From positions 1 through 64,000 of the forward strand of contig CAIOCZ010000022.1 of NCBI GenBank assembly GCA_903856805.1: DNA of 64,000 nt, read 5' to 3'. The notes under the pieces were generated by a model that searched no databases, had not been told where the DNA came from, and worked only from the letters and a program-made list of their open reading frames with translations. The stretch comes from an uncultured cyanobacterium (lineage in GTDB: Bacteria; Cyanobacteriota; Cyanobacteriia; PCC-6307; Cyanobiaceae). Positions 1 to 64,000 of this stretch are shown piece after piece. Position numbers and translations under genes: made by a program. Each line of letters begins with the position of its first letter. Position 1 is the first letter of the stretch.

Positions 1-408
1 CACCAGGCGAGCAATCTCAAACTGGCGGAGCATGAAGCCGATCAGGGCGAAGGCACCGTGCAGGGCCACGAACGGCCAGAGGCCGCCCAGCTGGCACCAA
101 CGGACGAAATCACCCTGGGCCTCAGGTCCCCAAAGCAGGAGGAGGCTGTGGCCGAGGGCGTCGGCAGGGGTGCTGACGGCGGCGGTGAGGAAGTTGCAGC
201 CCTCCAGGTAGGAGCTGGCAATGCCGTGGGTGTACCAGGAGGTGACGAAGGTGGTACCGGTGAGCCAGCCGCCAAGCGCCAGGTAGGCGCAGGGGAACAG
301 CAACAACCCGGACCAACCCACGAAAACGAAGCGGTCGCGCTTGAGCCAGTCGTCGAGGACGTCGAACCATCCCCGCGCTGACGGCGCGCGGCCTACAGCG
401 ATCGTCAT
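1..408 (-). CDS. psbD: Photosystem II D2 protein, N-terminal part (3' end off window)
   Basis: Minus-strand translation from ATG at 406-408: [62 protein letters not shown]...[43 protein letters not shown]; unmistakable D2. Absent from ORF track because no stop is inside the window. Confidence 0.97.
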
Positions 409-556
409 GAATGATGCGGTGTGGAAAACCCGCTGAGCTGTGGGATACCGGGGGATGGTAACAACGGTTCCGGACCGGCCGAGGCAGGTTGATACCGGCT
501 GACATTCCAGCGGAAGTCGGGTTTTTTAGGTATTTCTTCTGATTGCTCGCCGGCCC

Positions 557-1231
557 GTGGGCCCGCAGGCCAAGATGGCCGGTCATTGTCCCCTTGGTTT
601 CTCAATGGCTTCCCAAGGCCCGTCCTCCAGTGGCCCGTCCGTGCCTCGGTCCACGTCGGCGGAGGCCTCCCCTGGCGCCGCTTCCGTGGGCCCCGAGGCC
701 CAGGTGTATGAGCAGCCCGTCCTGGGCTCCCGCAGACTGTCGAATTTGTTGGTGGCCGCGGCTGTCAGCCTGGGCGGCCTGGGATTTCTGCTCACCAGTG
801 CCTCCAGTCGTTTGGGTCGCGATTTCCTGCCGATTGGCCATCCAGCTGAACTGGTCTGGGTTCCCCAGGGGCTGGTGATGGGTCTGTACGGCCTCGCCGC
901 CGTCCTGCTTGCGACCTATCTCTGGATCGTGATCGTGATCGATGTCGGTGCCGGCACCAATCGCTTTGATCGGGGGTCGGGTCTGGCCTGCATCAGCCGT
1001 CGTGCCTTCCGCCAGCGAATCGATGTGGAGATTCCCCTGCGGGAGATTCAGGCCGTGAAGGTGGAGGTGCGGGATGGCCTCAGCCCGGTGCGTCGCCTGG
1101 CGTTGCGGGTGCAGGGGCGGCGCGATCTGCCCCTTACCCGGGTGGGGGAGCCGATGCCGCTCGCCGATCTTGAGCTGGCGGGCGCGCGCTTGGCCCGATT
1201 TCTGGGGGTGCCGCTGGAGGGACTCGGATGA
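557..1231 (+). CDS. ycf4: Photosystem I assembly protein Ycf4
   Basis: [34 protein letters not shown]...[35 protein letters not shown] typical of Ycf4; divergent from psbD. Exact start uncertain. Confidence 0.92.
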
Positions 1232-1965
1232 GTACTCCCGTTCTTGTCCACCGGGCCTCAGGTTTCACGGCCCGGGTGCTGCTGCTGGCCATGCTGGCTC
1301 TGCTGCCCTTGGGCCTCGTTGCCTGTGCTGCCGACCAGGTGGCCCGGCCGTTGGGATGTGGATCGTCGTCGACTCCCTGCCTGAGCGGGACGGCCTTGAT
1401 TTCCCTGGAAACCAGTAAGGGTTCGGTGGAATTGCGACTGGATGGGCAGGCGGCACCCCTGACCGCCGGTCAGTTCGTTGATCTGGTGCGGCGAGGGGTG
1501 TACAACGGCACGGTCTTCCACCGGGTGGTGAAGGATCCGGTCCCCTTCGTGGTCCAGGGGGGCGATCCCCAGAGCGCCAATCCCAAGGTCCCATCCAGTC
1601 AGTACGGCCTGGGCAGCTTCATTGATCCAGCTTCAGGAGAAGCGCGCATGATTCCCTTGGAGCTCAAGCTCAAGTCGGAACCGAAGCCCCGTTACGGCGA
1701 GCCGGTGACCAATCCGATGGTGAGTCGTGAGCTGGCCCTCTCCCATGAACGGGGGGCACTGGCGATGGCCCGTTCCGCCGATCCCAATTCCGCCAGTGCC
1801 CAGTTTTATGTGGCGCTTCAGGCCCTGCCTGAGTTGGATGGTCGCTATGCCGTCTTCGGCCGGGTCACTCGGGGCATGGAGGTGATGGACCGGATCGAGC
1901 AGGGCGATCGCTTGGTGAGGGCCAGCGTGATTGAGGGGGGCAAGCTCGTTCAGCCCAGCCCCTGA
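1228..1965 (+). CDS. Cyclophilin-type peptidyl-prolyl cis-trans isomerase, probable lipoprotein/secreted
   Basis: [46 protein letters not shown]...QGGDPQ...[22 protein letters not shown]; hydrophobic N-terminus followed by VAC. Confidence 0.9.
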
Positions 1966-1977
1966 CGGGGAAACCGA

Positions 1978-2508
1978 TCAGGCCGGCACCCGTTTGCCTG
2001 ATGTGGTGGCCTTAAGCAGTTCGGTATTCACCCCAGAGGCCCGCTCGAGGGCCACCTTGCCAGTGCGGGCAATCTCCAGAATTCCGTAACTCTCGAGCAG
2101 CCGTTCAAGGGCCACCAGCTTGCCCGGGTCGCCCACCACTTCCAGGGTGAGGGCATCGTCGGCCACATCCACCACCTTCGCGCGAAAGACCTTCACCAGA
2201 TCGAAGATGGCGCTGCGGTTTTCCGCTGGGGCTGCCACCTTGAGCAACATCAGTTCCCTCTCCACCGCTGGAATTGTGGAGAGGTCGATCACCCCAAGCA
2301 CGTTCACCAGCTTGTCGAGTTGTTTGCTCATCTGTTGGAGGGTTTGGTCGTCTCCCTCCACCACCATCGTGAGGCGGGAGACGCCACGGTTCTCGGCCGG
2401 CCCGACGGCCAGGCTTTCGATATTGAAACCGCGCCGGGCGAACAGGCCGGAGATGCGGCTGAGGGCACCGGATTCATCTTCCACCAGCACGGACAGGGTG
2501 TGCTTCAT
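1978..2508 (-). CDS. ilvH: Acetolactate synthase small subunit
   Basis: [37 protein letters not shown]...[34 protein letters not shown]. Confidence 0.95.
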
Positions 2509-2533
2509 GCCTCTACGGTTTCGAGCTCCAACG

Positions 2534-3616
2534 CTACGCGTCGGCCTGGGGCGATGGTGACGGCATCAAGTCCGCCAGCCAGCTGAGCAGGTGATGGTTG
2601 AACTGCTCCGGGCGTTCGTCGTGGGGACAGTGCCCTGCCCGATCGATCACCCGGACCGGCAGGTCGGGCCGGACCCGGCGGCATTGGTCGGCCACCGCCA
2701 GCGGCACCAGCCGATCCTGCCGTCCCCAGATCACGAGCATGGGGAGTTGTTGGCGGCGCAGCAGGGCAGCTGCGGTGGCGCCATGGGGGCGCAGCGCCAT
2801 GCCCATGCTCATCGCCCGCAGGGACCGCACCGCTCCAGGCCTTCGGGCCGGGCGGGCCATCACCCGGTGCAAGTCCTGATCGCCGATCACCGGCTGGTGG
2901 TAAGCCGCCTGAATGGCCAGGTCGAGCAGGGGGGAATGGGCCAGCACCGGCACCACGAGTTCCAGGGGAAGCAATCGGCAGAGGCTCACAACCAGCAGCC
3001 GTTGGAGGCGCCGGCGCCAGGGTCGACGGCGGGGCGCCCAGGGCCCCGCCTCGATCGCCGCCATCAGCAAGGTGGGGTCCGGCAAGGGTGCGGCCACCAC
3101 GGCCCGTACCCAGCGGGGAAAAAACACGCTGCAGCTGAGCGCCACCAGCCCGCCCAGGGAGTGGCCCACCAGCACCGCCGGCGCCTGGACCACCTGGGCC
3201 AGAAAGGCCTGGACCTGGCGAGCCCAGAATCGGTTGTCGAGGGGCCGATGGCGCTGGCGGCCCGGCTGGCTGGAGGCGCCGAAGCCGATCAGGTCGAGCG
3301 CGTAGACGCACCAGCCCGCGGCGGCAAGGGGTTGGGCATTTTGGCGCCAGTGACCACTGCCAGCCCCGAAACCGTGGAGCAGCACCAGGCTTGGCTGACG
3401 TGGATCCCCCAGGCGTCGCCAGTGACAAGCATGGCCCTTCCACGTCCAGGTGCCGTGATCCCCCCAATCCACATCCCCGGGGAGTTCACAGGCAGGCTGA
3501 AGATCGGCACTGCGCACCGGCGGCCCTGACGACGACGAATCCCCATCACTATTGCGAAGGGGCCGCCCAGGTGGAGCTCGGGCATGGCTTCTTCCGCCCG
3601 GCCTCGCGGCCTTCAA
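2534..3616 (-). CDS. Alpha/beta hydrolase
   Basis: [43 protein letters not shown]...[13 protein letters not shown]...[12 protein letters not shown]...[16 protein letters not shown]. Start probably near 3510-3520 because the ORF 5' end overlaps the divergent trm1-like gene. Confidence 0.85.
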
Positions 3617-4686
3617 GGGACCTTGGCGTGCTGCTCGCCGCCGAGTTGGCCGAGGTCGGACCGGTGCGGGTGCTGGACGGGATGGCCGGCTGTGGCATCA
3701 GGGGCCTCCGCTATGGCCTGGAGGCCGGGGCTGCGGCGCTATGGGCCAATGATGCCGATCCCGATCGTCTGCCCCTGCTGCAGGCCAACCTTCGGCCGCT
3801 GGAGGAGAAGGGGACGATCCAGTGCAGCAGCCACACGGCCCAACAGCTCCTGGCGGGCTGTCTGCAGCGTCGTCAGCGCTTCGAGTTGGTGGATCTTGAT
3901 GCCTTCGGCTGTCCCAGCGCCCTGGTGCCCCTGGCCCTGGAGGCGGTGGCCTTTGGCGGGGTTCTCTATCTGGCCAGTACGGATGGACGATCGCCAACGG
4001 GCCATGACCGGCCGGCCGCCGTGCGGAGCCTTGGGGCTGCGGCCCGGGCCCATCCGGCGAGCTGGGAGCTTGCCCTCCGACTTCAGTTGGGAGTGTTGGC
4101 CCGTGCCGCCTGGGCCATGGGGCGCGGGCTGGAGCCGCTGTTCAGTTTCAGTGAGGGGCGCACGTTCCGAACCGCCGTGCGGTTGTTGCGCCATCCGCTG
4201 GCAGGGGAGGAGCGTGAGCTGGGGCTTCTGGCCCATTGCCATGGCTGCGGGGATCAGCAGGTCCAGCCGCTCCTCACCCTCCGGGGCTGGACCGCCTGTG
4301 CCTGTGCCGAGGCCGCCCCATCGGCCCCCCTGGCGGTGTCCGGCCCCCTTTGGCTGGGGCCCTTGCAGGATGGGGTCATGCTCAGGGCGATGCAGGCGCG
4401 GGCGGGGTCCTTACCCGGAAGCCTTTCCCAGGCTGGTGCCCGCCTGCTGGCAAGGCTGGCGAACGATCCAGGCTGGCCGGCTCGCTGTTGGCCCACCGCG
4501 GGCATTGGCCGTTGTCTTGGCCAGGGGGCACCGCCGCTGCAGCCATTGGTGCAGGCGTTGCGCCAGGAAGGATTTCAGGCGCAAGCCAGCGGCGTGATGG
4601 ACGCCCAAGTGCGCACCGATGCCCCATGGCCGCTGGTGCTGAGGCTTGCCCGTGAGTTGCTGGAGGCTCCAAGGCGCGCTCCGTAG
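3391..4686 (+). CDS. tRNA (guanine-N2)-dimethyltransferase, Trm1-like
   Basis: [34 protein letters not shown]...VRVLDGMAGCGIRGLRYGLEAG...ELVDLDAFGCPSALVPLALEAVAFGGVLYLASTDG. True start probably about 3510-3575; no good ATG at the conserved N-terminus. Confidence 0.8.
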   Translation: MADVDPPGVASDKHGPSTSRCRDPPNPHPRGVHRQAEDRHCAPAALTTTNPHHYCEGAAQVELGHGFFRPASRPSRDLGVLLAAELAEVGPVRVLDGMAGCGIRGLRYGLEAGAAALWANDADPDRLPLLQANLRPLEEKGTIQCSSHTAQQLLAGCLQRRQRFELVDLDAFGCPSALVPLALEAVAFGGVLYLASTDGRSPTGHDRPAAVRSLGAAARAHPASWELALRLQLGVLARAAWAMGRGLEPLFSFSEGRTFRTAVRLLRHPLAGEERELGLLAHCHGCGDQQVQPLLTLRGWTACACAEAAPSAPLAVSGPLWLGPLQDGVMLRAMQARAGSLPGSLSQAGARLLARLANDPGWPARCWPTAGIGRCLGQGAPPLQPLVQALRQEGFQAQASGVMDAQVRTDAPWPLVLRLARELLEAPRRAP

Positions 4687-4741
4687 AACGAGGCTTCGCT
4701 GCCTCGCGGTTAAATAGTGGGCCCGATTGCCTGCCTGGTCC

Positions 4742-4840
4742 ATGGCCTCTGAAATCTTCGGCACCGCTGCGCTCTTCTGGGTCCTTATCCCTGTGGGTCT
4801 GGCCGGAGGGGCCCTGTTGCTCAAGCTGCTCAAGGACTGA
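4742..4840 (+). CDS. petM: Cytochrome b6-f complex subunit PetM
   Basis: 32-aa [35 protein letters not shown], matching the remembered PetM sequence pattern; too short for the ORF track. Confidence 0.9.
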
Positions 4841-4930
4841 CCGCCGCCCACCCGCTGCGCTTCAGCCACGAGTCCCTGTCGCATCCGCGACACCCTCCTT
4901 CTAGGCTCAGCCGGCTTTGCGGACGCGTCC

Positions 4931-5896
4931 ATGCAGGTTCTGGTCGTCGGCGGTACTGGCACCCTCGGCCGTCAGATTGCCCGCCGCGCCCTCGATCAGG
5001 GCCACCACGTGCGTTGCATGGTCCGTTCGCCCCGTAAAGCTGCATTTCTGCAGGAATGGGGGTGTGAGCTGACCCGGGGCGATCTGCTGGAGCCCGCCAG
5101 CCTCGATTACGCCCTGGAGGGTCAGGACGCCGTGCTGGATGCGGCCACTGCCCGTGCCACCGACAGTGCCAGCGCCTACGACATCGATTGGATCGGCCAG
5201 CAGAATCTGTTTGCGGCCAGTCAGCGGGCTGGGCTTAAGCGTCTGGTCTTCCTTTCCCTGCTGGAGGCACCCCTCTATCGCGATGTGCCGTTGATGGACA
5301 TCAAGGCCTGCACCGAGCAGTTTCTAGAGGCCTCTGATTTTGATTACACCATCCTGCGCTGCGTTGGCTTCATGCAGGGGCTGATCAGTCAATTTGCGAT
5401 TCCGGTGCTGGAGAGCCAGACCGTTTGGGTGAGTGGATCGCCCACACCGATTGCTTACATGAACACCCAGGACGTGGCGCGCTTTGCCGTGGCTGCCCTT
5501 GAGCATCCTGAGACCACGATCCGGCGGGCCTTTCCCGTGGTCGGGCCCAAGGCCTGGACCACCGGGGAGATCACCCAGCTGTGCGAGAGATACAGCGGCC
5601 GTTCCGCACGAACGGTACGGGTCCCACCGGCTGTGTTGCGGTTCATGCAGGGCCTGACCAGTTTTTTTGAAGCCAGCTTGAACGTGTCGGAGCGGCTCGC
5701 GTTCTCCGACGTGATGGGGGGGGGGCGTCCCCTGGATGCCCCGATGGCGGAGAGCTACGCCGCCTTTGGCCTGGATCCCGCGGAGACCACTGGACTGGAG
5801 GGGTATCTCAAGGAGTATTACGACACCATTCTCAGGCGCCTCCGCGACCTGGAAGCGGACCTTGACAAGGATGCGAAGAAGAAACTTCCGTTCTGA
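4931..5896 (+). CDS. ycf39: NmrA/SDR-like NAD(P)-binding protein, Ycf39 type (PSII assembly)
   Basis: MQVLVVGGTGTLGRQIARRALDQGHHVRCMVRSPRKAAFLQEWGCELTRGDLL...AVLDAATARATDS. Confidence 0.85.
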   Translation: MQVLVVGGTGTLGRQIARRALDQGHHVRCMVRSPRKAAFLQEWGCELTRGDLLEPASLDYALEGQDAVLDAATARATDSASAYDIDWIGQQNLFAASQRAGLKRLVFLSLLEAPLYRDVPLMDIKACTEQFLEASDFDYTILRCVGFMQGLISQFAIPVLESQTVWVSGSPTPIAYMNTQDVARFAVAALEHPETTIRRAFPVVGPKAWTTGEITQLCERYSGRSARTVRVPPAVLRFMQGLTSFFEASLNVSERLAFSDVMGGGRPLDAPMAESYAAFGLDPAETTGLEGYLKEYYDTILRRLRDLEADLDKDAKKKLPF

Positions 5897-5949
5897 TCGT
5901 CAGTTCATCTGTACTATTGGAGTTGATTGCCTTCGGCCGTGCGGCTATG

Positions 5950-6162
5950 TCCATCGCCCAGATCAAGAACCTTCAGCGCCGACTCGGAAATCTGGAGCAG
6001 GAGGCGATCGCGGAGGTGACCCGGGCCTGCGGACATGAGCTCTGGCAAAGCCTTGGCTTTGATGCCCTCGATGCCATTGAGGATCCCGACCGACGCGCTC
6101 GTGCCAACTACTACTACGGTCAGTTGCAGGTCGTCCGGGAGCTCAGCGACGTGATCGGTTGA
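5950..6162 (+). CDS. Small conserved-looking cyanobacterial protein of unknown function
   Basis: MSIAQIKNLQRRLGNLEQEAIAEVTRACGHELWQSLGFDALDAIEDPDRRARANYYYGQLQVVRELSDVIG; internal ATG of the 5917..6162 ORF. Confidence 0.55.
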   Translation, partial: SIAQIKNLQRRLGNLEQEAIAEVTRACGHELWQSLGFDALDAIEDPDRRARANYYYGQLQVVRELSDVIG

Positions 6163-6733
6163 ATCGCCGTTCGCTCCCTAAGAGTGCGTTCAACCGGTCT
6201 TGTTCGTTGGTGTTGGCCTGGCGCCATTGGCCCGGAGCCAGGTCTGCCAGGGTCAGGGGTGGGCCCTGATCCATCAGATCGATGGCGACCCGTACCAATC
6301 GCAGGGTGGGCAGGCCAACGGCAGCGGTCATGCGACGAACCTGCCGATTACGGCCCTCCTGCAGGCCGAGTTCCAGCCAACTCGTGGGCACGTTGAGGCG
6401 CTGTCGAATCGGTGGATCGCGTTCCGCCAGCTGTGGTGGCGGAATCGTCCGGGCTTGGGCGGGGAGGGTGCGTTTGTTCTGGATCATGAGCCCGTCCCGT
6501 AGCGGCTGGAGGTCCTCTTCGCGGGCCCAACCTTCGACCTGCGCCTGGTAGTAGCGCCAGTGACCCCAGGTCGGATCCGTTAGGCGGTGTTGCAGCTGGC
6601 CTTGATCCGTGAGCAACAGCAAGCCCTCACTGTCCGCATCAAGCCGGCCGGCGGCGTAGACCCCGGGCCAACGAATGAACTCCGCCAGGCAGCTCCAGGA
6701 GCTGCCCGGTTCCGGACGGAACTGGCTCAACAC
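6143..6733 (-). CDS. RsuA/RluE-family pseudouridine synthase
   Basis: GRLDADSEGLLLLTDQGQLQHRLTDP...ELGLQEGRNRQVRRMTAAVGLPTLRLVRV. In-frame coding LTTLLFHKPYG continues upstream of the first GTG/TTG, so the true 5' end is probably ~6766. Confidence 0.9.
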   Translation of the reverse strand: MLSQFRPEPGSSWSCLAEFIRWPGVYAAGRLDADSEGLLLLTDQGQLQHRLTDPTWGHWRYYQAQVEGWAREEDLQPLRDGLMIQNKRTLPAQARTIPPPQLAERDPPIRQRLNVPTSWLELGLQEGRNRQVRRMTAAVGLPTLRLVRVAIDLMDQGPPLTLADLAPGQWRQANTNEQDRLNALLGSERRFNRSRR

Positions 6734-6796
6734 CCCATAGGGTTTGTGGAACAGCAGCGTGGTCAGGGGAGCTGGAGGCGGTGGCGGGTCTGAGGA

Positions 6797-6886
6797 TCAG
6801 GCGTTTTGGCGGGCTCGCCAAAGGTTGACCACGCCGATTGAGATGAGCAGCAGGCCCAGATCCATGGAAACGGGGGGCAGGACCAT
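6797..6886 (-). CDS. Possible 29-aa single-pass membrane peptide
   Basis: MVLPPVSMDLGLLLISIGVVNLWRARQNA in the gap between the pseudouridine synthase and infA; one hydrophobic segment with positively charged end. No homology check possible. Confidence 0.3.
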   Translation of the reverse strand: MVLPPVSMDLGLLLISIGVVNLWRARQNA

Positions 6887-7005
6887 GGTGATGGGGCTGA
6901 TCGGGCTCGGGAACCCTATCGCTCTCGCCTCACGACCCGGGGGAGTTGTTCAGGCCGTCGGCCGTTAAGCTGAACAATCGCCCTTCTGCCGTTGAACCCT
7001 CCCGC

Positions 7006-7275
7006 ATGATCGAAACGTCCGGTGTGATCGAAAAGGAACAGGGCAACGGGTTTTACCTGGTCACCCTCGAGCAGCCGGCCGGACACCAGTGCCTCTGCCG
7101 GGCCGCAGGCAAGCTCACCAAGTTCCGCATCAAACTGCTGGCCGGTGACAAGGTGTTGGTGGAGATCAGTCCCTACGACCTCTCCCGTGGCCGCATTACC
7201 TATCGCGAGCGGAATGCAGGGGCAGCAGGACCCCGTCCGGGTGGTAACCGACCCGGCGGGCCCCGGCGCCGGTGA
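7006..7275 (+). CDS. infA: Translation initiation factor IF-1-like protein
   Basis: MIETSGVIEKEQGNGFYLVTLEQPAGHQCLCRAAGKLTKFRIKLLAGDKVLVEISPYDLSRGRITYRERNAG; OB-fold IF-1 pattern, with divergent N-terminal half. Confidence 0.85.
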   Translation: MIETSGVIEKEQGNGFYLVTLEQPAGHQCLCRAAGKLTKFRIKLLAGDKVLVEISPYDLSRGRITYRERNAGAAGPRPGGNRPGGPRRR

Positions 7276-7291
7276 ACAACTGATCCGAACC

Positions 7292-8716
7292 TCAGCTGGA
7301 CGGGTTCAACAGGGCATCGATGGCCTGGAGGAATTCACTGCGCTGCTTCACACCTTTCCACTGCTGCTTGAGTTCTTTATTCAGGAACAGCTGAACTGTT
7401 GGGGTGCCCGTCACCCCGGCTTGCTCGGCAATGTCCTGATCGGTCTCAATGTCGATCTCAACCCCCTGGGCTCGGCCTTCCAGCTCCTTGAGCACCCGTT
7501 TGAGCTGGGGCTTCAACACATGGCAGGGACCGCAGCTCGGGGAGCTGTAGACCACGAGGAGGGGCCTGTTGCTGTCGTGATAGAGCTTGCGCAGGGCGTA
7601 GCCCCCTTTCTGCCAGAGGGCAACGGGGTCGTAGTTGTCGCCATCACTGACCGGGGTTTGAACGGGTTCGCCTAAGGACTTGGGTTCCACCTCCGCCCGG
7701 GGGACGGTGAGGGCCAATCCCTGGGCACTCAACCAGCGTTCGGCGGCCAGGGCCGCCTGACAGCCGCTGGCTGCGGCAGTGATCCCTTGGCGCCATTCGG
7801 CATCCGCCACGTCCCCGGCCGCGTAGACCCCCTCCAGGCTGGTTTCGGGATGGCCGGCACGGGTGATCAGATAGCCACGCGGATCAAGGGCCAACTGGTC
7901 GCGCATGAGCTGGGTGTTGGGGGTGTGGCCGATCGCATAGAAGAGGCCCCGAACGGGAAGGGTTTCGCTGCTTCCACCCGTGGGATCGCCCAGGGTGATC
8001 GCTCCTAGCCAGTTGCCGTCGCCTGGTTCAGGGGCCACGCCGATCACCTGACGGTGCCAATGCACGGTGATGGCGGGGTTGGCGCGCACCCGGTCTGCCA
8101 TGGCGGCGCTGGCCCTTAACCTGGCGCCGCGAACGATCAGGTGAACCTTGCTGCCGTACTTGGTGAGATAAACGGCTTCTTCACAGGCGGAATCTCCACC
8201 GCCCACTACCGCCAGCTGGGCGTTGCGGAACTGGGGCGTCGCCCCATCACAGATGGCACAGGCACTGATGCCCCGGCTCCAGAAGCGATCTTCGTCCGCA
8301 ATCCCGAGTCGGTTGGCGCTGGCGCCGGTGGCGAGGATCAGGGACTGGCTGATGATCGTTTGACCCTCCACTCGAATCCGGTAGGGCCGCTGACTGAGGT
8401 CCAGACCCTCGGCGTCGGCTTCGAGCAGGCGGGTGCCCCAGCGGACCGCTTGGGACTTCATGCGATCCATCAGCTCCGGACCCAGGATGCCATCGGGGAA
8501 CCCCGGAAAATTTTCCACATGGGTCGTGGTCATCAGTTGCCCTCCGGCGATGCCACCGACCTGGAATCCCGTGATCAGCAGGGGATTGAGGTTGGCTCGG
8601 GCGGCGTAGATGGCAGCGGTGTAACCCGCAGGTCCGGAGCCGATGATCACCAGATTCTCTGGGGCTACGCCAAGGTTTGGATCTGGCGCGCCCAGGCCTG
8701 TACCGGAAGCAGCCAT
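7292..8716 (-). CDS. trxB: NADPH-thioredoxin reductase with C-terminal thioredoxin domain (NTRC type)
   Basis: VIIGSGPAGYTAAIYAARANLNPLLITG...SACAICDGATPQFRNAQLAVVGGGDSACEEA...AGDVADAEWRQ; C-terminal VYSSPSCGPCHVLKPQLKRVL thioredoxin motif. Confidence 0.93.
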   Translation of the reverse strand: MAASGTGLGAPDPNLGVAPENLVIIGSGPAGYTAAIYAARANLNPLLITGFQVGGIAGGQLMTTTHVENFPGFPDGILGPELMDRMKSQAVRWGTRLLEADAEGLDLSQRPYRIRVEGQTIISQSLILATGASANRLGIADEDRFWSRGISACAICDGATPQFRNAQLAVVGGGDSACEEAVYLTKYGSKVHLIVRGARLRASAAMADRVRANPAITVHWHRQVIGVAPEPGDGNWLGAITLGDPTGGSSETLPVRGLFYAIGHTPNTQLMRDQLALDPRGYLITRAGHPETSLEGVYAAGDVADAEWRQGITAAASGCQAALAAERWLSAQGLALTVPRAEVEPKSLGEPVQTPVSDGDNYDPVALWQKGGYALRKLYHDSNRPLLVVYSSPSCGPCHVLKPQLKRVLKELEGRAQGVEIDIETDQDIAEQAGVTGTPTVQLFLNKELKQQWKGVKQRSEFLQAIDALLNPSS

Positions 8717-8871
8717 GGGCTTAGGCGGATCAACTATGGATTAACCCTAGGGTCGCTGCGAATTGCTTGGGGATCTGGCGGCAGGCCAGAAGCAGTGAGG
8801 GCTGGATTGCTTAAGAGTGTGACAGTTTGCAGCTTGGGCAAGCCAGGAAGCCCCACGCCTAAAGCTTCGCT

Positions 8872-9108
8872 TTAGATTTCAAGGAGGCCATCGGTTTCGG
8901 GCCTGCGGAAGGCGTTGAAGTCGCGGGGAACCATCAGCACATTGGCTTCAAGGATCTCTGGGTTGTCCTCGAGGCACAACAACCATTCTCTGAACTCTTC
9001 ATTCAGGGAGAAGCTGTCTTCGTAGTGCTCTTGGCTGTCGAGGGCGGCGCGTCGGGCCAAGGCCCAACACACCGCCACGGTCAGCCTCCGATGCGCTGAG
9101 GCGTCCAT
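8872..9108 (-). CDS. Conserved-looking hypothetical protein
   Basis: MDASAHRRLTVAVCWALARRAALDSQEHYEDSFSLNEEFREWLLCLEDNPEILEANVLMVPRDFNAFRRPETDGLLEI; acidic, in a normal intergenic context. Confidence 0.5.
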   Translation of the reverse strand: MDASAHRRLTVAVCWALARRAALDSQEHYEDSFSLNEEFREWLLCLEDNPEILEANVLMVPRDFNAFRRPETDGLLEI

Positions 9109-9217
9109 GGCTGTTATCCAGCTGAGCCCTACGCTGCCGGCTTGTGGGCCGTTTGTTGGTAGTGGTTGACACAACGTCGCACATCTTCTGCAGCTTGCGG
9201 CCTCGGTGTTAAAGGGT

Positions 9218-10672
9218 TCAGGCGCTGCGGCGTAAGAAGCCTGGGAGCTGCGGGCCTCCCATCGCGATCATGGCGCCGGCGTTGTCGGCAAGGGCCTGCA
9301 GGGGCAGCGTGGCGCCCTGGCCCCCTGGACTGCTCCCCTCGGGGGACGGGGCGTCGCGGAGGCGAATCAGGTAGGGCTCGCTCAGGGCCCACGTGCGGGC
9401 GTACTCGATCAGTAGGGGGTCCGCGGGGGCAAACACATAGGAGGCTTGGCGGGGAATGGTTTCGAGCGCCGCCCGACTCCCGTCCAGGCGCACGGCCCGG
9501 GTGATCGCCTGGACGAAGCGGCTGCGGGTCACCACGGTGCTGAGGTAGGCCACCACCCGCAGCCGGGGAGCATCAAAGCCTTCTGCGCACATGTCGACGC
9601 TGACCAGCCAGTCGCCTTCGCCGGCCTGGAAGGCGCTCAGATGGGAGGACGCCTCCGGATCCTGGGAATGGACCAGCTTCACCCTGGCGCCTTGCTCCGC
9701 CAGCAGGGCGCCTAGGCGGCCGGCATGGTCGATGTCCCGGGCGACCACAAGCCCACCGGCCCCTGGGTGGTCGTGGCGCAGTTGCTCCAACTTGTGGTTC
9801 GCCCGCAGCAGCAACCTCAGGGCGATGCCGCCAGAGTCCCCCAGGCGGATGGCCCGGCGCAGGTTTCGGGCGCGCCAGCTTTCGCGTTCTTCGGCCGAAA
9901 GGGGCGAGGTCTCCCGATCTCCGGCCTCGGGCTGCCGACCGTGTTCCACCCAGCCATCCTGAAAGCGGAATTCCAGGGGGCGTACGTCCCCCGCCTCGAT
10001 CAGCTGGCGGGGCTCTACGCACAGATCAGGCATGATCCGCTCCACCACCTCGCCCTTGTCCCTGCTCCTCAGCCGACGGGCGGCGCAGAAGGCCAGGTTG
10101 TCGGCCCGGAACGGGGTACCGGAAAGACCCAGGCGCAGGCTGGCGGCTTCGGTGAGGCTCGTGAAGGCATGGCCCCAGGCCGTGGCCTCGGGTTCTTCCG
10201 GATCCAGGCCCAGATGGTGGACTTCGTCGGCGATGGCCAGCCAGCGTTGCTGCCGCAGTTCATGGGGCCACTCCACCTCCAGGCGGTGCCGGTGACGACT
10301 GGCCGCCTGGTAGCTGAGCAGCAGGCCCGTGGCCTGGGCGCCACCACCATGGGGATCCCACTCCTGCAGCTCCAGGCCGACGCGGTCGGCCGCCATTCGC
10401 CATTGGCGGGCAATGGTGTTGCGGTGGCAAAACACCACAAACCGTTCCAGATGGCCTTCGGCCTGGAGCTGTTGGAAGCTGAGCAGGGCACCCAGGGTTT
10501 TCCCGGCTCCTGGCCCCGCATGGATCAGCACGTCCTGGCCGTGGCTGTTGGAGCTGCTCAGCCTCCGTTGCAATAAGTGGATCAGCTGCCGTTGCCATTG
10601 GCGAGGTTGAAGGCGTTCCCCCGGGGGGCGGCGGCTGCCGATGGGATCGAGCTCGAAGGACGGTTGCGGCAT
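9218..10672 (-). CDS. DEAD/DEAH-box superfamily II helicase
   Basis: RQWQRQLIHLL...DVLIHAGPGAGKTLGALLSF...LAIADEVHHLG...LGLSGTPFR...DWLVSVDMCAEGFDAPRLRVVAYL...RFVQAITRAVR. Start assigned to MPQPSFELDP. Confidence 0.85.
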   Translation of the reverse strand: MPQPSFELDPIGSRRPPGERLQPRQWQRQLIHLLQRRLSSSNSHGQDVLIHAGPGAGKTLGALLSFQQLQAEGHLERFVVFCHRNTIARQWRMAADRVGLELQEWDPHGGGAQATGLLLSYQAASRHRHRLEVEWPHELRQQRWLAIADEVHHLGLDPEEPEATAWGHAFTSLTEAASLRLGLSGTPFRADNLAFCAARRLRSRDKGEVVERIMPDLCVEPRQLIEAGDVRPLEFRFQDGWVEHGRQPEAGDRETSPLSAEERESWRARNLRRAIRLGDSGGIALRLLLRANHKLEQLRHDHPGAGGLVVARDIDHAGRLGALLAEQGARVKLVHSQDPEASSHLSAFQAGEGDWLVSVDMCAEGFDAPRLRVVAYLSTVVTRSRFVQAITRAVRLDGSRAALETIPRQASYVFAPADPLLIEYARTWALSEPYLIRLRDAPSPEGSSPGGQGATLPLQALADNAGAMIAMGGPQLPGFLRRSA

Positions 10673-10810
10673 GGAGCGATTCTGCAGGGTGTCCCTCGTC
10701 TTCCGCACGTCTGGCGCCGCCCATGGGGAAATGAGTATTGATGCTGATGGGAGGGAGAGAGGGCGTTCCTAAGTTTCAATTATCCCTAGGACATTCTGTT
10801 GTTTTGTTCC

Positions 10811-10978
10811 ATGTCCTATGACCGCCAGTCGATCCACGATTCCCGGGAACATTTGTTGCGTTGTTGGCAACGGGAATTTGACCTTGATCCCTTGATTCTT
10901 CGCATTCGCGTGCTCCGGTTTCGAGGGGCGTGGCTCCAGGTTCAATGCCTGGAGCAGGAGCTGCAACCATTGATTTAG
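10811..10978 (+). CDS. Small hypothetical protein (55 aa)
   Basis: ATG at 10811: MSYDRQSIHDSREHLLRCWQREFDLDPLILRIRVLRFRGAWLQVQCLEQELQPLI; fills an otherwise empty divergent gap. Confidence 0.4.
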   Translation: MSYDRQSIHDSREHLLRCWQREFDLDPLILRIRVLRFRGAWLQVQCLEQELQPLI

Positions 10979-11334
10979 TTGTTTGTCGGAGCTGCGCTGC
11001 CGCTCAGGGCATAGCGCCTCAGAATCCATTCCTCGATGGCTGTTCCTCCCATCACGTGGTCGAACACAATCCGCTCGATCCGCTCCGGGGTGACGCCGCC
11101 GTAAACGATCCCTTCGGGCCAGATCAGCAGGATCGGCCCATCGCCGCAGATGCGGAGGCAGTCGGCCTTGGTGCGCAGCACGATGCCCTGGGGCCGATCG
11201 GGAGTGTCCAGGCTCAGCTCCCGCACAAGCGTCTTGAGACGGTCCCAGCTGGCGGCGCCGAGGGCCGGATCGGGGCAGCAGAGGGCCTTGGTGGGGGTGG
11301 CGCAGAGAAGGAGGTGGTGGCTGATCTGGGGCAT
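10975..11334 (-). CDS. (2Fe-2S) thioredoxin-like ferredoxin domain protein
   Basis: HHLLLCATPTKALCCPDPALGAASWDRLKTLV...VLRTKADCLRICGDGPILLIWPEGIVYGGVTPERIERIVFDHV. Confidence 0.85.
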   Translation of the reverse strand: MPQISHHLLLCATPTKALCCPDPALGAASWDRLKTLVRELSLDTPDRPQGIVLRTKADCLRICGDGPILLIWPEGIVYGGVTPERIERIVFDHVMGGTAIEEWILRRYALSGSAAPTNN

Positions 11335-11424
11335 TCCAGTGTTGGCGGTGGTCGCCCAGAGGCGTTGGTTCTGCTTCCCCTTGGCCGGCCCGACGTTGGA
11401 GCTGGGGATTCGGAGGGTGGGGGA

Positions 11425-12675
11425 TCAGGCCAGGAGGGGGGTTGGGGTGGAGGTCGACAGCGTGGCGGCCGCCTCCCGGACAGCCTCCCGGGCCCAGGCA
11501 TCGACGGCCAGCACATCGGCCAGGGACGGGCTGGTCGTGAGGTCGACGCGGTGGCGATCACAGACCCGCTCGATCAGGCGGGGAATGTCGAGGAAGTGGA
11601 TGCGTTCCTCCAGGAACAGCGCCACGGCCTGCTCGTTGGCCGCATTCATCGCCGCCGGCATCGTGCCGCCCGCCCGGCCGGCGGCGTAGGCCAGCTCCAT
11701 GCAGGGGTATTTGGCCCGGTCCGGGGCGCGGAAGGTGAGTTGGCCCACCTCGGTGAGGTCGAGGCGGCGCCAGGGGGTGGCCTGACGCTCGGGCCAGCTG
11801 AGGCAATAGAGAATGGGGAGTTTCATGTCCGGCCAACCCAATTGGGCGAGCACCGAGGAATCGTCCAGCTCCACCATCGAATGGATGATCGATTGCGGGT
11901 GGATCACGATCTCGATGTGGTCGTAGTCGAGGCCGAACAGGTAGTGGGCTTCGATCACCTCCAGCCCCTTGTTCATCAGCGTGGCCGAATCCACCGTGAT
12001 CTTGCGGCCCATGCTCCAGTTGGGGTGGCTGGTGGCATCGGCCACCGTGGCCTTGTGAAGATCGGCGGCCGCCCAGTCGCGGAAGGCCCCACCGCTGGCG
12101 GTGAGCTGGAGGCGGCGCAGTCCCGGGGTGGGCACACCCGTGGACAGTCGGGCGGACTCGGCCCAGGGGGTGCCCTGCAGGCACTGGAAGATGGCGGAAT
12201 GCTCCGAATCGGCCGGCAGTAATCGGCTGCCGCTGGCTTCCAGGGCCGGCAGCACCACCGGCCCGGCGGCGATCAGGGTTTCCTTGTTGGCCAGGGCCAG
12301 GTCTTTCCCGGCACCGATGGCCGCCAGGGTGGGCAGCAGGCCCGCGCAACCCACGATGCCAGTCACCACCAGGTCGGCGCTGGGCCAGGCGGCGGCGGCG
12401 CAGAGGCCATCGCTGCCCGCCAGTAGTTCCGGTTGTCGGGCTGGGCGGGCGCTCGGTTCGAGGGCCTCCAGCCGTTGTCGCAGTTCCTCCAACCGTTCTC
12501 CATCGGCCAGGGCCACCACTTCCGGACGATGACGACGAATTTGTTCGATCAGGAGGTCGAGGTTGTTGCCCGCCGTGAGGGCGACCACCCGAAAGCGCTC
12601 GGGAAACTCCTCCACGATGGCGAGGGTTTGGGTGCCAATCGATCCGGTGGAGCCCAGCACGGTGATGGCTTTCAT
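11425..12675 (-). CDS. dxr: 1-deoxy-D-xylulose 5-phosphate reductoisomerase
   Basis: [38 protein letters not shown]...[18 protein letters not shown]...[17 protein letters not shown]...[21 protein letters not shown]. Confidence 0.96.
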
Positions 12676-12777
12676 GGCGGACGACCGCGGGGTGGTGGTG
12701 GCGCCCAGTGTCCCATCGCTGCCGGCCCCATTGGCGGGGGGGCGGGCTTGACTGGGGGCATTCGCTGTTGCGCGCCG

Positions 12778-13011
12778 ATGCTCTGGTTACAACGCTGGAA
12801 TTTCATCGAGCGGGCGAAGCAGGAGCGGGCGCTCTGGGAAGCCTTTGAGCGGGGTGAGGATCTGGAGGCCCTGGTGGCGGCCTGTCGCAGCAACGTCAGC
12901 GACGGGGATGACACGGCCCGTTTTCGCCTGGAGGTCTGGCAGACCACCCTGGGGCGCATCCGCAAGATCGAGGCGATGATGCAGGACAAGCCCGCCCCAG
13001 GGGGCCGTTGA
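12778..13011 (+). CDS. Hypothetical protein (77 aa)
   Basis: [77 protein letters not shown] from ATG 12778. Confidence 0.5.
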
Positions 13012-13027
13012 GGTCGGGTGTCCGTGC

Positions 13028-14014
13028 TCAGGAGCTGCCCTTGAGCAGGGGCACGGCCAGGGCCACCGCCACGCTCACTCCCAGACCCAGTCCGGCCTTC
13101 AGCAGATCGGGCCCCAGGCTCCGAACCAGCCCCATCGCCTTGGGATCCCGCCCCCCCCAGGTGAGGGCCAGCTCGCGGCCCCCCAGCAAGCCAAGAAAGA
13201 CCCAGGTGGTGCTCAGGGGCATGGGGCTCCAGCGGGCCAGTCCAAACAGGATCAGTCCATAGAGGCTGGAGATCAGGGTGGTGGCACGGGGATCCTGGGT
13301 GGCGCTCTTGCTGGCCAATACCCCTTGGATGGCGCCCCCGTTCTGTCCCACCACCAGACAAAGCCCGACGACGAGCACCGCCAGGCTGCCCGCCATGGCT
13401 GGTCCATCGAGGTGCCGCGGCAGGTAGATGTAGAGATTGGCCAGGTCTTGAATCAGCCATTGGCTCCACAGCCAGCCCGTGGCCAGCCACTGCAGGGTCA
13501 GCCAAAGGCGGGTGGCCGGGGGCGTCGCGGTGGCGGCCGGGGCCTCGCGGTCCGCTCCCACTCCGACTGAACGCCTGACCAGGGCGGCGCCGCCATAGGC
13601 CAGGCTGCCTACGAGAAAGGCCACCCCATAGCCCGCCAGCGAATGGATGAGGAGGGCCGGCAGGTTGCTCCCCTGAAAGGCGGTGAGCACAAGAAAAGAC
13701 GTGCTCACCGGTGCCCCCGCCTGGGTGAGCAGCAGCACGGCCAGGGGGGGGATCAGGTCGGGCCAGGCGAAGCGCTCGGGCAGGGCGAAGCAGGCCAGTC
13801 GGCCCCAGGCCGGATCCCCCCCGCCCCGCACCCAGCCCAGCAGCAGGACGGCCACCAGGACCGCCCCCAGGAAGAGGGCCTGCCAGCCCTTGGGGACGCG
13901 GCCCCGGTTGGCGGCCAGGAAGGGGCCGAGGGTCTGCAGGGCGTCATTGCCGAGGACGGCATAGCTCGCCAGCAGGAAGCCCAGGGCCTGGAGCGGCGAG
14001 ATGGCGGCGCTCAC
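13028..14014 (-). CDS. PiT-like inorganic phosphate/anion permease family membrane protein
   Basis: Multiple TM segments; [22 protein letters not shown] and [19 protein letters not shown] resemble PiT repeats. Confidence 0.65.
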
Positions 14015-15519
14015 CCCCGGAGCCAGACCGTGATCCCACCGGGCTTGTCCACCAGTTCGATGCCCTGTTCCCGCAGCTCGTCCCGGAGGCGGTCGGCGGT
14101 GGCGAAATCCCGGTTCGCCTTGGCCGCCTTGCGCTCGGCCACCATGGTTTCAATGGCTCCATCGTGGAGCGCCTGCGGGGCCGTGCAGCCCGCCAGGTTC
14201 GCTTCTGCGCTGCTGGATCCAGGGGCAGTGAGGGGCCTGGGCTGGTCAGGCTGGAGTCCAAGCACCTCCGCCAGTTCCACCAGCAACCGCCAGCGGCCAC
14301 CCAGGACCCGGTCCGCTTCGCTGGGTAGATCGCCCCGTTGCAGGCGATTGGCGAGCGCCCGCAGGGGCCGCGCCAGCTCAAACAGCTCCCCCAGGGCCGC
14401 GGCGGTGTTGAGGTCGTCGTCCATGGCCGCGACGAAGCGCCTGCGGCTGGCCGCCAGCTCCTCGGGCAGGGCGGCCCCACTTCCGGCTGCGCTTTCGCTC
14501 CAGCCCAGCAGACCCTGCTGGCTGCGGCCGACGGCCAGGGCGCCGCCGAGGCCCTTCCATCCCGTGGCGGCCGCCTCCAGGGCTGCGGCGGTGAAATCGA
14601 GGGGTTTGCGGTAGTGGGCCTGGAGCACGAACAGCCGCAGGGTCATCGGACTGACACCGCTCTCCAGCAGGGCTCGGATCGTGGTGAAGTTGCCCAGGGA
14701 TTTCGACATCTTCTCGCCGCCCACGTTGACCATGCCGTTGTGGAGCCAATACCGGGCCAGGGGCTTGCCGCTGGCCGCCTCCGACTGGGCAATTTCGTTT
14801 TCGTGATGGGGAAAGATCAGATCGGCTCCCCCCAGGTGAATGTCGATCGTGTCGCCGAGTTCGGCGCGCACCATCGCTGAGCATTCGATATGCCACCCCG
14901 GGCGGCCGGCGCCCCAGGGGGAGGGAAAGGAGGGCTCTCCCGGTTTGGCGCCCTTCCAAAGGGCGAAGTCGAAGGGATGGCGCTTGCGGGCCTCCTCCAC
15001 ATCGGCGGTGCGGCCACTGGCCCCCCCCTGCTGCTCGGCAAGATCCCGGCCCGATAGTTTTCCGTACCCGGGCGCTTTCATCACCGCGAAGTAGACATCA
15101 CCATCGGCGGAATAGGCCGCCCCCCGCTGCTCCAGGTCGCCGATCAGGGCGCGGATCCCGTCGAGGCAGCGGGTGGCCCGCGGCATGCGATCGGCCCTCA
15201 GAATGTTGAGGGCGTCCATATCCGTGAAGAAGGCCTCAATATTGCGTTCGCTCACCGCGTCCATCGAACTGCCTTCGCTGGCCGCCCGCTGGAGAATCTT
15301 GTCGTCGATGTCGGTGAAATTCTGGACGAATGTGACCCGATAGCCTTGCCACATCAGATAGCGACGCAGCACATCCCAGACGATGTAACTGCGGGCATGG
15401 CCCAGATGACAGAGGTCGTAGACCGTGACGCCGCAGCAATAGATCGAAACCTCGCGATCCTTGAGCGGAATGAAGGTTTCGGTGGTTCGGGTAAGGGTGT
15501 TAGTGAGCCGCAGGGTCAA
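14011..15519 (-). CDS. cysS: Cysteinyl-tRNA synthetase
   Basis: [33 protein letters not shown]...WHIECSAM...[21 protein letters not shown]...[11 protein letters not shown]. Confidence 0.96.
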
Positions 15520-15581
15520 GGACGCGGGCCGGCGGCGGCCGGTGGGTCAGGGAACCGGTTCACGCTACGGCTGGATCAGAA

Positions 15582-16700
15582 CTACAGGCCGAGCAGGCGG
15601 AACAGGGAGCCTGCATTGATCAGGGGACTGATGGGCTCCACCATGGATTTAAGGGCGTCGTTCGTTTTGGCCCAGCCGTGGCGATCCACCACGACCACAT
15701 CCCCCTGCTGCAGGGGGGGATTCTGGAGGGAGCCCATCGGGGCGGCGGGGTCGAAGGCCACGGTGGCCTGTTTGATGGCGCCAGTGGATTCGAGTCGCAG
15801 GAGGCGCACGTTGCCGGGGCTGCCGCGACGGGTGAGGCCGCCTGCGGACAGCAGGGCCAGGGAGAGGGGGCTGTTGGCCTTGATGTTCTGGGTGCCGGGC
15901 CGTTCCACCTCCCCGACCACATTCACGCTGATCGTGTCGGGGGCAAAGGTGGAGGAGGCCACCGCCAGCAGCTCGGCTTCGCTGAGGTGGTCCGCCTTGG
16001 GAACAAGGATGCTGTCGCCGTCATAGAGCAGGGGATTATTGATTGGTCCCCCCGCCTGCAACACCCGCCAGAAGTCGAACTGGAGGGTGCGGATCGGCGA
16101 TCCTGGTCCGCCACTGGCCCGTTGCACGGTGATCTGGCGCAGGTCGCCGTAGGCGGTGATTCCGCCGGCTTTCTGCAGGGCATCCACCAGGGTGGGCCAG
16201 CCGCTGGTGCTGATCTGGGCGGCGGGGGTTACGGCGCTGCCTGAGCTGCTGAGTTGGTTGGTGCCACCACGGCCGATGCTGTACAGGCCTGGACGCTGCA
16301 CCTCGCCGCTGATCGACACCCGCACCGGCCTGGCTTCCGCCAGGTCGAGGTAGACGATCGGCCGGCGCAGGATGCGGGCGTACCCGGCGGTGATGCGCTG
16401 GCGGGCTTCATTGATGGTGAGGCCCCAGACGGCAACGCTGCCCAGACGGGGCAAGTTGATGGTGCCATCGCTGAGCACTTCAGCGACTGTCTCGTAGCCC
16501 TCCATCCGAAACACGGAGCACCGCAGGCGATCGCCGGGGCCGAGGCGATAGCGGACCACGCCAGTGGGGTTGCTGCCACCGCTGGCCTCGGCCGGGGCGG
16601 GGGTGGTCCGGGCCAGGCCTGCCGTTGGCAGCCCCAGCAGGACCGTCAGCGCGATCAGGGCGCAGGCCCGGCGCGGGCCCCCGGAGACGGGACGGAACAT
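15582..16700 (-). CDS. Wza-like polysaccharide export protein with SLBB domains
   Basis: N-terminal hydrophobic leader; YRLGPGDRLRCSVFRMEGYETVAEVLSDGTINLPRLGSVAVWGLTINEAR; VSISGEVQRPGLYSIG; VNVVGEVERPGTQNIKANSPLSLALLSAGG. Confidence 0.9.
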   Translation of the reverse strand: MFRPVSGGPRRACALIALTVLLGLPTAGLARTTPAPAEASGGSNPTGVVRYRLGPGDRLRCSVFRMEGYETVAEVLSDGTINLPRLGSVAVWGLTINEARQRITAGYARILRRPIVYLDLAEARPVRVSISGEVQRPGLYSIGRGGTNQLSSSGSAVTPAAQISTSGWPTLVDALQKAGGITAYGDLRQITVQRASGGPGSPIRTLQFDFWRVLQAGGPINNPLLYDGDSILVPKADHLSEAELLAVASSTFAPDTISVNVVGEVERPGTQNIKANSPLSLALLSAGGLTRRGSPGNVRLLRLESTGAIKQATVAFDPAAPMGSLQNPPLQQGDVVVVDRHGWAKTNDALKSMVEPISPLINAGSLFRLLGL

Positions 16701-16807
16701 CGGTGGACGCTGCAGGGCTTGGGTCAGGACAGGGGCCTGAGACTAAAGGGCGTGGGTTGGGGGTCGTTGCAGGGGCGGCCAGCTGCTGGCCTGGGTTGGG
16801 GTCCGCC

Positions 16808-17668
16808 TCAGCCCGGTTCCCCCCGGCTCAAGGCCAGGGCCCGGGCGCGGCCGGCGCCGGCCAGCCGCTGCCGCTCCTCCGGGGCGGCGATCAGGCGCTC
16901 GATCGCGGCCAGCCAGCTGGCGTGGTCATCCTCAAGCAGCAGGCCATCGATGCCATCCCGGACGAAACCGCGATAGGGGGGGCGGTTGGAGTACAGACCG
17001 ACGGCACCCGATCGGGCGGCATCGATGGTTTTCACCGGGGCCCGGCAGGCGTTGAAGCGGCTCTCCAACAGGGGGCTGAGCAACAGATCGATGCGGTCGG
17101 ACCCCGTTTCCGCCAGATAATTGCTCCAGCCCATCGGGTGAAGAATGCGAACCCTGGGCAGGTGGCGGAACAGCCGATTGATGCCCAGGTCGCCGAACAG
17201 ATCCACATGGGTGTGGGGCTGGCGTTGTTGCAGGCGTTCCAGCAGGGGGACTAACCAGAGAAATTCCTGGGTGTGAACACTGGTGCCCAGGTAGGCCAGC
17301 TGCAGTCGGGGCTGGGGGGCCAGCAGGCTGGCATGGGGCCAGAGCGGCAGCTGTTCGGCGCCGAGGCCGGCGTATTTGCGGGCCAGCGGTGCGCTGGTGA
17401 CCAGGAGTCGATCGAACAGCTTGGGAACCCATCGCCGGCGGTTGGTGATGCGTTCCTGGAGGCGCCGGCGGTAGGGGGGAGGCAGGTCCTGCAGCACCTT
17501 GGGATCCAGCAGGTCATCGTCCATCAGCAACACCAGCGGGATGCCGCCTCGGCGCGCCTGCCGTAGGCCGGCCAGCCAGGGCCGCGGCAGGTAGCGCACC
17601 ACCACGACCGCCGCCGCCCCAAGCAGGGCCTTCTGACTGGTTGCGTCTGGGGGCCGGGCGGAATCCAA
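16808..17668 (-). CDS. Glycosyltransferase (GT4-like)
   Basis: YRRRLQERITNRRRWVPKLFDRLLVTSAPLARKYAGLGAEQLPLWPHASLL...VKTIDAARSGAVGLYSNRPPYRGFVRDGIDGLLLEDDHASWLAAIERLI. Coding frame continues upstream (...EIVLLHQGAGSTIDHFLRAPLEAQQAQILELDSARPP) to about 17.8 kb without an ATG. Confidence 0.75.
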   Translation of the reverse strand: MDSARPPDATSQKALLGAAAVVVVRYLPRPWLAGLRQARRGGIPLVLLMDDDLLDPKVLQDLPPPYRRRLQERITNRRRWVPKLFDRLLVTSAPLARKYAGLGAEQLPLWPHASLLAPQPRLQLAYLGTSVHTQEFLWLVPLLERLQQRQPHTHVDLFGDLGINRLFRHLPRVRILHPMGWSNYLAETGSDRIDLLLSPLLESRFNACRAPVKTIDAARSGAVGLYSNRPPYRGFVRDGIDGLLLEDDHASWLAAIERLIAAPEERQRLAGAGRARALALSRGEPG

Positions 17669-17890
17669 TTCCAGGATCTGGGCCTGCTGGGCTTCGAGCG
17701 GCGCCCTCAGAAAGTGATCAATCGTGGAGCCGGCGCCCTGGTGGAGCAGGACAATCTCCGCCCCAGGGGAAACCGGGAGCAGGGCAGGGCAGGGAGGATG
17801 GACCTGGTCAGGCAGTTTCGCCAGAGTCTTCTATCCCACCGCAACCCCAAACTAGAGCGGCGATGATCGTCTGATCAGGCGCGACAGGCC

Positions 17891-18868
17891 ATGGATGCAT
17901 GCGGCGCGGGCGATCCGACCGAAGACGTCTCAAACGGACTGGAGGGGAGCGTTGCCGTCGATCCCTTGGCCGCTGCGTTGGCTAGTCCCGAGCTGGCCGC
18001 CCAGCTTTGCTTTCATCAGGAGCCCTTCGACGCCTACTTCCTCTCCCCCGAGCTGTTTCGCCGGGTGGCCCCCTGGGTGGGAGCCACCCGGGCTCGAACC
18101 TTCAAGAACGTGTCGCCCCATGGGCCGCTGGATCTCGATCTGGATGGCCGTGATGCCCACTACTGGCATCTGCTGGTGTGGGATGGGCAGCGCCAGGTCC
18201 TGGCGGGCTCACTGCGCATGGCCCTGTCCCGTTGGCATGGGGCGGAATGGGACGGCCAGTGTTCCTATCTGGAGCACTGCTACCCCGGCCTGGATCGGGC
18301 CATGGCCGAGCGGGGTCTGGCCTATGCCGAGATTGGTCGCACCTTCGTGGCCCCTCCCTATCAGCGCACCTCCCTGGCGCTGATGGTCCTGCTGCGGGCC
18401 ATGGCCAGTATTCCCCTGGCCACGGGGCATCGGCACCTGCTGGGGATGGTGTCGTTCAATCACTTCCAGCACGGCGAGGAGGTGGCTCGGCAGTTTCTGG
18501 CTGCGTTGTGTGAGCCCCCCTTCGCGGGCGATCTGATCGTGCCGCCCGCCCGGCATCCGCTGCTGGATTTGCCTGCGCTGGGGGAGGATAGCGGCGAGCC
18601 TGCGGCCAGCCTGAGCCTGTTGGAGCAGCAGTTGGAGCAACGTTTTCAGGAGCCGTTCCGGGTGCCGGTGCTGCTGCGGCGCTATCTGCAGTTTGGCAAC
18701 GCCCGAGTGGTTGGCCTGTCCCTGGCCAAGGATTTCAACCAGATCACCGAGATTCTCAGCCATTGTGATCTGGACCAGCTGGCGGAGCGGCAGCGCCGCC
18801 AGTTTGTGGTCACCGACCTCAGGACCGTGTGGTCGCGGGACCAGGGCAACGGTGGCCTGGCGGGCTGA
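17891..18868 (+). CDS. GNAT/OlsB-like (hemolysin-type) N-acyltransferase family protein
   Basis: FDAYFLSPELFRRVAPWVGATRARTFKN...ECHYLEHCYPGL-like CSYLEHCYPGLDRAMAERGLAYAEIGRTFVAPPYQRTSLALMVLLRAMA; family assignment by pattern only. Confidence 0.55.
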   Translation: MDACGAGDPTEDVSNGLEGSVAVDPLAAALASPELAAQLCFHQEPFDAYFLSPELFRRVAPWVGATRARTFKNVSPHGPLDLDLDGRDAHYWHLLVWDGQRQVLAGSLRMALSRWHGAEWDGQCSYLEHCYPGLDRAMAERGLAYAEIGRTFVAPPYQRTSLALMVLLRAMASIPLATGHRHLLGMVSFNHFQHGEEVARQFLAALCEPPFAGDLIVPPARHPLLDLPALGEDSGEPAASLSLLEQQLEQRFQEPFRVPVLLRRYLQFGNARVVGLSLAKDFNQITEILSHCDLDQLAERQRRQFVVTDLRTVWSRDQGNGGLAG

Positions 18869-18892
18869 GCCTGGGAGTTCTTCGGTGGGGGT

Positions 18893-20872
18893 TTAGCTGG
18901 CCCGCTCCAATCGGGCTTGGGCTTGGCCGTAGAGCTGGCGAATATGCATGGAGAGGGCCTCGCTGCCGGCGAAATGGCGGGGATCGATCGGCGCCCCTTC
19001 CCGGCAGAGGATGGTGGCCTGAGGCCCCAATAACCGCTGCACCAGAAGCCGGAAGGGCCGATAGCGCGATCCTTCCTCTTGGCGAGCAAAGCCCCGGTAG
19101 GTGGTGAACCAGGGAACGATCAGGGCATCACTGCGGCGGGACAGCACATAAAGGCTGCCCGAGACCCGCTCGGTGATCGGGGTGACCAGCGAACCACTGG
19201 GGAAGAGGAACAGGCGGCCGCGGCGTTGCATCAGGCGCAGCAACTGCCGCAGCCCATCCAGCCGGGAGTGGGGGCAACGGTGGTCGAGGCTGATGTGGCC
19301 GTAGTTCCTGGCGCTGGCCTTGAAGAAGGGCAGCAGCCAGCGCAGGTGCAGGGCGGCGGTGGTGATGCTGCACTCACGAAAATGGCCCTGGACCAGGAGG
19401 ACGTCCAGGGGATGGCCGTGGTTGGCGATATGGATCTGGGCACGGCTGATGGGATCCATGCGCCGATCGATCAGGACCCGAACCCCCAAGGCGGCGAGCC
19501 CCTGGCGGGAGGCTTGCTCTAGCAAGCGACAGGCCGTCTGGCGGGCACCGATCGCCAGGGCCAGCAGCTGCAGGCCATAGGTGCCATAGCCGATCAGCAG
19601 GGTGAGCAACCTCACCAGCACCTGGGCTGGATGGGGGTAGGCCCCGACGGCATGGATGGCGAGTTCCGGGGAGATGCGGAAGGTGCCATCAAAGGGGAAA
19701 TCGCCATCAAAATTGCCATTGATTTGAGTTGTTTCGATCAGGTGTAGATAAAACTTTCGAAACAACTCCCGATCGGAAGCCTGGGGTTTCAGCCAGAAAT
19801 CGGCCAGGGATTGTTGATCGGTGATGCCCTCCAGATTGTAGAAGGTTTGTCCCATCACTTTGGTGGGAGTAGCATGATAGAGCGCCTGCAGGCCAACGGT
19901 GCTGTTGATCGTGATCACGGCCCGGGCTCGCTTGAGAATGGGACCGAGGGCGCCATCATGGAAATAGAGCACGCGTTCCGCGATGCCATGCTCCAGGGCC
20001 AGGTCGTGGATGAATCGCCCGTAATGGTTGTAGCCGCGGTCGCGGGGATGATGTTTGAACACCAGCCGATCCTGGGAACGGCCTGAGGCGGCGAAGGAGG
20101 CAATCAACTCGGTGATGAATGGCTCCATTCCCGAGTACTGCGAGCTGAGGTTCACCTGGGAATCGCTGGCAACCTGCAGGGGAACCAAGATAAATGGAGT
20201 TCCATCCATCAGCTGATCGCGGATCGAATGTTCGCTAATGCGATACAGGTGTTTGCGGGCAAATCCAGCCAGCTGGGCGAGAAGGTAGGAGGGTTTTGGT
20301 TGGAGTTTGTGGGGGCCGGAGATGATCGGATAGGGTGTAAAACTATGCTGAATGAAGGTGGGGGCTTTCCACCATTTACGCCAACGGATTCCCGTCTCAC
20401 GGCGGGCTTGGGGGATCACATCAGCGGGGGGCAGCGCGCGATAGTGGCCCGGGGGACGATTGAGGCTGGAGCGGGCATTGACCCGCTCCAGCTCCAGGCT
20501 GACGTAGTTAGGACGGATATAGCCAAGTTCGAAAACCCAGGGCTCAATCTTGTAGGGGCGATTGGCCTGGCTATTGAGTTCCTGGGTGAGGCCAATGGCG
20601 ATCCGATGGGGATCAATAAAATCGCCATACATGAAGAGATGGCGAATGCCTTTTTCGTGAAAAATTCGACGGAGGTAATTCTCAAAATCAGCCATTTCCC
20701 CGGCGTAGGGAAGGCGCTGATGTGCGGGAAAGCCGTATTCATGCAGCGGAAAACTGACTTTCCACACCGGCACCCCTCGCCGTTCCAGGTGGTTGGCCAG
20801 ACGACTGAAGAAGCTGCCGATGGGCCCCATCAGCAGCAGCACCGGTCCCTCGATGCTGACTTCGCGCGTCAC
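18893..20872 (-). CDS. Fusion: KpsS-like capsule polysaccharide (Kdo-transferase) domain + PlsC-like 1-acylglycerol-3-phosphate acyltransferase domain
   Basis: N-terminal VLLLMGPIGSFFSRLANHLERRGVPVWKVSFPLHEYGFP...FMYGDFIDPHR...VFKHHPRDRGYNHYG...GLQALYHATPTKVMG (Capsule_synth type); C-terminal HX4D (IANHGHPLDVLL), FLFPSGS and LIVPWF acyltransferase motifs. Start set at GTG 20872; the raw ORF runs to 21001 but that part overlaps kpsC. Confidence 0.8.
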   Translation of the reverse strand: MTREVSIEGPVLLLMGPIGSFFSRLANHLERRGVPVWKVSFPLHEYGFPAHQRLPYAGEMADFENYLRRIFHEKGIRHLFMYGDFIDPHRIAIGLTQELNSQANRPYKIEPWVFELGYIRPNYVSLELERVNARSSLNRPPGHYRALPPADVIPQARRETGIRWRKWWKAPTFIQHSFTPYPIISGPHKLQPKPSYLLAQLAGFARKHLYRISEHSIRDQLMDGTPFILVPLQVASDSQVNLSSQYSGMEPFITELIASFAASGRSQDRLVFKHHPRDRGYNHYGRFIHDLALEHGIAERVLYFHDGALGPILKRARAVITINSTVGLQALYHATPTKVMGQTFYNLEGITDQQSLADFWLKPQASDRELFRKFYLHLIETTQINGNFDGDFPFDGTFRISPELAIHAVGAYPHPAQVLVRLLTLLIGYGTYGLQLLALAIGARQTACRLLEQASRQGLAALGVRVLIDRRMDPISRAQIHIANHGHPLDVLLVQGHFRECSITTAALHLRWLLPFFKASARNYGHISLDHRCPHSRLDGLRQLLRLMQRRGRLFLFPSGSLVTPITERVSGSLYVLSRRSDALIVPWFTTYRGFARQEEGSRYRPFRLLVQRLLGPQATILCREGAPIDPRHFAGSEALSMHIRQLYGQAQARLERAS

Positions 20873-20909
20873 TCCAGTGCAACCAAGAGAATTGAACCTA
20901 GCCGTAAGG

Positions 20910-22934
20910 TCAGGAAAAACGGTGCGGAGCGATACGCTCCCGCAGCCGTCCCCAGTGGCGGAACAACCGACGCCACCAGCCCAGGCCCGCCACCGGTTCA
21001 AGGCGCCAGGCCAGCAGTTCGGCGATCGCCTCCTCCGGTTCGATGAACAGGCCGCTACGGCGGCTCACGTAGCGCGGGTAATCGATCAAGGTTCCGTGCA
21101 CCAGCGCGTTCAGGCTGAGTTGGCGGCCGCGGCGGGGACAGGCAAGCTGGTCCTGGGTCAGGCCCCAGCCGGCATAGAAGGGCAGTCCCCAGGTATGCAC
21201 CGGAACCCCCCGCAGCAGGGCCTCAAACCCGGCCAGGGAGGTCAGCACATGGATGGCGTCCACCTGCCCATAGAGCTGGTCCATGGACCCGTTCAAGAGA
21301 ATTTCGTTGCAGTGGGCGGCCGCAGCGGTGTCGCTGGTCGTGCCCTGGCGCAGTCCGGCCACCACATCCGGATGGGGTTTGTAGAGCACCCAGGCGTCCG
21401 GTTCGGCCCGTCGTACCGCCTGCAACAGCGCCAGGTTGGTGCTCAGCCCAGGGGCTCCGTAGCGGATCGAGGCGTCGCTTTCCACCTGGCCGGGGACCAG
21501 CACCACCCGCTGCGCCCCTTCCGGCCGACGCCAGGGGTCGGCAGAGAGGTTGTATTTGGTGAGACCGGCGGCCACCAGGAGCTCCCGCAGCGCCGCCGCC
21601 CGCTGCCGCTCCGCGGCGCTGAAGTCATGGTGGGCCAGGTGCCATTCCAGGTCACTGGCCGCTGTGGCGTCGTAATAGATCCCCCGGTGGTCCACCACCC
21701 AGGACACCGGGGCGATCAGGTTGGCCCCCAGCCCCACCGACCGCAGGAACCCATCCTCGATGTGGAGCAGGGTCGGTGGGGCTGGCTGGCGCAACCGCTG
21801 GCGCACCCCCAGCCCCGGTTCCCGACCCCAGACCGCCAGGGCCCTGGCGGTGGGGCTGGCCGGGCTGTGGCGGCGCCGGAAGCGGATCCGGGATCCGGCC
21901 AGGAAGCGCCGCAGGATCGGCTGTTTCCAGGGTTTGAAGCCGAAGGCCTCGATCACGGCCGGTTGACCGCAGCGCTGACGTCGCTGCAGGCCGAGCACCT
22001 GGATCAGTCGCTCCGGTTCGCAGCGCTGTCCTTGATGGGGGTCCAGGTAGCGGGGATAGGCGATCAGGGTGGCATGCACCAGTTGGGCCAGCTCGGGACG
22101 GGGGCCGCAGCGGCGCTCCGGCGAGGGCAGCGCATCCGTGGTGAGACCCCAGCCGGCGTAAAAGGGCATGCCGAAGCAGCGCACCGGCCGGTTCCAAAGC
22201 AGGGCCTCAAAGCCCAGTTGGGACGTCACCACGTACACCGCCTGGGCCTGCTCCAGCAGGGCCGTGGGATGGCCACCGTCGGCACAGAGTTCCAGCCGTG
22301 GATCGCTCAGCTGCTCCGGAGTGAAGTGGCTGCGCTTGCGACCGGCGGCCACATCGGGATGGATCTTGACCACCACCTGGCTGTGGGGGTGTTCCGCCAG
22401 GGCGGCGGCCAACATCTGCCCAAAGCTGGCAGCGTCGGCCAGTCCCCCGCCGATGGAGAGGTCGCCGGCGGTTTGGTCCACCACCAGCACGAAGGGGCGC
22501 GTGGGGGCTGAGGATTCCGGGGCGCCGTTGTATTTGCTGACCCGCTGGTCACACCACAGGCGCTGCAGGGCCTGGGCCCGATCCCGCTGGCCTGGCGCCA
22601 GGGGCTGGGCAATCAGCGCCTCCAGCCGGCTCGGCGCGGTGGCGTCGTAGTAGATGCCCAGGTCGTCCACCACCAGCGAGAGCGGTGGGCTGTCCGGCCC
22701 AAGAGCCAGGGAGCGCAGGAATCCATCCTCACAGCGCCAAAGGGGAAGGCTCCGTTGCCGTGCGATCTGCTCGGCGAGGCGCGCCGAGGGTTTGCGACCC
22801 CAGGCCAACAGGGCCTCCAGCTGCTCCCGTTGACAGGCGCGCCCCCCCCGGACCACCGTCGCCGGGGCCAGCAGGGGGCCGAGGGTGGGGATGCGGGCCA
22901 TGCCGCGGGATGGGATGCCAAGAATTGCTCCCAT
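20910..22934 (-). CDS. kpsC: Capsular polysaccharide biosynthesis protein KpsC (duplicated domain)
   Basis: Two tandem homologous halves, each with (R)CEDGFLRSLALGPD / IEDGFLRSVGLGAN, YYDATAPSRLE / YYDATAASDLE, KYNGAPES / KYNLSADP, VKIHPDVAAG / YKPHPDVVAG, FEALL..PVRCFGMPFYAGWGL / FEALLRGVPVHTWGLPFYAGWGL, and terminal YPRYLDP / YPRYVSRR. Confidence 0.93.
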   Translation of the reverse strand: MGAILGIPSRGMARIPTLGPLLAPATVVRGGRACQREQLEALLAWGRKPSARLAEQIARQRSLPLWRCEDGFLRSLALGPDSPPLSLVVDDLGIYYDATAPSRLEALIAQPLAPGQRDRAQALQRLWCDQRVSKYNGAPESSAPTRPFVLVVDQTAGDLSIGGGLADAASFGQMLAAALAEHPHSQVVVKIHPDVAAGRKRSHFTPEQLSDPRLELCADGGHPTALLEQAQAVYVVTSQLGFEALLWNRPVRCFGMPFYAGWGLTTDALPSPERRCGPRPELAQLVHATLIAYPRYLDPHQGQRCEPERLIQVLGLQRRQRCGQPAVIEAFGFKPWKQPILRRFLAGSRIRFRRRHSPASPTARALAVWGREPGLGVRQRLRQPAPPTLLHIEDGFLRSVGLGANLIAPVSWVVDHRGIYYDATAASDLEWHLAHHDFSAAERQRAAALRELLVAAGLTKYNLSADPWRRPEGAQRVVLVPGQVESDASIRYGAPGLSTNLALLQAVRRAEPDAWVLYKPHPDVVAGLRQGTTSDTAAAAHCNEILLNGSMDQLYGQVDAIHVLTSLAGFEALLRGVPVHTWGLPFYAGWGLTQDQLACPRRGRQLSLNALVHGTLIDYPRYVSRRSGLFIEPEEAIAELLAWRLEPVAGLGWWRRLFRHWGRLRERIAPHRFS

Positions 22935-22978
22935 GGGATGATGAAGTTACCCTGAAAAACCTACAGGATTGGTCGAAA

Positions 22979-23503
22979 ATGCTCAAAAATGGGCTGTTAA
23001 TTCGTGAGCGCCATTGTCGTCTTGACCTCGATTGTTCGGACGCCTCCAAGCTGGCTCTCGCTCGCTATTTATCTACGGTGGATCGAGTGATTTCCGCCAT
23101 GCTAGCGAGGGATCGGCTTGATAGCCTTGGCGATGGTCGCTTTAGTTATAATTCTAACAGCTTTAATGTGCTTGGCTATGAGATACGGGCGGTTGTAAAG
23201 CTGAGCGCCAATTGGAATGGCCAGTGTCTGCAGATCTGTTGCGAAGGTTGCGGAGTTGATGGACCAATTGGTCTCAATCGTGAGCTGGATTTTCAGCTGG
23301 AGGCTGAGATTCGGCCTGGGCCTTTTTTGTTGATCGCTGACGTCTGGGTGGGAATTCCGTGGCAACAGGATCGTTGGCTCGGGAGTCGGTCAATCGTGCA
23401 GCGGGTTTTGGATCTTGTGCTGGATCGGATTGAGCGGCGCTTTCGACGGGGACTGAGGAAGGATGTGATGGCTTGGATTTCTTGTTGTGCCAATTATGAA
23501 TAG
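22979..23503 (+). CDS. DUF1997-like cyanobacterial protein
   Basis: RLDLDCSDASKLALARYLSTVDRVISAML...GRFSYNSNSFNVLGYEIRAVVKLSANWNGQCLQICCEGCGV...RRFRRGLRKDVMAWI; AT-richer than the surroundings. Confidence 0.6.
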   Translation: MLKNGLLIRERHCRLDLDCSDASKLALARYLSTVDRVISAMLARDRLDSLGDGRFSYNSNSFNVLGYEIRAVVKLSANWNGQCLQICCEGCGVDGPIGLNRELDFQLEAEIRPGPFLLIADVWVGIPWQQDRWLGSRSIVQRVLDLVLDRIERRFRRGLRKDVMAWISCCANYE

Positions 23504-23786
23504 GAAAATAATTGTAATAACAGGCCCCCGCTTGCGTTGGATTTTAGGATTTCAAAGATGCAGCTAATTTGGCGATTAGCTAAAATTATTGACGCATGAT
23601 TTTCCGGTGGATGGTCGTTGATGTTCGCGGTTTGGATGTTGTGTGGCGAAGATCCCCGCGCTCAAATTGCATTTGTCATCATGCAAAATATTGATGGCGT
23701 GTTCAGATCTTCTCCTGCTGGCGTCACCGCAGGCAGCCCAGCCCTGCGGCCCTAGGCAGGGAATGATCTTGAACCTCGGTGGGCCG

Positions 23787-24341
23787 ATGACGACAGCGAT
23801 CGAAACGGCGATGGCGGCGGCTGCCAAGCCCCTGGCCCCGGCGGCGGCGGATCGACGGCTGGAACGCTTAATCGCCGGCAGCAGTTGGAGTCAGGACGCG
23901 TTGATTGAGCTCCTCCATCGGGTTCAGCCTCTCTATGGCTACTTGCCCGCCTCGGCGCTGCATCGCGTTGCTCAGGAGTTGGCCTTGCCCCTGAGCCAGG
24001 TGTATGGGGTGGCCAGTTTCTATCACCTGTTCCACCTTTCTCCCCCCAGTGCCCAGCGCTGTGGCGTCTGCCTTGGGACCGCCTGTTACGTGCGCGGTGC
24101 GGCGGCTCTGGTGGAGCGGCTTGAGCGTCGGCTTGGGGTGGGGTTGGATCAGCCGCTGGGGCACCATGGTTGGACTCTCATCAGCCTGGGGTGCCTGGGG
24201 GCCTGCGGACAGGGCCCCCTGGTGTGCCTGAATCACCGTTTGGTCGGGTTCGACTCCGACAACGCCCCTGCTGCCCTGGAGGCTCGACTGGATGCCCTTG
24301 GCTTCCCCTCACCCCGGCCTCAGGCACCTGCGGCGCCGTAG
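23787..24341 (+). CDS. hoxE: Bidirectional [NiFe] hydrogenase diaphorase subunit HoxE (NuoE-like)
   Basis: ALIELLHRVQPLYGYLPASALHRVAQELALPLSQVYGVASFYHLFHLSPPSAQRCGVCLGTACYVRGAAAL...LISLGCLGACGQGPLVCLN; 2Fe-2S thioredoxin-like; upstream of hoxF. Confidence 0.93.
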   Translation: MTTAIETAMAAAAKPLAPAAADRRLERLIAGSSWSQDALIELLHRVQPLYGYLPASALHRVAQELALPLSQVYGVASFYHLFHLSPPSAQRCGVCLGTACYVRGAAALVERLERRLGVGLDQPLGHHGWTLISLGCLGACGQGPLVCLNHRLVGFDSDNAPAALEARLDALGFPSPRPQAPAAP

Positions 24342-24994
24342 GCCACCTGGCAGGCCGTGTTCAACAGCTGGGCATCCTGCAGCGTGAGGGGTGTGCCGCC
24401 ATTCAGGAGGCCTGCGTTGCAATCCGCATTGCCGCTGTAATAAGGACCATTGACATTGCTGCTGAACACGAAGGTCACCCCGGCCGTGCCCACCGCCTGA
24501 ATCGATCCGTAGTTCAGTTGGTAGGACGTCTGGGGCACCACGATCACCGGCGTTTGGTTGCGACTGGCGTTATTGATCAATGCCGTGATGGTGGCCGCGG
24601 TGGCGAGCCCTGCCACCCCCCAGGCCACGGCGTTGGTGTTCCACCAGCCCCAGCTGGAGGGGGTCCAGGCATACCAACCGGTGCGCCAGCTCCGATAGCC
24701 CCAGTAGCCGCCATTCGACCACCGGGCTGACCAGGCCGTGGGCCGTCCGGTGTAGACAACCGGTCGTGCCGCCGGCCGATAGAGCGGTGCCGCCACGGGT
24801 CGTACGACGGGGCGGGCGACGGGGGCCGGCCGCACCCCAGGACCAGCCCCCGGCCGATAGACACCGCCGCCGAGGGGTTCCCGCACCCGTTCCGCCAGCA
24901 CCGCCGGCGTGGCCAGCACTTGCAGGGCCAGGGCACTGACCAGGCCCAAGGACCCCAGGGGGTGAGGGGGGGAGCTGGAGGGGGCGTTGGGCAT
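24320..24994 (-). CDS. Secreted hypothetical protein lying antisense between hoxE and hoxF
   Basis: N-terminal signal-like LGLVSALALQVLATPAVLAE; PVxRPVxxPxYRPAARP repeats, W/Y-rich WSNGGYWGYRSWRTGWYAWTPSSWGWWN, then a conserved-looking C-terminal domain. Confidence 0.65.
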   Translation of the reverse strand: MPNAPSSSPPHPLGSLGLVSALALQVLATPAVLAERVREPLGGGVYRPGAGPGVRPAPVARPVVRPVAAPLYRPAARPVVYTGRPTAWSARWSNGGYWGYRSWRTGWYAWTPSSWGWWNTNAVAWGVAGLATAATITALINNASRNQTPVIVVPQTSYQLNYGSIQAVGTAGVTFVFSSNVNGPYYSGNADCNAGLLNGGTPLTLQDAQLLNTACQVAYGAAGA

Positions 24995-25164
24995 GGGCCG
25001 GTCGAAGCAACATTTTCCACCCTAGGCAGCACTCGATCGGGTGGTTCAGACGTCTCCTTGGGGAGTAGGCGGGCGCTCGGTGTTGGGGTTGGGCCCGATC
25101 GACATCCTCCACTCATCGCCACGGTCCCGCGTCGCTAGCACGGTTGCCTGAGCCCGGAGGTGCC

Positions 25165-26784
25165 ATGGCGACGGCCCATTTCCACGCGCCGCGTTGGCGT
25201 TGCTGTGATGCCAGCGCCTGCCGCATGGCTGGTTCCGCGCCCCTGTGGCGGGCCCTGCGGCGGGCCCGCAGGGCCGCTGGCCTGTCGGCTGTGCAGTTGC
25301 CGATCAAGCGTGTGGGCTGCCTGCGGCTGTGCAGTGAGGGGCCGTTGTTGGCCCTGGATGGTGGGGCCGTCTCCGCAGATCCGGCGGCCGGCCGTGCGAC
25401 CCGGCTCTATGGCCGACTCACGCCGGAGCTGGCCGCCGATCTGCTGATGGAGGCGTTGGCGGGAGCGGTCCCCGCCCTGGAGCCCCATCGCCTCGATCCC
25501 CACCTCCCCTTCTTTGCCCTGCAGCGCTCCGTGGTGCTGGAGCACTGCGGCGTGCTGGACCCCGGGGCGATCGACGATGCCCTCGCCCACGGCGCCTACG
25601 CCCAACTCCGTCACTGTCGACGTCGCCTCAGCCCGGCCGCGGTGCGCGCGATCGTGCGCCTCAGTGGGTTGCGGGGACGGGGCGGCGCCGGGTTCCCCAC
25701 CGGCCTGAAATGGGACACCGTGGCCCAGCAGCCGCCTGGACCGCGCCTGCTGGTCTGCAATGCCGACGAGGGCGACCCCGGAGCTTTCATGAACCGCAGC
25801 GTGCTGGAGGGGGATCCCCACCGTCTGGTGGAGGGGATGGCGATCGCCGCCTACGCCGTCGGCGCCGAGCGGGGCTACATCTACGTGAGGGCGGAATATC
25901 CCCTGGCGATTCGGCGGCTACGGGTGGCCCTGGCCCAGGCCAGGCGGCGGGGCCTGCTGGGGGATGGGCAGGCCAGCGACCCGATGGCGTTACGGCTGGA
26001 GTTACGGGTGGGGGCCGGGGCCTACGTGTGCGGAGAGGAGACGGCGCTGCTGCGTTCGATCGAGGGGCGGCGGGGCGTCCCCCATCCCCGTCCTCCCTAT
26101 CCGGCGGAGGTTGGCCTGGGCGGGGCGCCCACCCTGATCAATAACGTCGAAACCTTCGCCGCCGTGCCGTCGATCCTTCGCCATGGTGCCGCCTGGTACG
26201 GGGCGATCGGCAGCCCCGCCAGTCCGGGCACCAAGGTGTTTGCCCTGTCCGGCGCCCTTCGCCACACCGGTCTGGTGGAGGTGCCCCTGGGGACCCCCCT
26301 CCGCCAGGTGGTGGAGACGATGGGGGGCGGCGGCTCCGAGGGCTGGCCGATCAAGGCGGTGCAGACCGGTGGTCCTTCCGGCGGCTGTGTGCCGGCCAGC
26401 CAGCTCGACGTCCCCCTCGATGACGACCATCTGCGGAGTCTGGGGGCCCGGATCGGCTCTGGCGGCCTCGTGGTGATAGGCCCGACCACTTCGATGCCGG
26501 CCCTGGCGCGGCAATTCATGCGGTTCTCCAGGCAGGAGAGCTGCGGTCAGTGCCTCCCCTGCCGTGCCGGCACCGTGCAGCTGGAGCAGCTGCTGGATCG
26601 TTTTGTGGGTGGCGTCGCCAGTAGGGCGGATGTCGAGCGGTTTGAGGCCCTCGCCGCCATGGTGCAACGCACCAGTCTCTGTGGCCTGGGGCAGGCGGCT
26701 CCCACGCCGGCCCTGAGCAGCCTGCGCTGGTTTCGTCAGGAGTACCTCGACGCCTGCATGGCCACCGAGACGCCATGGAGCTGA
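25165..26784 (+). CDS. hoxF: Bidirectional hydrogenase diaphorase subunit HoxF
   Basis: RGRGGAGFPTGLKWDTV, LVCNADEGDPGAFMNRSVLEGDPH, GAGAYVCGEETALLRSIEGRRGVPHPRPPYPAEVG, ESCGQCLPCRAGT; N-terminal 2Fe-2S domain. Confidence 0.95.
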   Translation: MATAHFHAPRWRCCDASACRMAGSAPLWRALRRARRAAGLSAVQLPIKRVGCLRLCSEGPLLALDGGAVSADPAAGRATRLYGRLTPELAADLLMEALAGAVPALEPHRLDPHLPFFALQRSVVLEHCGVLDPGAIDDALAHGAYAQLRHCRRRLSPAAVRAIVRLSGLRGRGGAGFPTGLKWDTVAQQPPGPRLLVCNADEGDPGAFMNRSVLEGDPHRLVEGMAIAAYAVGAERGYIYVRAEYPLAIRRLRVALAQARRRGLLGDGQASDPMALRLELRVGAGAYVCGEETALLRSIEGRRGVPHPRPPYPAEVGLGGAPTLINNVETFAAVPSILRHGAAWYGAIGSPASPGTKVFALSGALRHTGLVEVPLGTPLRQVVETMGGGGSEGWPIKAVQTGGPSGGCVPASQLDVPLDDDHLRSLGARIGSGGLVVIGPTTSMPALARQFMRFSRQESCGQCLPCRAGTVQLEQLLDRFVGGVASRADVERFEALAAMVQRTSLCGLGQAAPTPALSSLRWFRQEYLDACMATETPWS

Positions 26785-27494
26785 TCCAGTTGTGGCTCAA
26801 TGATCAAGCCGTGACGGTGTCGGTCGGAACGAGCCTGTTGGCGGCCTGTCGCGCTGCCGGCCTGACCCTTCCCACCCTCTGCCATCTGGATGGACTCACG
26901 CCCGTGGGGGCCTGTCGGCTTTGCCTGGTGGAGATCGCCGGCTGCTCCCGGTTGCAGCCTGCCTGCACCACCGCGGCCGCTGACGGACAGCGGGTGCATA
27001 CCCACACCCAGGAGTTGCTGGACCTACGACGCATGGCCGTGGAGCTGTTCTTTGCGGAAGGCAACCACATCTGTGCCATCTGTGTGGCGAACGGCAACTG
27101 CGAGCTTCAGTCGATGGCCGTGCTGGTGGGGATGGATCACAGCCGTTTCCCCGCCCAGGCCCCCCAGCGGGACGTGGACGCCTCCCATCCCCGCTTCACC
27201 CTGGATCACCACCGCTGCATTCTCTGCACCCGCTGCGTGCGGGTCTGTGATCAGATCGAAGGGGCCCACGTCTGGGATGTGGCCTACCGCGGCGAGCACT
27301 GCAAGGTGATTGCCGGGCTGGATCAGCCCTGGGGTGCGGTGGCCGCCTGCACCGATTGCGGCAAGTGTGTGGATGCTTGCCCCACCGGTGCCCTGTTTCG
27401 CAAGGAGGAGGGTCTGACCGGCAAGCAGCCCGATCCGGCCGGGCCGGCCCGCCTGCGCCTCGCCCGGGACCAGGGCCGTTGGTGGATCCCATGA
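26775..27494 (+). CDS. hoxU: Bidirectional hydrogenase diaphorase subunit HoxU
   Basis: CHLDGLTPVGACRLCLVEIAGCSRLQPACTT; CAICVANGNCELQ; CILCTRCVRVCDQIEGAHVWDV; CTDCGKCVDACPTGALF. Confidence 0.95.
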   Translation: MELIQLWLNDQAVTVSVGTSLLAACRAAGLTLPTLCHLDGLTPVGACRLCLVEIAGCSRLQPACTTAAADGQRVHTHTQELLDLRRMAVELFFAEGNHICAICVANGNCELQSMAVLVGMDHSRFPAQAPQRDVDASHPRFTLDHHRCILCTRCVRVCDQIEGAHVWDVAYRGEHCKVIAGLDQPWGAVAACTDCGKCVDACPTGALFRKEEGLTGKQPDPAGPARLRLARDQGRWWIP

Positions 27495-28054
27495 GGCGCC
27501 TGCGACTGGCCACGGTGTGGCTGGCCGGCTGCTCCGGCTGCCACATGGCCCTGCTCGATCTCGACGAGGAGTGGTTTGATCTCGTCGAACGGGTGGAGAT
27601 CGTCTACTCGCCTGTCTTCAGCGACACCAAGCAGTTTCCTGCCGCCGTGGATGCCTGCCTGGTGGAAGGGGCGGTGGGCAGCACCCACGACCTGGCCCTG
27701 GCCCGGATTCTGCGCAGTCGCAGTCGCCTGGTCATTGCCCTCGGCGATTGTGCCGTGACGACGAACGTGCCGGGGTTGCGCAACCTGTTGCGATCGCCGC
27801 AGCGCAGTGGTGCCGAAGCCGTTCTCGATCAGGCCTACGGCGCCTTGGCCGACCTCCACCCCCAGCATCCCCAGGCCCCGGGCCTCCTGCCCGCCCTGCT
27901 GGACACCGTGTTGCCCCTCCATGCCGTGATTCCCGTGGATGCCTACCTGCCCGGTTGCCCTCCTCCCCTGCCCCGCCTGCGCCTGCTGCTGGAGGCCCTC
28001 ATGGCCCACCAGCTGCCGCGGCTGGATGGGGACGCCCTGTTGCGTTTCGGCTGA
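27491..28054 (+). CDS. hoxY: [NiFe] hydrogenase small subunit HoxY
   Basis: WLAGCSGCHMALLDLDE; VEGAVGSTHDLALARILRSRSRLVIALGDCAVTTNVPGLRN; PVDAYLPGCPPPLPRL. Confidence 0.95.
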   Translation: MRRLRLATVWLAGCSGCHMALLDLDEEWFDLVERVEIVYSPVFSDTKQFPAAVDACLVEGAVGSTHDLALARILRSRSRLVIALGDCAVTTNVPGLRNLLRSPQRSGAEAVLDQAYGALADLHPQHPQAPGLLPALLDTVLPLHAVIPVDAYLPGCPPPLPRLRLLLEALMAHQLPRLDGDALLRFG

Positions 28055-28064
28055 GGCCTGCACC

Positions 28065-29504
28065 ATGGGACGTCTCGTCTGTATTGATCCCGTCACCCGC
28101 ATCGAAGGGCAGGCCCGCATCAGCCTGCACCTCGATGACGCCGGCGTGCTGGTGGATGCCCGGCTGCATGTGTTGGAGGTGCGGGGGTTTGAGGCGTTCT
28201 GCGTGGGGCGGCCCTTCACGGACATGGGAGCGATCACGTCGCGCATCTGTGGTATTTGCCCGGTGAGTCACCTGCTGGCGGCCGCCCGCGCCGGCGACCA
28301 GCTGCTGGCGGTGACCATCCCAGCGGCGGCGCGGCAGTTGCGGGAACTGCTCAACCTGGCCCAGATCCTCCAGTCCCATGCCCTGTCGTTTTTCCACCTC
28401 AGTTGCCCGGATCTCCTGCTCGGCTGGGACAGTGATCCCGCCCGGCGCAATCTGTTCGGTCTGATGGCCGCCGAACCCGATCTGGCCCGGGCGGGCATTC
28501 GCCTGCGTCAATTCGGTCAGCGCATTATTGAGCTGCTGGCGGGCCGGGCGATTCATGGCCTCTGGGCGGTGCCCGGCGGCGTGCTTACCCCCCTGGGCCT
28601 CGAAGCCCAGGCCTGGATCCTGGACCGCCTGCCGGAGGCCCGCGCCGCTGCCCGGCTCGCCCTGGAGCGCTACAAAACCCTCCTGGACGGCCCGTTGCAG
28701 CAGGAGCAGAGCCGCTTCGGCCGGTTCCCGAGCCTGTTCCTGGCCCTGGTGGGGCCCCAGGGGCGCTGGGCCCATCTCGACGGCGACCTGCGCCTGGCCG
28801 ATGCCGCTGGGGGCTGGATCGGGGAGCCGATCGACCCCCTGGCCTATGGGGAGCTGATCGCCGAGGCGGTGGAACCCTGGAGCTATCTCAAATTTCCCTA
28901 CATCCGTTCCCTGGGCTACCCCGAGGGGATCTACCGGGTGGGGCCCCTGGCGCGGCTCAATGTGTGCAGGGGCATCGGCACGCCCTGGGCCGAGGCGGAA
29001 CTGGTGGAACTGCGCCAGCGCTCCGGGCCGGTGCTGCTGGCCTCCTTTGCCTATCACCACGCCCGGTTGGTGGAGATCGTCGTCTGCCTGGAGGCGATCG
29101 AGCGGCTGGTGGAAGATCCGGGCTTGCGCAGCGCGCAGGTGCGGGCCAAGGCGAGTCTGAATCGATGGGAGGCCGTGGGGGTGAGCGAAGCGCCCCGCGG
29201 CACCCTCTTCCACCACTACCGGGTGGACCCCGACGGCCTGATCACCCACGTGAACCTGATCATCGCCACCGGCCAGAACAACCTGGCGATCAACCGCACC
29301 CTGCTGCAGGTGGCCCAGGCCACCATCCCCTCGCCCTTGGCGGCAAACGCCGAGATTCCCGAGGCGATCCTCAACCGCGTCGAGGCGGGCCTGCGCTGCT
29401 TCGACCCCTGCCTGTCCTGCAGCACCCACGCCGCTGGCCAGATGCCCCTCCTGGTGCAGTTGATCGACGCGAGGGGAGAGCTGTTGGCGGAGCGGAGCCG
29501 TTGA
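28065..29504 (+). CDS. hoxH: [NiFe] hydrogenase large subunit HoxH (group 3d)
   Basis: MGRLVCIDPVTRIEGQARISLHLDDAG; L1 motif SRICGICPVSH; C-terminal L2 motif FDPCLSCSTH|AAGQMPLLVQLID with cleavable tail. Confidence 0.97.
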   Translation: MGRLVCIDPVTRIEGQARISLHLDDAGVLVDARLHVLEVRGFEAFCVGRPFTDMGAITSRICGICPVSHLLAAARAGDQLLAVTIPAAARQLRELLNLAQILQSHALSFFHLSCPDLLLGWDSDPARRNLFGLMAAEPDLARAGIRLRQFGQRIIELLAGRAIHGLWAVPGGVLTPLGLEAQAWILDRLPEARAAARLALERYKTLLDGPLQQEQSRFGRFPSLFLALVGPQGRWAHLDGDLRLADAAGGWIGEPIDPLAYGELIAEAVEPWSYLKFPYIRSLGYPEGIYRVGPLARLNVCRGIGTPWAEAELVELRQRSGPVLLASFAYHHARLVEIVVCLEAIERLVEDPGLRSAQVRAKASLNRWEAVGVSEAPRGTLFHHYRVDPDGLITHVNLIIATGQNNLAINRTLLQVAQATIPSPLAANAEIPEAILNRVEAGLRCFDPCLSCSTHAAGQMPLLVQLIDARGELLAERSR

Positions 29505-30004
29505 TGGCGCTCGACCTGGTGATCGGCATCGGCAACCCCCTGCGAGGGGATGATGGGGTGGGGCCTCACTTGGCGGCTACGGTTGCGGCCTCGGTTGCTA
29601 CCGCGGTTGCAACCACGGTGTCTTCCCCGGGGTCGGCTGGGCATGGGGGGGTGCAGGTCCTGGTGGTGCACCAGCTGACCCCCGAGCTGGCCGAACCGCT
29701 CTCGGAGGCGCGGCGGGCCCTGTTCCTGGATGCCTGGTTGGCGTCCACGGCCAGTCGGCCCTGCCTCCAGCCCCTGCGGCCGGCTCCCCATTGGGAAGGC
29801 AGCAGCCATCGCCTCACCCCCGCGGTGCTGCTGGGCCTCGCGGATCTGCTCTACGGCGCGACGCCAACGGCCCAGCTGCTGCTGGTCCCGGCGTTTGTCA
29901 TGGAGCCCATGGCCGAGGGATTTTCACCGCCCCTGCGGCGCGGCCTGCCCCGGGCCCGACGTCTCCTGGCGCAATGGCTCGCGTCGGGAGGGGACGATGC
30001 ATGA
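29504..30004 (+). CDS. hoxW: Hydrogenase maturation endopeptidase HoxW
   Basis: VIGIGNPLRGDDGVGPHLA ... HQLTPELAEPLSEARRALFLDAWLAS; follows hoxH with overlapping stop/start. Confidence 0.9.
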   Translation: MALDLVIGIGNPLRGDDGVGPHLAATVAASVATAVATTVSSPGSAGHGGVQVLVVHQLTPELAEPLSEARRALFLDAWLASTASRPCLQPLRPAPHWEGSSHRLTPAVLLGLADLLYGATPTAQLLLVPAFVMEPMAEGFSPPLRRGLPRARRLLAQWLASGGDDA

Positions 30005-30356
30005 ACTGAGCCTGATGGTGGCGCTGCGGGAGCAGGTGCTGGCGGCGGCGGCGGCCCGGGGGGCGCGGGCGGTCACGGCCATCCATCTGCGGATTGGTCG
30101 CCTGGCCGGAGTGGAGCCGGAGGCGCTGCAGTTCGCCGCTGCGTTGGTGTTGGCGGGCAGCCTGGCGGCTGGCGCGGCGTTGGTGATCGATTCGGTGGAA
30201 GCCCGCTGCCATTGCCGCCCCTGTGCAGCGCCGTTTGAGGTGCTGGACGGGATGTGTGTCTGTCCCCGCTGTGGGGCCATCAGTCGCCAGCTGTTGTGTG
30301 GCCGTGAACTGGCGCTGGCGGCCCTGGAACTGGAAGGGCTGGAGCCGGATCCCTAG
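29997..30356 (+). CDS. hypA: Hydrogenase maturation nickel metallochaperone HypA
   Basis: MHELSLMVALREQVLAAAAARGARAVTAIHLRIGRLAGVEPEALQFA; zinc site CHCRPC...CVCPRCG. Confidence 0.94.
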   Translation: MHELSLMVALREQVLAAAAARGARAVTAIHLRIGRLAGVEPEALQFAAALVLAGSLAAGAALVIDSVEARCHCRPCAAPFEVLDGMCVCPRCGAISRQLLCGRELALAALELEGLEPDP

Positions 30357-30441
30357 GCCGCGTGCTCCGGGGGTGTCTGACGTCGCTATGCGTTCTCGAT
30401 CGGCGTCCTTAGGTTTCCTTCATCCGTTCCCGTTGCCGTTG

Positions 30442-31161
30442 ATGTGCCTGGCCTGTCCCTGCTCCCGGACCGCGCCGGCTGCCATGGCTCCTGTCCCCCC
30501 CGCTGCGCCCGATCGCCAGCTTCTGCGGCTTGGCCAGGATCTGCTGCACCGCAACGACGCCCTGGCGGTCGCCAACCGAAACCGCTTTGATCAGGCCGGT
30601 GTGCGGGTGGTCAATCTGCTCTCGGCGCCGGGATCTGGCAAAACCGCCCTGCTGGAGCACTTGGGGGGCCTGACGGCGGGGCCCATGGCGGTGATTGTTG
30701 GGGATCTGGCCACCGACAACGACGCCCGTCGGCTGCGGGCCGCCGGCCTGGCGGCGGTGCAGATCACCACCGGCCAGGCCTGCCACCTGGAGGCCGCCAT
30801 GGTGGCGCGCGCCGTGGATCAATTGGAGCATTCCGGGGTGCCTCTCTCCTCGCTGCGGTTGCTGGTGATCGAGAACGTGGGCAACCTGGTGTGCCCCGCC
30901 GCCTACGACCTGGGCGAACACCTGCGGCTGGTATTGCTGGCGGTGACGGAGGGGGAGGACAAACCGCTGAAGTATCCGGCCCTGTTCCACAGCGCCGATC
31001 TGGTGGTGATCAGCAAGCTGGATCTGGCGGCCGCCGCCCCCTTCGATCTGGCCCTCGCCCGGCGGGCGATCGCCCGGGTGGCGCCGCGGGCGCGGATCCT
31101 GGCGGTGTCGTCGCGCCGTGGCACCGGCCTGGCGACCCTGGCGGCGGCGCTGGTTGCGTGA
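30442..31161 (+). CDS. hypB: Hydrogenase nickel incorporation GTPase HypB
   Basis: VRVVNLLSAPGSGKTALLEHL; VGDLATDNDARRL; LRLLVIENVGNLVCPAAYDLGE; VISKLDLAAAAPFD. Confidence 0.95.
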   Translation: MCLACPCSRTAPAAMAPVPPAAPDRQLLRLGQDLLHRNDALAVANRNRFDQAGVRVVNLLSAPGSGKTALLEHLGGLTAGPMAVIVGDLATDNDARRLRAAGLAAVQITTGQACHLEAAMVARAVDQLEHSGVPLSSLRLLVIENVGNLVCPAAYDLGEHLRLVLLAVTEGEDKPLKYPALFHSADLVVISKLDLAAAAPFDLALARRAIARVAPRARILAVSSRRGTGLATLAAALVA

Positions 31162-33653
31162 TCAGCGGCCTGCGTCTCGACTGCCGCGGTGTGGTTCAGG
31201 GGGTGGGGCTGCGGCCGGCCCTGCACCGGCTCGCCGCGGAGCTCGGCCTGGGGGGGGAGCTGTGCAATGGGCTGGAGGGCCTGCGGGTGGAGCTGGTGGG
31301 GCCCCGGCCGCAGCTGGAGTTGTGGCTGCAGCGCCTGCCCACCGCCCTGCCGGCGGCGGCGCGGCTGGAGCCTTGCCACCCCGTTTGGCTGCCGGCAGCC
31401 GTGGTGACGGCCCTGGCGGCCCGCCCCGGCCTTTGGCTGGGGGCCGGCCCGCCCCGGTCCCTGGCGCAGGCGCTGGTGGCTCCAGCCCTGAGCGCCGATC
31501 GGGCCCCCTGCGCCGCTTGCCTGCGGGAGCTGGTCGATCCATCTCAGCGCCGCTGGGGGGATCCGTTCCTCAGTTGCAGCGCCTGCGGTCCCCGCTACAG
31601 CGTGGCCAGCGCCGAACCCTTCAGCCGCGCCCACACCAGCCTGGCCGCCTTCCCCCTCTGCACGGCCTGCGCGAGGGAGTTCAGCGATCCCGCCGATCGC
31701 CGCTTTCATGCCGAGACGATCGGCTGCCCGACCTGCGGCCCGCGCCTCACCCTGCTGGATGGCGCAGGCCAGGCGATGGATTTCCCCGAGTCGCTCGGCG
31801 CCAGCGCCGCCGGCCGGGCGGCGGTTTTGATCCAGGCGGCGGCGACCCTGTTGGCCGCGGGCCAGATCCTCGCCCTGCAGGGGGTGGGGGGCTTCCAGCT
31901 CCTGGTGGCGGCCACCAATCCGGCGGCCGTGGCCCGGCTGCGACGGCGCAAGCGCCGACCCACCAAGCCCATGGCCCTGCTGGTGGCCGATCCGGCCTGG
32001 GTGGAGGCGGTGGTGGGGCTGACGCCGGCCGCCCTGGCGGCCCTGGCCTCGCCGGCGGCGCCGATCGTGCTGCTGCCCCGTCGCCCCGGGCCGGAGGCCT
32101 ATCCGGGGGTGGCGCCCGGCAGCGCCGATCTGGGGGTGATGCTGCCGGCTTCCCCCCTGCAGGCCCTGCTGGTGCGGGCCTGTGCCGGGCCGTTGGTGGC
32201 CACCAGTGGTAATCCCAGTGGCGAGCCCCTCTGCACGACGCCGGACGAGGCCCGTCAACGGCTCGCGGGGCTCGCCGATGGGTTCCTGATCCACGACCGC
32301 CCGATCCTGCGGCCCCTGGACGACTCACTGCTGCAGCTGATTGATGGCCGGCCAGCCCTGTTGCGCCGGGCCCGGGGTTATGCCCCCGAACCGTTGCCCC
32401 TGCCGGCCCCCGTGCCCCCCCCCGGCGTGCTGGCCCTGGGGGGCGACCTCAAGTGTGCGCCGGCCCTGGCCTGCGGCGATCGCCTCTGGCTGGCCCCCCA
32501 TCTGGGGGACCTGGAGGCGCCGCAGACCCTGGAGCGGCTGCGGGCGGGGCTGGCCGCGTTGCACGCTCCCCTGCCCCTGCTGGTCGCTGACGCCCATCCC
32601 GGCTACCACAGCCATCGGCTGGCCCTGGGCTGGCCGGGGGGAGCGCAGCTGGTGCCCCATCACCTCGCCCATGCCCTGGCGGTGGTGGCCGAGCACGGCC
32701 TCGTGCCGCCCCTGCTGGCGCTCTGCTGGGATGGATTGGGCTACGGACCTCCGGCCGGGGGTGCGGCATCCCCGCGGGTCCCGTCCCTCTGGGGGGGCGA
32801 ACTGTTGGCGATCGCGGCCGGCAACGGGGCCCAGGGCCCCCAGCTCCGGGCCCAGCGGCTGGCGGCCCTGCGTCCCTTCCCCCTGCCGGGGGGCGGGCGG
32901 GCCCTGCGCGAACCGCGCCGTTCAGCCCTGGGGCTGCTGCTGGCCGGTGGCCTGGTGGACCATCCCGGGGCCCGCCACTGCCGAGCCGCCTTCGCCCCCG
33001 ACGATTGGTTGCTGCTCCGCCAGGCCGTGGCCGCCGGCTGTGGCAGTCCGTTCACCACCAGCGTCGGCCGGTTGTTCGATGCCGTGGCCTCCCTGCTGGA
33101 TCTGGTGCAGGGGCTGGGCCATGAGGGCCAGGGCGGCCAGGTGGTGCAGGCCGCCGCCGCCCGGGCGTCCCGGGAGCGGCGGGCCTATCCGCTGCCGTTG
33201 CGGCGGGCCCCGAGCGGCCTTGCCTGGGCCGCCCCTGGCACGGTGTCAGTCGGTTCCCCTCCGCCCCTGGGTTGGCTCGACTGGCGGCCCCTGCTGGCCG
33301 CCCTGCTGGCGGACATCGACGCCGGCATGCCTGTCGCCGTCTGCGCCGCCCGGGTCCAGAACGGTCTGGCCCGGGGGGCGGCCCGGGCCCTGGCGCGGGC
33401 CGCCCGCAGCCCGGAGTGGAGGCGTGTTCCGGCGGCTTCTGATCCCCCTCCGGGGCTGGCCGTGGCCCTGGCCGGAGGTTGTTTCCAGAACCGCTTGTTG
33501 CTGGAAGGCATGATTGCCGCCCTGCGGGGCCGGGGGCTGCGGCCCTATTGGGGAGAGGCGCTCCCCGCCAACGACGGCGGCCTCGCCCTGGGGCAGGTGT
33601 GGGCGGTGGCCCTGGGGCTCACCGCCCTCAGCGATGGCGCTTCTCCTCCCTAG
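31158..33653 (+). CDS. hypF: Carbamoyltransferase HypF
   Basis: Acylphosphatase RGVVQGVGLRPALHRLAAELGLGGELCNGLEGL; zinc fingers CAACLREL...CSACGPRYSV, CTACAREF...CPTCGPRL; YrdC region RRRKRRPTKPMALLV; ATSGNPSGEP; VADAHPGYHSHRLA; ALAGGCFQNRLLLE. GTG start at 31158. Confidence 0.95.
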   Translation: MISGLRLDCRGVVQGVGLRPALHRLAAELGLGGELCNGLEGLRVELVGPRPQLELWLQRLPTALPAAARLEPCHPVWLPAAVVTALAARPGLWLGAGPPRSLAQALVAPALSADRAPCAACLRELVDPSQRRWGDPFLSCSACGPRYSVASAEPFSRAHTSLAAFPLCTACAREFSDPADRRFHAETIGCPTCGPRLTLLDGAGQAMDFPESLGASAAGRAAVLIQAAATLLAAGQILALQGVGGFQLLVAATNPAAVARLRRRKRRPTKPMALLVADPAWVEAVVGLTPAALAALASPAAPIVLLPRRPGPEAYPGVAPGSADLGVMLPASPLQALLVRACAGPLVATSGNPSGEPLCTTPDEARQRLAGLADGFLIHDRPILRPLDDSLLQLIDGRPALLRRARGYAPEPLPLPAPVPPPGVLALGGDLKCAPALACGDRLWLAPHLGDLEAPQTLERLRAGLAALHAPLPLLVADAHPGYHSHRLALGWPGGAQLVPHHLAHALAVVAEHGLVPPLLALCWDGLGYGPPAGGAASPRVPSLWGGELLAIAAGNGAQGPQLRAQRLAALRPFPLPGGGRALREPRRSALGLLLAGGLVDHPGARHCRAAFAPDDWLLLRQAVAAGCGSPFTTSVGRLFDAVASLLDLVQGLGHEGQGGQVVQAAAARASRERRAYPLPLRRAPSGLAWAAPGTVSVGSPPPLGWLDWRPLLAALLADIDAGMPVAVCAARVQNGLARGAARALARAARSPEWRRVPAASDPPPGLAVALAGGCFQNRLLLEGMIAALRGRGLRPYWGEALPANDGGLALGQVWAVALGLTALSDGASPP

Positions 33654-33680
33654 ACCGGATCGATGGCAAGGGAGTTCAGC

Positions 33681-33890
33681 ATGTGCCTGGCGGTGGCCGG
33701 TCGCATTGTTTCGGTCCACGTGGAGGCCGGCGCCGCCCACGACGATCCCCTGGGGCGCTGCGCCGAGGTGGACTTCGGCGGCGTGCGCCAACGGGTGAGC
33801 CTGGCCTGTCTGGAGGACGCCCGGGTGGGCGATCGGGTGCTGGTGCACGTGGGGCTGGCCCTGTGCGTGGTGACGGAGCAGGGTCCGTGA
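33681..33890 (+). CDS. hypC: Hydrogenase assembly chaperone HypC
   Basis: MCLAVAGRIVSVHVEAGAAHDDPLGRCAEVDFGGVRQRVSLACLEDARVGDRVLVHVGLALCVV. Confidence 0.95.
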   Translation: MCLAVAGRIVSVHVEAGAAHDDPLGRCAEVDFGGVRQRVSLACLEDARVGDRVLVHVGLALCVVTEQGP

Positions 33891-35032
33891 TCGGTGCCGA
33901 TGCCGCAGCGGCGGCCCCGCGGGTGCGGGCGCTGGTGGCGGCCCTGGCGGCCACGTGCACCCGCCCTTGGACCCTGATGGAAGTGTGTGGCGGCCAGACC
34001 CACGTGATCGTGGGCGCCGGCCTGGATCAACTGTTGCCCCCGGGGCTGCGTCTGATCCACGGGCCCGGCTGTCCGGTGTGTGTCACCGGCGCTGTCTGGC
34101 TGGATCAGGCCCTGGCCCTCACCCGTCTGCCCGGCTTGATTCTCTGTTCCTACGGCGACATGCTGCGGGTGCCGGGATCGTCGGTGGGGACGGATCTGCT
34201 TGCCGCCCGGGCCGCCGGGGGTGACGTGCGGCTGGTGACTTCGCCGCTGCAGGTGCTGGCCCTGGCCCGGGCCCATCCCCAGCGGCCGGTGGTGTTCCTG
34301 GCCGTGGGCTTTGAGACCACCGCCCCCGCCACCGCCCTGTTGGCCCGTCAGGCCCTGACAGCGGGGCTGGCCAATCTCTGGCTGCTGTGCGCCCATGTGC
34401 GCGTGGTGCCGGCGATGGCGGCCCTGTTGGCGGATCCCGCCTGCCCGGTGCAGGGATTTCTGGCGGCTGGCCATGTGGGGGCGGTGATGGGCACAGCCGA
34501 ATTGGCGGCGTTGGTGGACCGCTGGCGGCGGCCGGTGGTGGTGAGTGGCTTCACCCCCGAGGAGTTGCTCCGTGCCCTGCTGGCGGCCGTGACCCAACTG
34601 GAGGCGGGCCAGGCCCATTTGGCCAATTGCTACGGCCAGGTGGTGCGTCCCGCCGGCAATCCGGCCGCCCGGGACCTGCTGGCGGAGGTGTTTGAAGTGG
34701 TGGATCGGCCGTGGCGGGGCCTGGGCACGATCGCCGCTGGCGGCCTGGCCCTGCGCCCGCCCTACGACTGCCTCGATGCCCAACGGCGCTTTGGATCCGT
34801 CCTGGCTACGGCCGCCGCGGCTGACGCAACCGCCGGGGCGGCGCTGGCGCCGCCGCAACCTTCCCCCTGCCTGGCCGGCTCCATCCTGCAGGGGAAAGCC
34901 CTGCCCAGCGACTGCTCCGCCTTCGGCGGCGCCTGCACCCCCGAGCGTCCCCTGGGGGCACCGATGGTGTCGAGTGAGGGGGCCTGTGCCGCCTATCACC
35001 GCTACCGCCCGGTCGCCGTCCACCGGTCATGA
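33887..35032 (+). CDS. hypD: Hydrogenase formation protein HypD
   Basis: LMEVCGGQTHVIVGAGLDQLLPPGLRLIHGPGCPVCVTGAVWLDQA...GFETTAPATA...VQGFLAAGHVGAVMG...LPSDCSAFGGACTPERPLGAPMVSSEGACAAYHRY; GTG start. Confidence 0.95.
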   Translation: MIGADAAAAAPRVRALVAALAATCTRPWTLMEVCGGQTHVIVGAGLDQLLPPGLRLIHGPGCPVCVTGAVWLDQALALTRLPGLILCSYGDMLRVPGSSVGTDLLAARAAGGDVRLVTSPLQVLALARAHPQRPVVFLAVGFETTAPATALLARQALTAGLANLWLLCAHVRVVPAMAALLADPACPVQGFLAAGHVGAVMGTAELAALVDRWRRPVVVSGFTPEELLRALLAAVTQLEAGQAHLANCYGQVVRPAGNPAARDLLAEVFEVVDRPWRGLGTIAAGGLALRPPYDCLDAQRRFGSVLATAAAADATAGAALAPPQPSPCLAGSILQGKALPSDCSAFGGACTPERPLGAPMVSSEGACAAYHRYRPVAVHRS

Positions 35033-36054
35033 GCGCCTCCCTGGGCGGCTCCTTGGGCGGCTCCCTGGGGGAGCGGATTCGCCTGGCCCATGGCGGGGGC
35101 GGCGTGGCGATGCAGCAGTTGATCGCCAACGAACTGAGCGGGTTGTATGCCGATCCCACCCAGCTGCTCCACGATGCCGCCAGCCTGGCCCTGCCCCACG
35201 GCCGGTTGGCGTTCAGCACCGACAGCTACGTGGTGCAGCCCCTGGAGTTTCCCGGCGGGGATATTGGCCGGCTGGCGGTGATCGGAACCGCCAACGACCT
35301 GGCGATGGTGGGCGCCCGACCGCTGCATCTGAGCGTGGGCCTGATTTTGGAGGAGGGGCTGGAGCTGGTGGTGCTGCGGCGGGTGATCGCTTCCCTGGCC
35401 GCCGCCGCCCGCGAGTGCGGTGTCACGGTGGTGACCGGGGACACCAAGGTGGTGGAGCGGGGCAAGGGGGATGGGGTGTTCATCAACACCAGCGGCCTCG
35501 GCCTGTTGGACGGCCTGGCGCCGATCGGGCCGGCGGCGATCCGCCCCGGTGACCAGCTGGTGGTGAGTGGGGATCTCGGTCGCCATGGGGTGGCGATCCT
35601 GGCGGCTCGCCATGGGTTGCGGCTGGAACCTCCCTTCCCCAGCGACTGCGCCCCCCTATGGCCGGCGGTGCAGCGCCTGTTGGCGGCCGGCCTGCGGCCC
35701 CATGGCCTGCGGGACCTCACCCGCGGTGGCCTGGCCGCCGCCCTGCAGGAACTGGCCAGCGCCGCCGCCGTGGATCTGGTGATCGAGGAACCCCTGGTGC
35801 CGGTGGCGGAGCCGGTGGCGCGCACCTGTGCCCTGTTGGGGTTGGAGCCATGGCAGCTGGCCAATGAAGGGCGCTTTCTGGCGGTGCTGCCGGCGGCGGC
35901 CCTGGCGCCGGCCCTGGCGTTGCTTCAGCCCAGCGGCGCCACCTGGATCGGCACGGTGGAGGCGGGCCCGAGCCGGGTGCGGCTGCGCACCGGCTTCGGC
36001 AGCGAGCGGCTGTTGGCGCCCCTCAGCGGCGACCTGCTCCCCCGCATCTGCTGA
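35029..36054 (+). CDS. hypE: Hydrogenase expression/formation protein HypE
   Basis: RIRLAHGGGGVAMQQLIANEL; FSTDSYVVQPLEFPGGDIGRLAVIGTANDLAMVGARP; VTGDTKVVERGKGDGVFINTSG; C-terminus LLPRIC (PRxC end). Confidence 0.96.
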   Translation: MSASLGGSLGGSLGERIRLAHGGGGVAMQQLIANELSGLYADPTQLLHDAASLALPHGRLAFSTDSYVVQPLEFPGGDIGRLAVIGTANDLAMVGARPLHLSVGLILEEGLELVVLRRVIASLAAAARECGVTVVTGDTKVVERGKGDGVFINTSGLGLLDGLAPIGPAAIRPGDQLVVSGDLGRHGVAILAARHGLRLEPPFPSDCAPLWPAVQRLLAAGLRPHGLRDLTRGGLAAALQELASAAAVDLVIEEPLVPVAEPVARTCALLGLEPWQLANEGRFLAVLPAAALAPALALLQPSGATWIGTVEAGPSRVRLRTGFGSERLLAPLSGDLLPRIC

Positions 36055-36080
36055 GCCCGCATCGGCAGAGCCCGCCTTGA

Positions 36081-39000
36081 TTAGAACACCCGCAGCTCCG
36101 CCAGGCCATTGGGCCCGGCGCTGAAGCCGCTGATCTCCACAAGGGCGTCGGTGGTGGCGGCGTAGCCGGCCGTGGCGTTGTTCAGGGCCAGGAAGCTGCG
36201 GCTGCCGAAGCTGAAGGTGGCGGCTCCGTTGGCGGGGAATCGGGCCGAGGTGAGCAGGGCCCCAAGGGCGGCGGTGGTAAGGGCCGTGACCGATCCCAAC
36301 ACCGTGGGATAGAGCGGCGTGGTGCGCAGCACCGGGGTGTCGATGACATCGTCGAGCACCGCGAAGTCGGTGATGCGATCGATGGCCGTGGCGCTGAACA
36401 GGGAGGTGGTGAGGCTCAGCATCTGGAAGACATCCGCTCCGCCCAGGCCGGTGAGGCTGTCGCTGGCGCTGGTGAAGGTGAGCACATCGGCGCCGGGGCT
36501 CGGGGCCGGGTTGACGGTGTCGTCGTTGCTGATCGTGCCGGTGACCGCCGTGGTGGTTTTGCGGGTGTAGCCACTGCCGTTGGCGAGGGTGAGTTGCACC
36601 GTCTCGTTGGCCTCGATGATCGGATCGGCCAGGGGATCGATCACCACCGAGGCACTGGCGGCATGGGCGGGGATGACCACGCTGGAGCCAATTGCGGCGT
36701 AGTCGACGCCCATGGTGGCCGTGCCCGCCGTGGTGACGTTCACCAGGAGCGGATCGGCGGTGGCCACCGAGCGGGTCACGGTGAACACCAGGTTGGCGAG
36801 GCCGTCCTCCGCCACCGCCGTCGGCGCCGCGAGGCTGAGGGTCACCCCCGGCAGGTCGTCGTTGAGGATGAGGCCACTGGCGCTCTGGGGCGTGAGGGTG
36901 CGGTAGCCGTTGCCGGGCAGCACGGTGAGCAACACGGTTTCGTTGGCTTCCACCGTGAGGTCGCTGGTGGGATTCACGGTGACGCTGGCCGTGCTGGCTC
37001 CGGCCGCAAAGGTGAGGCTGGTGCCGAGGCTGGCGTAGTCGACGCCATGGGTGGCGCTGCCGCCCACGCCGTAGGCCACGGTGAGGGGGGCCGTGAACGG
37101 ACCGGTGCGGCTGAAGGTGAAGATCAGGTTCGGGGCGCCGTTCTCCAACACCTGGGCGGGGGCCACGGCCAGGCTGATCAGGGGCACGTCGTCATTGGTG
37201 ATCGTGCCGACCATCGCGGTCGGGGTGCCGATCCGATAGCTGGGATCGGGCAGGAGGGTGAGGCTCACCGTTTCATTCGGCTCCACCTCCAGATCGGCGA
37301 TCGGCGTCACCACCACGGTGGCCGAGCTGGAGCCGGGCGCAAAGCTGACGCTGGGGGGGAGGTCGCCGTAGTCCACCCCCTTGGTGGCGGTCCCCCCGAC
37401 GGCCAGGGCCACGGTCAGCGCCTGGTCCACCACGCCGCTGCGGGTCAGGGTGACGATCAGGGGGTCCGGGCCGTCCTCGTTCACCGCACTAGGGCTGAGG
37501 CTGGCCAGGATCACGGGCAGATCGTCGTTGAGGATCAGGCCGGTCACCGGATCCAGGCTGTCCACCCGATAGAAGGCCTCAGCCACCAGGGCCAGACTCA
37601 CCGTTTCATCGTGTTCGTAGTCGCCGTCGGCCAGGGGGTCCACGACCACGGTGGCGCTGCTGGCACCGGCGGCGAAGGTCACGCTGTTGGCGATGGCGGC
37701 GTAGTCCACCCCATTGATCGCGACGCCGCCAACGGCCAGGGTCGCCGTTAGGGGGGCGGTGGTGGGACCGGTGCGTTGGAGGGTGTAGAGCAGGGTGCCC
37801 GGGCCATCTTCGCCGGTGCTGCCGGGTGCCAGGGTCAGCGATAGCGCCGGCAGGTCGTCGTTGCCCAGGATGGCGGTGAGGGGGAGGGCGGAGTCCGCCA
37901 CGTAGCGATCGGCCGCCAGCAGGCCCAGCACGATCGTTTCGTCCGCTTCGCAGTCAGGGTCGGCGGTGGGGGTGAGGAGCAGGCTGGCGGTGGCCTCCCC
38001 CGCCGCGAAGGTCACGCTGGTGGCACTGCTGGAGTAGTCGAGGCCCGGCGTGGCACTACCCCCGAAGCTCAGCTCCACCGTCAAGGGTTCGGCGGTCACC
38101 AGGGAGCGGCTGAGGGTCACCAGGATCGGCGTGCCACTGTCCTCCTGCACGGAAAGGGCGTCGAGGGCCAGGCTGATCGCCGGCAAGTCGACGTTGAGGA
38201 TCGTTGCCTCCACCGGCACGCTGGTGCCGATGCGGTAGCCGGGGCCGTCGCTGAGGCCCAGCACCACCGTTTCATCGGCTTCCGCCAGGGCATCCTGAAT
38301 CGGACGCACCCGCAGGGTGGCCGTTGGGGCGTAGGGAGCGAACTGGAGGCTGGAGCCGATCGGGTCATAGTCGCTGCCGTTGTCGGCCGTGCCGGTCAGG
38401 CTCAAGGCCACGGTGAGGGCGGTGGCGGTGGCCACCGAGCGGGTGACGGTGACCACCATCGCCTCGCCGCCGTTTTCGGTCACCTGGATGGGCGACAGGC
38501 TCAGGGTCAGCTCCGGAAGATCGCTGTTCAGGATCGTGGCCATCACCGCACTGCCGCTGGCGATGGCGTAGGCGTCACTGGGAACCAGATTGAGTTCCAC
38601 CGTTTCATCACACTCCACCAGGCCATCCGCCACGGGAGTCACGGTCAGCGTGGCGCTGGCCTCGCCGGCGGCAAAGTTGACGCTGGTGCCGATCGGCTCG
38701 TAATCGCTGCCGGCGGTGGCGGTGCCAGCCACGGCGAAGTTCACGGTGAGGGGGGCCTCGGTGAGACCGCCGCGCTCGAAGCGATAGGTGAGGGTGGTGC
38801 CATCAATCTCGGTGATGGCCGTTGGCGACAGGCTGAGGCTGATCAGGGGCAGATCGTCGTTTTGGATCGTGCCGATGGCACCGTTAACGGAGCCCAGGCT
38901 GTAGCCGTTCCCACTGGCCAGGCTCACCACCACCGTTTCGTCGTGTTCGAACGTGGCATCCGCGATGGGATCCACCAGCAGGCTGGCGCTGGTGGCAAAG

Positions 39001-41309
39001 GCGGGGATCGTGAGGGTGGGCAGGCCGGTGGCGGTGGGGACCACCTGGTAATCGCTGTCGGCATTGGCCGTGCCCCCCAGGCTATAGCTCACCGTGAGCG
39101 GATCGGCGGTCGCCACGTTGCGGCTGATGCTGAAGCTGAGCTGACCGGGGGCGTCCTCGGCGATTGCCGCCGCCGCCAGAGTGAGGCTCACCGTCGGCAG
39201 GTCGTCGTTGAGGATCGTGCCGACCACCGGGCCCGAGCTGCCCAGCCGATAGCCCGCTCCGGGGCTAAGGGTGAGCTCCACCATTTCGTTGGCTTCCACC
39301 GTGCTGTCCGGGGTGGGGTTGGCGGTCACCACGGCGGTGGTGGCATTGGCGGCGATGGTGACGGTGCGCACCACCCCGTTCGCCGCGATGCCGCTGTAGT
39401 CACCCCCCACGCTGGCGCTGCCGCCCACCAGATAGCTCACCGTCAGCGGGCTGATGCTCGGCTGGGAGCGAGTGAACAGGAAGTCCAGATTGGCCGTGCC
39501 GTCCTCCAGCACCGTCGCTGTCCCCAGGCTCAGGGTGATCAGGGGCTGGTCGTCATTGCGCAGGACGCCGATCACCGGGGCGATGGTGGCCAGCTGATAG
39601 CCGCTGCCTGCGACCAGGGTGAGGGCGACGGTTTCATCCCCTTCGTCCTGCCCATCCGGAGTGGGATCAAGGGTCAGGCTGGCACTGTTGGCCCCGGCGG
39701 CAATGGTGACGCTGGTGCCGATGGCGCCGTAGTCGACCCCGTTGGTGGCGCTGCCCGCCACGCTGAACTGGACCGTGAGCGGGGTGGGGTCGGCCGTGGG
39801 ACGGCTCACGGTGTAGATCAGGTTGGCTGGGCCGTCCTCGTCCACGGCGAAGGGGGCGAGGCTGAGGCTGATGGCGGGGGTGGGATCGGCGCCGCTGATG
39901 GTGCCGCTGATTCGGTAATGCCCCAGGCTGCCGAAATCGCTATAGCCGCTGGGGGTGCTGGCGGTGGGTGTGCCGAAACCGACCCCATCCAGCCGCAGGG
40001 CATAGCTGCCGGTGGCCAGCCCGGTGAGGTTGAGGCTGGCCGCCAAGCCCGCCGGATTGGAGCTGGCCACCACCGTGCCGGTGCTGTCGAGCAGATCCAC
40101 CGCCAGATCAAGGTTGGTGCCGTTCTCCACCCAGGCGGTGCTGGTGGTGGCATCGCTGACCGTGGCGTAGGTGCTGCTCACCTCCCCTCCCCAGATCCCA
40201 TCGCGATCGATGAAGGCGCGATAGAGGTAGGGATCGAAGCTGAGGTTGATGGCCCCTGGGCTGAGGAGATCGAAACGGAACCAGTCGGTGTCTGTGCGGG
40301 TTTCGATGCTGCCGAATTGGCTCACGCTGCCGCCATTGAGGAACAGGAAGCCAGCCGTGGCGAAGCTATTCCCTTCCTGATCACCCAGAACGGAGACGCC
40401 ATTGTTGGCCACGATGACGGCCAGGTCGTCGGCACCCTTGCTGTTATTGGCGCTGGCACCCGTGTTGTTGCTGCGGTAGTAGGAGCCGCTGTCCCAGGTG
40501 CTGACCGACTGGTCGTAGCTGGCGCCCATGATCGGTGCCCAGCCATTTTCGCCGCTGCCATGTCCCTGGTAATAGGTCGCCGCGGGTGTGCTGATGCCGT
40601 CGTGGGTGAGGCCAAGGCTGTGGCCTGCCTCATGGCTGCTGGCCTCGGATACCCCCGACAAGGAGCCGTTGTAAACATAAGCGGGGGTGTCGCTGTCCCA
40701 GGTGAAACTGTTGATGTAGGCGATGCCTCCCGATGTTTTGGAGGAGGGACCGAAGCTGCTGATCACCACACGGATCCCGTAGTTGGGATCGCTGGCGTTG
40801 GTTTTGATCAGCCAGTCAGCTGCTGGCTCCTGGGTGGTGACGTTGATGTCAAGACCGGTGAAGTCTGCCGCAACCCGCTGCCACACACGCTGAATCAAGG
40901 TGAGTTCTGTGTTGCTGAAGGCCGCCGGATTGCCGTCGCTATCAAAGGCGGGCGAGTAGAAGCTCGTCCCCATTGTCGTGTTATTCCATGCGGTTCCAGT
41001 GGTGGTGTGGCCGTTGAAATCCAGATAGATGGTGGTGTTCGCCGTGGGGTTGGAGTGGAGGCGAAAGGTGTCAGCGAAGGCCACCAAGGGGGTGGCCAGC
41101 GTGAGGGCGGTCGCTGGGGCGAGGCTGCCGTTGGCGATCAGCTCGCGATCCGCTGGCAGGGCGGCACACACCAGGGGGGGCAGAGGGATCGACGCCGCCA
41201 CGTTCGGCGCACTGATTGGCGCACTGATTGGCGCACTGATCGGCGCCTCGGGGCCCTGCTGCCGCAGCCTGCGCAGGCGCCGCTCGAATCGGGAGGCAGA
41301 ACGGCCCAT
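36081..41309 (-). CDS. Giant metzincin-like metalloprotease with ten Calx-beta repeats and a cyanobacterial RTX/bluetail-like C-terminal region
   Basis: Zinc motif SSHEAGHSLGLTHDG and Met-turn WAPIMGASY; ten ~100-aa repeats ending (G/A)xIxNDDxP with internal GxAxxGxDYxxIxxSVxFxxGxxSAxxxVxPxxDxxxExDExVxLxL; C-terminal TGLGGADVFQ...IDRITDFAVLDDVID. Confidence 0.92.
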   Translation of the reverse strand: MGRSASRFERRLRRLRQQGPEAPISAPISAPISAPNVAASIPLPPLVCAALPADRELIANGSLAPATALTLATPLVAFADTFRLHSNPTANTTIYLDFNGHTTTGTAWNNTTMGTSFYSPAFDSDGNPAAFSNTELTLIQRVWQRVAADFTGLDINVTTQEPAADWLIKTNASDPNYGIRVVISSFGPSSKTSGGIAYINSFTWDSDTPAYVYNGSLSGVSEASSHEAGHSLGLTHDGISTPAATYYQGHGSGENGWAPIMGASYDQSVSTWDSGSYYRSNNTGASANNSKGADDLAVIVANNGVSVLGDQEGNSFATAGFLFLNGGSVSQFGSIETRTDTDWFRFDLLSPGAINLSFDPYLYRAFIDRDGIWGGEVSSTYATVSDATTSTAWVENGTNLDLAVDLLDSTGTVVASSNPAGLAASLNLTGLATGSYALRLDGVGFGTPTASTPSGYSDFGSLGHYRISGTISGADPTPAISLSLAPFAVDEDGPANLIYTVSRPTADPTPLTVQFSVAGSATNGVDYGAIGTSVTIAAGANSASLTLDPTPDGQDEGDETVALTLVAGSGYQLATIAPVIGVLRNDDQPLITLSLGTATVLEDGTANLDFLFTRSQPSISPLTVSYLVGGSASVGGDYSGIAANGVVRTVTIAANATTAVVTANPTPDSTVEANEMVELTLSPGAGYRLGSSGPVVGTILNDDLPTVSLTLAAAAIAEDAPGQLSFSISRNVATADPLTVSYSLGGTANADSDYQVVPTATGLPTLTIPAFATSASLLVDPIADATFEHDETVVVSLASGNGYSLGSVNGAIGTIQNDDLPLISLSLSPTAITEIDGTTLTYRFERGGLTEAPLTVNFAVAGTATAGSDYEPIGTSVNFAAGEASATLTVTPVADGLVECDETVELNLVPSDAYAIASGSAVMATILNSDLPELTLSLSPIQVTENGGEAMVVTVTRSVATATALTVALSLTGTADNGSDYDPIGSSLQFAPYAPTATLRVRPIQDALAEADETVVLGLSDGPGYRIGTSVPVEATILNVDLPAISLALDALSVQEDSGTPILVTLSRSLVTAEPLTVELSFGGSATPGLDYSSSATSVTFAAGEATASLLLTPTADPDCEADETIVLGLLAADRYVADSALPLTAILGNDDLPALSLTLAPGSTGEDGPGTLLYTLQRTGPTTAPLTATLAVGGVAINGVDYAAIANSVTFAAGASSATVVVDPLADGDYEHDETVSLALVAEAFYRVDSLDPVTGLILNDDLPVILASLSPSAVNEDGPDPLIVTLTRSGVVDQALTVALAVGGTATKGVDYGDLPPSVSFAPGSSSATVVVTPIADLEVEPNETVSLTLLPDPSYRIGTPTAMVGTITNDDVPLISLAVAPAQVLENGAPNLIFTFSRTGPFTAPLTVAYGVGGSATHGVDYASLGTSLTFAAGASTASVTVNPTSDLTVEANETVLLTVLPGNGYRTLTPQSASGLILNDDLPGVTLSLAAPTAVAEDGLANLVFTVTRSVATADPLLVNVTTAGTATMGVDYAAIGSSVVIPAHAASASVVIDPLADPIIEANETVQLTLANGSGYTRKTTTAVTGTISNDDTVNPAPSPGADVLTFTSASDSLTGLGGADVFQMLSLTTSLFSATAIDRITDFAVLDDVIDTPVLRTTPLYPTVLGSVTALTTAALGALLTSARFPANGAATFSFGSRSFLALNNATAGYAATTDALVEISGFSAGPNGLAELRVF
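41206..41241. repeat. Three tandem copies of a 12-bp unit (ggcgcactgatt, last copy ending c) in the 5' coding end of the Calx-beta protein
   Basis: ggcgcactgatt ggcgcactgatt ggcgcactgatc read directly; encodes APISAPISAPIS. Confidence 0.9.
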
Positions 41310-41394
41310 GGCAGCTGTGCTGGAGATCTGAACCTAAGTGCCGCAGCAAGGCTGGTCGCTGGACAGCGCTGGTTGGTTCAGAGCTCCTGGCGCA

Positions 41395-42045
41395 TCACCG
41401 GCTGGACTGCGCCACCACCGCGAAGAACGGATCCCCCTGGCCGCCGAGCCACCCCAGGGGCCCCTCCGCCCGGGTGGGTTCAGCAATCCGCAGCGGTGGG
41501 GGCCAGCCCTGCGCCACCAATACCCTTGCCACCAGCGCCAGGCGCCCCTGATCGCTGGCCTCGGTCCAGATCCGCGGTGCCTTCTGGGCAAACATCCGAT
41601 TCGAAAAGGCCACGATCAGCTGGCCCCCTGGGTGCACCACCCGCAGCAATTCGGCGGCCACCGCTTCCGGATACTCCAGGTACTGCCAGCCCGCCACGAT
41701 CAGGGCGGCATCGATGCTGGCGCTCTCCAGGGGCAGCCGCTGATCACGGTTGAGGTTCTGCCGCCAATGGCGCGTCAGCCGTGGGTTGGCCTCCAGCTCC
41801 CGGGCGTTGAGGCCGTGGCCGATCACGGCGGCGTAGGCCACGGTGTCGGGCAGATGGCTGACCCAGCTGCTCATCAGATCGAGCACCACCGCCCCGGGGG
41901 GGATCCGTTCGGCGTAGAGCGCCCTGAGCCGGGCACGGAACGCCCCGTCGAGATGCTGAACAAAACGCGGTTCGGCATAGAACTGGGCGTCATCGGAGCG
42001 GTCGAGCTTCCAGCGTTCCTCCCCGCTGAGCACCTGCACGGCCAT
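41395..42045 (-). CDS. SAM-dependent methyltransferase-like protein
   Basis: GAVVLDLMSSWVSHLPDTVAYAAVIGHGLNARELEANPRLTRHWRQNLNRDQRLPLESASIDAALIVAGWQYLEYPEAVAAELLRVVHPGGQLIVAFSNRMF. Confidence 0.75.
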   Translation of the reverse strand: MAVQVLSGEERWKLDRSDDAQFYAEPRFVQHLDGAFRARLRALYAERIPPGAVVLDLMSSWVSHLPDTVAYAAVIGHGLNARELEANPRLTRHWRQNLNRDQRLPLESASIDAALIVAGWQYLEYPEAVAAELLRVVHPGGQLIVAFSNRMFAQKAPRIWTEASDQGRLALVARVLVAQGWPPPLRIAEPTRAEGPLGWLGGQGDPFFAVVAQSSR

Positions 42046-42141
42046 GGCGACGGTCTGCCAAAGCCCCAGTCAATCGGGTTTCCCGTGCCACCGTGTCCCC
42101 TGGCCGACCGTGGCGGTCACGGTGGCCCCGGCAGGTGAGCG

Positions 42142-43359
42142 TTGGCGGACGACTTCACGATTGCGGTGGCCCTGGAGGGCCAGCTCCGCCTCGACGACCA
42201 GCCGGCGCTGCAGGAGGCCGTGGCCCTGGCGCGGCGCCAGCCTGGGGCCCGTCTGCTGCTGCTGGCCTGCCGGCCCGAGGGCCTGCGGCTGCGGGGGCCC
42301 CAGCAGCGGCGGCTGGAGGCGGAGGCCCTCGACTCCCTGCGGACCCGCCTCGCGGCGGTGGGGATCCCATTGCTCCACTTCCCTCAGCACACCACAGCGC
42401 AGGCCCTGGCCGCGATCGCTCCCGAGCGGCGTCCGGCGCTGGTGCTGCAGGCCCACGAAAGCCGGTTGTTTGCGGATTGGCCGCTGCCCGCCGCCACCTT
42501 CCCCCGGGTGTTCTCGGACTTCCGCCGTGGCCTGGGCACCCCCCCGGAACCTCCCCTGCCCCCCCCGCCCCTGGACGGCCTCGGCGGGTCCCTGGAGGTC
42601 GGGGAGGGCTGGCCTGGGTGCGCTCCCGTGCCTGGTCCCCAGCCCTTTCACCCCCGCGCCGATCCCCGCAGCGCCTTCCCCTTCCGCGGGGATGAGCCCA
42701 CCGCCCTGGCCCGTCTGCAGCACTACGTGGTGGGCTCCGAAGGGCTGCGCACCTACAAAGCCAGCCGCAACGGACTGGTGGGCACGGAGTTCTCCTCCAA
42801 GGTCTCGCCGTTTCTGGCGATCGGTTCCCTTTCGGTGCGCCGCATCTGGCACACCGTTCTCCGCTATCAGGAGCTGCACGGCGCCGACGAGGGGTCGGAA
42901 TGGATGAAACAGGAACTGCTCTGGCGCGAGTTCTTCCTCTGGTCGGAACAGTGCCATGGCGCCCGCTTTCACGCCCCGGGCGGCATTCAGGAGCGGCCGC
43001 CGCAGTGGCGGGAGGATCGGGAGTGCTTCCGACGCTGGACCCGGGGCGACAGCGGCCACCCCCTGATCGATGCCCAGCTCCAGGAACTGCTGGCCACCGG
43101 CTACCTCTCCAACCGGGGGCGCCAATGGGTGGCCTCCCATTTCATCCATGATCTACGCCTGCCCTGGATCTGGGGCGCCCGCTTCTTCGAGTGGGCGCTG
43201 ATCGATGCCCATCCCGCCCTGAATACGGGCAATTGGGCCTACCTGGCCGGCGTTGGATCCGACCCCCGCAGCTTCGGCGGCACCCCTCGCCGCTTCAACC
43301 TCGAACGACAGCAGCAGCTCTACGACCCCGAGGAGAGGCATCGCCAGCTCTGGTTATGA
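42142..43359 (+). CDS. Cryptochrome/photolyase family protein, DASH type
   Basis: GLRTYKASRNGLVGTEFSSKVSPFLAIGSLSVRRIWHTVLRYQ...WMKQELLWREFFLW...YLSNRGRQWVASHFIHDLRLPWIWGARFFEWALIDAHPALNTGNWAYLAGVGSDPRS; TTG start; N-terminal DNA-photolyase domain FTIAVALEGQLRLDDQPAL. Confidence 0.85.
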   Translation: MADDFTIAVALEGQLRLDDQPALQEAVALARRQPGARLLLLACRPEGLRLRGPQQRRLEAEALDSLRTRLAAVGIPLLHFPQHTTAQALAAIAPERRPALVLQAHESRLFADWPLPAATFPRVFSDFRRGLGTPPEPPLPPPPLDGLGGSLEVGEGWPGCAPVPGPQPFHPRADPRSAFPFRGDEPTALARLQHYVVGSEGLRTYKASRNGLVGTEFSSKVSPFLAIGSLSVRRIWHTVLRYQELHGADEGSEWMKQELLWREFFLWSEQCHGARFHAPGGIQERPPQWREDRECFRRWTRGDSGHPLIDAQLQELLATGYLSNRGRQWVASHFIHDLRLPWIWGARFFEWALIDAHPALNTGNWAYLAGVGSDPRSFGGTPRRFNLERQQQLYDPEERHRQLWL

Positions 43360-43412
43360 CGGCGTGAAGAGAAAGTGCGAGGGAGGGCAATGGACGCCGA
43401 CATTAGCAGCAT

Positions 43413-44570
43413 TCAGCTGTAGTAATAAGCCCCATTGTCTTGCTTATTGCCGACGAAACTGCAGTGAAGGGCGACATCCCAGAGTGCCTTGTGGATGGGG
43501 GTGGGGTCGTAGCGAATGTGCTCAGGGAATTGAGATCGAATCAGTTCGGTGGCATTCCATGCGTTGTAGTGCGGGATGCGCGAATTGAGATGGTGGGCCA
43601 CATGGGTGGAGCCGATGCCGTGATGCAGCAGATTAAGAAGGGGGCCATAGGGACGATCCACGGTTTGAAGGGCTCCTTTAGCCCAGTCCCAGTCTTCCGT
43701 CGAGAAGTGAGGGATGGCCGGATCCGTATGCTGCAACCAGGTGTAGGACACCAGCCAAGCATTCACGATCAGATAGGGAAGTCCATAGACGCACAGCACA
43801 CGGGCGATTGAGGTGTTGATCATCGCCAAGGCCAGCAGTGCGAGGACACCAATGATGCCAAGATTGGATGTTCTCATCAAGCCAATCCACTTGCCAGGAA
43901 AGAGCTTGCGAATTCCGGAGTTGAACGGTGGAATAGTGGTGAAGTGTGAGGTTGGTTGGCCATAGTCTGGCCCGCTGGAAACCCCAATCAGCAAATACAA
44001 GGGCCAACCTACGAGCAGGTGAATGGCCAACGAGACCACGGCATAGAAGGAGGGCCCTAGAAACCGCTTGAGGGCGATGCTAAATGTTGCCCAGCGTGAA
44101 TCTTGAAGGGCGGGGACATGGGTTTCTCCCGCTTCCAAGTGATTGCAATTGGCATGATGCACCGCATGGCTGCGCTGCCAGGAAAAATAGGGAACAAGCA
44201 GCAGGCTGTGCAGGGTGAACCCAATAAAGTTTTCCACAGTTTGGTTGGGATGGAAGGCATTATGTCCGCATTCATGGGCCAAGACCCAGCATCCTGTGGC
44301 CAATGTGCCGGTGACCACGGCATAGACAATCCAGAGCGGTGCCGCACTCCACTGCAGCGGGATGAAGCCGCCCACGCTGTAGGCAGCCAACGACGTCAAT
44401 AGGGAGAAGGCCAGGCTTCTCCAGGCTTTGCCAACGTTCTTCTCGGTGAGATGTTCAGGAATGGAGGCCAGCAATTGCTGCTTGGTTGGCCATGGCTTCA
44501 ACGTTGACTCTTGGTTGAAGGGGCCTTGGCTGGCCTGGTCGCGTCGTGAATCGATCGCTGATTGAGTCAT
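43413..44570 (-). CDS. Acyl-lipid fatty acid desaturase (delta-12/omega-3 type)
   Basis: Three His boxes HECGHNAFH, HAVHHANCNH, HVAHHLNSRIPHYNAWNATE; several TM segments; GC visibly lower than neighbours. Confidence 0.9.
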   Translation of the reverse strand: MTQSAIDSRRDQASQGPFNQESTLKPWPTKQQLLASIPEHLTEKNVGKAWRSLAFSLLTSLAAYSVGGFIPLQWSAAPLWIVYAVVTGTLATGCWVLAHECGHNAFHPNQTVENFIGFTLHSLLLVPYFSWQRSHAVHHANCNHLEAGETHVPALQDSRWATFSIALKRFLGPSFYAVVSLAIHLLVGWPLYLLIGVSSGPDYGQPTSHFTTIPPFNSGIRKLFPGKWIGLMRTSNLGIIGVLALLALAMINTSIARVLCVYGLPYLIVNAWLVSYTWLQHTDPAIPHFSTEDWDWAKGALQTVDRPYGPLLNLLHHGIGSTHVAHHLNSRIPHYNAWNATELIRSQFPEHIRYDPTPIHKALWDVALHCSFVGNKQDNGAYYYS

Positions 44571-44822
44571 GAATGAATCGTTCTAATTTTGCCCCAAGTA
44601 AGGCAAAATCCACTGTTGGGATAAGAACTTAGCTGCAATCCGCCCCCCGCCGTGGCTGGCTGCCGCAGATCGCGCTTCCGCTCCCTGCCGTAGGGCCTTC
44701 GGGCCTCGCTCGGGATCCTTGCCCGTTGATCAGCACCTCCTGTCTTGGTCCCCGTCGCGACCACGCACCTCCCCTTCCAGGGACAGGATCGGGGGCATCA
44801 CCCGTTCCACCGTCCGTTCCCC

Positions 44823-45629
44823 GTGCACCTGCGCATCGGCTGCCAGCTTGAGGTCCACTGCGACCAACCCACCCCCCTGCTGGCCCTGGTGCATCCCCAT
44901 GGCAGCCTGGTGCCGGATCTCCTGGCCCCGGAGCGGTTGCAGTGGGGGCCCGAACGCGCTTATGAGGTGCTCAGCGACCTCTCCGGTAACCGCTGGTGCC
45001 GCCTGCTGGCCCCCGCCGGCACCACCCGCCTGCACTACGCCGCCACCCTCCACTGTTCGGACGCGGTGGATCCCGTGCTGCCGTCGATGGGCGCCTGTCC
45101 AGTGGAGGCCCTGCCGATCGACACCTACCGCTTCCTCAACCCCAGCCCCTATTGCGACACCCCGGCCCTGATGGAGCTGGCCTGGAGCACCTTCGCGGGG
45201 GTGGCCCCGGGCTGGCCCCTGGTGCAGGCCATCTGCGATTGGGTGCATGGCCGCATCCGCTTCGATTACGAGGCGGTGCGCCCCCATAAGCGCGCCAGTG
45301 ATGCCCTCGCCGATGGCGCCGGCGTCTGCCGCGACTACGCCCACCTGGCCATCAGCCTCTGCCGGTGCCTCAACATCCCCGCCCGCCACTGCACCGGCTA
45401 CCTCGGCTACACCGGGATTCCCATGGGGGAGGCGCCGGTGGATTTCTCCGCCTGGTTCGAGGTGTTCCTTGCCGACCGTTGGGTTGTCTTCGATGCCCGC
45501 CACAACATCCCCCGCTGCGGCCGGGTGTTGATCGCCCGGGGGCGGGATGCCGCCGATGTGCCCTTCCTGCGCTCCTTCGGCCCCCATCAGCTCACCGGCT
45601 TCGAGGTGATCACCGAGTTGATCACCTAG
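44823..45629 (+). CDS. Transglutaminase-like cysteine-protease domain protein
   Basis: VHLRIGCQLEVHCDQPTPLLALVHPHGSL...GVCRDYAHLAISLCRCLNIPARHCTGYLGY...MGEAPVDFSAWFEVFLADRWVVFDARHN; GTG start inferred inside the longer ORF 44745..45629. Confidence 0.8.
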   Translation: MHLRIGCQLEVHCDQPTPLLALVHPHGSLVPDLLAPERLQWGPERAYEVLSDLSGNRWCRLLAPAGTTRLHYAATLHCSDAVDPVLPSMGACPVEALPIDTYRFLNPSPYCDTPALMELAWSTFAGVAPGWPLVQAICDWVHGRIRFDYEAVRPHKRASDALADGAGVCRDYAHLAISLCRCLNIPARHCTGYLGYTGIPMGEAPVDFSAWFEVFLADRWVVFDARHNIPRCGRVLIARGRDAADVPFLRSFGPHQLTGFEVITELIT

Positions 45630-45712
45630 CGGCTCGTTGCCTCCGCTCGCCCTCCCTACGCTCCCTGGGTCAGCTTCGGTCCTCCGGGCGGGCGCCCTCC
45701 GTTGCCAGGTTG

Positions 45713-48304
45713 ATGTCGATCTCGCGGGAGCCCTTCTGGAGTCAACCCCTCCCCCAGCTGCTGGCAGACCTGGACACCGGCGCCGCTGGGCTCACGGCGG
45801 CGGAGGCGGAGCGGCGTCTGCTGCGGCAGGTGGCCGCCCTTGGCGAGCGGCGCCAGCTGCCGCCGGCCCTGATGCTGTTGCTGCGCCAGTTCACCAGCCC
45901 GATCATCCTGATCCTGGCGGTCGCGGCCCTGTTGTCGTTCCTGTTGGAGTCGCCGACCGACGGCTTGATCATCCTGGCGATTGTGCTGATCAGCGGCCTG
46001 CTGGGGTTCTGGCAGGAACACGGCGCCAGCCGGGTGGTGGAGCAGTTGCTGCGCACCGTGGCCAGCACGGTGCGCGTCTGCCGCGACGGCCAGCCGTGCA
46101 CCATCCCCCACGACCAGGTGGTGCCCGGAGATCTGCTGGTGCTGGAGGCCGGCGCGGCGATTCCCGCCGACTGCCGGCTGCTGGAGGAACGGGATCTGAG
46201 CGTGGATGAGGCGGCCCTCACCGGCGAAAGCTTTCCCGTGAGCAAGCATCCGGTGGCGGTGCCCGCCGCCGCACCACTGGCGGAGCGCCGCAACGTCCTG
46301 TTCTTCGGCACCCATGTGGTGAGCGGCAGCGGTCGGGCGCTGGTGGTGGCCACCGGGCGGGACACCGCCTTCGGGGCGATCGCCGAGCGGCTGCGGCAGC
46401 GCAGCCCGGAAACGGAATTCGAGCGTGGGGTACGCCAGTTCGGCGCCCTGCTGCTGGAGGTGACCCTGCTGCTGGTGCTGGCGATCTTCGCCGGCAATGT
46501 GGTGCTGCAGCGGCCGGTGGCGGACTCGTTCCTGTTTGCCCTGGCCCTGGGGGTGGGGCTGACGCCCCAGCTGCTGCCGGCGATCATCAGCGTCAACCTG
46601 GCCCGGGGCGCCCGCCGCATGGCCGCCCAGAAGGTGATCGTGAAGCGGCTGGCGGCGATCGAGAACTTCGGCAGCATGACCATCCTTTGCTCCGATAAAA
46701 CCGGCACCCTCACCGAGGGGGAGCCCCAGCTGCGGCGCTGTTGTGGCCTCGATGGCCGGCCCAGTGCCCGGGTGTTGGAGCTGGCCCAGGTGAACGCCGG
46801 CTTTGCCAGTGGCTTCAGCAATCCGCTGGATGGGGCCATTGCCCGGGGGTTGGGCGGGTTGGGCGATCCCCAGGCGCACGAAGTGCCAGCCACCCTGCCC
46901 CCCCCGGCGTTGGAGCACTGGAGCAAGCTCGACGAATTGCCGTTCGATTTCCTGCGCAAGCGCCTGAGTGTGCTGGCCCGCCGCGATGGCGAACCGGTGC
47001 TGATCACCAAGGGGGCGTTCGCCAAGGTGCTGGAGGTGTGCGATTGGGCGGAAGCGCCGGACGGCAGCCTGCTGCCCCTCGCCGTGGCCCGGCCCGTCCT
47101 GGAGGCCCTCTTTGCCGAATGGAGTGATGCCGGCGAGCGGGTGCTGGCGGTGGCGATGCGGCGCTGGCCGCCGGAGGGGGAGCGGCTGCCGCGGGCGGTG
47201 GGCCGGGCCGATGAGGCGGGCCTCACCCTGGTGGGGTTGGTGGGCCTGAGTGATCCGATCAAGCCCGGGGTGGCCGCCACCGTGGCCGACCTGGCCCGGC
47301 TCGGCGTGCGCCTCAAGATCATCACCGGCGATAACGCCAGGGTGGCGGAACGGGTGGCTCGGGAGGCGGGTCTGGCCCGGCCCGAACCGCTCACCGGCGC
47401 CCGCCTCGACCATCTCAGCGATGACGCCTTGCCGGTGTTGGCCCGGGAGCGGGATGTGTTCGCCGAGATCGAACCGCGCCAGAAGGAGCGCCTGATCCGG
47501 GCCCTGCAGCGGGCCGGCCATGGGGTGGGCTACCTCGGCGATGGCATCAATGACGCGCCCGCCCTCCATGCCGCCGATGTGGGGCTATCGGTGCAGGGGG
47601 CGGTGGATGTGGCCCGGCAGGCGGCGGACATCGTGCTGCTGGATGCCGACCTGGGGGTGTTGCTGGCGGGCATCCGCGAGGGCCGTCGCACCTTTGCCAA
47701 CACTCTTAAATACGTGTTCATGGCCACCAGTGCCAATTTCGGCAACATGCTGAGTATGGCGGTGGCGTCGTTGCTGTTGCCCTTTCTGCCCCTTCTTCCC
47801 AAGCAGATTCTGCTCACCAATCTGCTCACCGACTTGCCGGAGATGACGATTGCCGGCGATCGCGTGGATGCCGATTGGATCGCCAGGCCCCATCGCTGGA
47901 GCATTCCCTTCATTCGCCGGTTCATGGTGACCTTCGGGCTGGTGAGTTCGTTCTATGACGGGCTCACCTTCGTGATTCTGCTGGGCGTGCTGAAGGCCAA
48001 TCCTGCCCAGTTCCGCACCGGTTGGTGCCTGGAATCGGTGGTGTCGGCGGCGGCGATCGTCTTGGTGATCCGCACCCGGGGCCCCCTGCTGCGCAGCCGC
48101 CCCTCCAGCGGCTTGATCGTGGCCACCGCCACCGTGCTCGTGGCCACCCTGCTGCTGCCTTGGACCCCCCTGGGCCACCTGTTCGGCCTGGTGCCGCTGC
48201 CGCCCTTGTTTCTGGTGTTACTGGCCCTGGTGCTGCTGGCCTACGTGATGAGCGCCGAACTGGCCAAGCGTTGGTTCTATCGCCACTGGGGGGCCCAGGA
48301 TTGA
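45713..48304 (+). CDS. P-type ATPase, Mg2+ transporter (MgtA/B-like)
   Basis: SVDEAALTGESFPVSK; ILCSDKTGTLTEG; ARKRLSVLARR-like FLRKRLSVLARRDGEPVLITKG; VGYLGDGINDAPALHAADVGLSVQGAVDVARQAADIVLLDADLGVLLAGIREGR; LTNLLTDLPEMTIAGDRVD. Confidence 0.92.
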   Translation: MSISREPFWSQPLPQLLADLDTGAAGLTAAEAERRLLRQVAALGERRQLPPALMLLLRQFTSPIILILAVAALLSFLLESPTDGLIILAIVLISGLLGFWQEHGASRVVEQLLRTVASTVRVCRDGQPCTIPHDQVVPGDLLVLEAGAAIPADCRLLEERDLSVDEAALTGESFPVSKHPVAVPAAAPLAERRNVLFFGTHVVSGSGRALVVATGRDTAFGAIAERLRQRSPETEFERGVRQFGALLLEVTLLLVLAIFAGNVVLQRPVADSFLFALALGVGLTPQLLPAIISVNLARGARRMAAQKVIVKRLAAIENFGSMTILCSDKTGTLTEGEPQLRRCCGLDGRPSARVLELAQVNAGFASGFSNPLDGAIARGLGGLGDPQAHEVPATLPPPALEHWSKLDELPFDFLRKRLSVLARRDGEPVLITKGAFAKVLEVCDWAEAPDGSLLPLAVARPVLEALFAEWSDAGERVLAVAMRRWPPEGERLPRAVGRADEAGLTLVGLVGLSDPIKPGVAATVADLARLGVRLKIITGDNARVAERVAREAGLARPEPLTGARLDHLSDDALPVLARERDVFAEIEPRQKERLIRALQRAGHGVGYLGDGINDAPALHAADVGLSVQGAVDVARQAADIVLLDADLGVLLAGIREGRRTFANTLKYVFMATSANFGNMLSMAVASLLLPFLPLLPKQILLTNLLTDLPEMTIAGDRVDADWIARPHRWSIPFIRRFMVTFGLVSSFYDGLTFVILLGVLKANPAQFRTGWCLESVVSAAAIVLVIRTRGPLLRSRPSSGLIVATATVLVATLLLPWTPLGHLFGLVPLPPLFLVLLALVLLAYVMSAELAKRWFYRHWGAQD

Positions 48305-48318
48305 GGTCCCTCCAGCTG

Positions 48319-48816
48319 TCAGCGCCGCTCGCTCCGTCCCAGCTGCCAGGTCTGCAGGCCGCAGGCCGCGGCGCGGCTGAGGTCGCCATCGGGGCGGAGG
48401 TCGAACACCCATCCGGGCGACTGCATGCTGCAGGCCAGGGCGCGCCAGGCGAGGGGGCGGCTCTGGCGAAAGCCCGGCAGCAGCACCACCGCCGCAGCAT
48501 TGCGGAAGGCGCAGGTCACATCACTTTCCAGCTCACAGCTGCCGGGGATGCCGCCGCTTTGATTGCTCATGGCCAGCAGGCTGGTGAGCACCACCAGGTT
48601 CTGGGGACGGTCGAGGATCACCAACCGGGCCCCCTGGCCCAGTAGGTCTCGGCAGAGGTCCAGCCCGGCGGCGGATTGCAGGGGGTCCCGATGGCGCAGG
48701 GGGGTGAGTCCGAGGATCACAATGCGGCGGCCCTGCAGGGAACTGTCGCGTAATCCCATCAGTTGGGAACTGATGAACTGGGCCGCATCGCTTTCGAAAC
48801 AGATCATGGGCGCCAT
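48319..48816 (-). CDS. Stand-alone protein resembling a UDP-glucose/GDP-mannose dehydrogenase C-terminal domain
   Basis: GRRIVILGLTPLRHRDPLQSAAGLDLCRDLLGQGARLVILD...CAFRNAAAVVLLPGFRQSRPLAWRALACSMQSPGWVFDLRPDGDLSRAAACGLQTWQLGR; resembles UDPG_MGDP_dh_C pattern; weak family call. Confidence 0.45.
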   Translation of the reverse strand: MAPMICFESDAAQFISSQLMGLRDSSLQGRRIVILGLTPLRHRDPLQSAAGLDLCRDLLGQGARLVILDRPQNLVVLTSLLAMSNQSGGIPGSCELESDVTCAFRNAAAVVLLPGFRQSRPLAWRALACSMQSPGWVFDLRPDGDLSRAAACGLQTWQLGRSERR

Positions 48817-48898
48817 GGGACGGAGGGGGACGGGGGCAGCGGTTTGAAGCTATATGTATTTAGTGAAATATTTATGGGTTAACATCAGTACTGCATCG

Positions 48899-49738
48899 TC
48901 AATGCCGCCGATCTGTTGCATCCACGCGCTGCCGCAACTTGGCGAGGGCGCGCTGTTCATGCCGTTGAACTTTGTATTGGCTCAGCCCTGTTTCGCGGGA
49001 CACGTCTGCGAGGGAGCTTTTCTGTTCCTGGAAATAGCGTAAATCGAGGATTTGCCGCTCCAGTCTCGAGAGCTGCTCCAGTTGGGCGTGTAACCACCGG
49101 TAGTCCTCCGGCAGCAGCGGTTCGCGGCCGTCGCTGATCCAATCGAGCAGGGTGCCGCGCCCCTCATCGTGCCCGCAGTCCCGATCCAGGGGCACCAGTT
49201 GCCGCACCCGCAGGGCCGCCAGGGCCCGCTCCAACCGCCGCGGCGGCACCTCCAGGGCCACGGCCAGCTCGGCCGTGGACATCGCTGTTCTCGCCTGTTG
49301 CCGCATCTGGTTGGCGCGGGCCGCCAATTCCAGTAGGGGATTGGGCACCCGGATCAGGTGGCCGTGCTCCTGGAGATGGTTCTGCACCGCCTGTTGAATC
49401 CACCAGTAGCCGTAGGTGGAAAAGCGATAGCCGCGGCTGGGGTCGAAGCGTTGCACCGCCTGGATCAGGCCGATGTTTCCTGCCTGAATCAGATCCATGG
49501 CGTCCTGCTGAAGATGGGCGATCCGGCGTTGATGGCGCAAACTGATGGAAATAACCAGGCGCAGATTGGCGCGAATCATCCGCTGCATGGCCCGCCGGCC
49601 CCGCCGTTCCAGGATCGCATCGTTGTTCAGGGCTGATTTCCAGCGTTGGACCAGGGTGCCGAGATGGATTTCCTCCGCTGGAGTTAGCAGCGGAATGGCG
49701 CGAACTGATCTGATGTAGTCGCTGTAGGCATCGTTCAT
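48899..49738 (-). CDS. RNA polymerase sigma-70 family factor (cyanobacterial group 2/3 type)
   Basis: NLRLVISISLRHQRRIAHLQQDAMDLIQAGNIGLIQAVQRFDPSRGYRFSTYGYWWIQQAVQNHL...LERQILDLRYFQEQKSSLADVSRETGLSQYKVQRHEQRALAKLRQRV. Confidence 0.92.
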   Translation of the reverse strand: MNDAYSDYIRSVRAIPLLTPAEEIHLGTLVQRWKSALNNDAILERRGRRAMQRMIRANLRLVISISLRHQRRIAHLQQDAMDLIQAGNIGLIQAVQRFDPSRGYRFSTYGYWWIQQAVQNHLQEHGHLIRVPNPLLELAARANQMRQQARTAMSTAELAVALEVPPRRLERALAALRVRQLVPLDRDCGHDEGRGTLLDWISDGREPLLPEDYRWLHAQLEQLSRLERQILDLRYFQEQKSSLADVSRETGLSQYKVQRHEQRALAKLRQRVDATDRRH

Positions 49739-49854
49739 GCGCCGCAGTTTCTTAGCCGCAGTGATCCTGAACCTTCAGTCCCTGTTTTCGCTTTTTCATG
49801 GCGGATCTGCTGCACTTTTGATGTAGAAAATCTCTTGTGTCAGGGTATGGCCAG

Positions 49855-49880
49855 CAAAAAAGCCCGCCAACTGGCGGGCT
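49855..49880 (-). terminator. Rho-independent terminator for the GG-peptide gene at 49913-50140
   Basis: On the minus strand AGCCCGCCA-GT-TGGCGGGCT followed by TTTTTT (9-bp perfect stem plus U tract). Confidence 0.85.
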
Positions 49881-49912
49881 GCTGCATCGTTTCCCCAGGG
49901 GGATCCGCTTCC

Positions 49913-50140
49913 TTAGCAGGTGTAAGCCTTGGCCAGCTTGGTGTAGTCGAGGGCAATCTCCTTGATGTCCTCAGCTTTGGCCATCAGATCATCGCCGAGG
50001 GCACAGACTTGCTTGAGGTTAACCAGGCAATTGGTCGAGGCAACGATGTGGTGAAGCCCTTTGGGGCCACGACCATGGCCACCGCTGAGGCTGGCCTGGT
50101 CGGCGTCACTGAGAAACTGCAGGGAGATGGTGGAGGTCAT
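49913..50140 (-). CDS. Double-glycine leader peptide candidate (75 aa; three Cys in predicted mature part)
   Basis: MTSTISLQFLSDADQASLSGG|HGRGPKGLHHIVASTNCLVNLKQVCALGDDLMAKAEDIKEIALDYTKLAKAYTC; leader matches L(-12)xD(-10)...L(-4)xGG; followed by strong terminator. Confidence 0.6.
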   Translation of the reverse strand: MTSTISLQFLSDADQASLSGGHGRGPKGLHHIVASTNCLVNLKQVCALGDDLMAKAEDIKEIALDYTKLAKAYTC

Positions 50141-50289
50141 TCGCAAAATTGGCGCGATGGACCTGGCCAGCCTGTGGGCCTCGGCTTGCCCCGTGCGTTC
50201 CCCTCAGCGGCACTGCCACGGTCATGCGTCACCCACCGTTACTCCCGTATCGACTCCATAGGCTGAAATCGTTCCTGGACTTGTTGGTT

Positions 50290-50730
50290 ATGTCTCTGAT
50301 TCGTTGGGAGCCCCTGCGCGACATTGAAGACATGCTCGGGCGTTATGGCCGTTCGATGGGCCTCCCCTTGGCCCGTGGCATGGAGCCGTTTAATAACGGC
50401 GAATGGTGTCCACGGGTGGATATTAGTGAAAAGGATTCCTCTTACACCATCCGCGCTGAATTGCCTGGCGTGAAGCGCGAGGACGTCAAGGTGACGCTTC
50501 AGAACGGGGTGCTCACCCTGGAGGGACAGCGCCGCCATGAGGAGGAGGAGCATGGCCGCCGCTTCCATCGCATCGAGCGCTCCTATGGCAGCTTCGTGCG
50601 CAGCTTCACCTTGCCGGAAGCGGTCGATGCCGACCACCTCTCCGCCCATTTCCACGAGGGCATGTTGGACATCGAACTGCCGCGCATCGCCCAGCCGGAA
50701 ACCCCGGTGGTGGAGGTGCCGGTCAGTTGA
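50290..50730 (+). CDS. Small heat shock protein, Hsp20/alpha-crystallin family
   Basis: MSLIRWEPLRDIEDMLGRYGRSM...WCPRVDISEKDSSYTIRAELPGVKREDVKVTLQNGVLTLEGQRRHEEEE...FHRIERSYGSFVRSFTLPEAVDADHLSAHFHEGMLDIELPR. Confidence 0.95.
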   Translation: MSLIRWEPLRDIEDMLGRYGRSMGLPLARGMEPFNNGEWCPRVDISEKDSSYTIRAELPGVKREDVKVTLQNGVLTLEGQRRHEEEEHGRRFHRIERSYGSFVRSFTLPEAVDADHLSAHFHEGMLDIELPRIAQPETPVVEVPVS

Positions 50731-51832
50731 GCGACGGCGGCTCTAGGTCCCGTGCGGGGGCGCCTTCTGGGGCGTCGCTGTTCCGGGGACGCTTGGACTC
50801 GCGCAACAGCTCGGAGGGACGCACCCCGAAGCGACGCTGGAAATCCTGGCTGAAGCTGGCGGCGCGCCGGTAGCCGCAGCTCTGGGCCACGCTGGTGACG
50901 CTGTCGTTGGGTTCGGGCCGCTGCAGTCGGGCTAGGGCGCAGCTCAGCCGCTCCTGGCGCACCCAGCGCATGGGGCTGCAGCCAAACCGTTCCTGAAAGG
51001 CGTAATGCAGACCGCGGCGCGAATAGGAGCTGAGTCGCTCCAGGTCAGTCATGCTAATCGGCTCATTGAGATGGGTGCGCACCCAGTTGAGGGTGGCCTC
51101 AAAGGATTCGCGGCCGCGGCGCAGGCGATGCTGCAGCCGCTCCAGGCTGTCGGGGGCCACGGCCTCCGGCACCAGCAGCGCCCCCAGCAGGCGATAGATC
51201 TGATCGTCGATCTGGAGGGCAGTCAGCAGGGCCGGATCGGCGTGGAGCAGTTGATCGGTGAGGGCAAGTAGGCCGTGCAGGGCCCCCAGCAGGCCGGCGC
51301 TGGGGGGATCGCCGGCCAACCATTGGCTGGGCCGTTGCACGGCCGTCCGCAGCTGGGGGGGGCACTGGCGCCAGCCGGCCATGGCCTGGGTGGTGGTGAT
51401 CAGGCGCTCGGGATCCAACCGCAGCACCAGGCCCGCGGCATGGTTGGTGTGCAGCCGATGGGCGGCATTGGGGAGATAGGTGCAGGATCCGGGCCGGCTG
51501 AACCAGCTGGCGCCGTCGTGATCGATCCGCTGCAGGCCATCAAAACCGAGGTAGAGACAGCTGATCGGTTGCTCATCGAAGCGGGCGGTCGTGGGGGAGG
51601 AGGCCAGGGCGAACAGCCCCAGGGAGCTGGTGTGGATCAGCCGATGCCGACACCACCAGGCCTCGGCCGGACCAATCGGCGCAAACTCCGTCAGGGGCAG
51701 GAGCCGGCTGAGGTCGCGGCGGGTGGCCGGGGGGGCGGCCGTGGCGCTGAGGTGGCTGGCAAGGGGATGGTGGAGGCGGTGGCCGTCGGGCCCTTCCACC
51801 ACCGGTGCTTCCGGGGTGGCCCGATCGTTCAT
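50723..51832 (-). CDS. AraC-family transcriptional regulator
   Basis: C-terminal HTH: LNWVRTHLNEPISMTDLERLSSYSRRGLHYAFQERFGCSPMRWVRQERLSCALARLQRPEPNDSVTSVAQSCGYRRAASFSQDFQRRFGVRPSELLRESK. Confidence 0.9.
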   Translation of the reverse strand: MNDRATPEAPVVEGPDGHRLHHPLASHLSATAAPPATRRDLSRLLPLTEFAPIGPAEAWWCRHRLIHTSSLGLFALASSPTTARFDEQPISCLYLGFDGLQRIDHDGASWFSRPGSCTYLPNAAHRLHTNHAAGLVLRLDPERLITTTQAMAGWRQCPPQLRTAVQRPSQWLAGDPPSAGLLGALHGLLALTDQLLHADPALLTALQIDDQIYRLLGALLVPEAVAPDSLERLQHRLRRGRESFEATLNWVRTHLNEPISMTDLERLSSYSRRGLHYAFQERFGCSPMRWVRQERLSCALARLQRPEPNDSVTSVAQSCGYRRAASFSQDFQRRFGVRPSELLRESKRPRNSDAPEGAPARDLEPPSLN

Positions 51833-52032
51833 GCCCCCTCGCTACTACGGTTGATCTCATCGACGGCGCCTTCTAGCAGAAAGGCACTGAGGTTGGAGAG
51901 GGAGCGCCCTTCGTGGTCACTGCGGCGCAGCAGTTCCTGGTAGAGGCCGTGGGAAATCGTCACGCTGATCCGAACCGGATGGCGCGCCATCACCCGCTGG
52001 GGCTGCTCATTTTGCAAATTCTGTAGGGCCAT
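51829..52032 (-). CDS. Ribbon-helix-helix (CopG-like) small protein
   Basis: MALQNLQNEQPQRVMARHPVRISVTISHGLYQELLRRSDHEGRSLSNLSAFLLEGAVDEINRSSEGA; its stop overlaps the AraC ATG (ATGA). Confidence 0.6.
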   Translation of the reverse strand: MALQNLQNEQPQRVMARHPVRISVTISHGLYQELLRRSDHEGRSLSNLSAFLLEGAVDEINRSSEGA

Positions 52033-52507
52033 GCGTTTTTGAGTGGGGTAGGAAATTTGGCTTCGCAATGGCAGATACGCCAGCGGTACGAAGCAAGTAT
52101 GCCGCTCAGTGCTGGTGGAAAACTGAGCTTCTGTTTGCATTGTGCGCTTTGCGATCGATCCTGCGTAAAAGACTTCCAACGCGAATTGAATTTGTCCGTT
52201 GTGCGACTGGGTATTTGCACCCCTTGTTAGGAGTTGCGCTGAATGAATTTGCGCCAATGTGGACAAGTCTGCTGCAGGTAGGGTCGTCTGCGCGCCATAA
52301 TCGTGATGCGTCAAGAAGCTTCCGGTTTTTATTTTCATCGCCTTTTAATTATTTGTGGGAATCTGAAGGCGGCAGATGCGCATCATCCAGTGGCGTTGTT
52401 GAAGGTCTTCATATACTTTGAACATCCAATGGGGACGAAGGGAAGCATTCCTGCTGCCCGTCTGTTGTTCCTGCTGTGATGCTCCTTTCCCCGACTGCAA
52501 TGAGACA

Positions 52508-52810
52508 ATGAATGATCGGATCAGGGTGTTGCAACGCCAGCCGCGACGCATCTCCATCACGTTGAGCTATCAGGTCCACCAGGCTCTGCTCACCCGTTCC
52601 GAGGAGGAGGGGAGGTCGTTGTCTAATCTGTGTGCCTTTCTCCTGGAAGAGGCCCTGCGGGATGCCACCCGGATGGGACTGGACATTCCCGCGCGGGCCC
52701 CGGCCCAGCCCATGGCCATGAAGCACGAGGCCTTCCGGGCCGACCCGCTGCGCTCCGATGGACTGCGGGGCGAGATGAGCCGTGTCGATGGTCATCGGGA
52801 TCGGCGCTGA
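52508..52810 (+). CDS. Ribbon-helix-helix (CopG-like) small protein, paralog of 51829-52032
   Basis: MNDRIRVLQRQPRRISITLSYQVHQALLTRSEEEGRSLSNLCAFLLEEALRDATRMGLDIP...; closely parallel to RISVTISHGLYQELLRRSDHEGRSLSNLSAFLLEGAVDE. Confidence 0.6.
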   Translation: MNDRIRVLQRQPRRISITLSYQVHQALLTRSEEEGRSLSNLCAFLLEEALRDATRMGLDIPARAPAQPMAMKHEAFRADPLRSDGLRGEMSRVDGHRDRR

Positions 52811-52938
52811 TTGGGGTAGGGATGGGGTCGCGGCAGGCTCGCTGTAACAGCGCCGCAGCCCAATACGCCCCCGAGTCGAATCCCTACAACTTGTGAGGGC
52901 AAACGCCCAATCCAATTCCATCCAATGGAGATCCTCAA

Positions 52939-53127
52939 ATGACCATGATTGCACTCCTTGCTGATTCCCGCGCCGAAATGATCAACGGCGGTCGTCGTCG
53001 TCGTTCTACCAGCATCGAATTCACCTCGGTTGATGTCGGCCAGGCCAACATCGGCGCCGCTCTTGCTTTCAGGGGCCGGGCCGAGCTGAACCAGGAAAAC
53101 AATGCCGCGGTCATCATCCTCGGATGA
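52939..53127 (+). CDS. Double-glycine leader peptide 1 (62 aa), putative C39/ABC-exported
   Basis: MTMIALLADSRAEMINGG|RRRRSTSIEFTSVDVGQANIGAALAFRGRAELNQENNAAVIILG; GGAG ribosome site upstream; 350 bp before the C39 transporter. Confidence 0.75.
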   Translation: MTMIALLADSRAEMINGGRRRRSTSIEFTSVDVGQANIGAALAFRGRAELNQENNAAVIILG

Positions 53128-53133
53128 TTGACT

Positions 53134-53178
53134 GTGCCGGCGTAACAGTTGAATCTGATTCCCCTGTTCCGCCGGCAC
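53134..53178. repeat. Long inverted repeat/hairpin between the two GG-peptide genes
   Basis: GTGCCGGCG-t-AACAG-(15-nt loop)-CTGTT-c-CGCCGGCAC: 9 bp plus 5 bp separated by a single mismatch. Confidence 0.8.
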
Positions 53179-53204
53179 ACTGATTTAACCGCTCCGGCTA
53201 TGTT

Positions 53205-53234
53205 GGCCATGGAGGAGTGCATTGCTCCATGGCC
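53205..53234. repeat. Second perfect hairpin between the two GG-peptide genes
   Basis: GGCCATGGAG-gagtgcattg-CTCCATGGCC, 10-bp perfect stem. Confidence 0.8.
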
Positions 53235-53281
53235 TTTATCACTTCAGCAATGAAGTTTAGTCCCCCTTTTTTTGGCGCCCC

Positions 53282-53464
53282 ATGCAGACCCTCACTGATT
53301 CTCAATCCGCAGTCGTTCAAGGTGGTGGGAAACTCGCCACAATTAATTTGAACGTCAGTCCCACAACCGTTGTGATTCCCCAGGTCAATGCCGGGGCTGC
53401 TGTTGCTATTTTTGGAGCTCGAGCCACCCTGCTCCAGGGCAATTTCGCTGGCGTGAAGGCCTGA
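53282..53464 (+). CDS. Double-glycine leader peptide 2 (60 aa), paralog of peptide 1
   Basis: MQTLTDSQSAVVQGG|GKLATINLNVSPTTVVIPQVNAGAAVAIFGARATLLQGNFAGVKA; ends 10 bp before the transporter ATG. Confidence 0.75.
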   Translation: MQTLTDSQSAVVQGGGKLATINLNVSPTTVVIPQVNAGAAVAIFGARATLLQGNFAGVKA

Positions 53465-53474
53465 GCCAGAATCC

Positions 53475-55706
53475 ATGGCGAGCCCTGTGGTGGTGACCTT
53501 TTTCTCGCTCCAGTTGCGCCGACTCGGTCGTGTTTTGCGGCCCCGTCGTCGCCCCCCCTGCGTGCTTCAGTATGACGCTGAGGACTGTGGTGCCGCCTGT
53601 CTCGCCACCATCTGCCAGACCCACGGCCAACGCCTGCCCCTGGCGCTCGTGCGCCAACGGGTGGGCACCTCCGCCCAGGGCACGACCCTGTTGGGCCTCA
53701 AACGTGGGGCCGACAGTCTTGGCTTTCAGGCCCGGCCCGCCAAGGCTGAACCGTCCGTGCTCGATCATCTTGAACAGGTTCCCCTGCCGGTGATCTGTCA
53801 CTGGCGCGGTAACCATTGGGTGGTGCTGCACGGCCGCCAGGGCAACCAGCTGCTGGTGGCCGATCCCTCCATGGGGCTGGTGCGATTGGATCGCAAAGCC
53901 TTCCTGGCCGGTTGGGATGACGGTGTGCTGCTGCTGCTCGACCCTGATCCCCTGCGCTTCCCCCCGGATCTTTCCGGCGACACTGTCACCCCATCAGCCC
54001 AGGGTCTCTTGGCCTTGGGCCGTTATGTGTTGCCATTTCGTCGTTTACTGCTGCAGGCTTTTGGCCTGAATTTATCCATCGGCTTTCTGGCCCTGGGGAT
54101 GCCGCTGCTGATGCAGATCCTCACCGATGACGTGTTGGTGCGGGGCGACGATCAGATGCTGATCAGTCTTTCCCTCGGCATCATGATGATGTTTGTGATG
54201 CGGGGCCTGCTGGAACTGCTGCAGGGAACCCTGGTGGGTCACTTCGGCCAGAAGGTGCAGTTGCAGATGATCCTGCACTATGGCCGCCATCTGCTGCAAT
54301 TACCGCTCAGTTATTTCGAAAGTCGTCGCAGTGGCGAGGTGGTGAGTCGCCTCGAAGATATCCAGCAGATCAATAAGCTCGTGGCCCAGCTGGCCCTCGG
54401 CCTGCCTGGTCAGTGCTGCATCGCCCTGGTCTCCTTGCTGTGGATGTGGACCTACAGCAGTGGCCTCACCCTGGCCGCGTTGGTGGGCTTTGGCCTCGTG
54501 ATCGGGGTCCAGGTGGTGGCGTTGCCCGCTCTCCATCGGCGCACCCAGGGATTGGTGGTGCAATCCGCCGATAACCAGGGGTTCCTGGTGGAAGTGTTCC
54601 GGGCCGCCACCCTGCTCAAAACCACTGAGGCCAGTGAACAGGCCTGGCAGCAGTTTCAGCGGGATTTCGGCCGCCTCGCCAATCTCTCCTGGACCGTCGG
54701 GCTGCTGGACCTCAAGCTGTCCTCGGTCACCGGGCTGCTGGGCAGCCTCACCAGCATCGGCTTGCTCTGGTACGGCAGTTCCTTTGTGCTCGCCAAGCAG
54801 ATGAGCATCGGCCAGTTGCTGGCCTTTAACGGCATGGGCAGCAATGTGCTGGTGTTCCTGGCTGCCATCGGTGGCCTCAGCCAGGAGCTGATCACCTCCC
54901 AGGTGGTGATGCGCCGCCTCAATGATGCCCTGGAGCATCCGGTGGAGGCCAGCGGCAACGCCCCGCGCCAGGAGGCCACCCTCAACGGCGACGCCGACAT
55001 CGTCTGCCGGGGGGTCACCTTTCACCATCCCGGTCGGCTGGCCCTGCTCGATGACCTCAATCTGCGCCTTCCCGGTGGGTTGACCACGGCGCTGATCGGC
55101 GAATCGGGCTGTGGCAAGAGCACCCTCACCAAGCTGATTGCTGGCCTCTATCCCTTGCAGCAGGGATCCATCGAGTATGGCCCCTTCAGCAGTCGGGATC
55201 TTTCCCTCGCCTGCCTGCGGCGGCAGGTGGTGCTGCTGCCCCAGGAGGACACCTTCCTCAATCGCTCGATCTTCGACAATTTTTTGTTTGCCTACCCCTG
55301 GCTCAGCTTCGATCAGGTGGTGAATCTCTGCCAGCTCACCCTGGCCGACGAGTTCATCCGCGACCTTCCCAATGGCTACGGCACGGTGTTGGGGGAATTC
55401 GGCGCCAATCTTTCCGGGGGCCAGCGCCAACGGTTGGCCCTGGCCCGAGCCCTGGCCAGTGATCCGCCGGTGCTGCTGCTGGATGAATCCACCTCGGCCC
55501 TGGATCCGGTGTTGGAGGCACGGCTGATGGATCGGCTGCTGCACCAGCGCCAGGGCAAGACCACCGTGATGGTCAGCCATCGGCCGGCGGTGATCCTGCG
55601 GGCCGATTGGATCGTGTTCATGGAGCACGGCCGGGTGCGGCAGCAGGACCGTCCCCAGGGTCTCCGCGATCACGTCCTCGTTGCCCCCTACCTCCAGGCC
55701 GCCTGA
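53475..55706 (+). CDS. Peptidase C39 domain-containing ABC transporter (bacteriocin/peptide maturation and export)
   Basis: C39 catalytic VLQYDAEDCGAACLATICQ, CHWRGNHWVVLHG, VADPSMG; TM domain; GESGCGKST, LSGGQRQRLALARAL, VLLLDESTSALD. Confidence 0.95.
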   Translation: MASPVVVTFFSLQLRRLGRVLRPRRRPPCVLQYDAEDCGAACLATICQTHGQRLPLALVRQRVGTSAQGTTLLGLKRGADSLGFQARPAKAEPSVLDHLEQVPLPVICHWRGNHWVVLHGRQGNQLLVADPSMGLVRLDRKAFLAGWDDGVLLLLDPDPLRFPPDLSGDTVTPSAQGLLALGRYVLPFRRLLLQAFGLNLSIGFLALGMPLLMQILTDDVLVRGDDQMLISLSLGIMMMFVMRGLLELLQGTLVGHFGQKVQLQMILHYGRHLLQLPLSYFESRRSGEVVSRLEDIQQINKLVAQLALGLPGQCCIALVSLLWMWTYSSGLTLAALVGFGLVIGVQVVALPALHRRTQGLVVQSADNQGFLVEVFRAATLLKTTEASEQAWQQFQRDFGRLANLSWTVGLLDLKLSSVTGLLGSLTSIGLLWYGSSFVLAKQMSIGQLLAFNGMGSNVLVFLAAIGGLSQELITSQVVMRRLNDALEHPVEASGNAPRQEATLNGDADIVCRGVTFHHPGRLALLDDLNLRLPGGLTTALIGESGCGKSTLTKLIAGLYPLQQGSIEYGPFSSRDLSLACLRRQVVLLPQEDTFLNRSIFDNFLFAYPWLSFDQVVNLCQLTLADEFIRDLPNGYGTVLGEFGANLSGGQRQRLALARALASDPPVLLLDESTSALDPVLEARLMDRLLHQRQGKTTVMVSHRPAVILRADWIVFMEHGRVRQQDRPQGLRDHVLVAPYLQAA

Positions 55707-56990
55707 ATGATGGACGACAGCTCAAGCCTCCAAGTCGGTTCCACTCCCCTTGCCCCCACGCCCAAGGCCGTCGCCCCGCCAGCGGCCATCACCGTGCCGG
55801 GGGCCGTCGCCCCGCCGCCGCCACCGCTCGCCCCGGGCGGCGACGAGTTCCTCCCCGGACCTGGGCCCTGGGCGGCCCAGCTGGGGAAGGCGCTGTTGGT
55901 GTTGATCAGCCTCAGTGGAGTGGCCCTGGTGGTGTGGCCCCTGAACGAAACGGTGCGGTCCAGTGGCGTGGTGCGTCCCGTCGGCGAAAACACCTCGGTG
56001 CAGAGCGAACTGGGGGGCACGGTGGCGGAGGTGTTGCTCCGCCCCAATCAGACGGTGGTGGCTGGCCAGCTCCTGGCGCGCCTGGATGCCAGCACCTATC
56101 TCGACACCCGAATCCAATTGCTGACCGAATTGGCCACCCTGCAGCGCCAGGCCCAGCAGGCCCGGGAGGAGCAACGCTCCCTGGAGGCCCAGGCCCAGGC
56201 CCTGGGCAGCCTTAGCACCGCCCTCACCGAAAGTTCCCGGCGGGGGGTGGACCAGGCCCAGGCCACCCTCGCCTTCGATCGCAGTGAATTGGGCCGCTAT
56301 CGCCAACTGCTGGAGAGTGGCGCCGTGCCCCGCAGTCTCGTGGATGAGAAACAGGCCCGCCAGATGGTGAGCCAGTCGGAGGTGCTCAAGGCGCTGCAGT
56401 CGGTGACCGAGGAGCGGGCCCGGGGCTTGAACGAGCTGGCCCGGCTGCGCCAGTCGGTGAGCCAGGCCCACACCTCCGCCGATGAACTCGACAAGCAGGT
56501 GGCCGAGCGCCGCACCCGGTTGGAGGAGGTGGAACGGGCGCTGCGCCACAGCGAGCTCCGATCGCCCCAGGCTGGATCGGTGCTGAGCACCACCCTGCGC
56601 CACCGCGGTCAGGTGATTCGCTCCGGGGAGGAGGTGGCCGTGTTGGCGCCGCTCAATCAACACCTGGAGGTGAAACTGCAGGTGCCGGCCCGCGACATCA
56701 GCCAGATCCGTCCCGGGCAGCGGGCCATGCTGCGGCTGTCCGCCTGTCCCACGCCGGAATACGGCGTGTTGCCGGCCCAGGTGCTCAGCCTCTCGGCCGA
56801 CACCTTGCCGGCGGCTGAGGGGCGTCAGGGGTCGTTCGAGCTGCTGCTGCGGCCGGAGCGCCGCCAGCTCCAGGGCCGCCAAGGAACCTGCCTGTTGCGG
56901 CCCGGCCTGGATGTGGTGGGCGACGTCCTGACCCGGCGCACCACCGTGCTGATGTATCTGCTGAATAAGTTGCGGCTGGGCACGGCCTGA
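55707..56990 (+). CDS. HlyD-family membrane fusion/adaptor protein
   Basis: Single N-terminal TM; GTVAEVLLRPNQTVVAGQLLARLDAS; coiled-coil; LRSPQAGSVLSTTLRHRGQVIRSGEEVAVLAPLNQHLEVKLQVPARDISQIRPGQRAMLRLSACP; starts directly after the ABC stop codon. Confidence 0.93.
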   Translation: MMDDSSSLQVGSTPLAPTPKAVAPPAAITVPGAVAPPPPPLAPGGDEFLPGPGPWAAQLGKALLVLISLSGVALVVWPLNETVRSSGVVRPVGENTSVQSELGGTVAEVLLRPNQTVVAGQLLARLDASTYLDTRIQLLTELATLQRQAQQAREEQRSLEAQAQALGSLSTALTESSRRGVDQAQATLAFDRSELGRYRQLLESGAVPRSLVDEKQARQMVSQSEVLKALQSVTEERARGLNELARLRQSVSQAHTSADELDKQVAERRTRLEEVERALRHSELRSPQAGSVLSTTLRHRGQVIRSGEEVAVLAPLNQHLEVKLQVPARDISQIRPGQRAMLRLSACPTPEYGVLPAQVLSLSADTLPAAEGRQGSFELLLRPERRQLQGRQGTCLLRPGLDVVGDVLTRRTTVLMYLLNKLRLGTA

Positions 56991-57033
56991 CCACCCGCCC
57001 CCGAACGATCGCTCCGCCGGAGGCCCAAGGGCC

Positions 57034-57891
57034 TCACTCCGGGCTGAGCATGGGGGCGATCTGGCGGCGCAGCTTGAGCAGGGCCTGCTTTTCGATCCAC
57101 TGCACCTGGCCCTTTTTTAGGCCGGTGGCTTCCGCCACCTTGGCCATGGAGAGCGATTGGTCGCGGTTGTAGCGCAACTGGATCACCCGCCGCTCCTGGG
57201 GATTGAGCAGGTTGATCTTGTCGTGCAGCCAGCCGTAGTCATCAACGGGGTTGAGGGCTTGACCATCGCTGATCACATCGATCAGGTTGGATTCGTTGTC
57301 GTCGCCCCCAATGCGTTGATCCAGGGACAACAGATTGCAGCGATGACTGACTTCCAATACGAAGTCAATTCGTTCTTCGCTTTCCCCCAGGGCTTGGGCT
57401 ACATTTTGTTTGGTTAGAGGGGCGGAATTGGCGGCACGGATAGCGGTGGCACGTTTGGCAAGGTCGTTAATGTCTGCAGGAACTTTGATCGTTTGTGTGC
57501 GTTCTCTTAGGTAGCGATTAACCGCCTGTCGAATCCACCAGTAGCCGTAGGTGGAGAAGCGGTAACCGCGGCTTGGATCGAAGCGCTCAACCGCACGCAT
57601 CAGGCCAAGATTTCCAGCTTGTACTAAATCGAGGACGTCCACCTGGAGATGGATGATATGGCGGTTGCGACGCATGCAGATCATCACAACTAACCGCAGA
57701 TTTGCGCAGACCATTCGATGCATGGCTCGGCGTCCGCGCCTTTCCACAGCTCGACTGGGCTCCGTTTGAACCAGCCATTCCTGCACCAGGCTGGCCAGGT
57801 GAACTTCCTCCGCCGCCGTGAGCAGGGGGATGCGACCAATGTTGCGTAAATAGTCGCCGAGAGCGTCTTGCATCGATGACCTGTTTAACAA
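57034..57891 (-). CDS. RNA polymerase sigma-70 family factor, paralog of 48899-49738
   Basis: NLRLVVMICMRRNRHIIHLQVDVLDLVQAGNLGLMRAVERFDPSRGYRFSTYGYWWIRQAVNRYLRERTQTIKVP...NPQERRVIQLRYNRDQSLSMAKVAEATGLKKGQVQWIEKQALLKLRRQ. Confidence 0.93.
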   Translation of the reverse strand: MLNRSSMQDALGDYLRNIGRIPLLTAAEEVHLASLVQEWLVQTEPSRAVERRGRRAMHRMVCANLRLVVMICMRRNRHIIHLQVDVLDLVQAGNLGLMRAVERFDPSRGYRFSTYGYWWIRQAVNRYLRERTQTIKVPADINDLAKRATAIRAANSAPLTKQNVAQALGESEERIDFVLEVSHRCNLLSLDQRIGGDDNESNLIDVISDGQALNPVDDYGWLHDKINLLNPQERRVIQLRYNRDQSLSMAKVAEATGLKKGQVQWIEKQALLKLRRQIAPMLSPE

Positions 57892-57977
57892 CCCTCAGAT
57901 CATGTAGAAAGACCCCTCCGAAAATGGCAAAACTCATCGCATTTGCAGCGCCCTTGCCGAGTCTCCGGCCCCGATGC

Positions 57978-58631
57978 TCAGGCCGTGGCTCCCGCTAACA
58001 GCTCGATCAGCTCGGAGTCGGTCGGCTGGGTGAAATCCCTGAACCATCGTTTTCGTTGCCCCCCCGCGATCACCGGCCGCAGCACCACCAGATCGTCGGC
58101 CAGGTTGGCCACCAGATTCCGTCCGCGGCGATCGGCCATCGGCGTCGCCACCGTGATCGAGGCGGGATAGAGGCGCCGTAGGGAGGTGAGGGCTGCCGCC
58201 ATCGTCAGCCCGGAACGGATCCCCTCGTCCACCACGATCAGCCGCTGGCCCCGGAGGTCATGGGGCAGGGCATCGGCGAAGCAGAGCTGGAGCCGCCGCA
58301 ACTCCGCCTCCAGAACGTTCAGCAGCTGGAGATCCTCCGGGTCGGTGGCGCGTTGGCCCGCCTCGGGGCGATCCCGCGCCACGACGTTGCCGGGGGCCAG
58401 GGCCATCCGCGTTCTGGCGCCGTCGCCGCCCAGCCGCTGCACAGACCAGCTCGCCAGCGGCAGCCGCAACTCCCGCGCCAGCCCCGCCGCCACCACCAAG
58501 CCGCCGTGGGGGAGACCCAGCACCCGGGTGTCCCAGAGGCGGCCGCGGCAGTGCGGCAGCTTGACCGCCAGGGCCTGCCCGGCCCGGTTTCGATCCGGCC
58601 AGGGAGCCCTCAAGTCCATGCGCCCCATCAC
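57978..58631 (-). CDS. Phosphoribosyltransferase-like protein with altered PRPP loop
   Basis: RNRAGQALAVKLPHCRGRLWDTRVLGLPHGGLVVAAGLARELRLPLASWSVQRLG...LIVVDEGIRSGLTMAAALTSLRRLYPASITVATPMADRRG. Confidence 0.8.
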   Translation of the reverse strand: MMGRMDLRAPWPDRNRAGQALAVKLPHCRGRLWDTRVLGLPHGGLVVAAGLARELRLPLASWSVQRLGGDGARTRMALAPGNVVARDRPEAGQRATDPEDLQLLNVLEAELRRLQLCFADALPHDLRGQRLIVVDEGIRSGLTMAAALTSLRRLYPASITVATPMADRRGRNLVANLADDLVVLRPVIAGGQRKRWFRDFTQPTDSELIELLAGATA

Positions 58632-58698
58632 TGCCCTCCCTGGTTCTGGTTCCAGCCTGACGGGGGTGGGCCTGGCTGTGCGCTGCGGGGCTAGGGGG

Positions 58699-58926
58699 TT
58701 ATTGGGGCCGGACAGCTCCGGCCTTGTCGCAGCTGCCGGCCTTTTCCAAGGTGGATCCCGTCGCCGTCTTGAGGCGGCACATGTAGGAGATTTTTTTGGC
58801 GTTGTTTTCGATCTTCTGCCAGTAGTAGCCCTTGGCTGGCTTGCCTTCGGCCAGCACCTTGGCGCTGCCTGGCAGTGCGGCCAGGCCGATCATCAGTCCC
58901 AGGGCGATCAATCGCAGGCTGTTCAT
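58699..58926 (-). CDS. Small secreted hypothetical protein
   Basis: MNSLRLIALGLMIGLAALPGSAKVLAEGKPAKGYYWQKIENNAKKISYMCRLKTATGSTLEKAGSCDKAGAVRPQ; signal peptide, two Cys. Confidence 0.6.
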   Translation of the reverse strand: MNSLRLIALGLMIGLAALPGSAKVLAEGKPAKGYYWQKIENNAKKISYMCRLKTATGSTLEKAGSCDKAGAVRPQ

Positions 58927-59109
58927 GGGGTGGAAGCCATCGGCCCCTCCCTGATAGCTCCTTCTTGGATCGGAGGCCAGGGGCGTGGCGTTCCGGGGCA
59001 GGGCCCCTGGCCGAGGGGTGGCGCAGGGATGCGCTGCCGATGGGGCAGTTGCGAACGCTGGACCGGCGGGGGGTGCTCCGCTCGTTAGACGGAGAGTCCA
59101 GGCGCGGCA

Positions 59110-59787
59110 TTGATGGGTGGGATCGAGACGGGCACGGCTCGGCTAGCGCTACCGCTGGCGGGGGTGGATCTCGCGGCCAGCCTGATCTTGCCCGCGGCCG
59201 CCCGCGGCCTGGTGTTGGTGGCCGACGGCGAGGCCGCCGACCTGCGGCCCGGCTGCGGTCCGCTCCTGGCCCGGATCCTCCATGAGGCCGACCTGGCCAC
59301 GTTGCTGGTGGAGTTGAGCACCGAGGGAGAACGGGGCGCCCCGCCGGTTGGCACCAGCGAAACGGCCGACATCGCCCGCCTCAGCACCCGGCTGATCGCC
59401 GCCATCGACTGGCTGGGCCAGCATCGGCCGATCGCCTCCCTTCCCCTGGGGCTGCTGGGGGTCCGGCGCGGCGCCGCCGCCGTGTTGCAGGCCGCCGCCG
59501 AGCGCCCCGGCGCGGTGCTGGCGGTGGTGTCCTGGAATGGACGGCCCGACCTGGCCTTCGATGCCCTGGCCCGCATCGTCAGCCCCACGTTGCTGATGGT
59601 GGGGGGGGAGGACGTGGATCTTCTGGAGTTGAACAGCTGGGCGGCGGCACGGCTGCAGGCCCTCCATCAGATGACCGTGCTGTCGATGGACCGACCCCGC
59701 CCAGAGGGCGAGGAGGTTCAGGGCCAGGCCGCCGCCCGCCAGGCCCGTGACTGGTTTCTGCAGCAGTTGCCCCGGGCGGCGCATTGA
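59110..59787 (+). CDS. Dienelactone-hydrolase-like alpha/beta protein, apparently lacking catalytic residues
   Basis: GLVLVADGEAADLRPGCGPLLARILHEADLATLLVEL...LPLGLLGVRRGAAAVLQAAAERPGAVLAVVSWNGRPDLA...SPTLLMVGGEDVDLLELN. Confidence 0.7.
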   Translation: MMGGIETGTARLALPLAGVDLAASLILPAAARGLVLVADGEAADLRPGCGPLLARILHEADLATLLVELSTEGERGAPPVGTSETADIARLSTRLIAAIDWLGQHRPIASLPLGLLGVRRGAAAVLQAAAERPGAVLAVVSWNGRPDLAFDALARIVSPTLLMVGGEDVDLLELNSWAAARLQALHQMTVLSMDRPRPEGEEVQGQAAARQARDWFLQQLPRAAH

Positions 59788-59874
59788 ATCGCTCCTGAAC
59801 CGTCGCTGCCGCAGCCAACACCATCGTCGCGGCGATGCCGCCGCCATCGTTTTGGCCTGCTTCCCGGGCGCCGC

Positions 59875-60354
59875 ATGCTGTCCGCCGTACCCCTCCCGGA
59901 TGCTGCTGTCATGCCCTGTTTCGCTGAGTCCCTCGCGGCCCCCGTCGCCCTGCGGACCGCCCTGCTGGCGGCCCTGTTCCTGCCCCTGCTGTCTGCACCA
60001 GGCCAGGCCGGAGGGTTGGAGGCTCGCCTGGGGATGAAGGATCTCAACAGCCGCACCATGGAAACGATCACCGACGGTTTCCGGGAACTCCACCAGGAGG
60101 GCAGCTCCCGGTCCAGCTGGAGTGGTGAGACCAGCAGCGAGAACGTCCATCAGGAGCTCAAGTTGAGCCTGGATGCGGATCCGACCTTCAAGGACCTGGA
60201 GCTGCGGCTGACGGGCGGCAGTATTTCCACCCTGATGCGGGCCGAGGGGGAGGACCGCAACAGCCGCGATGCCCTGGTGCGTGAGCACTACACCGGCACC
60301 ACCACGGTGGAGGAGCGCACGATCGAGAACTCCACCTTCGGCGGCACGTTCTGA
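59875..60354 (+). CDS. Secreted hypothetical protein
   Basis: Signal-like ALRTALLAALFLPLLSAPGQAGG followed by hydrophilic, S/E/T-rich region; 9 bp upstream of next ORF. Confidence 0.5.
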   Translation: MLSAVPLPDAAVMPCFAESLAAPVALRTALLAALFLPLLSAPGQAGGLEARLGMKDLNSRTMETITDGFRELHQEGSSRSSWSGETSSENVHQELKLSLDADPTFKDLELRLTGGSISTLMRAEGEDRNSRDALVREHYTGTTTVEERTIENSTFGGTF

Positions 60355-60363
60355 GGTAGGAAG

Positions 60364-60999
60364 ATGGCCGGAATCGCAGACCAATTCACCGACCAAATGC
60401 GCAATGGGATGGGGCGGTTTCGGCGGCTCGGAGTGCTATTCGCTCTGCTGGGCCCGTTGGGCGCCCCCGCTGGCCTGGCCCAGGCCCTAGGCGGCAGCAA
60501 TGCCGCCAGCAGTGGCTCCGGGGCCGAGGCGAGTGCCATGGGCAGTGCCTCCAACTCCCAGCTGAACAGTTCCGAAAGTCGTTCCTTTGGAGGGAATAAC
60601 AACAGCTACCAATACAACACCGAATTCGGTCAGGCTTCCGAATACGGGTTCAGCGCTCGCCAGGTGCGCTGCGAGGGTCCGCGGGCCTTCGTGGGGGGCT
60701 GGGCCGATCCCCAGGCGGATTACTGGTATGGCGGGCAATTGCAGGGCAACAACAGCTGGGAGATGCGGGGCGGTGCCGGCGTGGTGGTGCCCTTCGGCTC
60801 CCTGAACCAGACCTGCCAGGCGATGAGTCGACTGTTGGAGCAGCAGCTGCGCTTCGATACGGCCGTGGGGGTGGTGAAGGCCTGCCAGGGCCTGCGCCGC
60901 AGCGGCGTTCAGTTCGACCCCTCCCTGCTGGCGGCCTTCCCGCCGTTGGCGGCCTGCCAGGCGATGGCCGCCCTGCCGGTGGCGGGCGCCCCACCGTGA
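60364..60999 (+). CDS. Secreted hypothetical protein with N/S/G-rich segment and Cys-containing C-terminus
   Basis: FALLGPLGAPAGLAQALGGSNAASSGSGAEASAMGSASNSQLNSSES...QVRCEGPRAFVGGWADPQADYWYGG...NQTCQAMSRLLEQQLRFDTAVGVVKACQGLR. Confidence 0.6.
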   Translation: MAGIADQFTDQMRNGMGRFRRLGVLFALLGPLGAPAGLAQALGGSNAASSGSGAEASAMGSASNSQLNSSESRSFGGNNNSYQYNTEFGQASEYGFSARQVRCEGPRAFVGGWADPQADYWYGGQLQGNNSWEMRGGAGVVVPFGSLNQTCQAMSRLLEQQLRFDTAVGVVKACQGLRRSGVQFDPSLLAAFPPLAACQAMAALPVAGAPP

Positions 61000-61754
61000 G
61001 CACCGCGCCCGGCCCTCGCCGCCGGTCCGTCGCGGAGGGCAGGTTGGAGGCCATGGCGCGCCAACAGCTGGATCACATCGTCGTCGTCCAATTGATCGAA
61101 GCGTCGGTACCAGCTGCCCACGGCCTCCAGCCCCTCCACCACCGCCAACGCCTCCAGCCGTTCCGCCAGGGGAGCCAGGGTGGAGATCACCCGCCGGTCC
61201 AGCACGGGCACCGCCAGGATCAGGCCGGCCGGCTGAAGCTGCCGCAGCGACCGCAGGGCCGCCTGGGCCGTGAGGCCGGTGGCGATGCCGTCATCCACCA
61301 CCACCAGCCAGCGGTGGCGGAGCGTCTCCGGTGACGGATCGGCGTAGGTCCGCTGGCGCCGTTCCAGTTCCGCCTGTTGCTCCGCCAGCAGCCGCTGCTG
61401 CTGGGCCTGGCTCAGCCCCAGGCGCCGCACGCTCTCCTCATCCCACAGCACCCATCCCCCCGGGGCCAGGGCACCGATGGCGTATTCCGGCTGGCTGGGA
61501 TGGGCGAGTTTGCGCACCGCCCAGGTGACCAACGGCAGCTGCAGCTCCTGCGCCATCGCTGCCGCCACGGCCACGCCCCCCCGCGGCAACGCCACCAGGG
61601 TGGTGGTGGCACCCTGGCCGCGGTGATCCGCCAGCCGCGCGGCCAGGGCGCGTCCGGCCTCCTGGCGATCGGTCCAGAGGGGGCGCGATCCGGTCATGGC
61701 CACAGGGTGCCGGGGGATGTGCTCCCATGCTGGGCAGGGCGATCGCGGCTGCAT
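60909..61754 (-). CDS. Phosphoribosyltransferase domain protein (intact PRPP loop)
   Basis: RQEAGRALAARLADHRGQGATTTLVALPRGGVAVAAAMAQELQLPLVTWAVRKLAHP...WLVVVDDGIATGLTAQAALRSLRQLQPAGLILAVPVLDR; likely start MTGSRPLW near 61697; 3' end overlaps the convergent gene. Confidence 0.85.
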   Translation of the reverse strand: MQPRSPCPAWEHIPRHPVAMTGSRPLWTDRQEAGRALAARLADHRGQGATTTLVALPRGGVAVAAAMAQELQLPLVTWAVRKLAHPSQPEYAIGALAPGGWVLWDEESVRRLGLSQAQQQRLLAEQQAELERRQRTYADPSPETLRHRWLVVVDDGIATGLTAQAALRSLRQLQPAGLILAVPVLDRRVISTLAPLAERLEALAVVEGLEAVGSWYRRFDQLDDDDVIQLLARHGLQPALRDGPAARAGRGAHGGAPATGRAAIAWQAANGGKAASREGSN

Positions 61755-61776
61755 GGCCCCGGCGGGACGATGCCCG

Positions 61777-64000
61777 TCAGGGGCCGGACTCCGCCCCCTG
61801 CTGGCGGGAGGACCGCCTGCTGAGCTCCCAGCCCTTGATCAGGCGATAGAGCGCCGGCACCACGATCAGGCTGAGGACGGTGGACACCAGTTGGCCGCTG
61901 AACACCACCGTGCCGATGCTCAATCGGCTGGCGGCTCCGGCACCACTGGGGAACAGCAAGGGCAGGCAACCGGCCAGCGACGAGATCACCGTGAGCAAAA
62001 TCGGCCGCAGGCGGGCCACGGCGGCGCCCCGGATCGCGGCATCGATCGGTAGCCCCTGGGCCAGGCGTTGGTTGGCGAACTCCACGATCAGGATGCCGTT
62101 CTTGGCCGCCAGGCTGGCCAGCACCAGCAACCCCATCTGGCCGTACACATCCAGGGGCAGCTGGCGGAGCATCAGCCCCAGCGCCGCCCCGAGCAGGGCC
62201 AGGGGAACGGTGACCAGAATGATCAACGGGTCGGTGAAGTTTTCGTAGAGCCCCGCCAGCACCAGGGCCATCACCACCACGGCGAGCAGCAACAGGCGGC
62301 CGTTCCCCCCGGTGGCTCGGGCCTCTTCGCGGGCCAGGCCGGCCCATTCCAGGTCGATCACCGTGCTGGCCCGTTGTTGATGCACCCGTTCGAGCACCGC
62401 CATGGCCTGGCCACTGCTCACCCCCGGCCCCGGGAGGGCCCGGATGCTGATGGAGCGCACCAGGCGGTTGTGGTCGATGGTGGTGGGGCCCGCGTCCTGC
62501 TCCAAGGTCACCAGTTGGGCCAGGGGGATCAGCCGGCCTTCGCGGTTGCGCACCGGCAACGACAACACGCTGTTGGCCTCCCGCCGGCCGGGCCCATCGA
62601 GTTGCACGATCACCCGCCGCACCTGGTCGCCTTCGAAGCTGTCGTTCACGTAGTCGCTGCCGAAGCTGGCGCCGAGGGTGTCCACCACGCTGGCCGGATC
62701 CACCCCCAGGGCCGCCATCCGCAGCCGGTCTGGGATCAGCTGCAGCTGGGGGGCGCTGGCGGTGAAGCGGGTGGAGACCCGTTCGAAGGACCCCGTGGCC
62801 TGGGCCGCCGCGATGAAGGCGCGGGCCTCTCGCTCGAAGGCCTCCAGGTCGAGCTGGCCGGAGCTGGTGTCGAGCAGCTCCAGTTCCAGGCCCCCTTCGC
62901 TGCTGAAGCCCCGCACGCTGGGGGCTTCGCTCAGTTGCACCACCGCCGTGCGGATCGCCCGCCGTAATTTGCCGTTGATCCGTTCCGCCACCGCCACGCT
63001 GCTCTGGTTGGGGCCCAGGCGTTCGGCCACGGGCCGCAGGCGCAGGAAGAACTGCCCCTTGTTGGGGCTGCTGTCGCCGAAGGAGCGCCCGGCGTAGAAG
63101 TTGGCATGGGCGATCAGGGGCTCCTGAACCGCCACCTGGCGCACCTGCTCCAGCACCCGCTGGGTCTGGGCGAGGGCCAGGCCATCGGGCAGGATCACCA
63201 CCCCCCGCAGCTGGCCGGTGTCCTCCTGGGGGATGAAGGCCGTGGGGCGCTGCTGGAGGGCCCAGGCCGTGAGCAGCAGGCCGACCAGCAACAGCCCCAC
63301 CACCCAGCGCCGGCCCTTCAGCACCGCGTCCAGGGCCCGGGCGTAGGGCGCCTCCAGGGCTTCCAGGCCCCGGCGGGGGGGATCGATCCAGCGGCGCAGC
63401 CAGGCCGGTTCGCGCCGCCCGTTGTCCAGCAGTCGGCTGGCGGCCACCGGGGTGAAGGTGAGGGCATTCACCAACGAGAACACGATGGCGCTGGTGATGG
63501 CGATGGCGATCGGTCCGTAGAGCCGCCCCACGCTGCCCTCCAACCCCAGCACCGGGATGAACACCACCACCAGCACCAGGGAGGTGGCCACCACGGCGCC
63601 GCCCAGTTCCGCCATCGCCGCCCGGGCGGCCTGGAGGGGGGGCGTGCCCTCCTCAATCCGCCGGCCGATGTCCTCGCTCACCACAATCGCGTCATCCACC
63701 ACCAGCCCGGAGGCCAGCACCATCCCGAACAGGGTGAGGCTGTTGATCGAGCTGCCCGTCAGCAGCAACACGCTCAGGGAGCCGATCAGGGCCACCGGCA
63801 CCGCCAGGGCCGTGATCAGCGCCAGCCGGCTGTTGCCGAGGCCCAGCAGCAGCACCAGGAACACCAGCAGCACCGCATCCCGCAGCGCCTCGATCGCCCG
63901 GTCGATGCTGGTGCGTACCGCCTCCGCCTCGTCCACGATCACCTCCATGGCCACCCCTGGCGGGAACTGGGGGGTCAGCTCCTCCAGGGCCTGGCGCAGG
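61777..64000 (-). CDS. RND-family efflux transporter permease (AcrB/HAE1-like), N-terminus off window
   Basis: [88 protein letters not shown]...[46 protein letters not shown]; open through base 64000 ([20 protein letters not shown]). Confidence 0.94.

Follow-up and report, generated by a model that had tools for sequence, protein, structure and literature searches.

A KpsS-PlsC-like fusion protein at a group-2-type capsule locus of cyanobacteria, with a possible dedicated lipid anchor

Capsules exported by ABC transporters are generally taken to share a Kdo-phosphatidylglycerol end, to which the Vi antigen is the sole published outlier (PMC9597891). In group 2 capsules the terminus is (lyso)phosphatidylglycerol (PG) carrying Kdo (PMC10148158, PMC12220298), and a QXXXD motif, containing the nucleophile, together with an HP motif, marks the beta-Kdo transferases (PMC10148158). 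Known KpsS proteins, as in E. coli, use (lyso)PG as the acceptor and stop after the Kdo-transferase domain. The Vi antigen of Salmonella Typhi is made without KpsS, KpsC and Kdo. Its anchor is built by VexE, a capsule-locus acyltransferase of the LPLAT superfamily with an extra N-terminal domain (TPR + LPLAT), which acylates UDP-GlcNAc using beta-hydroxyacyl-ACP (PMC9597891). In aminolipid synthesis, PF13444 enzymes form the amide with a chain taken from acyl-ACP, as a rule 3-hydroxyacyl-ACP; the second, ester-bound chain is attached by PF01553 enzymes, OlsA among them (PMC11631085).

The locus described here lies in a 64,000-nucleotide stretch of cyanobacterial DNA, which we refer to as the window (Table 1). 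It combines KpsS and KpsC, as in group 2 systems, with a dedicated acyltransferase of a capsule locus, as in Vi. Unlike in Vi, the acyltransferase here is part of the same polypeptide as a Kdo transferase. The literature searched contains no description of a KpsS + PlsC architecture, in agreement with a sequence-only reading of this DNA that did not recognise the combination as a characterised enzyme.

Table 1. Features of the capsule locus in the window.
Feature	Position	Strand	Evidence
Outer-membrane polysaccharide export protein, Wza/KpsD type	15582..16700	-	Poly_export 9.9e-18
GT4-like glycosyltransferase, weak family matches	16808..17668	-	kept in freshwater clade
GNAT N-acyltransferase	17891..18868	+	PF13444 7.7e-11; OlsF C-terminal half 1.6e-13
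KpsS-PlsC fusion protein	18893..20872	-	659 aa; GTG start at 20872, stop at 18893
Two-helix hairpin (aa 415-461) and PlsC-like domain (to aa 659)	18896..19630	-	PF01553, AlphaFold model, 5kym
Acyltransferase motif IV VPW, aa 586-588	19109..19117	-	
Acyltransferase motif III FPSG, aa 557-560	19193..19204	-	Glu of FPEG replaced
Acyltransferase motif I NHGHPLD (NHX4D), aa 484-490	19403..19423	-	
KpsS-type beta-Kdo transferase module, aa 1 to ~400	19673..20872	-	NF050054, PF05159, fold match to KpsC 6mgd and WbbB
HP motif, H275-P276	20045..20050	-	motif search
QXXXD, Q233 and nucleophile D237 (aa 233-237)	20162..20176	-	motif search
KpsC, two beta-Kdo transferase modules	20910..22934	-	PF05159 E 5.9e-85; QXXXD and HP in each

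Domain architecture of the fusion protein

The fusion gene begins 37 bp past the kpsC stop codon, and its frame is open throughout. A TTG at position 21001 offers an alternative upstream start but overlaps kpsC. The KpsS-like domain proposed in the sequence-only reading is borne out by two profiles that together span the whole domain: NF050054 from NCBIfam (E 1e-77, aa 11-388, model positions 15-387 of 390) and Capsule_synth PF05159 from Pfam (E 2.9e-51, aa 105-388, model positions 21-309 of 310), with the NF050054 score of 262 bits lying below that model's equivalog cut-off of 600 bits. Residues 12-390 align with E. coli group 2 KpsS at 34-35% identity, and the two systems share QXXXD and HP, the kpsC partner and the kps export genes. 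Both motifs are invariant across an alignment of 37 fusion sequences, and the fusion protein very probably acts in capsule initiation.

The C-terminal half matches the Pfam acyltransferase family PF01553 (aa 477-564, E 3.1e-6, 27.4 bits against a 23-bit cut-off), and the HX4D, FPSG and VPW motifs noted from the sequence are indeed in place. The domain is also conserved, with NHX4D, P(S/N)GS and PW retained in 36 of the 37 aligned fusions, including one with masked letters. An AlphaFold model built from 37 relatives (mean pLDDT 85, pTM 0.82) places a hydrophobic two-helix hairpin ahead of a PlsC fold. Foldseek matched this model to Thermotoga maritima PlsC (5kym, TM 0.66 over the target), as well as to KpsC (6mgd), the beta-Kdo transferase WbbB and many other GT-B-type proteins. 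A profile search of the PDB independently recovered 5kym (6e-4) and WbbB (0.009); the fusion searched against the PDB as a single sequence matched nothing.

Motifs II and III of the PlsC family bind the glycerophosphate acceptor, and the Glu and Arg of motif III are tied to glycerol-3-phosphate binding. The fold, the two-helix motif and NHX4D are shared with the 1-acylglycerol-3-phosphate acyltransferase PlsC (5KYM), whereas here the domain sits within a larger protein and the motif II Arg and the motif III Glu and Arg are replaced. The DR of motif II in T. maritima PlsC becomes DH in the fusions, and FPEGTR of motif III becomes (F/V/H/A)P(S/N)GSL (in the window FPSGSL, at the other loci mostly APNGSL). 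A different acceptor is therefore likely, and since FPEGTR is missing we class the C-terminal half as a PlsC-like domain rather than as a PlsC enzyme.

Distribution and gene neighbourhood

Among 386 genomes of the phylum, the full fusion is present in the window's genome and in ten others (51-56% identity), all of them in the same family; no fusion was found beyond that family in this set. In named genomes, a scan found 37 fusion loci, in Synechococcus, Cyanobium, Vulcanococcus, unnamed cyanobacteria and one contig labelled Bifidobacterium. The two sets partly overlap and together hold about 40 fusion loci, all within the Synechococcus/Cyanobium family, where 26 of 201 sampled genomes give a strong fusion match; the named-genome scan was queried with family-specific peptides, and independent fusions in other phyla could escape it. 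The frame is open across both domains at every named-genome locus whose contig is long enough to judge. A frameshift or assembly artefact at the junction, which the sequence-only reading had named as what would undo it, is thus excluded by the recurrence of the fusion.

Two further observations came from these searches. The contig labelled Bifidobacterium (CALPNT020000098.1, locus L047) was deposited under the name of a Bifidobacterium breve MAG, yet it is plainly of cyanobacterial origin and carries the fusion, GNAT, glycosyltransferase and exporter of the window's clade. There are also 104 KpsS-like plasmid records, many in Enterobacter, Klebsiella and E. coli, of which 57 are typed as conjugative; none covers 80% of the fusion protein, and none its acyltransferase part.

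In the window, the GNAT gene converges on kpsS-plsC across a gap of 24 bp. In most relatives, kpsC and kpsS-plsC are followed by genes for a ketoacyl synthase (KAS), an acyl carrier protein (ACP) and the GNAT on the opposite strand, and these by the Wza/KpsD-type exporter, which adjoins the locus in nearly all relatives. Across a range that runs from marine Synechococcus to Vulcanococcus and ATX 2A4, KAS, ACP and GNAT lie next to the fusion, and they remain beside it at three loci where kpsC is inverted (L135-L137). The KAS catalytic residues are intact (Cys165, His303, Lys335, His340) and the dedicated ACP retains DSL. The freshwater clade of the window has the GNAT without the dedicated KAS and ACP. 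Their loss in this clade is the simplest account because intermediates exist: L049 and L065 join the window-type glycosyltransferase and exporter with KAS and ACP, and L068 has KAS and ACP beside a window-like KpsS. A search of the window's genome for a relocated pair gave only a housekeeping-like FabF (38% identity) and ACP on contig C28. Serine versus asparagine in motif III was considered as a marker of KAS loss and ruled out, L023, L049 and L068 having Ser together with KAS.

Of the 131 genomes with a completeness of 90% or more, 24 contain the fusion, and exactly these 24 also contain the PF13444 gene; across all 201 genomes only two, both fragmented, have one without the other. A naive Fisher test of this co-occurrence gives 9e-27, but linkage between the genes and kinship among the genomes inflate this significance. 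Since fusion, GNAT and KAS/ACP are linked, they could travel together without forming one pathway. Distances between the genes correlate at 0.75-0.97, indicating shared inheritance, and we do not take this as proof of one pathway because neighbouring genes correlate anyway.

The GNATs share about 26% identity with OlsF-type proteins and do not match OlsB, OlsF or GlsB at equivalog level, their scores lying far below the cut-offs for OlsF (50-58 against 620 bits) and GlsB (19-31 against 300 bits). Among NCBIfam models the GNAT comes nearest to the C-terminal half of OlsF (5e-16 at the marine-type locus L031). The structure model resembles EsaI and FeeM, which use acyl-ACP; the GNAT alignment profile matched nothing in the PDB. 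FeeM, an N-acyl amino acid synthase, is among the best structural matches, but it is not tied to capsule genes and shares only 12% identity.

Several neighbouring genes are recorded here in their own right. Beside the capsule genes of the window lies a bidirectional NiFe hydrogenase cluster (23643-36054, forward strand; HoxE, HoxF, HoxU, HoxY/HoxH-like, HypF, HypD, HypE), followed on the reverse strand (36081-41309) by a gene for a 1742-aa protein that matches part of the sodium/calcium exchanger model (Calx-beta-like) and carries a 'bluetail' surface-protein domain at its C-terminus. At L031 (12784-19732) and marine equivalents, kpsC has as neighbours three genes for DUF6716 glycosyltransferase-like proteins, one for a PseF-like CMP-sugar transferase and one for a NeuB protein that contains CBS and AP_endonuc_2 domains. 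These L031-type marine loci likely specify a nonulosonic-acid glycan; the PseF, DUF6716 and NeuB genes were not found at window-type loci.

Kdo supply and capsule export

The remaining components of a group 2, ABC-dependent capsule system are encoded in the window's genome. KpsM and KpsE, with an ABC ATPase between them, lie on a separate contig (C103) away from the locus, and together with the Poly_export protein of the window they provide homologues of KpsM, KpsT, KpsE and KpsD. At L133 the genes for KpsM, the ABC ATPase and KpsE follow directly after the locus, so that all stand in one cluster. The KpsC partner is adjacent to the fusion, and CMP-Kdo supply is represented by kdsA, kpsF and a kdsB that is split over two contig ends. 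This group of freshwater and marine cyanobacteria has a full Kdo-capsule gene set at hand.

kdsA was found in all 26 fusion genomes. No WaaA was detected in the window's genome, and none over the cut-off in 39 relatives; cyanobacterial LPS has been reported to be without Kdo (PMC4390846). Kdo most likely serves the capsule. Since kdsA also occurs in many relatives that lack the fusion, Kdo may have further uses. A survey of cyanobacteria doubted the use of a Kdo linker, or proposed a different Kdo transfer (PMC4594306).

The lipid acceptor and competing readings

We propose that the fusion would start the synthesis of a group-2-type capsule exported by an ABC transporter, and that the lipid acceptor for this capsule would be made by enzymes of the locus. 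Dedicated KAS and ACP, followed by FabG reduction, would furnish a 3-hydroxyacyl chain, for which housekeeping acyl-ACP would substitute in the window's lineage, where KAS and ACP were lost. The PF13444 enzyme would N-acylate an acceptor with an amino group, and the PlsC-like half would then esterify the 3-hydroxyl, completing the lipid in the same membrane-bound protein whose KpsS half would transfer the first beta-Kdo from CMP-Kdo onto it. KpsC would extend the Kdo linker. The product would be an acyloxyacyl, aminolipid-like anchor in place of (lyso)PG. We infer the substrates, the order of the steps and the role of the lipid as Kdo acceptor from domain content and gene order, and the parts of the scheme differ in strength. 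The PlsC-like domain probably acylates the capsule lipid or a precursor of it. That this acceptor is of the aminolipid type we regard as an evenly balanced question, and we give the same middling credence to the scheme as a whole, in which an N-acylation and O-acylation route resembling OlsBA has its O-acylation tethered to the first-Kdo enzyme. The amine could, speculatively, be serine or an amino alcohol, each of which has an amine and a hydroxyl.

The comparison with OlsBA, OlsF and GlsB rests on a PF13444 N-acyltransferase encoded together with a PF01553 O-acyltransferase, and on acyl-ACP donors (PMC11631085). The systems differ in that the O-acyltransferase is here fused to KpsS and accompanied by a dedicated ACP and KAS; OlsF, moreover, has an N-terminus from a different Pfam family (PF19576). 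A PF13444 gene beside a PF01553 domain is the combination known from aminolipid synthesis in two steps and not from PG remodelling, and PG/lyso-PG is consequently not our first choice of acceptor. The locus suggests a custom-made lipid end for the capsule. If this is true, it would represent an additional way of anchoring capsules and a new role for OlsB-like enzymes, with a possible phosphate-sparing logic in nutrient-poor waters. More tentatively, and at somewhat less than even confidence, we suggest a third class of capsule anchor that includes open-ocean cyanobacteria: a Kdo-primed capsule on a dedicated, phosphorus-free acyloxyacyl N-acyl lipid from KAS, ACP and N-acyltransferase, with one protein both completing the acylation of the lipid and attaching the first sugar.

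The sequence-only reading had proposed that the tethered acyltransferase makes or remodels a PG/lyso-PG anchor. The link to a capsule lipid anchor has gained support, whereas for the acyl acceptor a dedicated lipid, which may be free of phosphate, has become more likely than PG/lyso-PG. In its fullest form this alternative would have KpsS use PG or lyso-PG in the manner of its E. coli counterpart, with the PlsC domain making or re-acylating the phospholipid or Kdo-lyso-PG, and GNAT, ACP and KAS working towards a different product of the gene island. The (lyso)PG ends of described group 2 capsules speak for it, as does the PlsC family itself, which is founded on lysophospholipid acceptors and whose nearest solved structure here is an LPA acyltransferase. 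In the genus g166 (L065/G409, G439), moreover, the fused PlsC domain has decayed in frame and GNAT, ACP and KAS are kept, hinting that the two are separable. Set against this are the replaced motif III residues, the presence of other PF01553 proteins in the genome and the strict linkage to an N-acyltransferase, which PG remodelling leaves unexplained; we consider it rather unlikely. LpxL and LpxM acylate Kdo-lipid A, and the PlsC domain could similarly place an acyl chain on Kdo, an amino sugar or the first glycan residues. The tethering to a Kdo transferase would suit such sugar-side acylation, the PF13444 enzyme could N-acylate an amino sugar too, and VexE sets a precedent by acylating UDP-GlcNAc as the Vi primer (PMC9597891). 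The domain, however, matches PlsC-type models and structures, and searches of Pfam, NCBIfam and folds returned no LpxL/LpxM-type or VexE-type family for it, making acylation of the sugar improbable.

Finally, the C-terminal domain might chiefly hold KpsS at the membrane or act as its scaffold and catalyse little or nothing, which we judge most improbable. The hydrophobic hairpin would fit such a role, as would the faster evolution of the acyltransferase domain relative to KpsS (mean distance 0.51 versus 0.28) and its decay in g166 and at L069, but the acyltransferase motifs are retained in nearly all aligned fusions. No standalone PlsC was found next to the g166 fusions; the O-acyl step of our preferred aminolipid-type route would therefore be dispensable there or supplied from elsewhere. 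Two loci (L032, L061) have an additional standalone PlsC following the fusion. At L069 the fused domain is without HX4D, and a standalone PlsC directly after it keeps NHX4D and PNGS; the acyltransferase activity therefore seems to be called for, in the fused or in the separate form.
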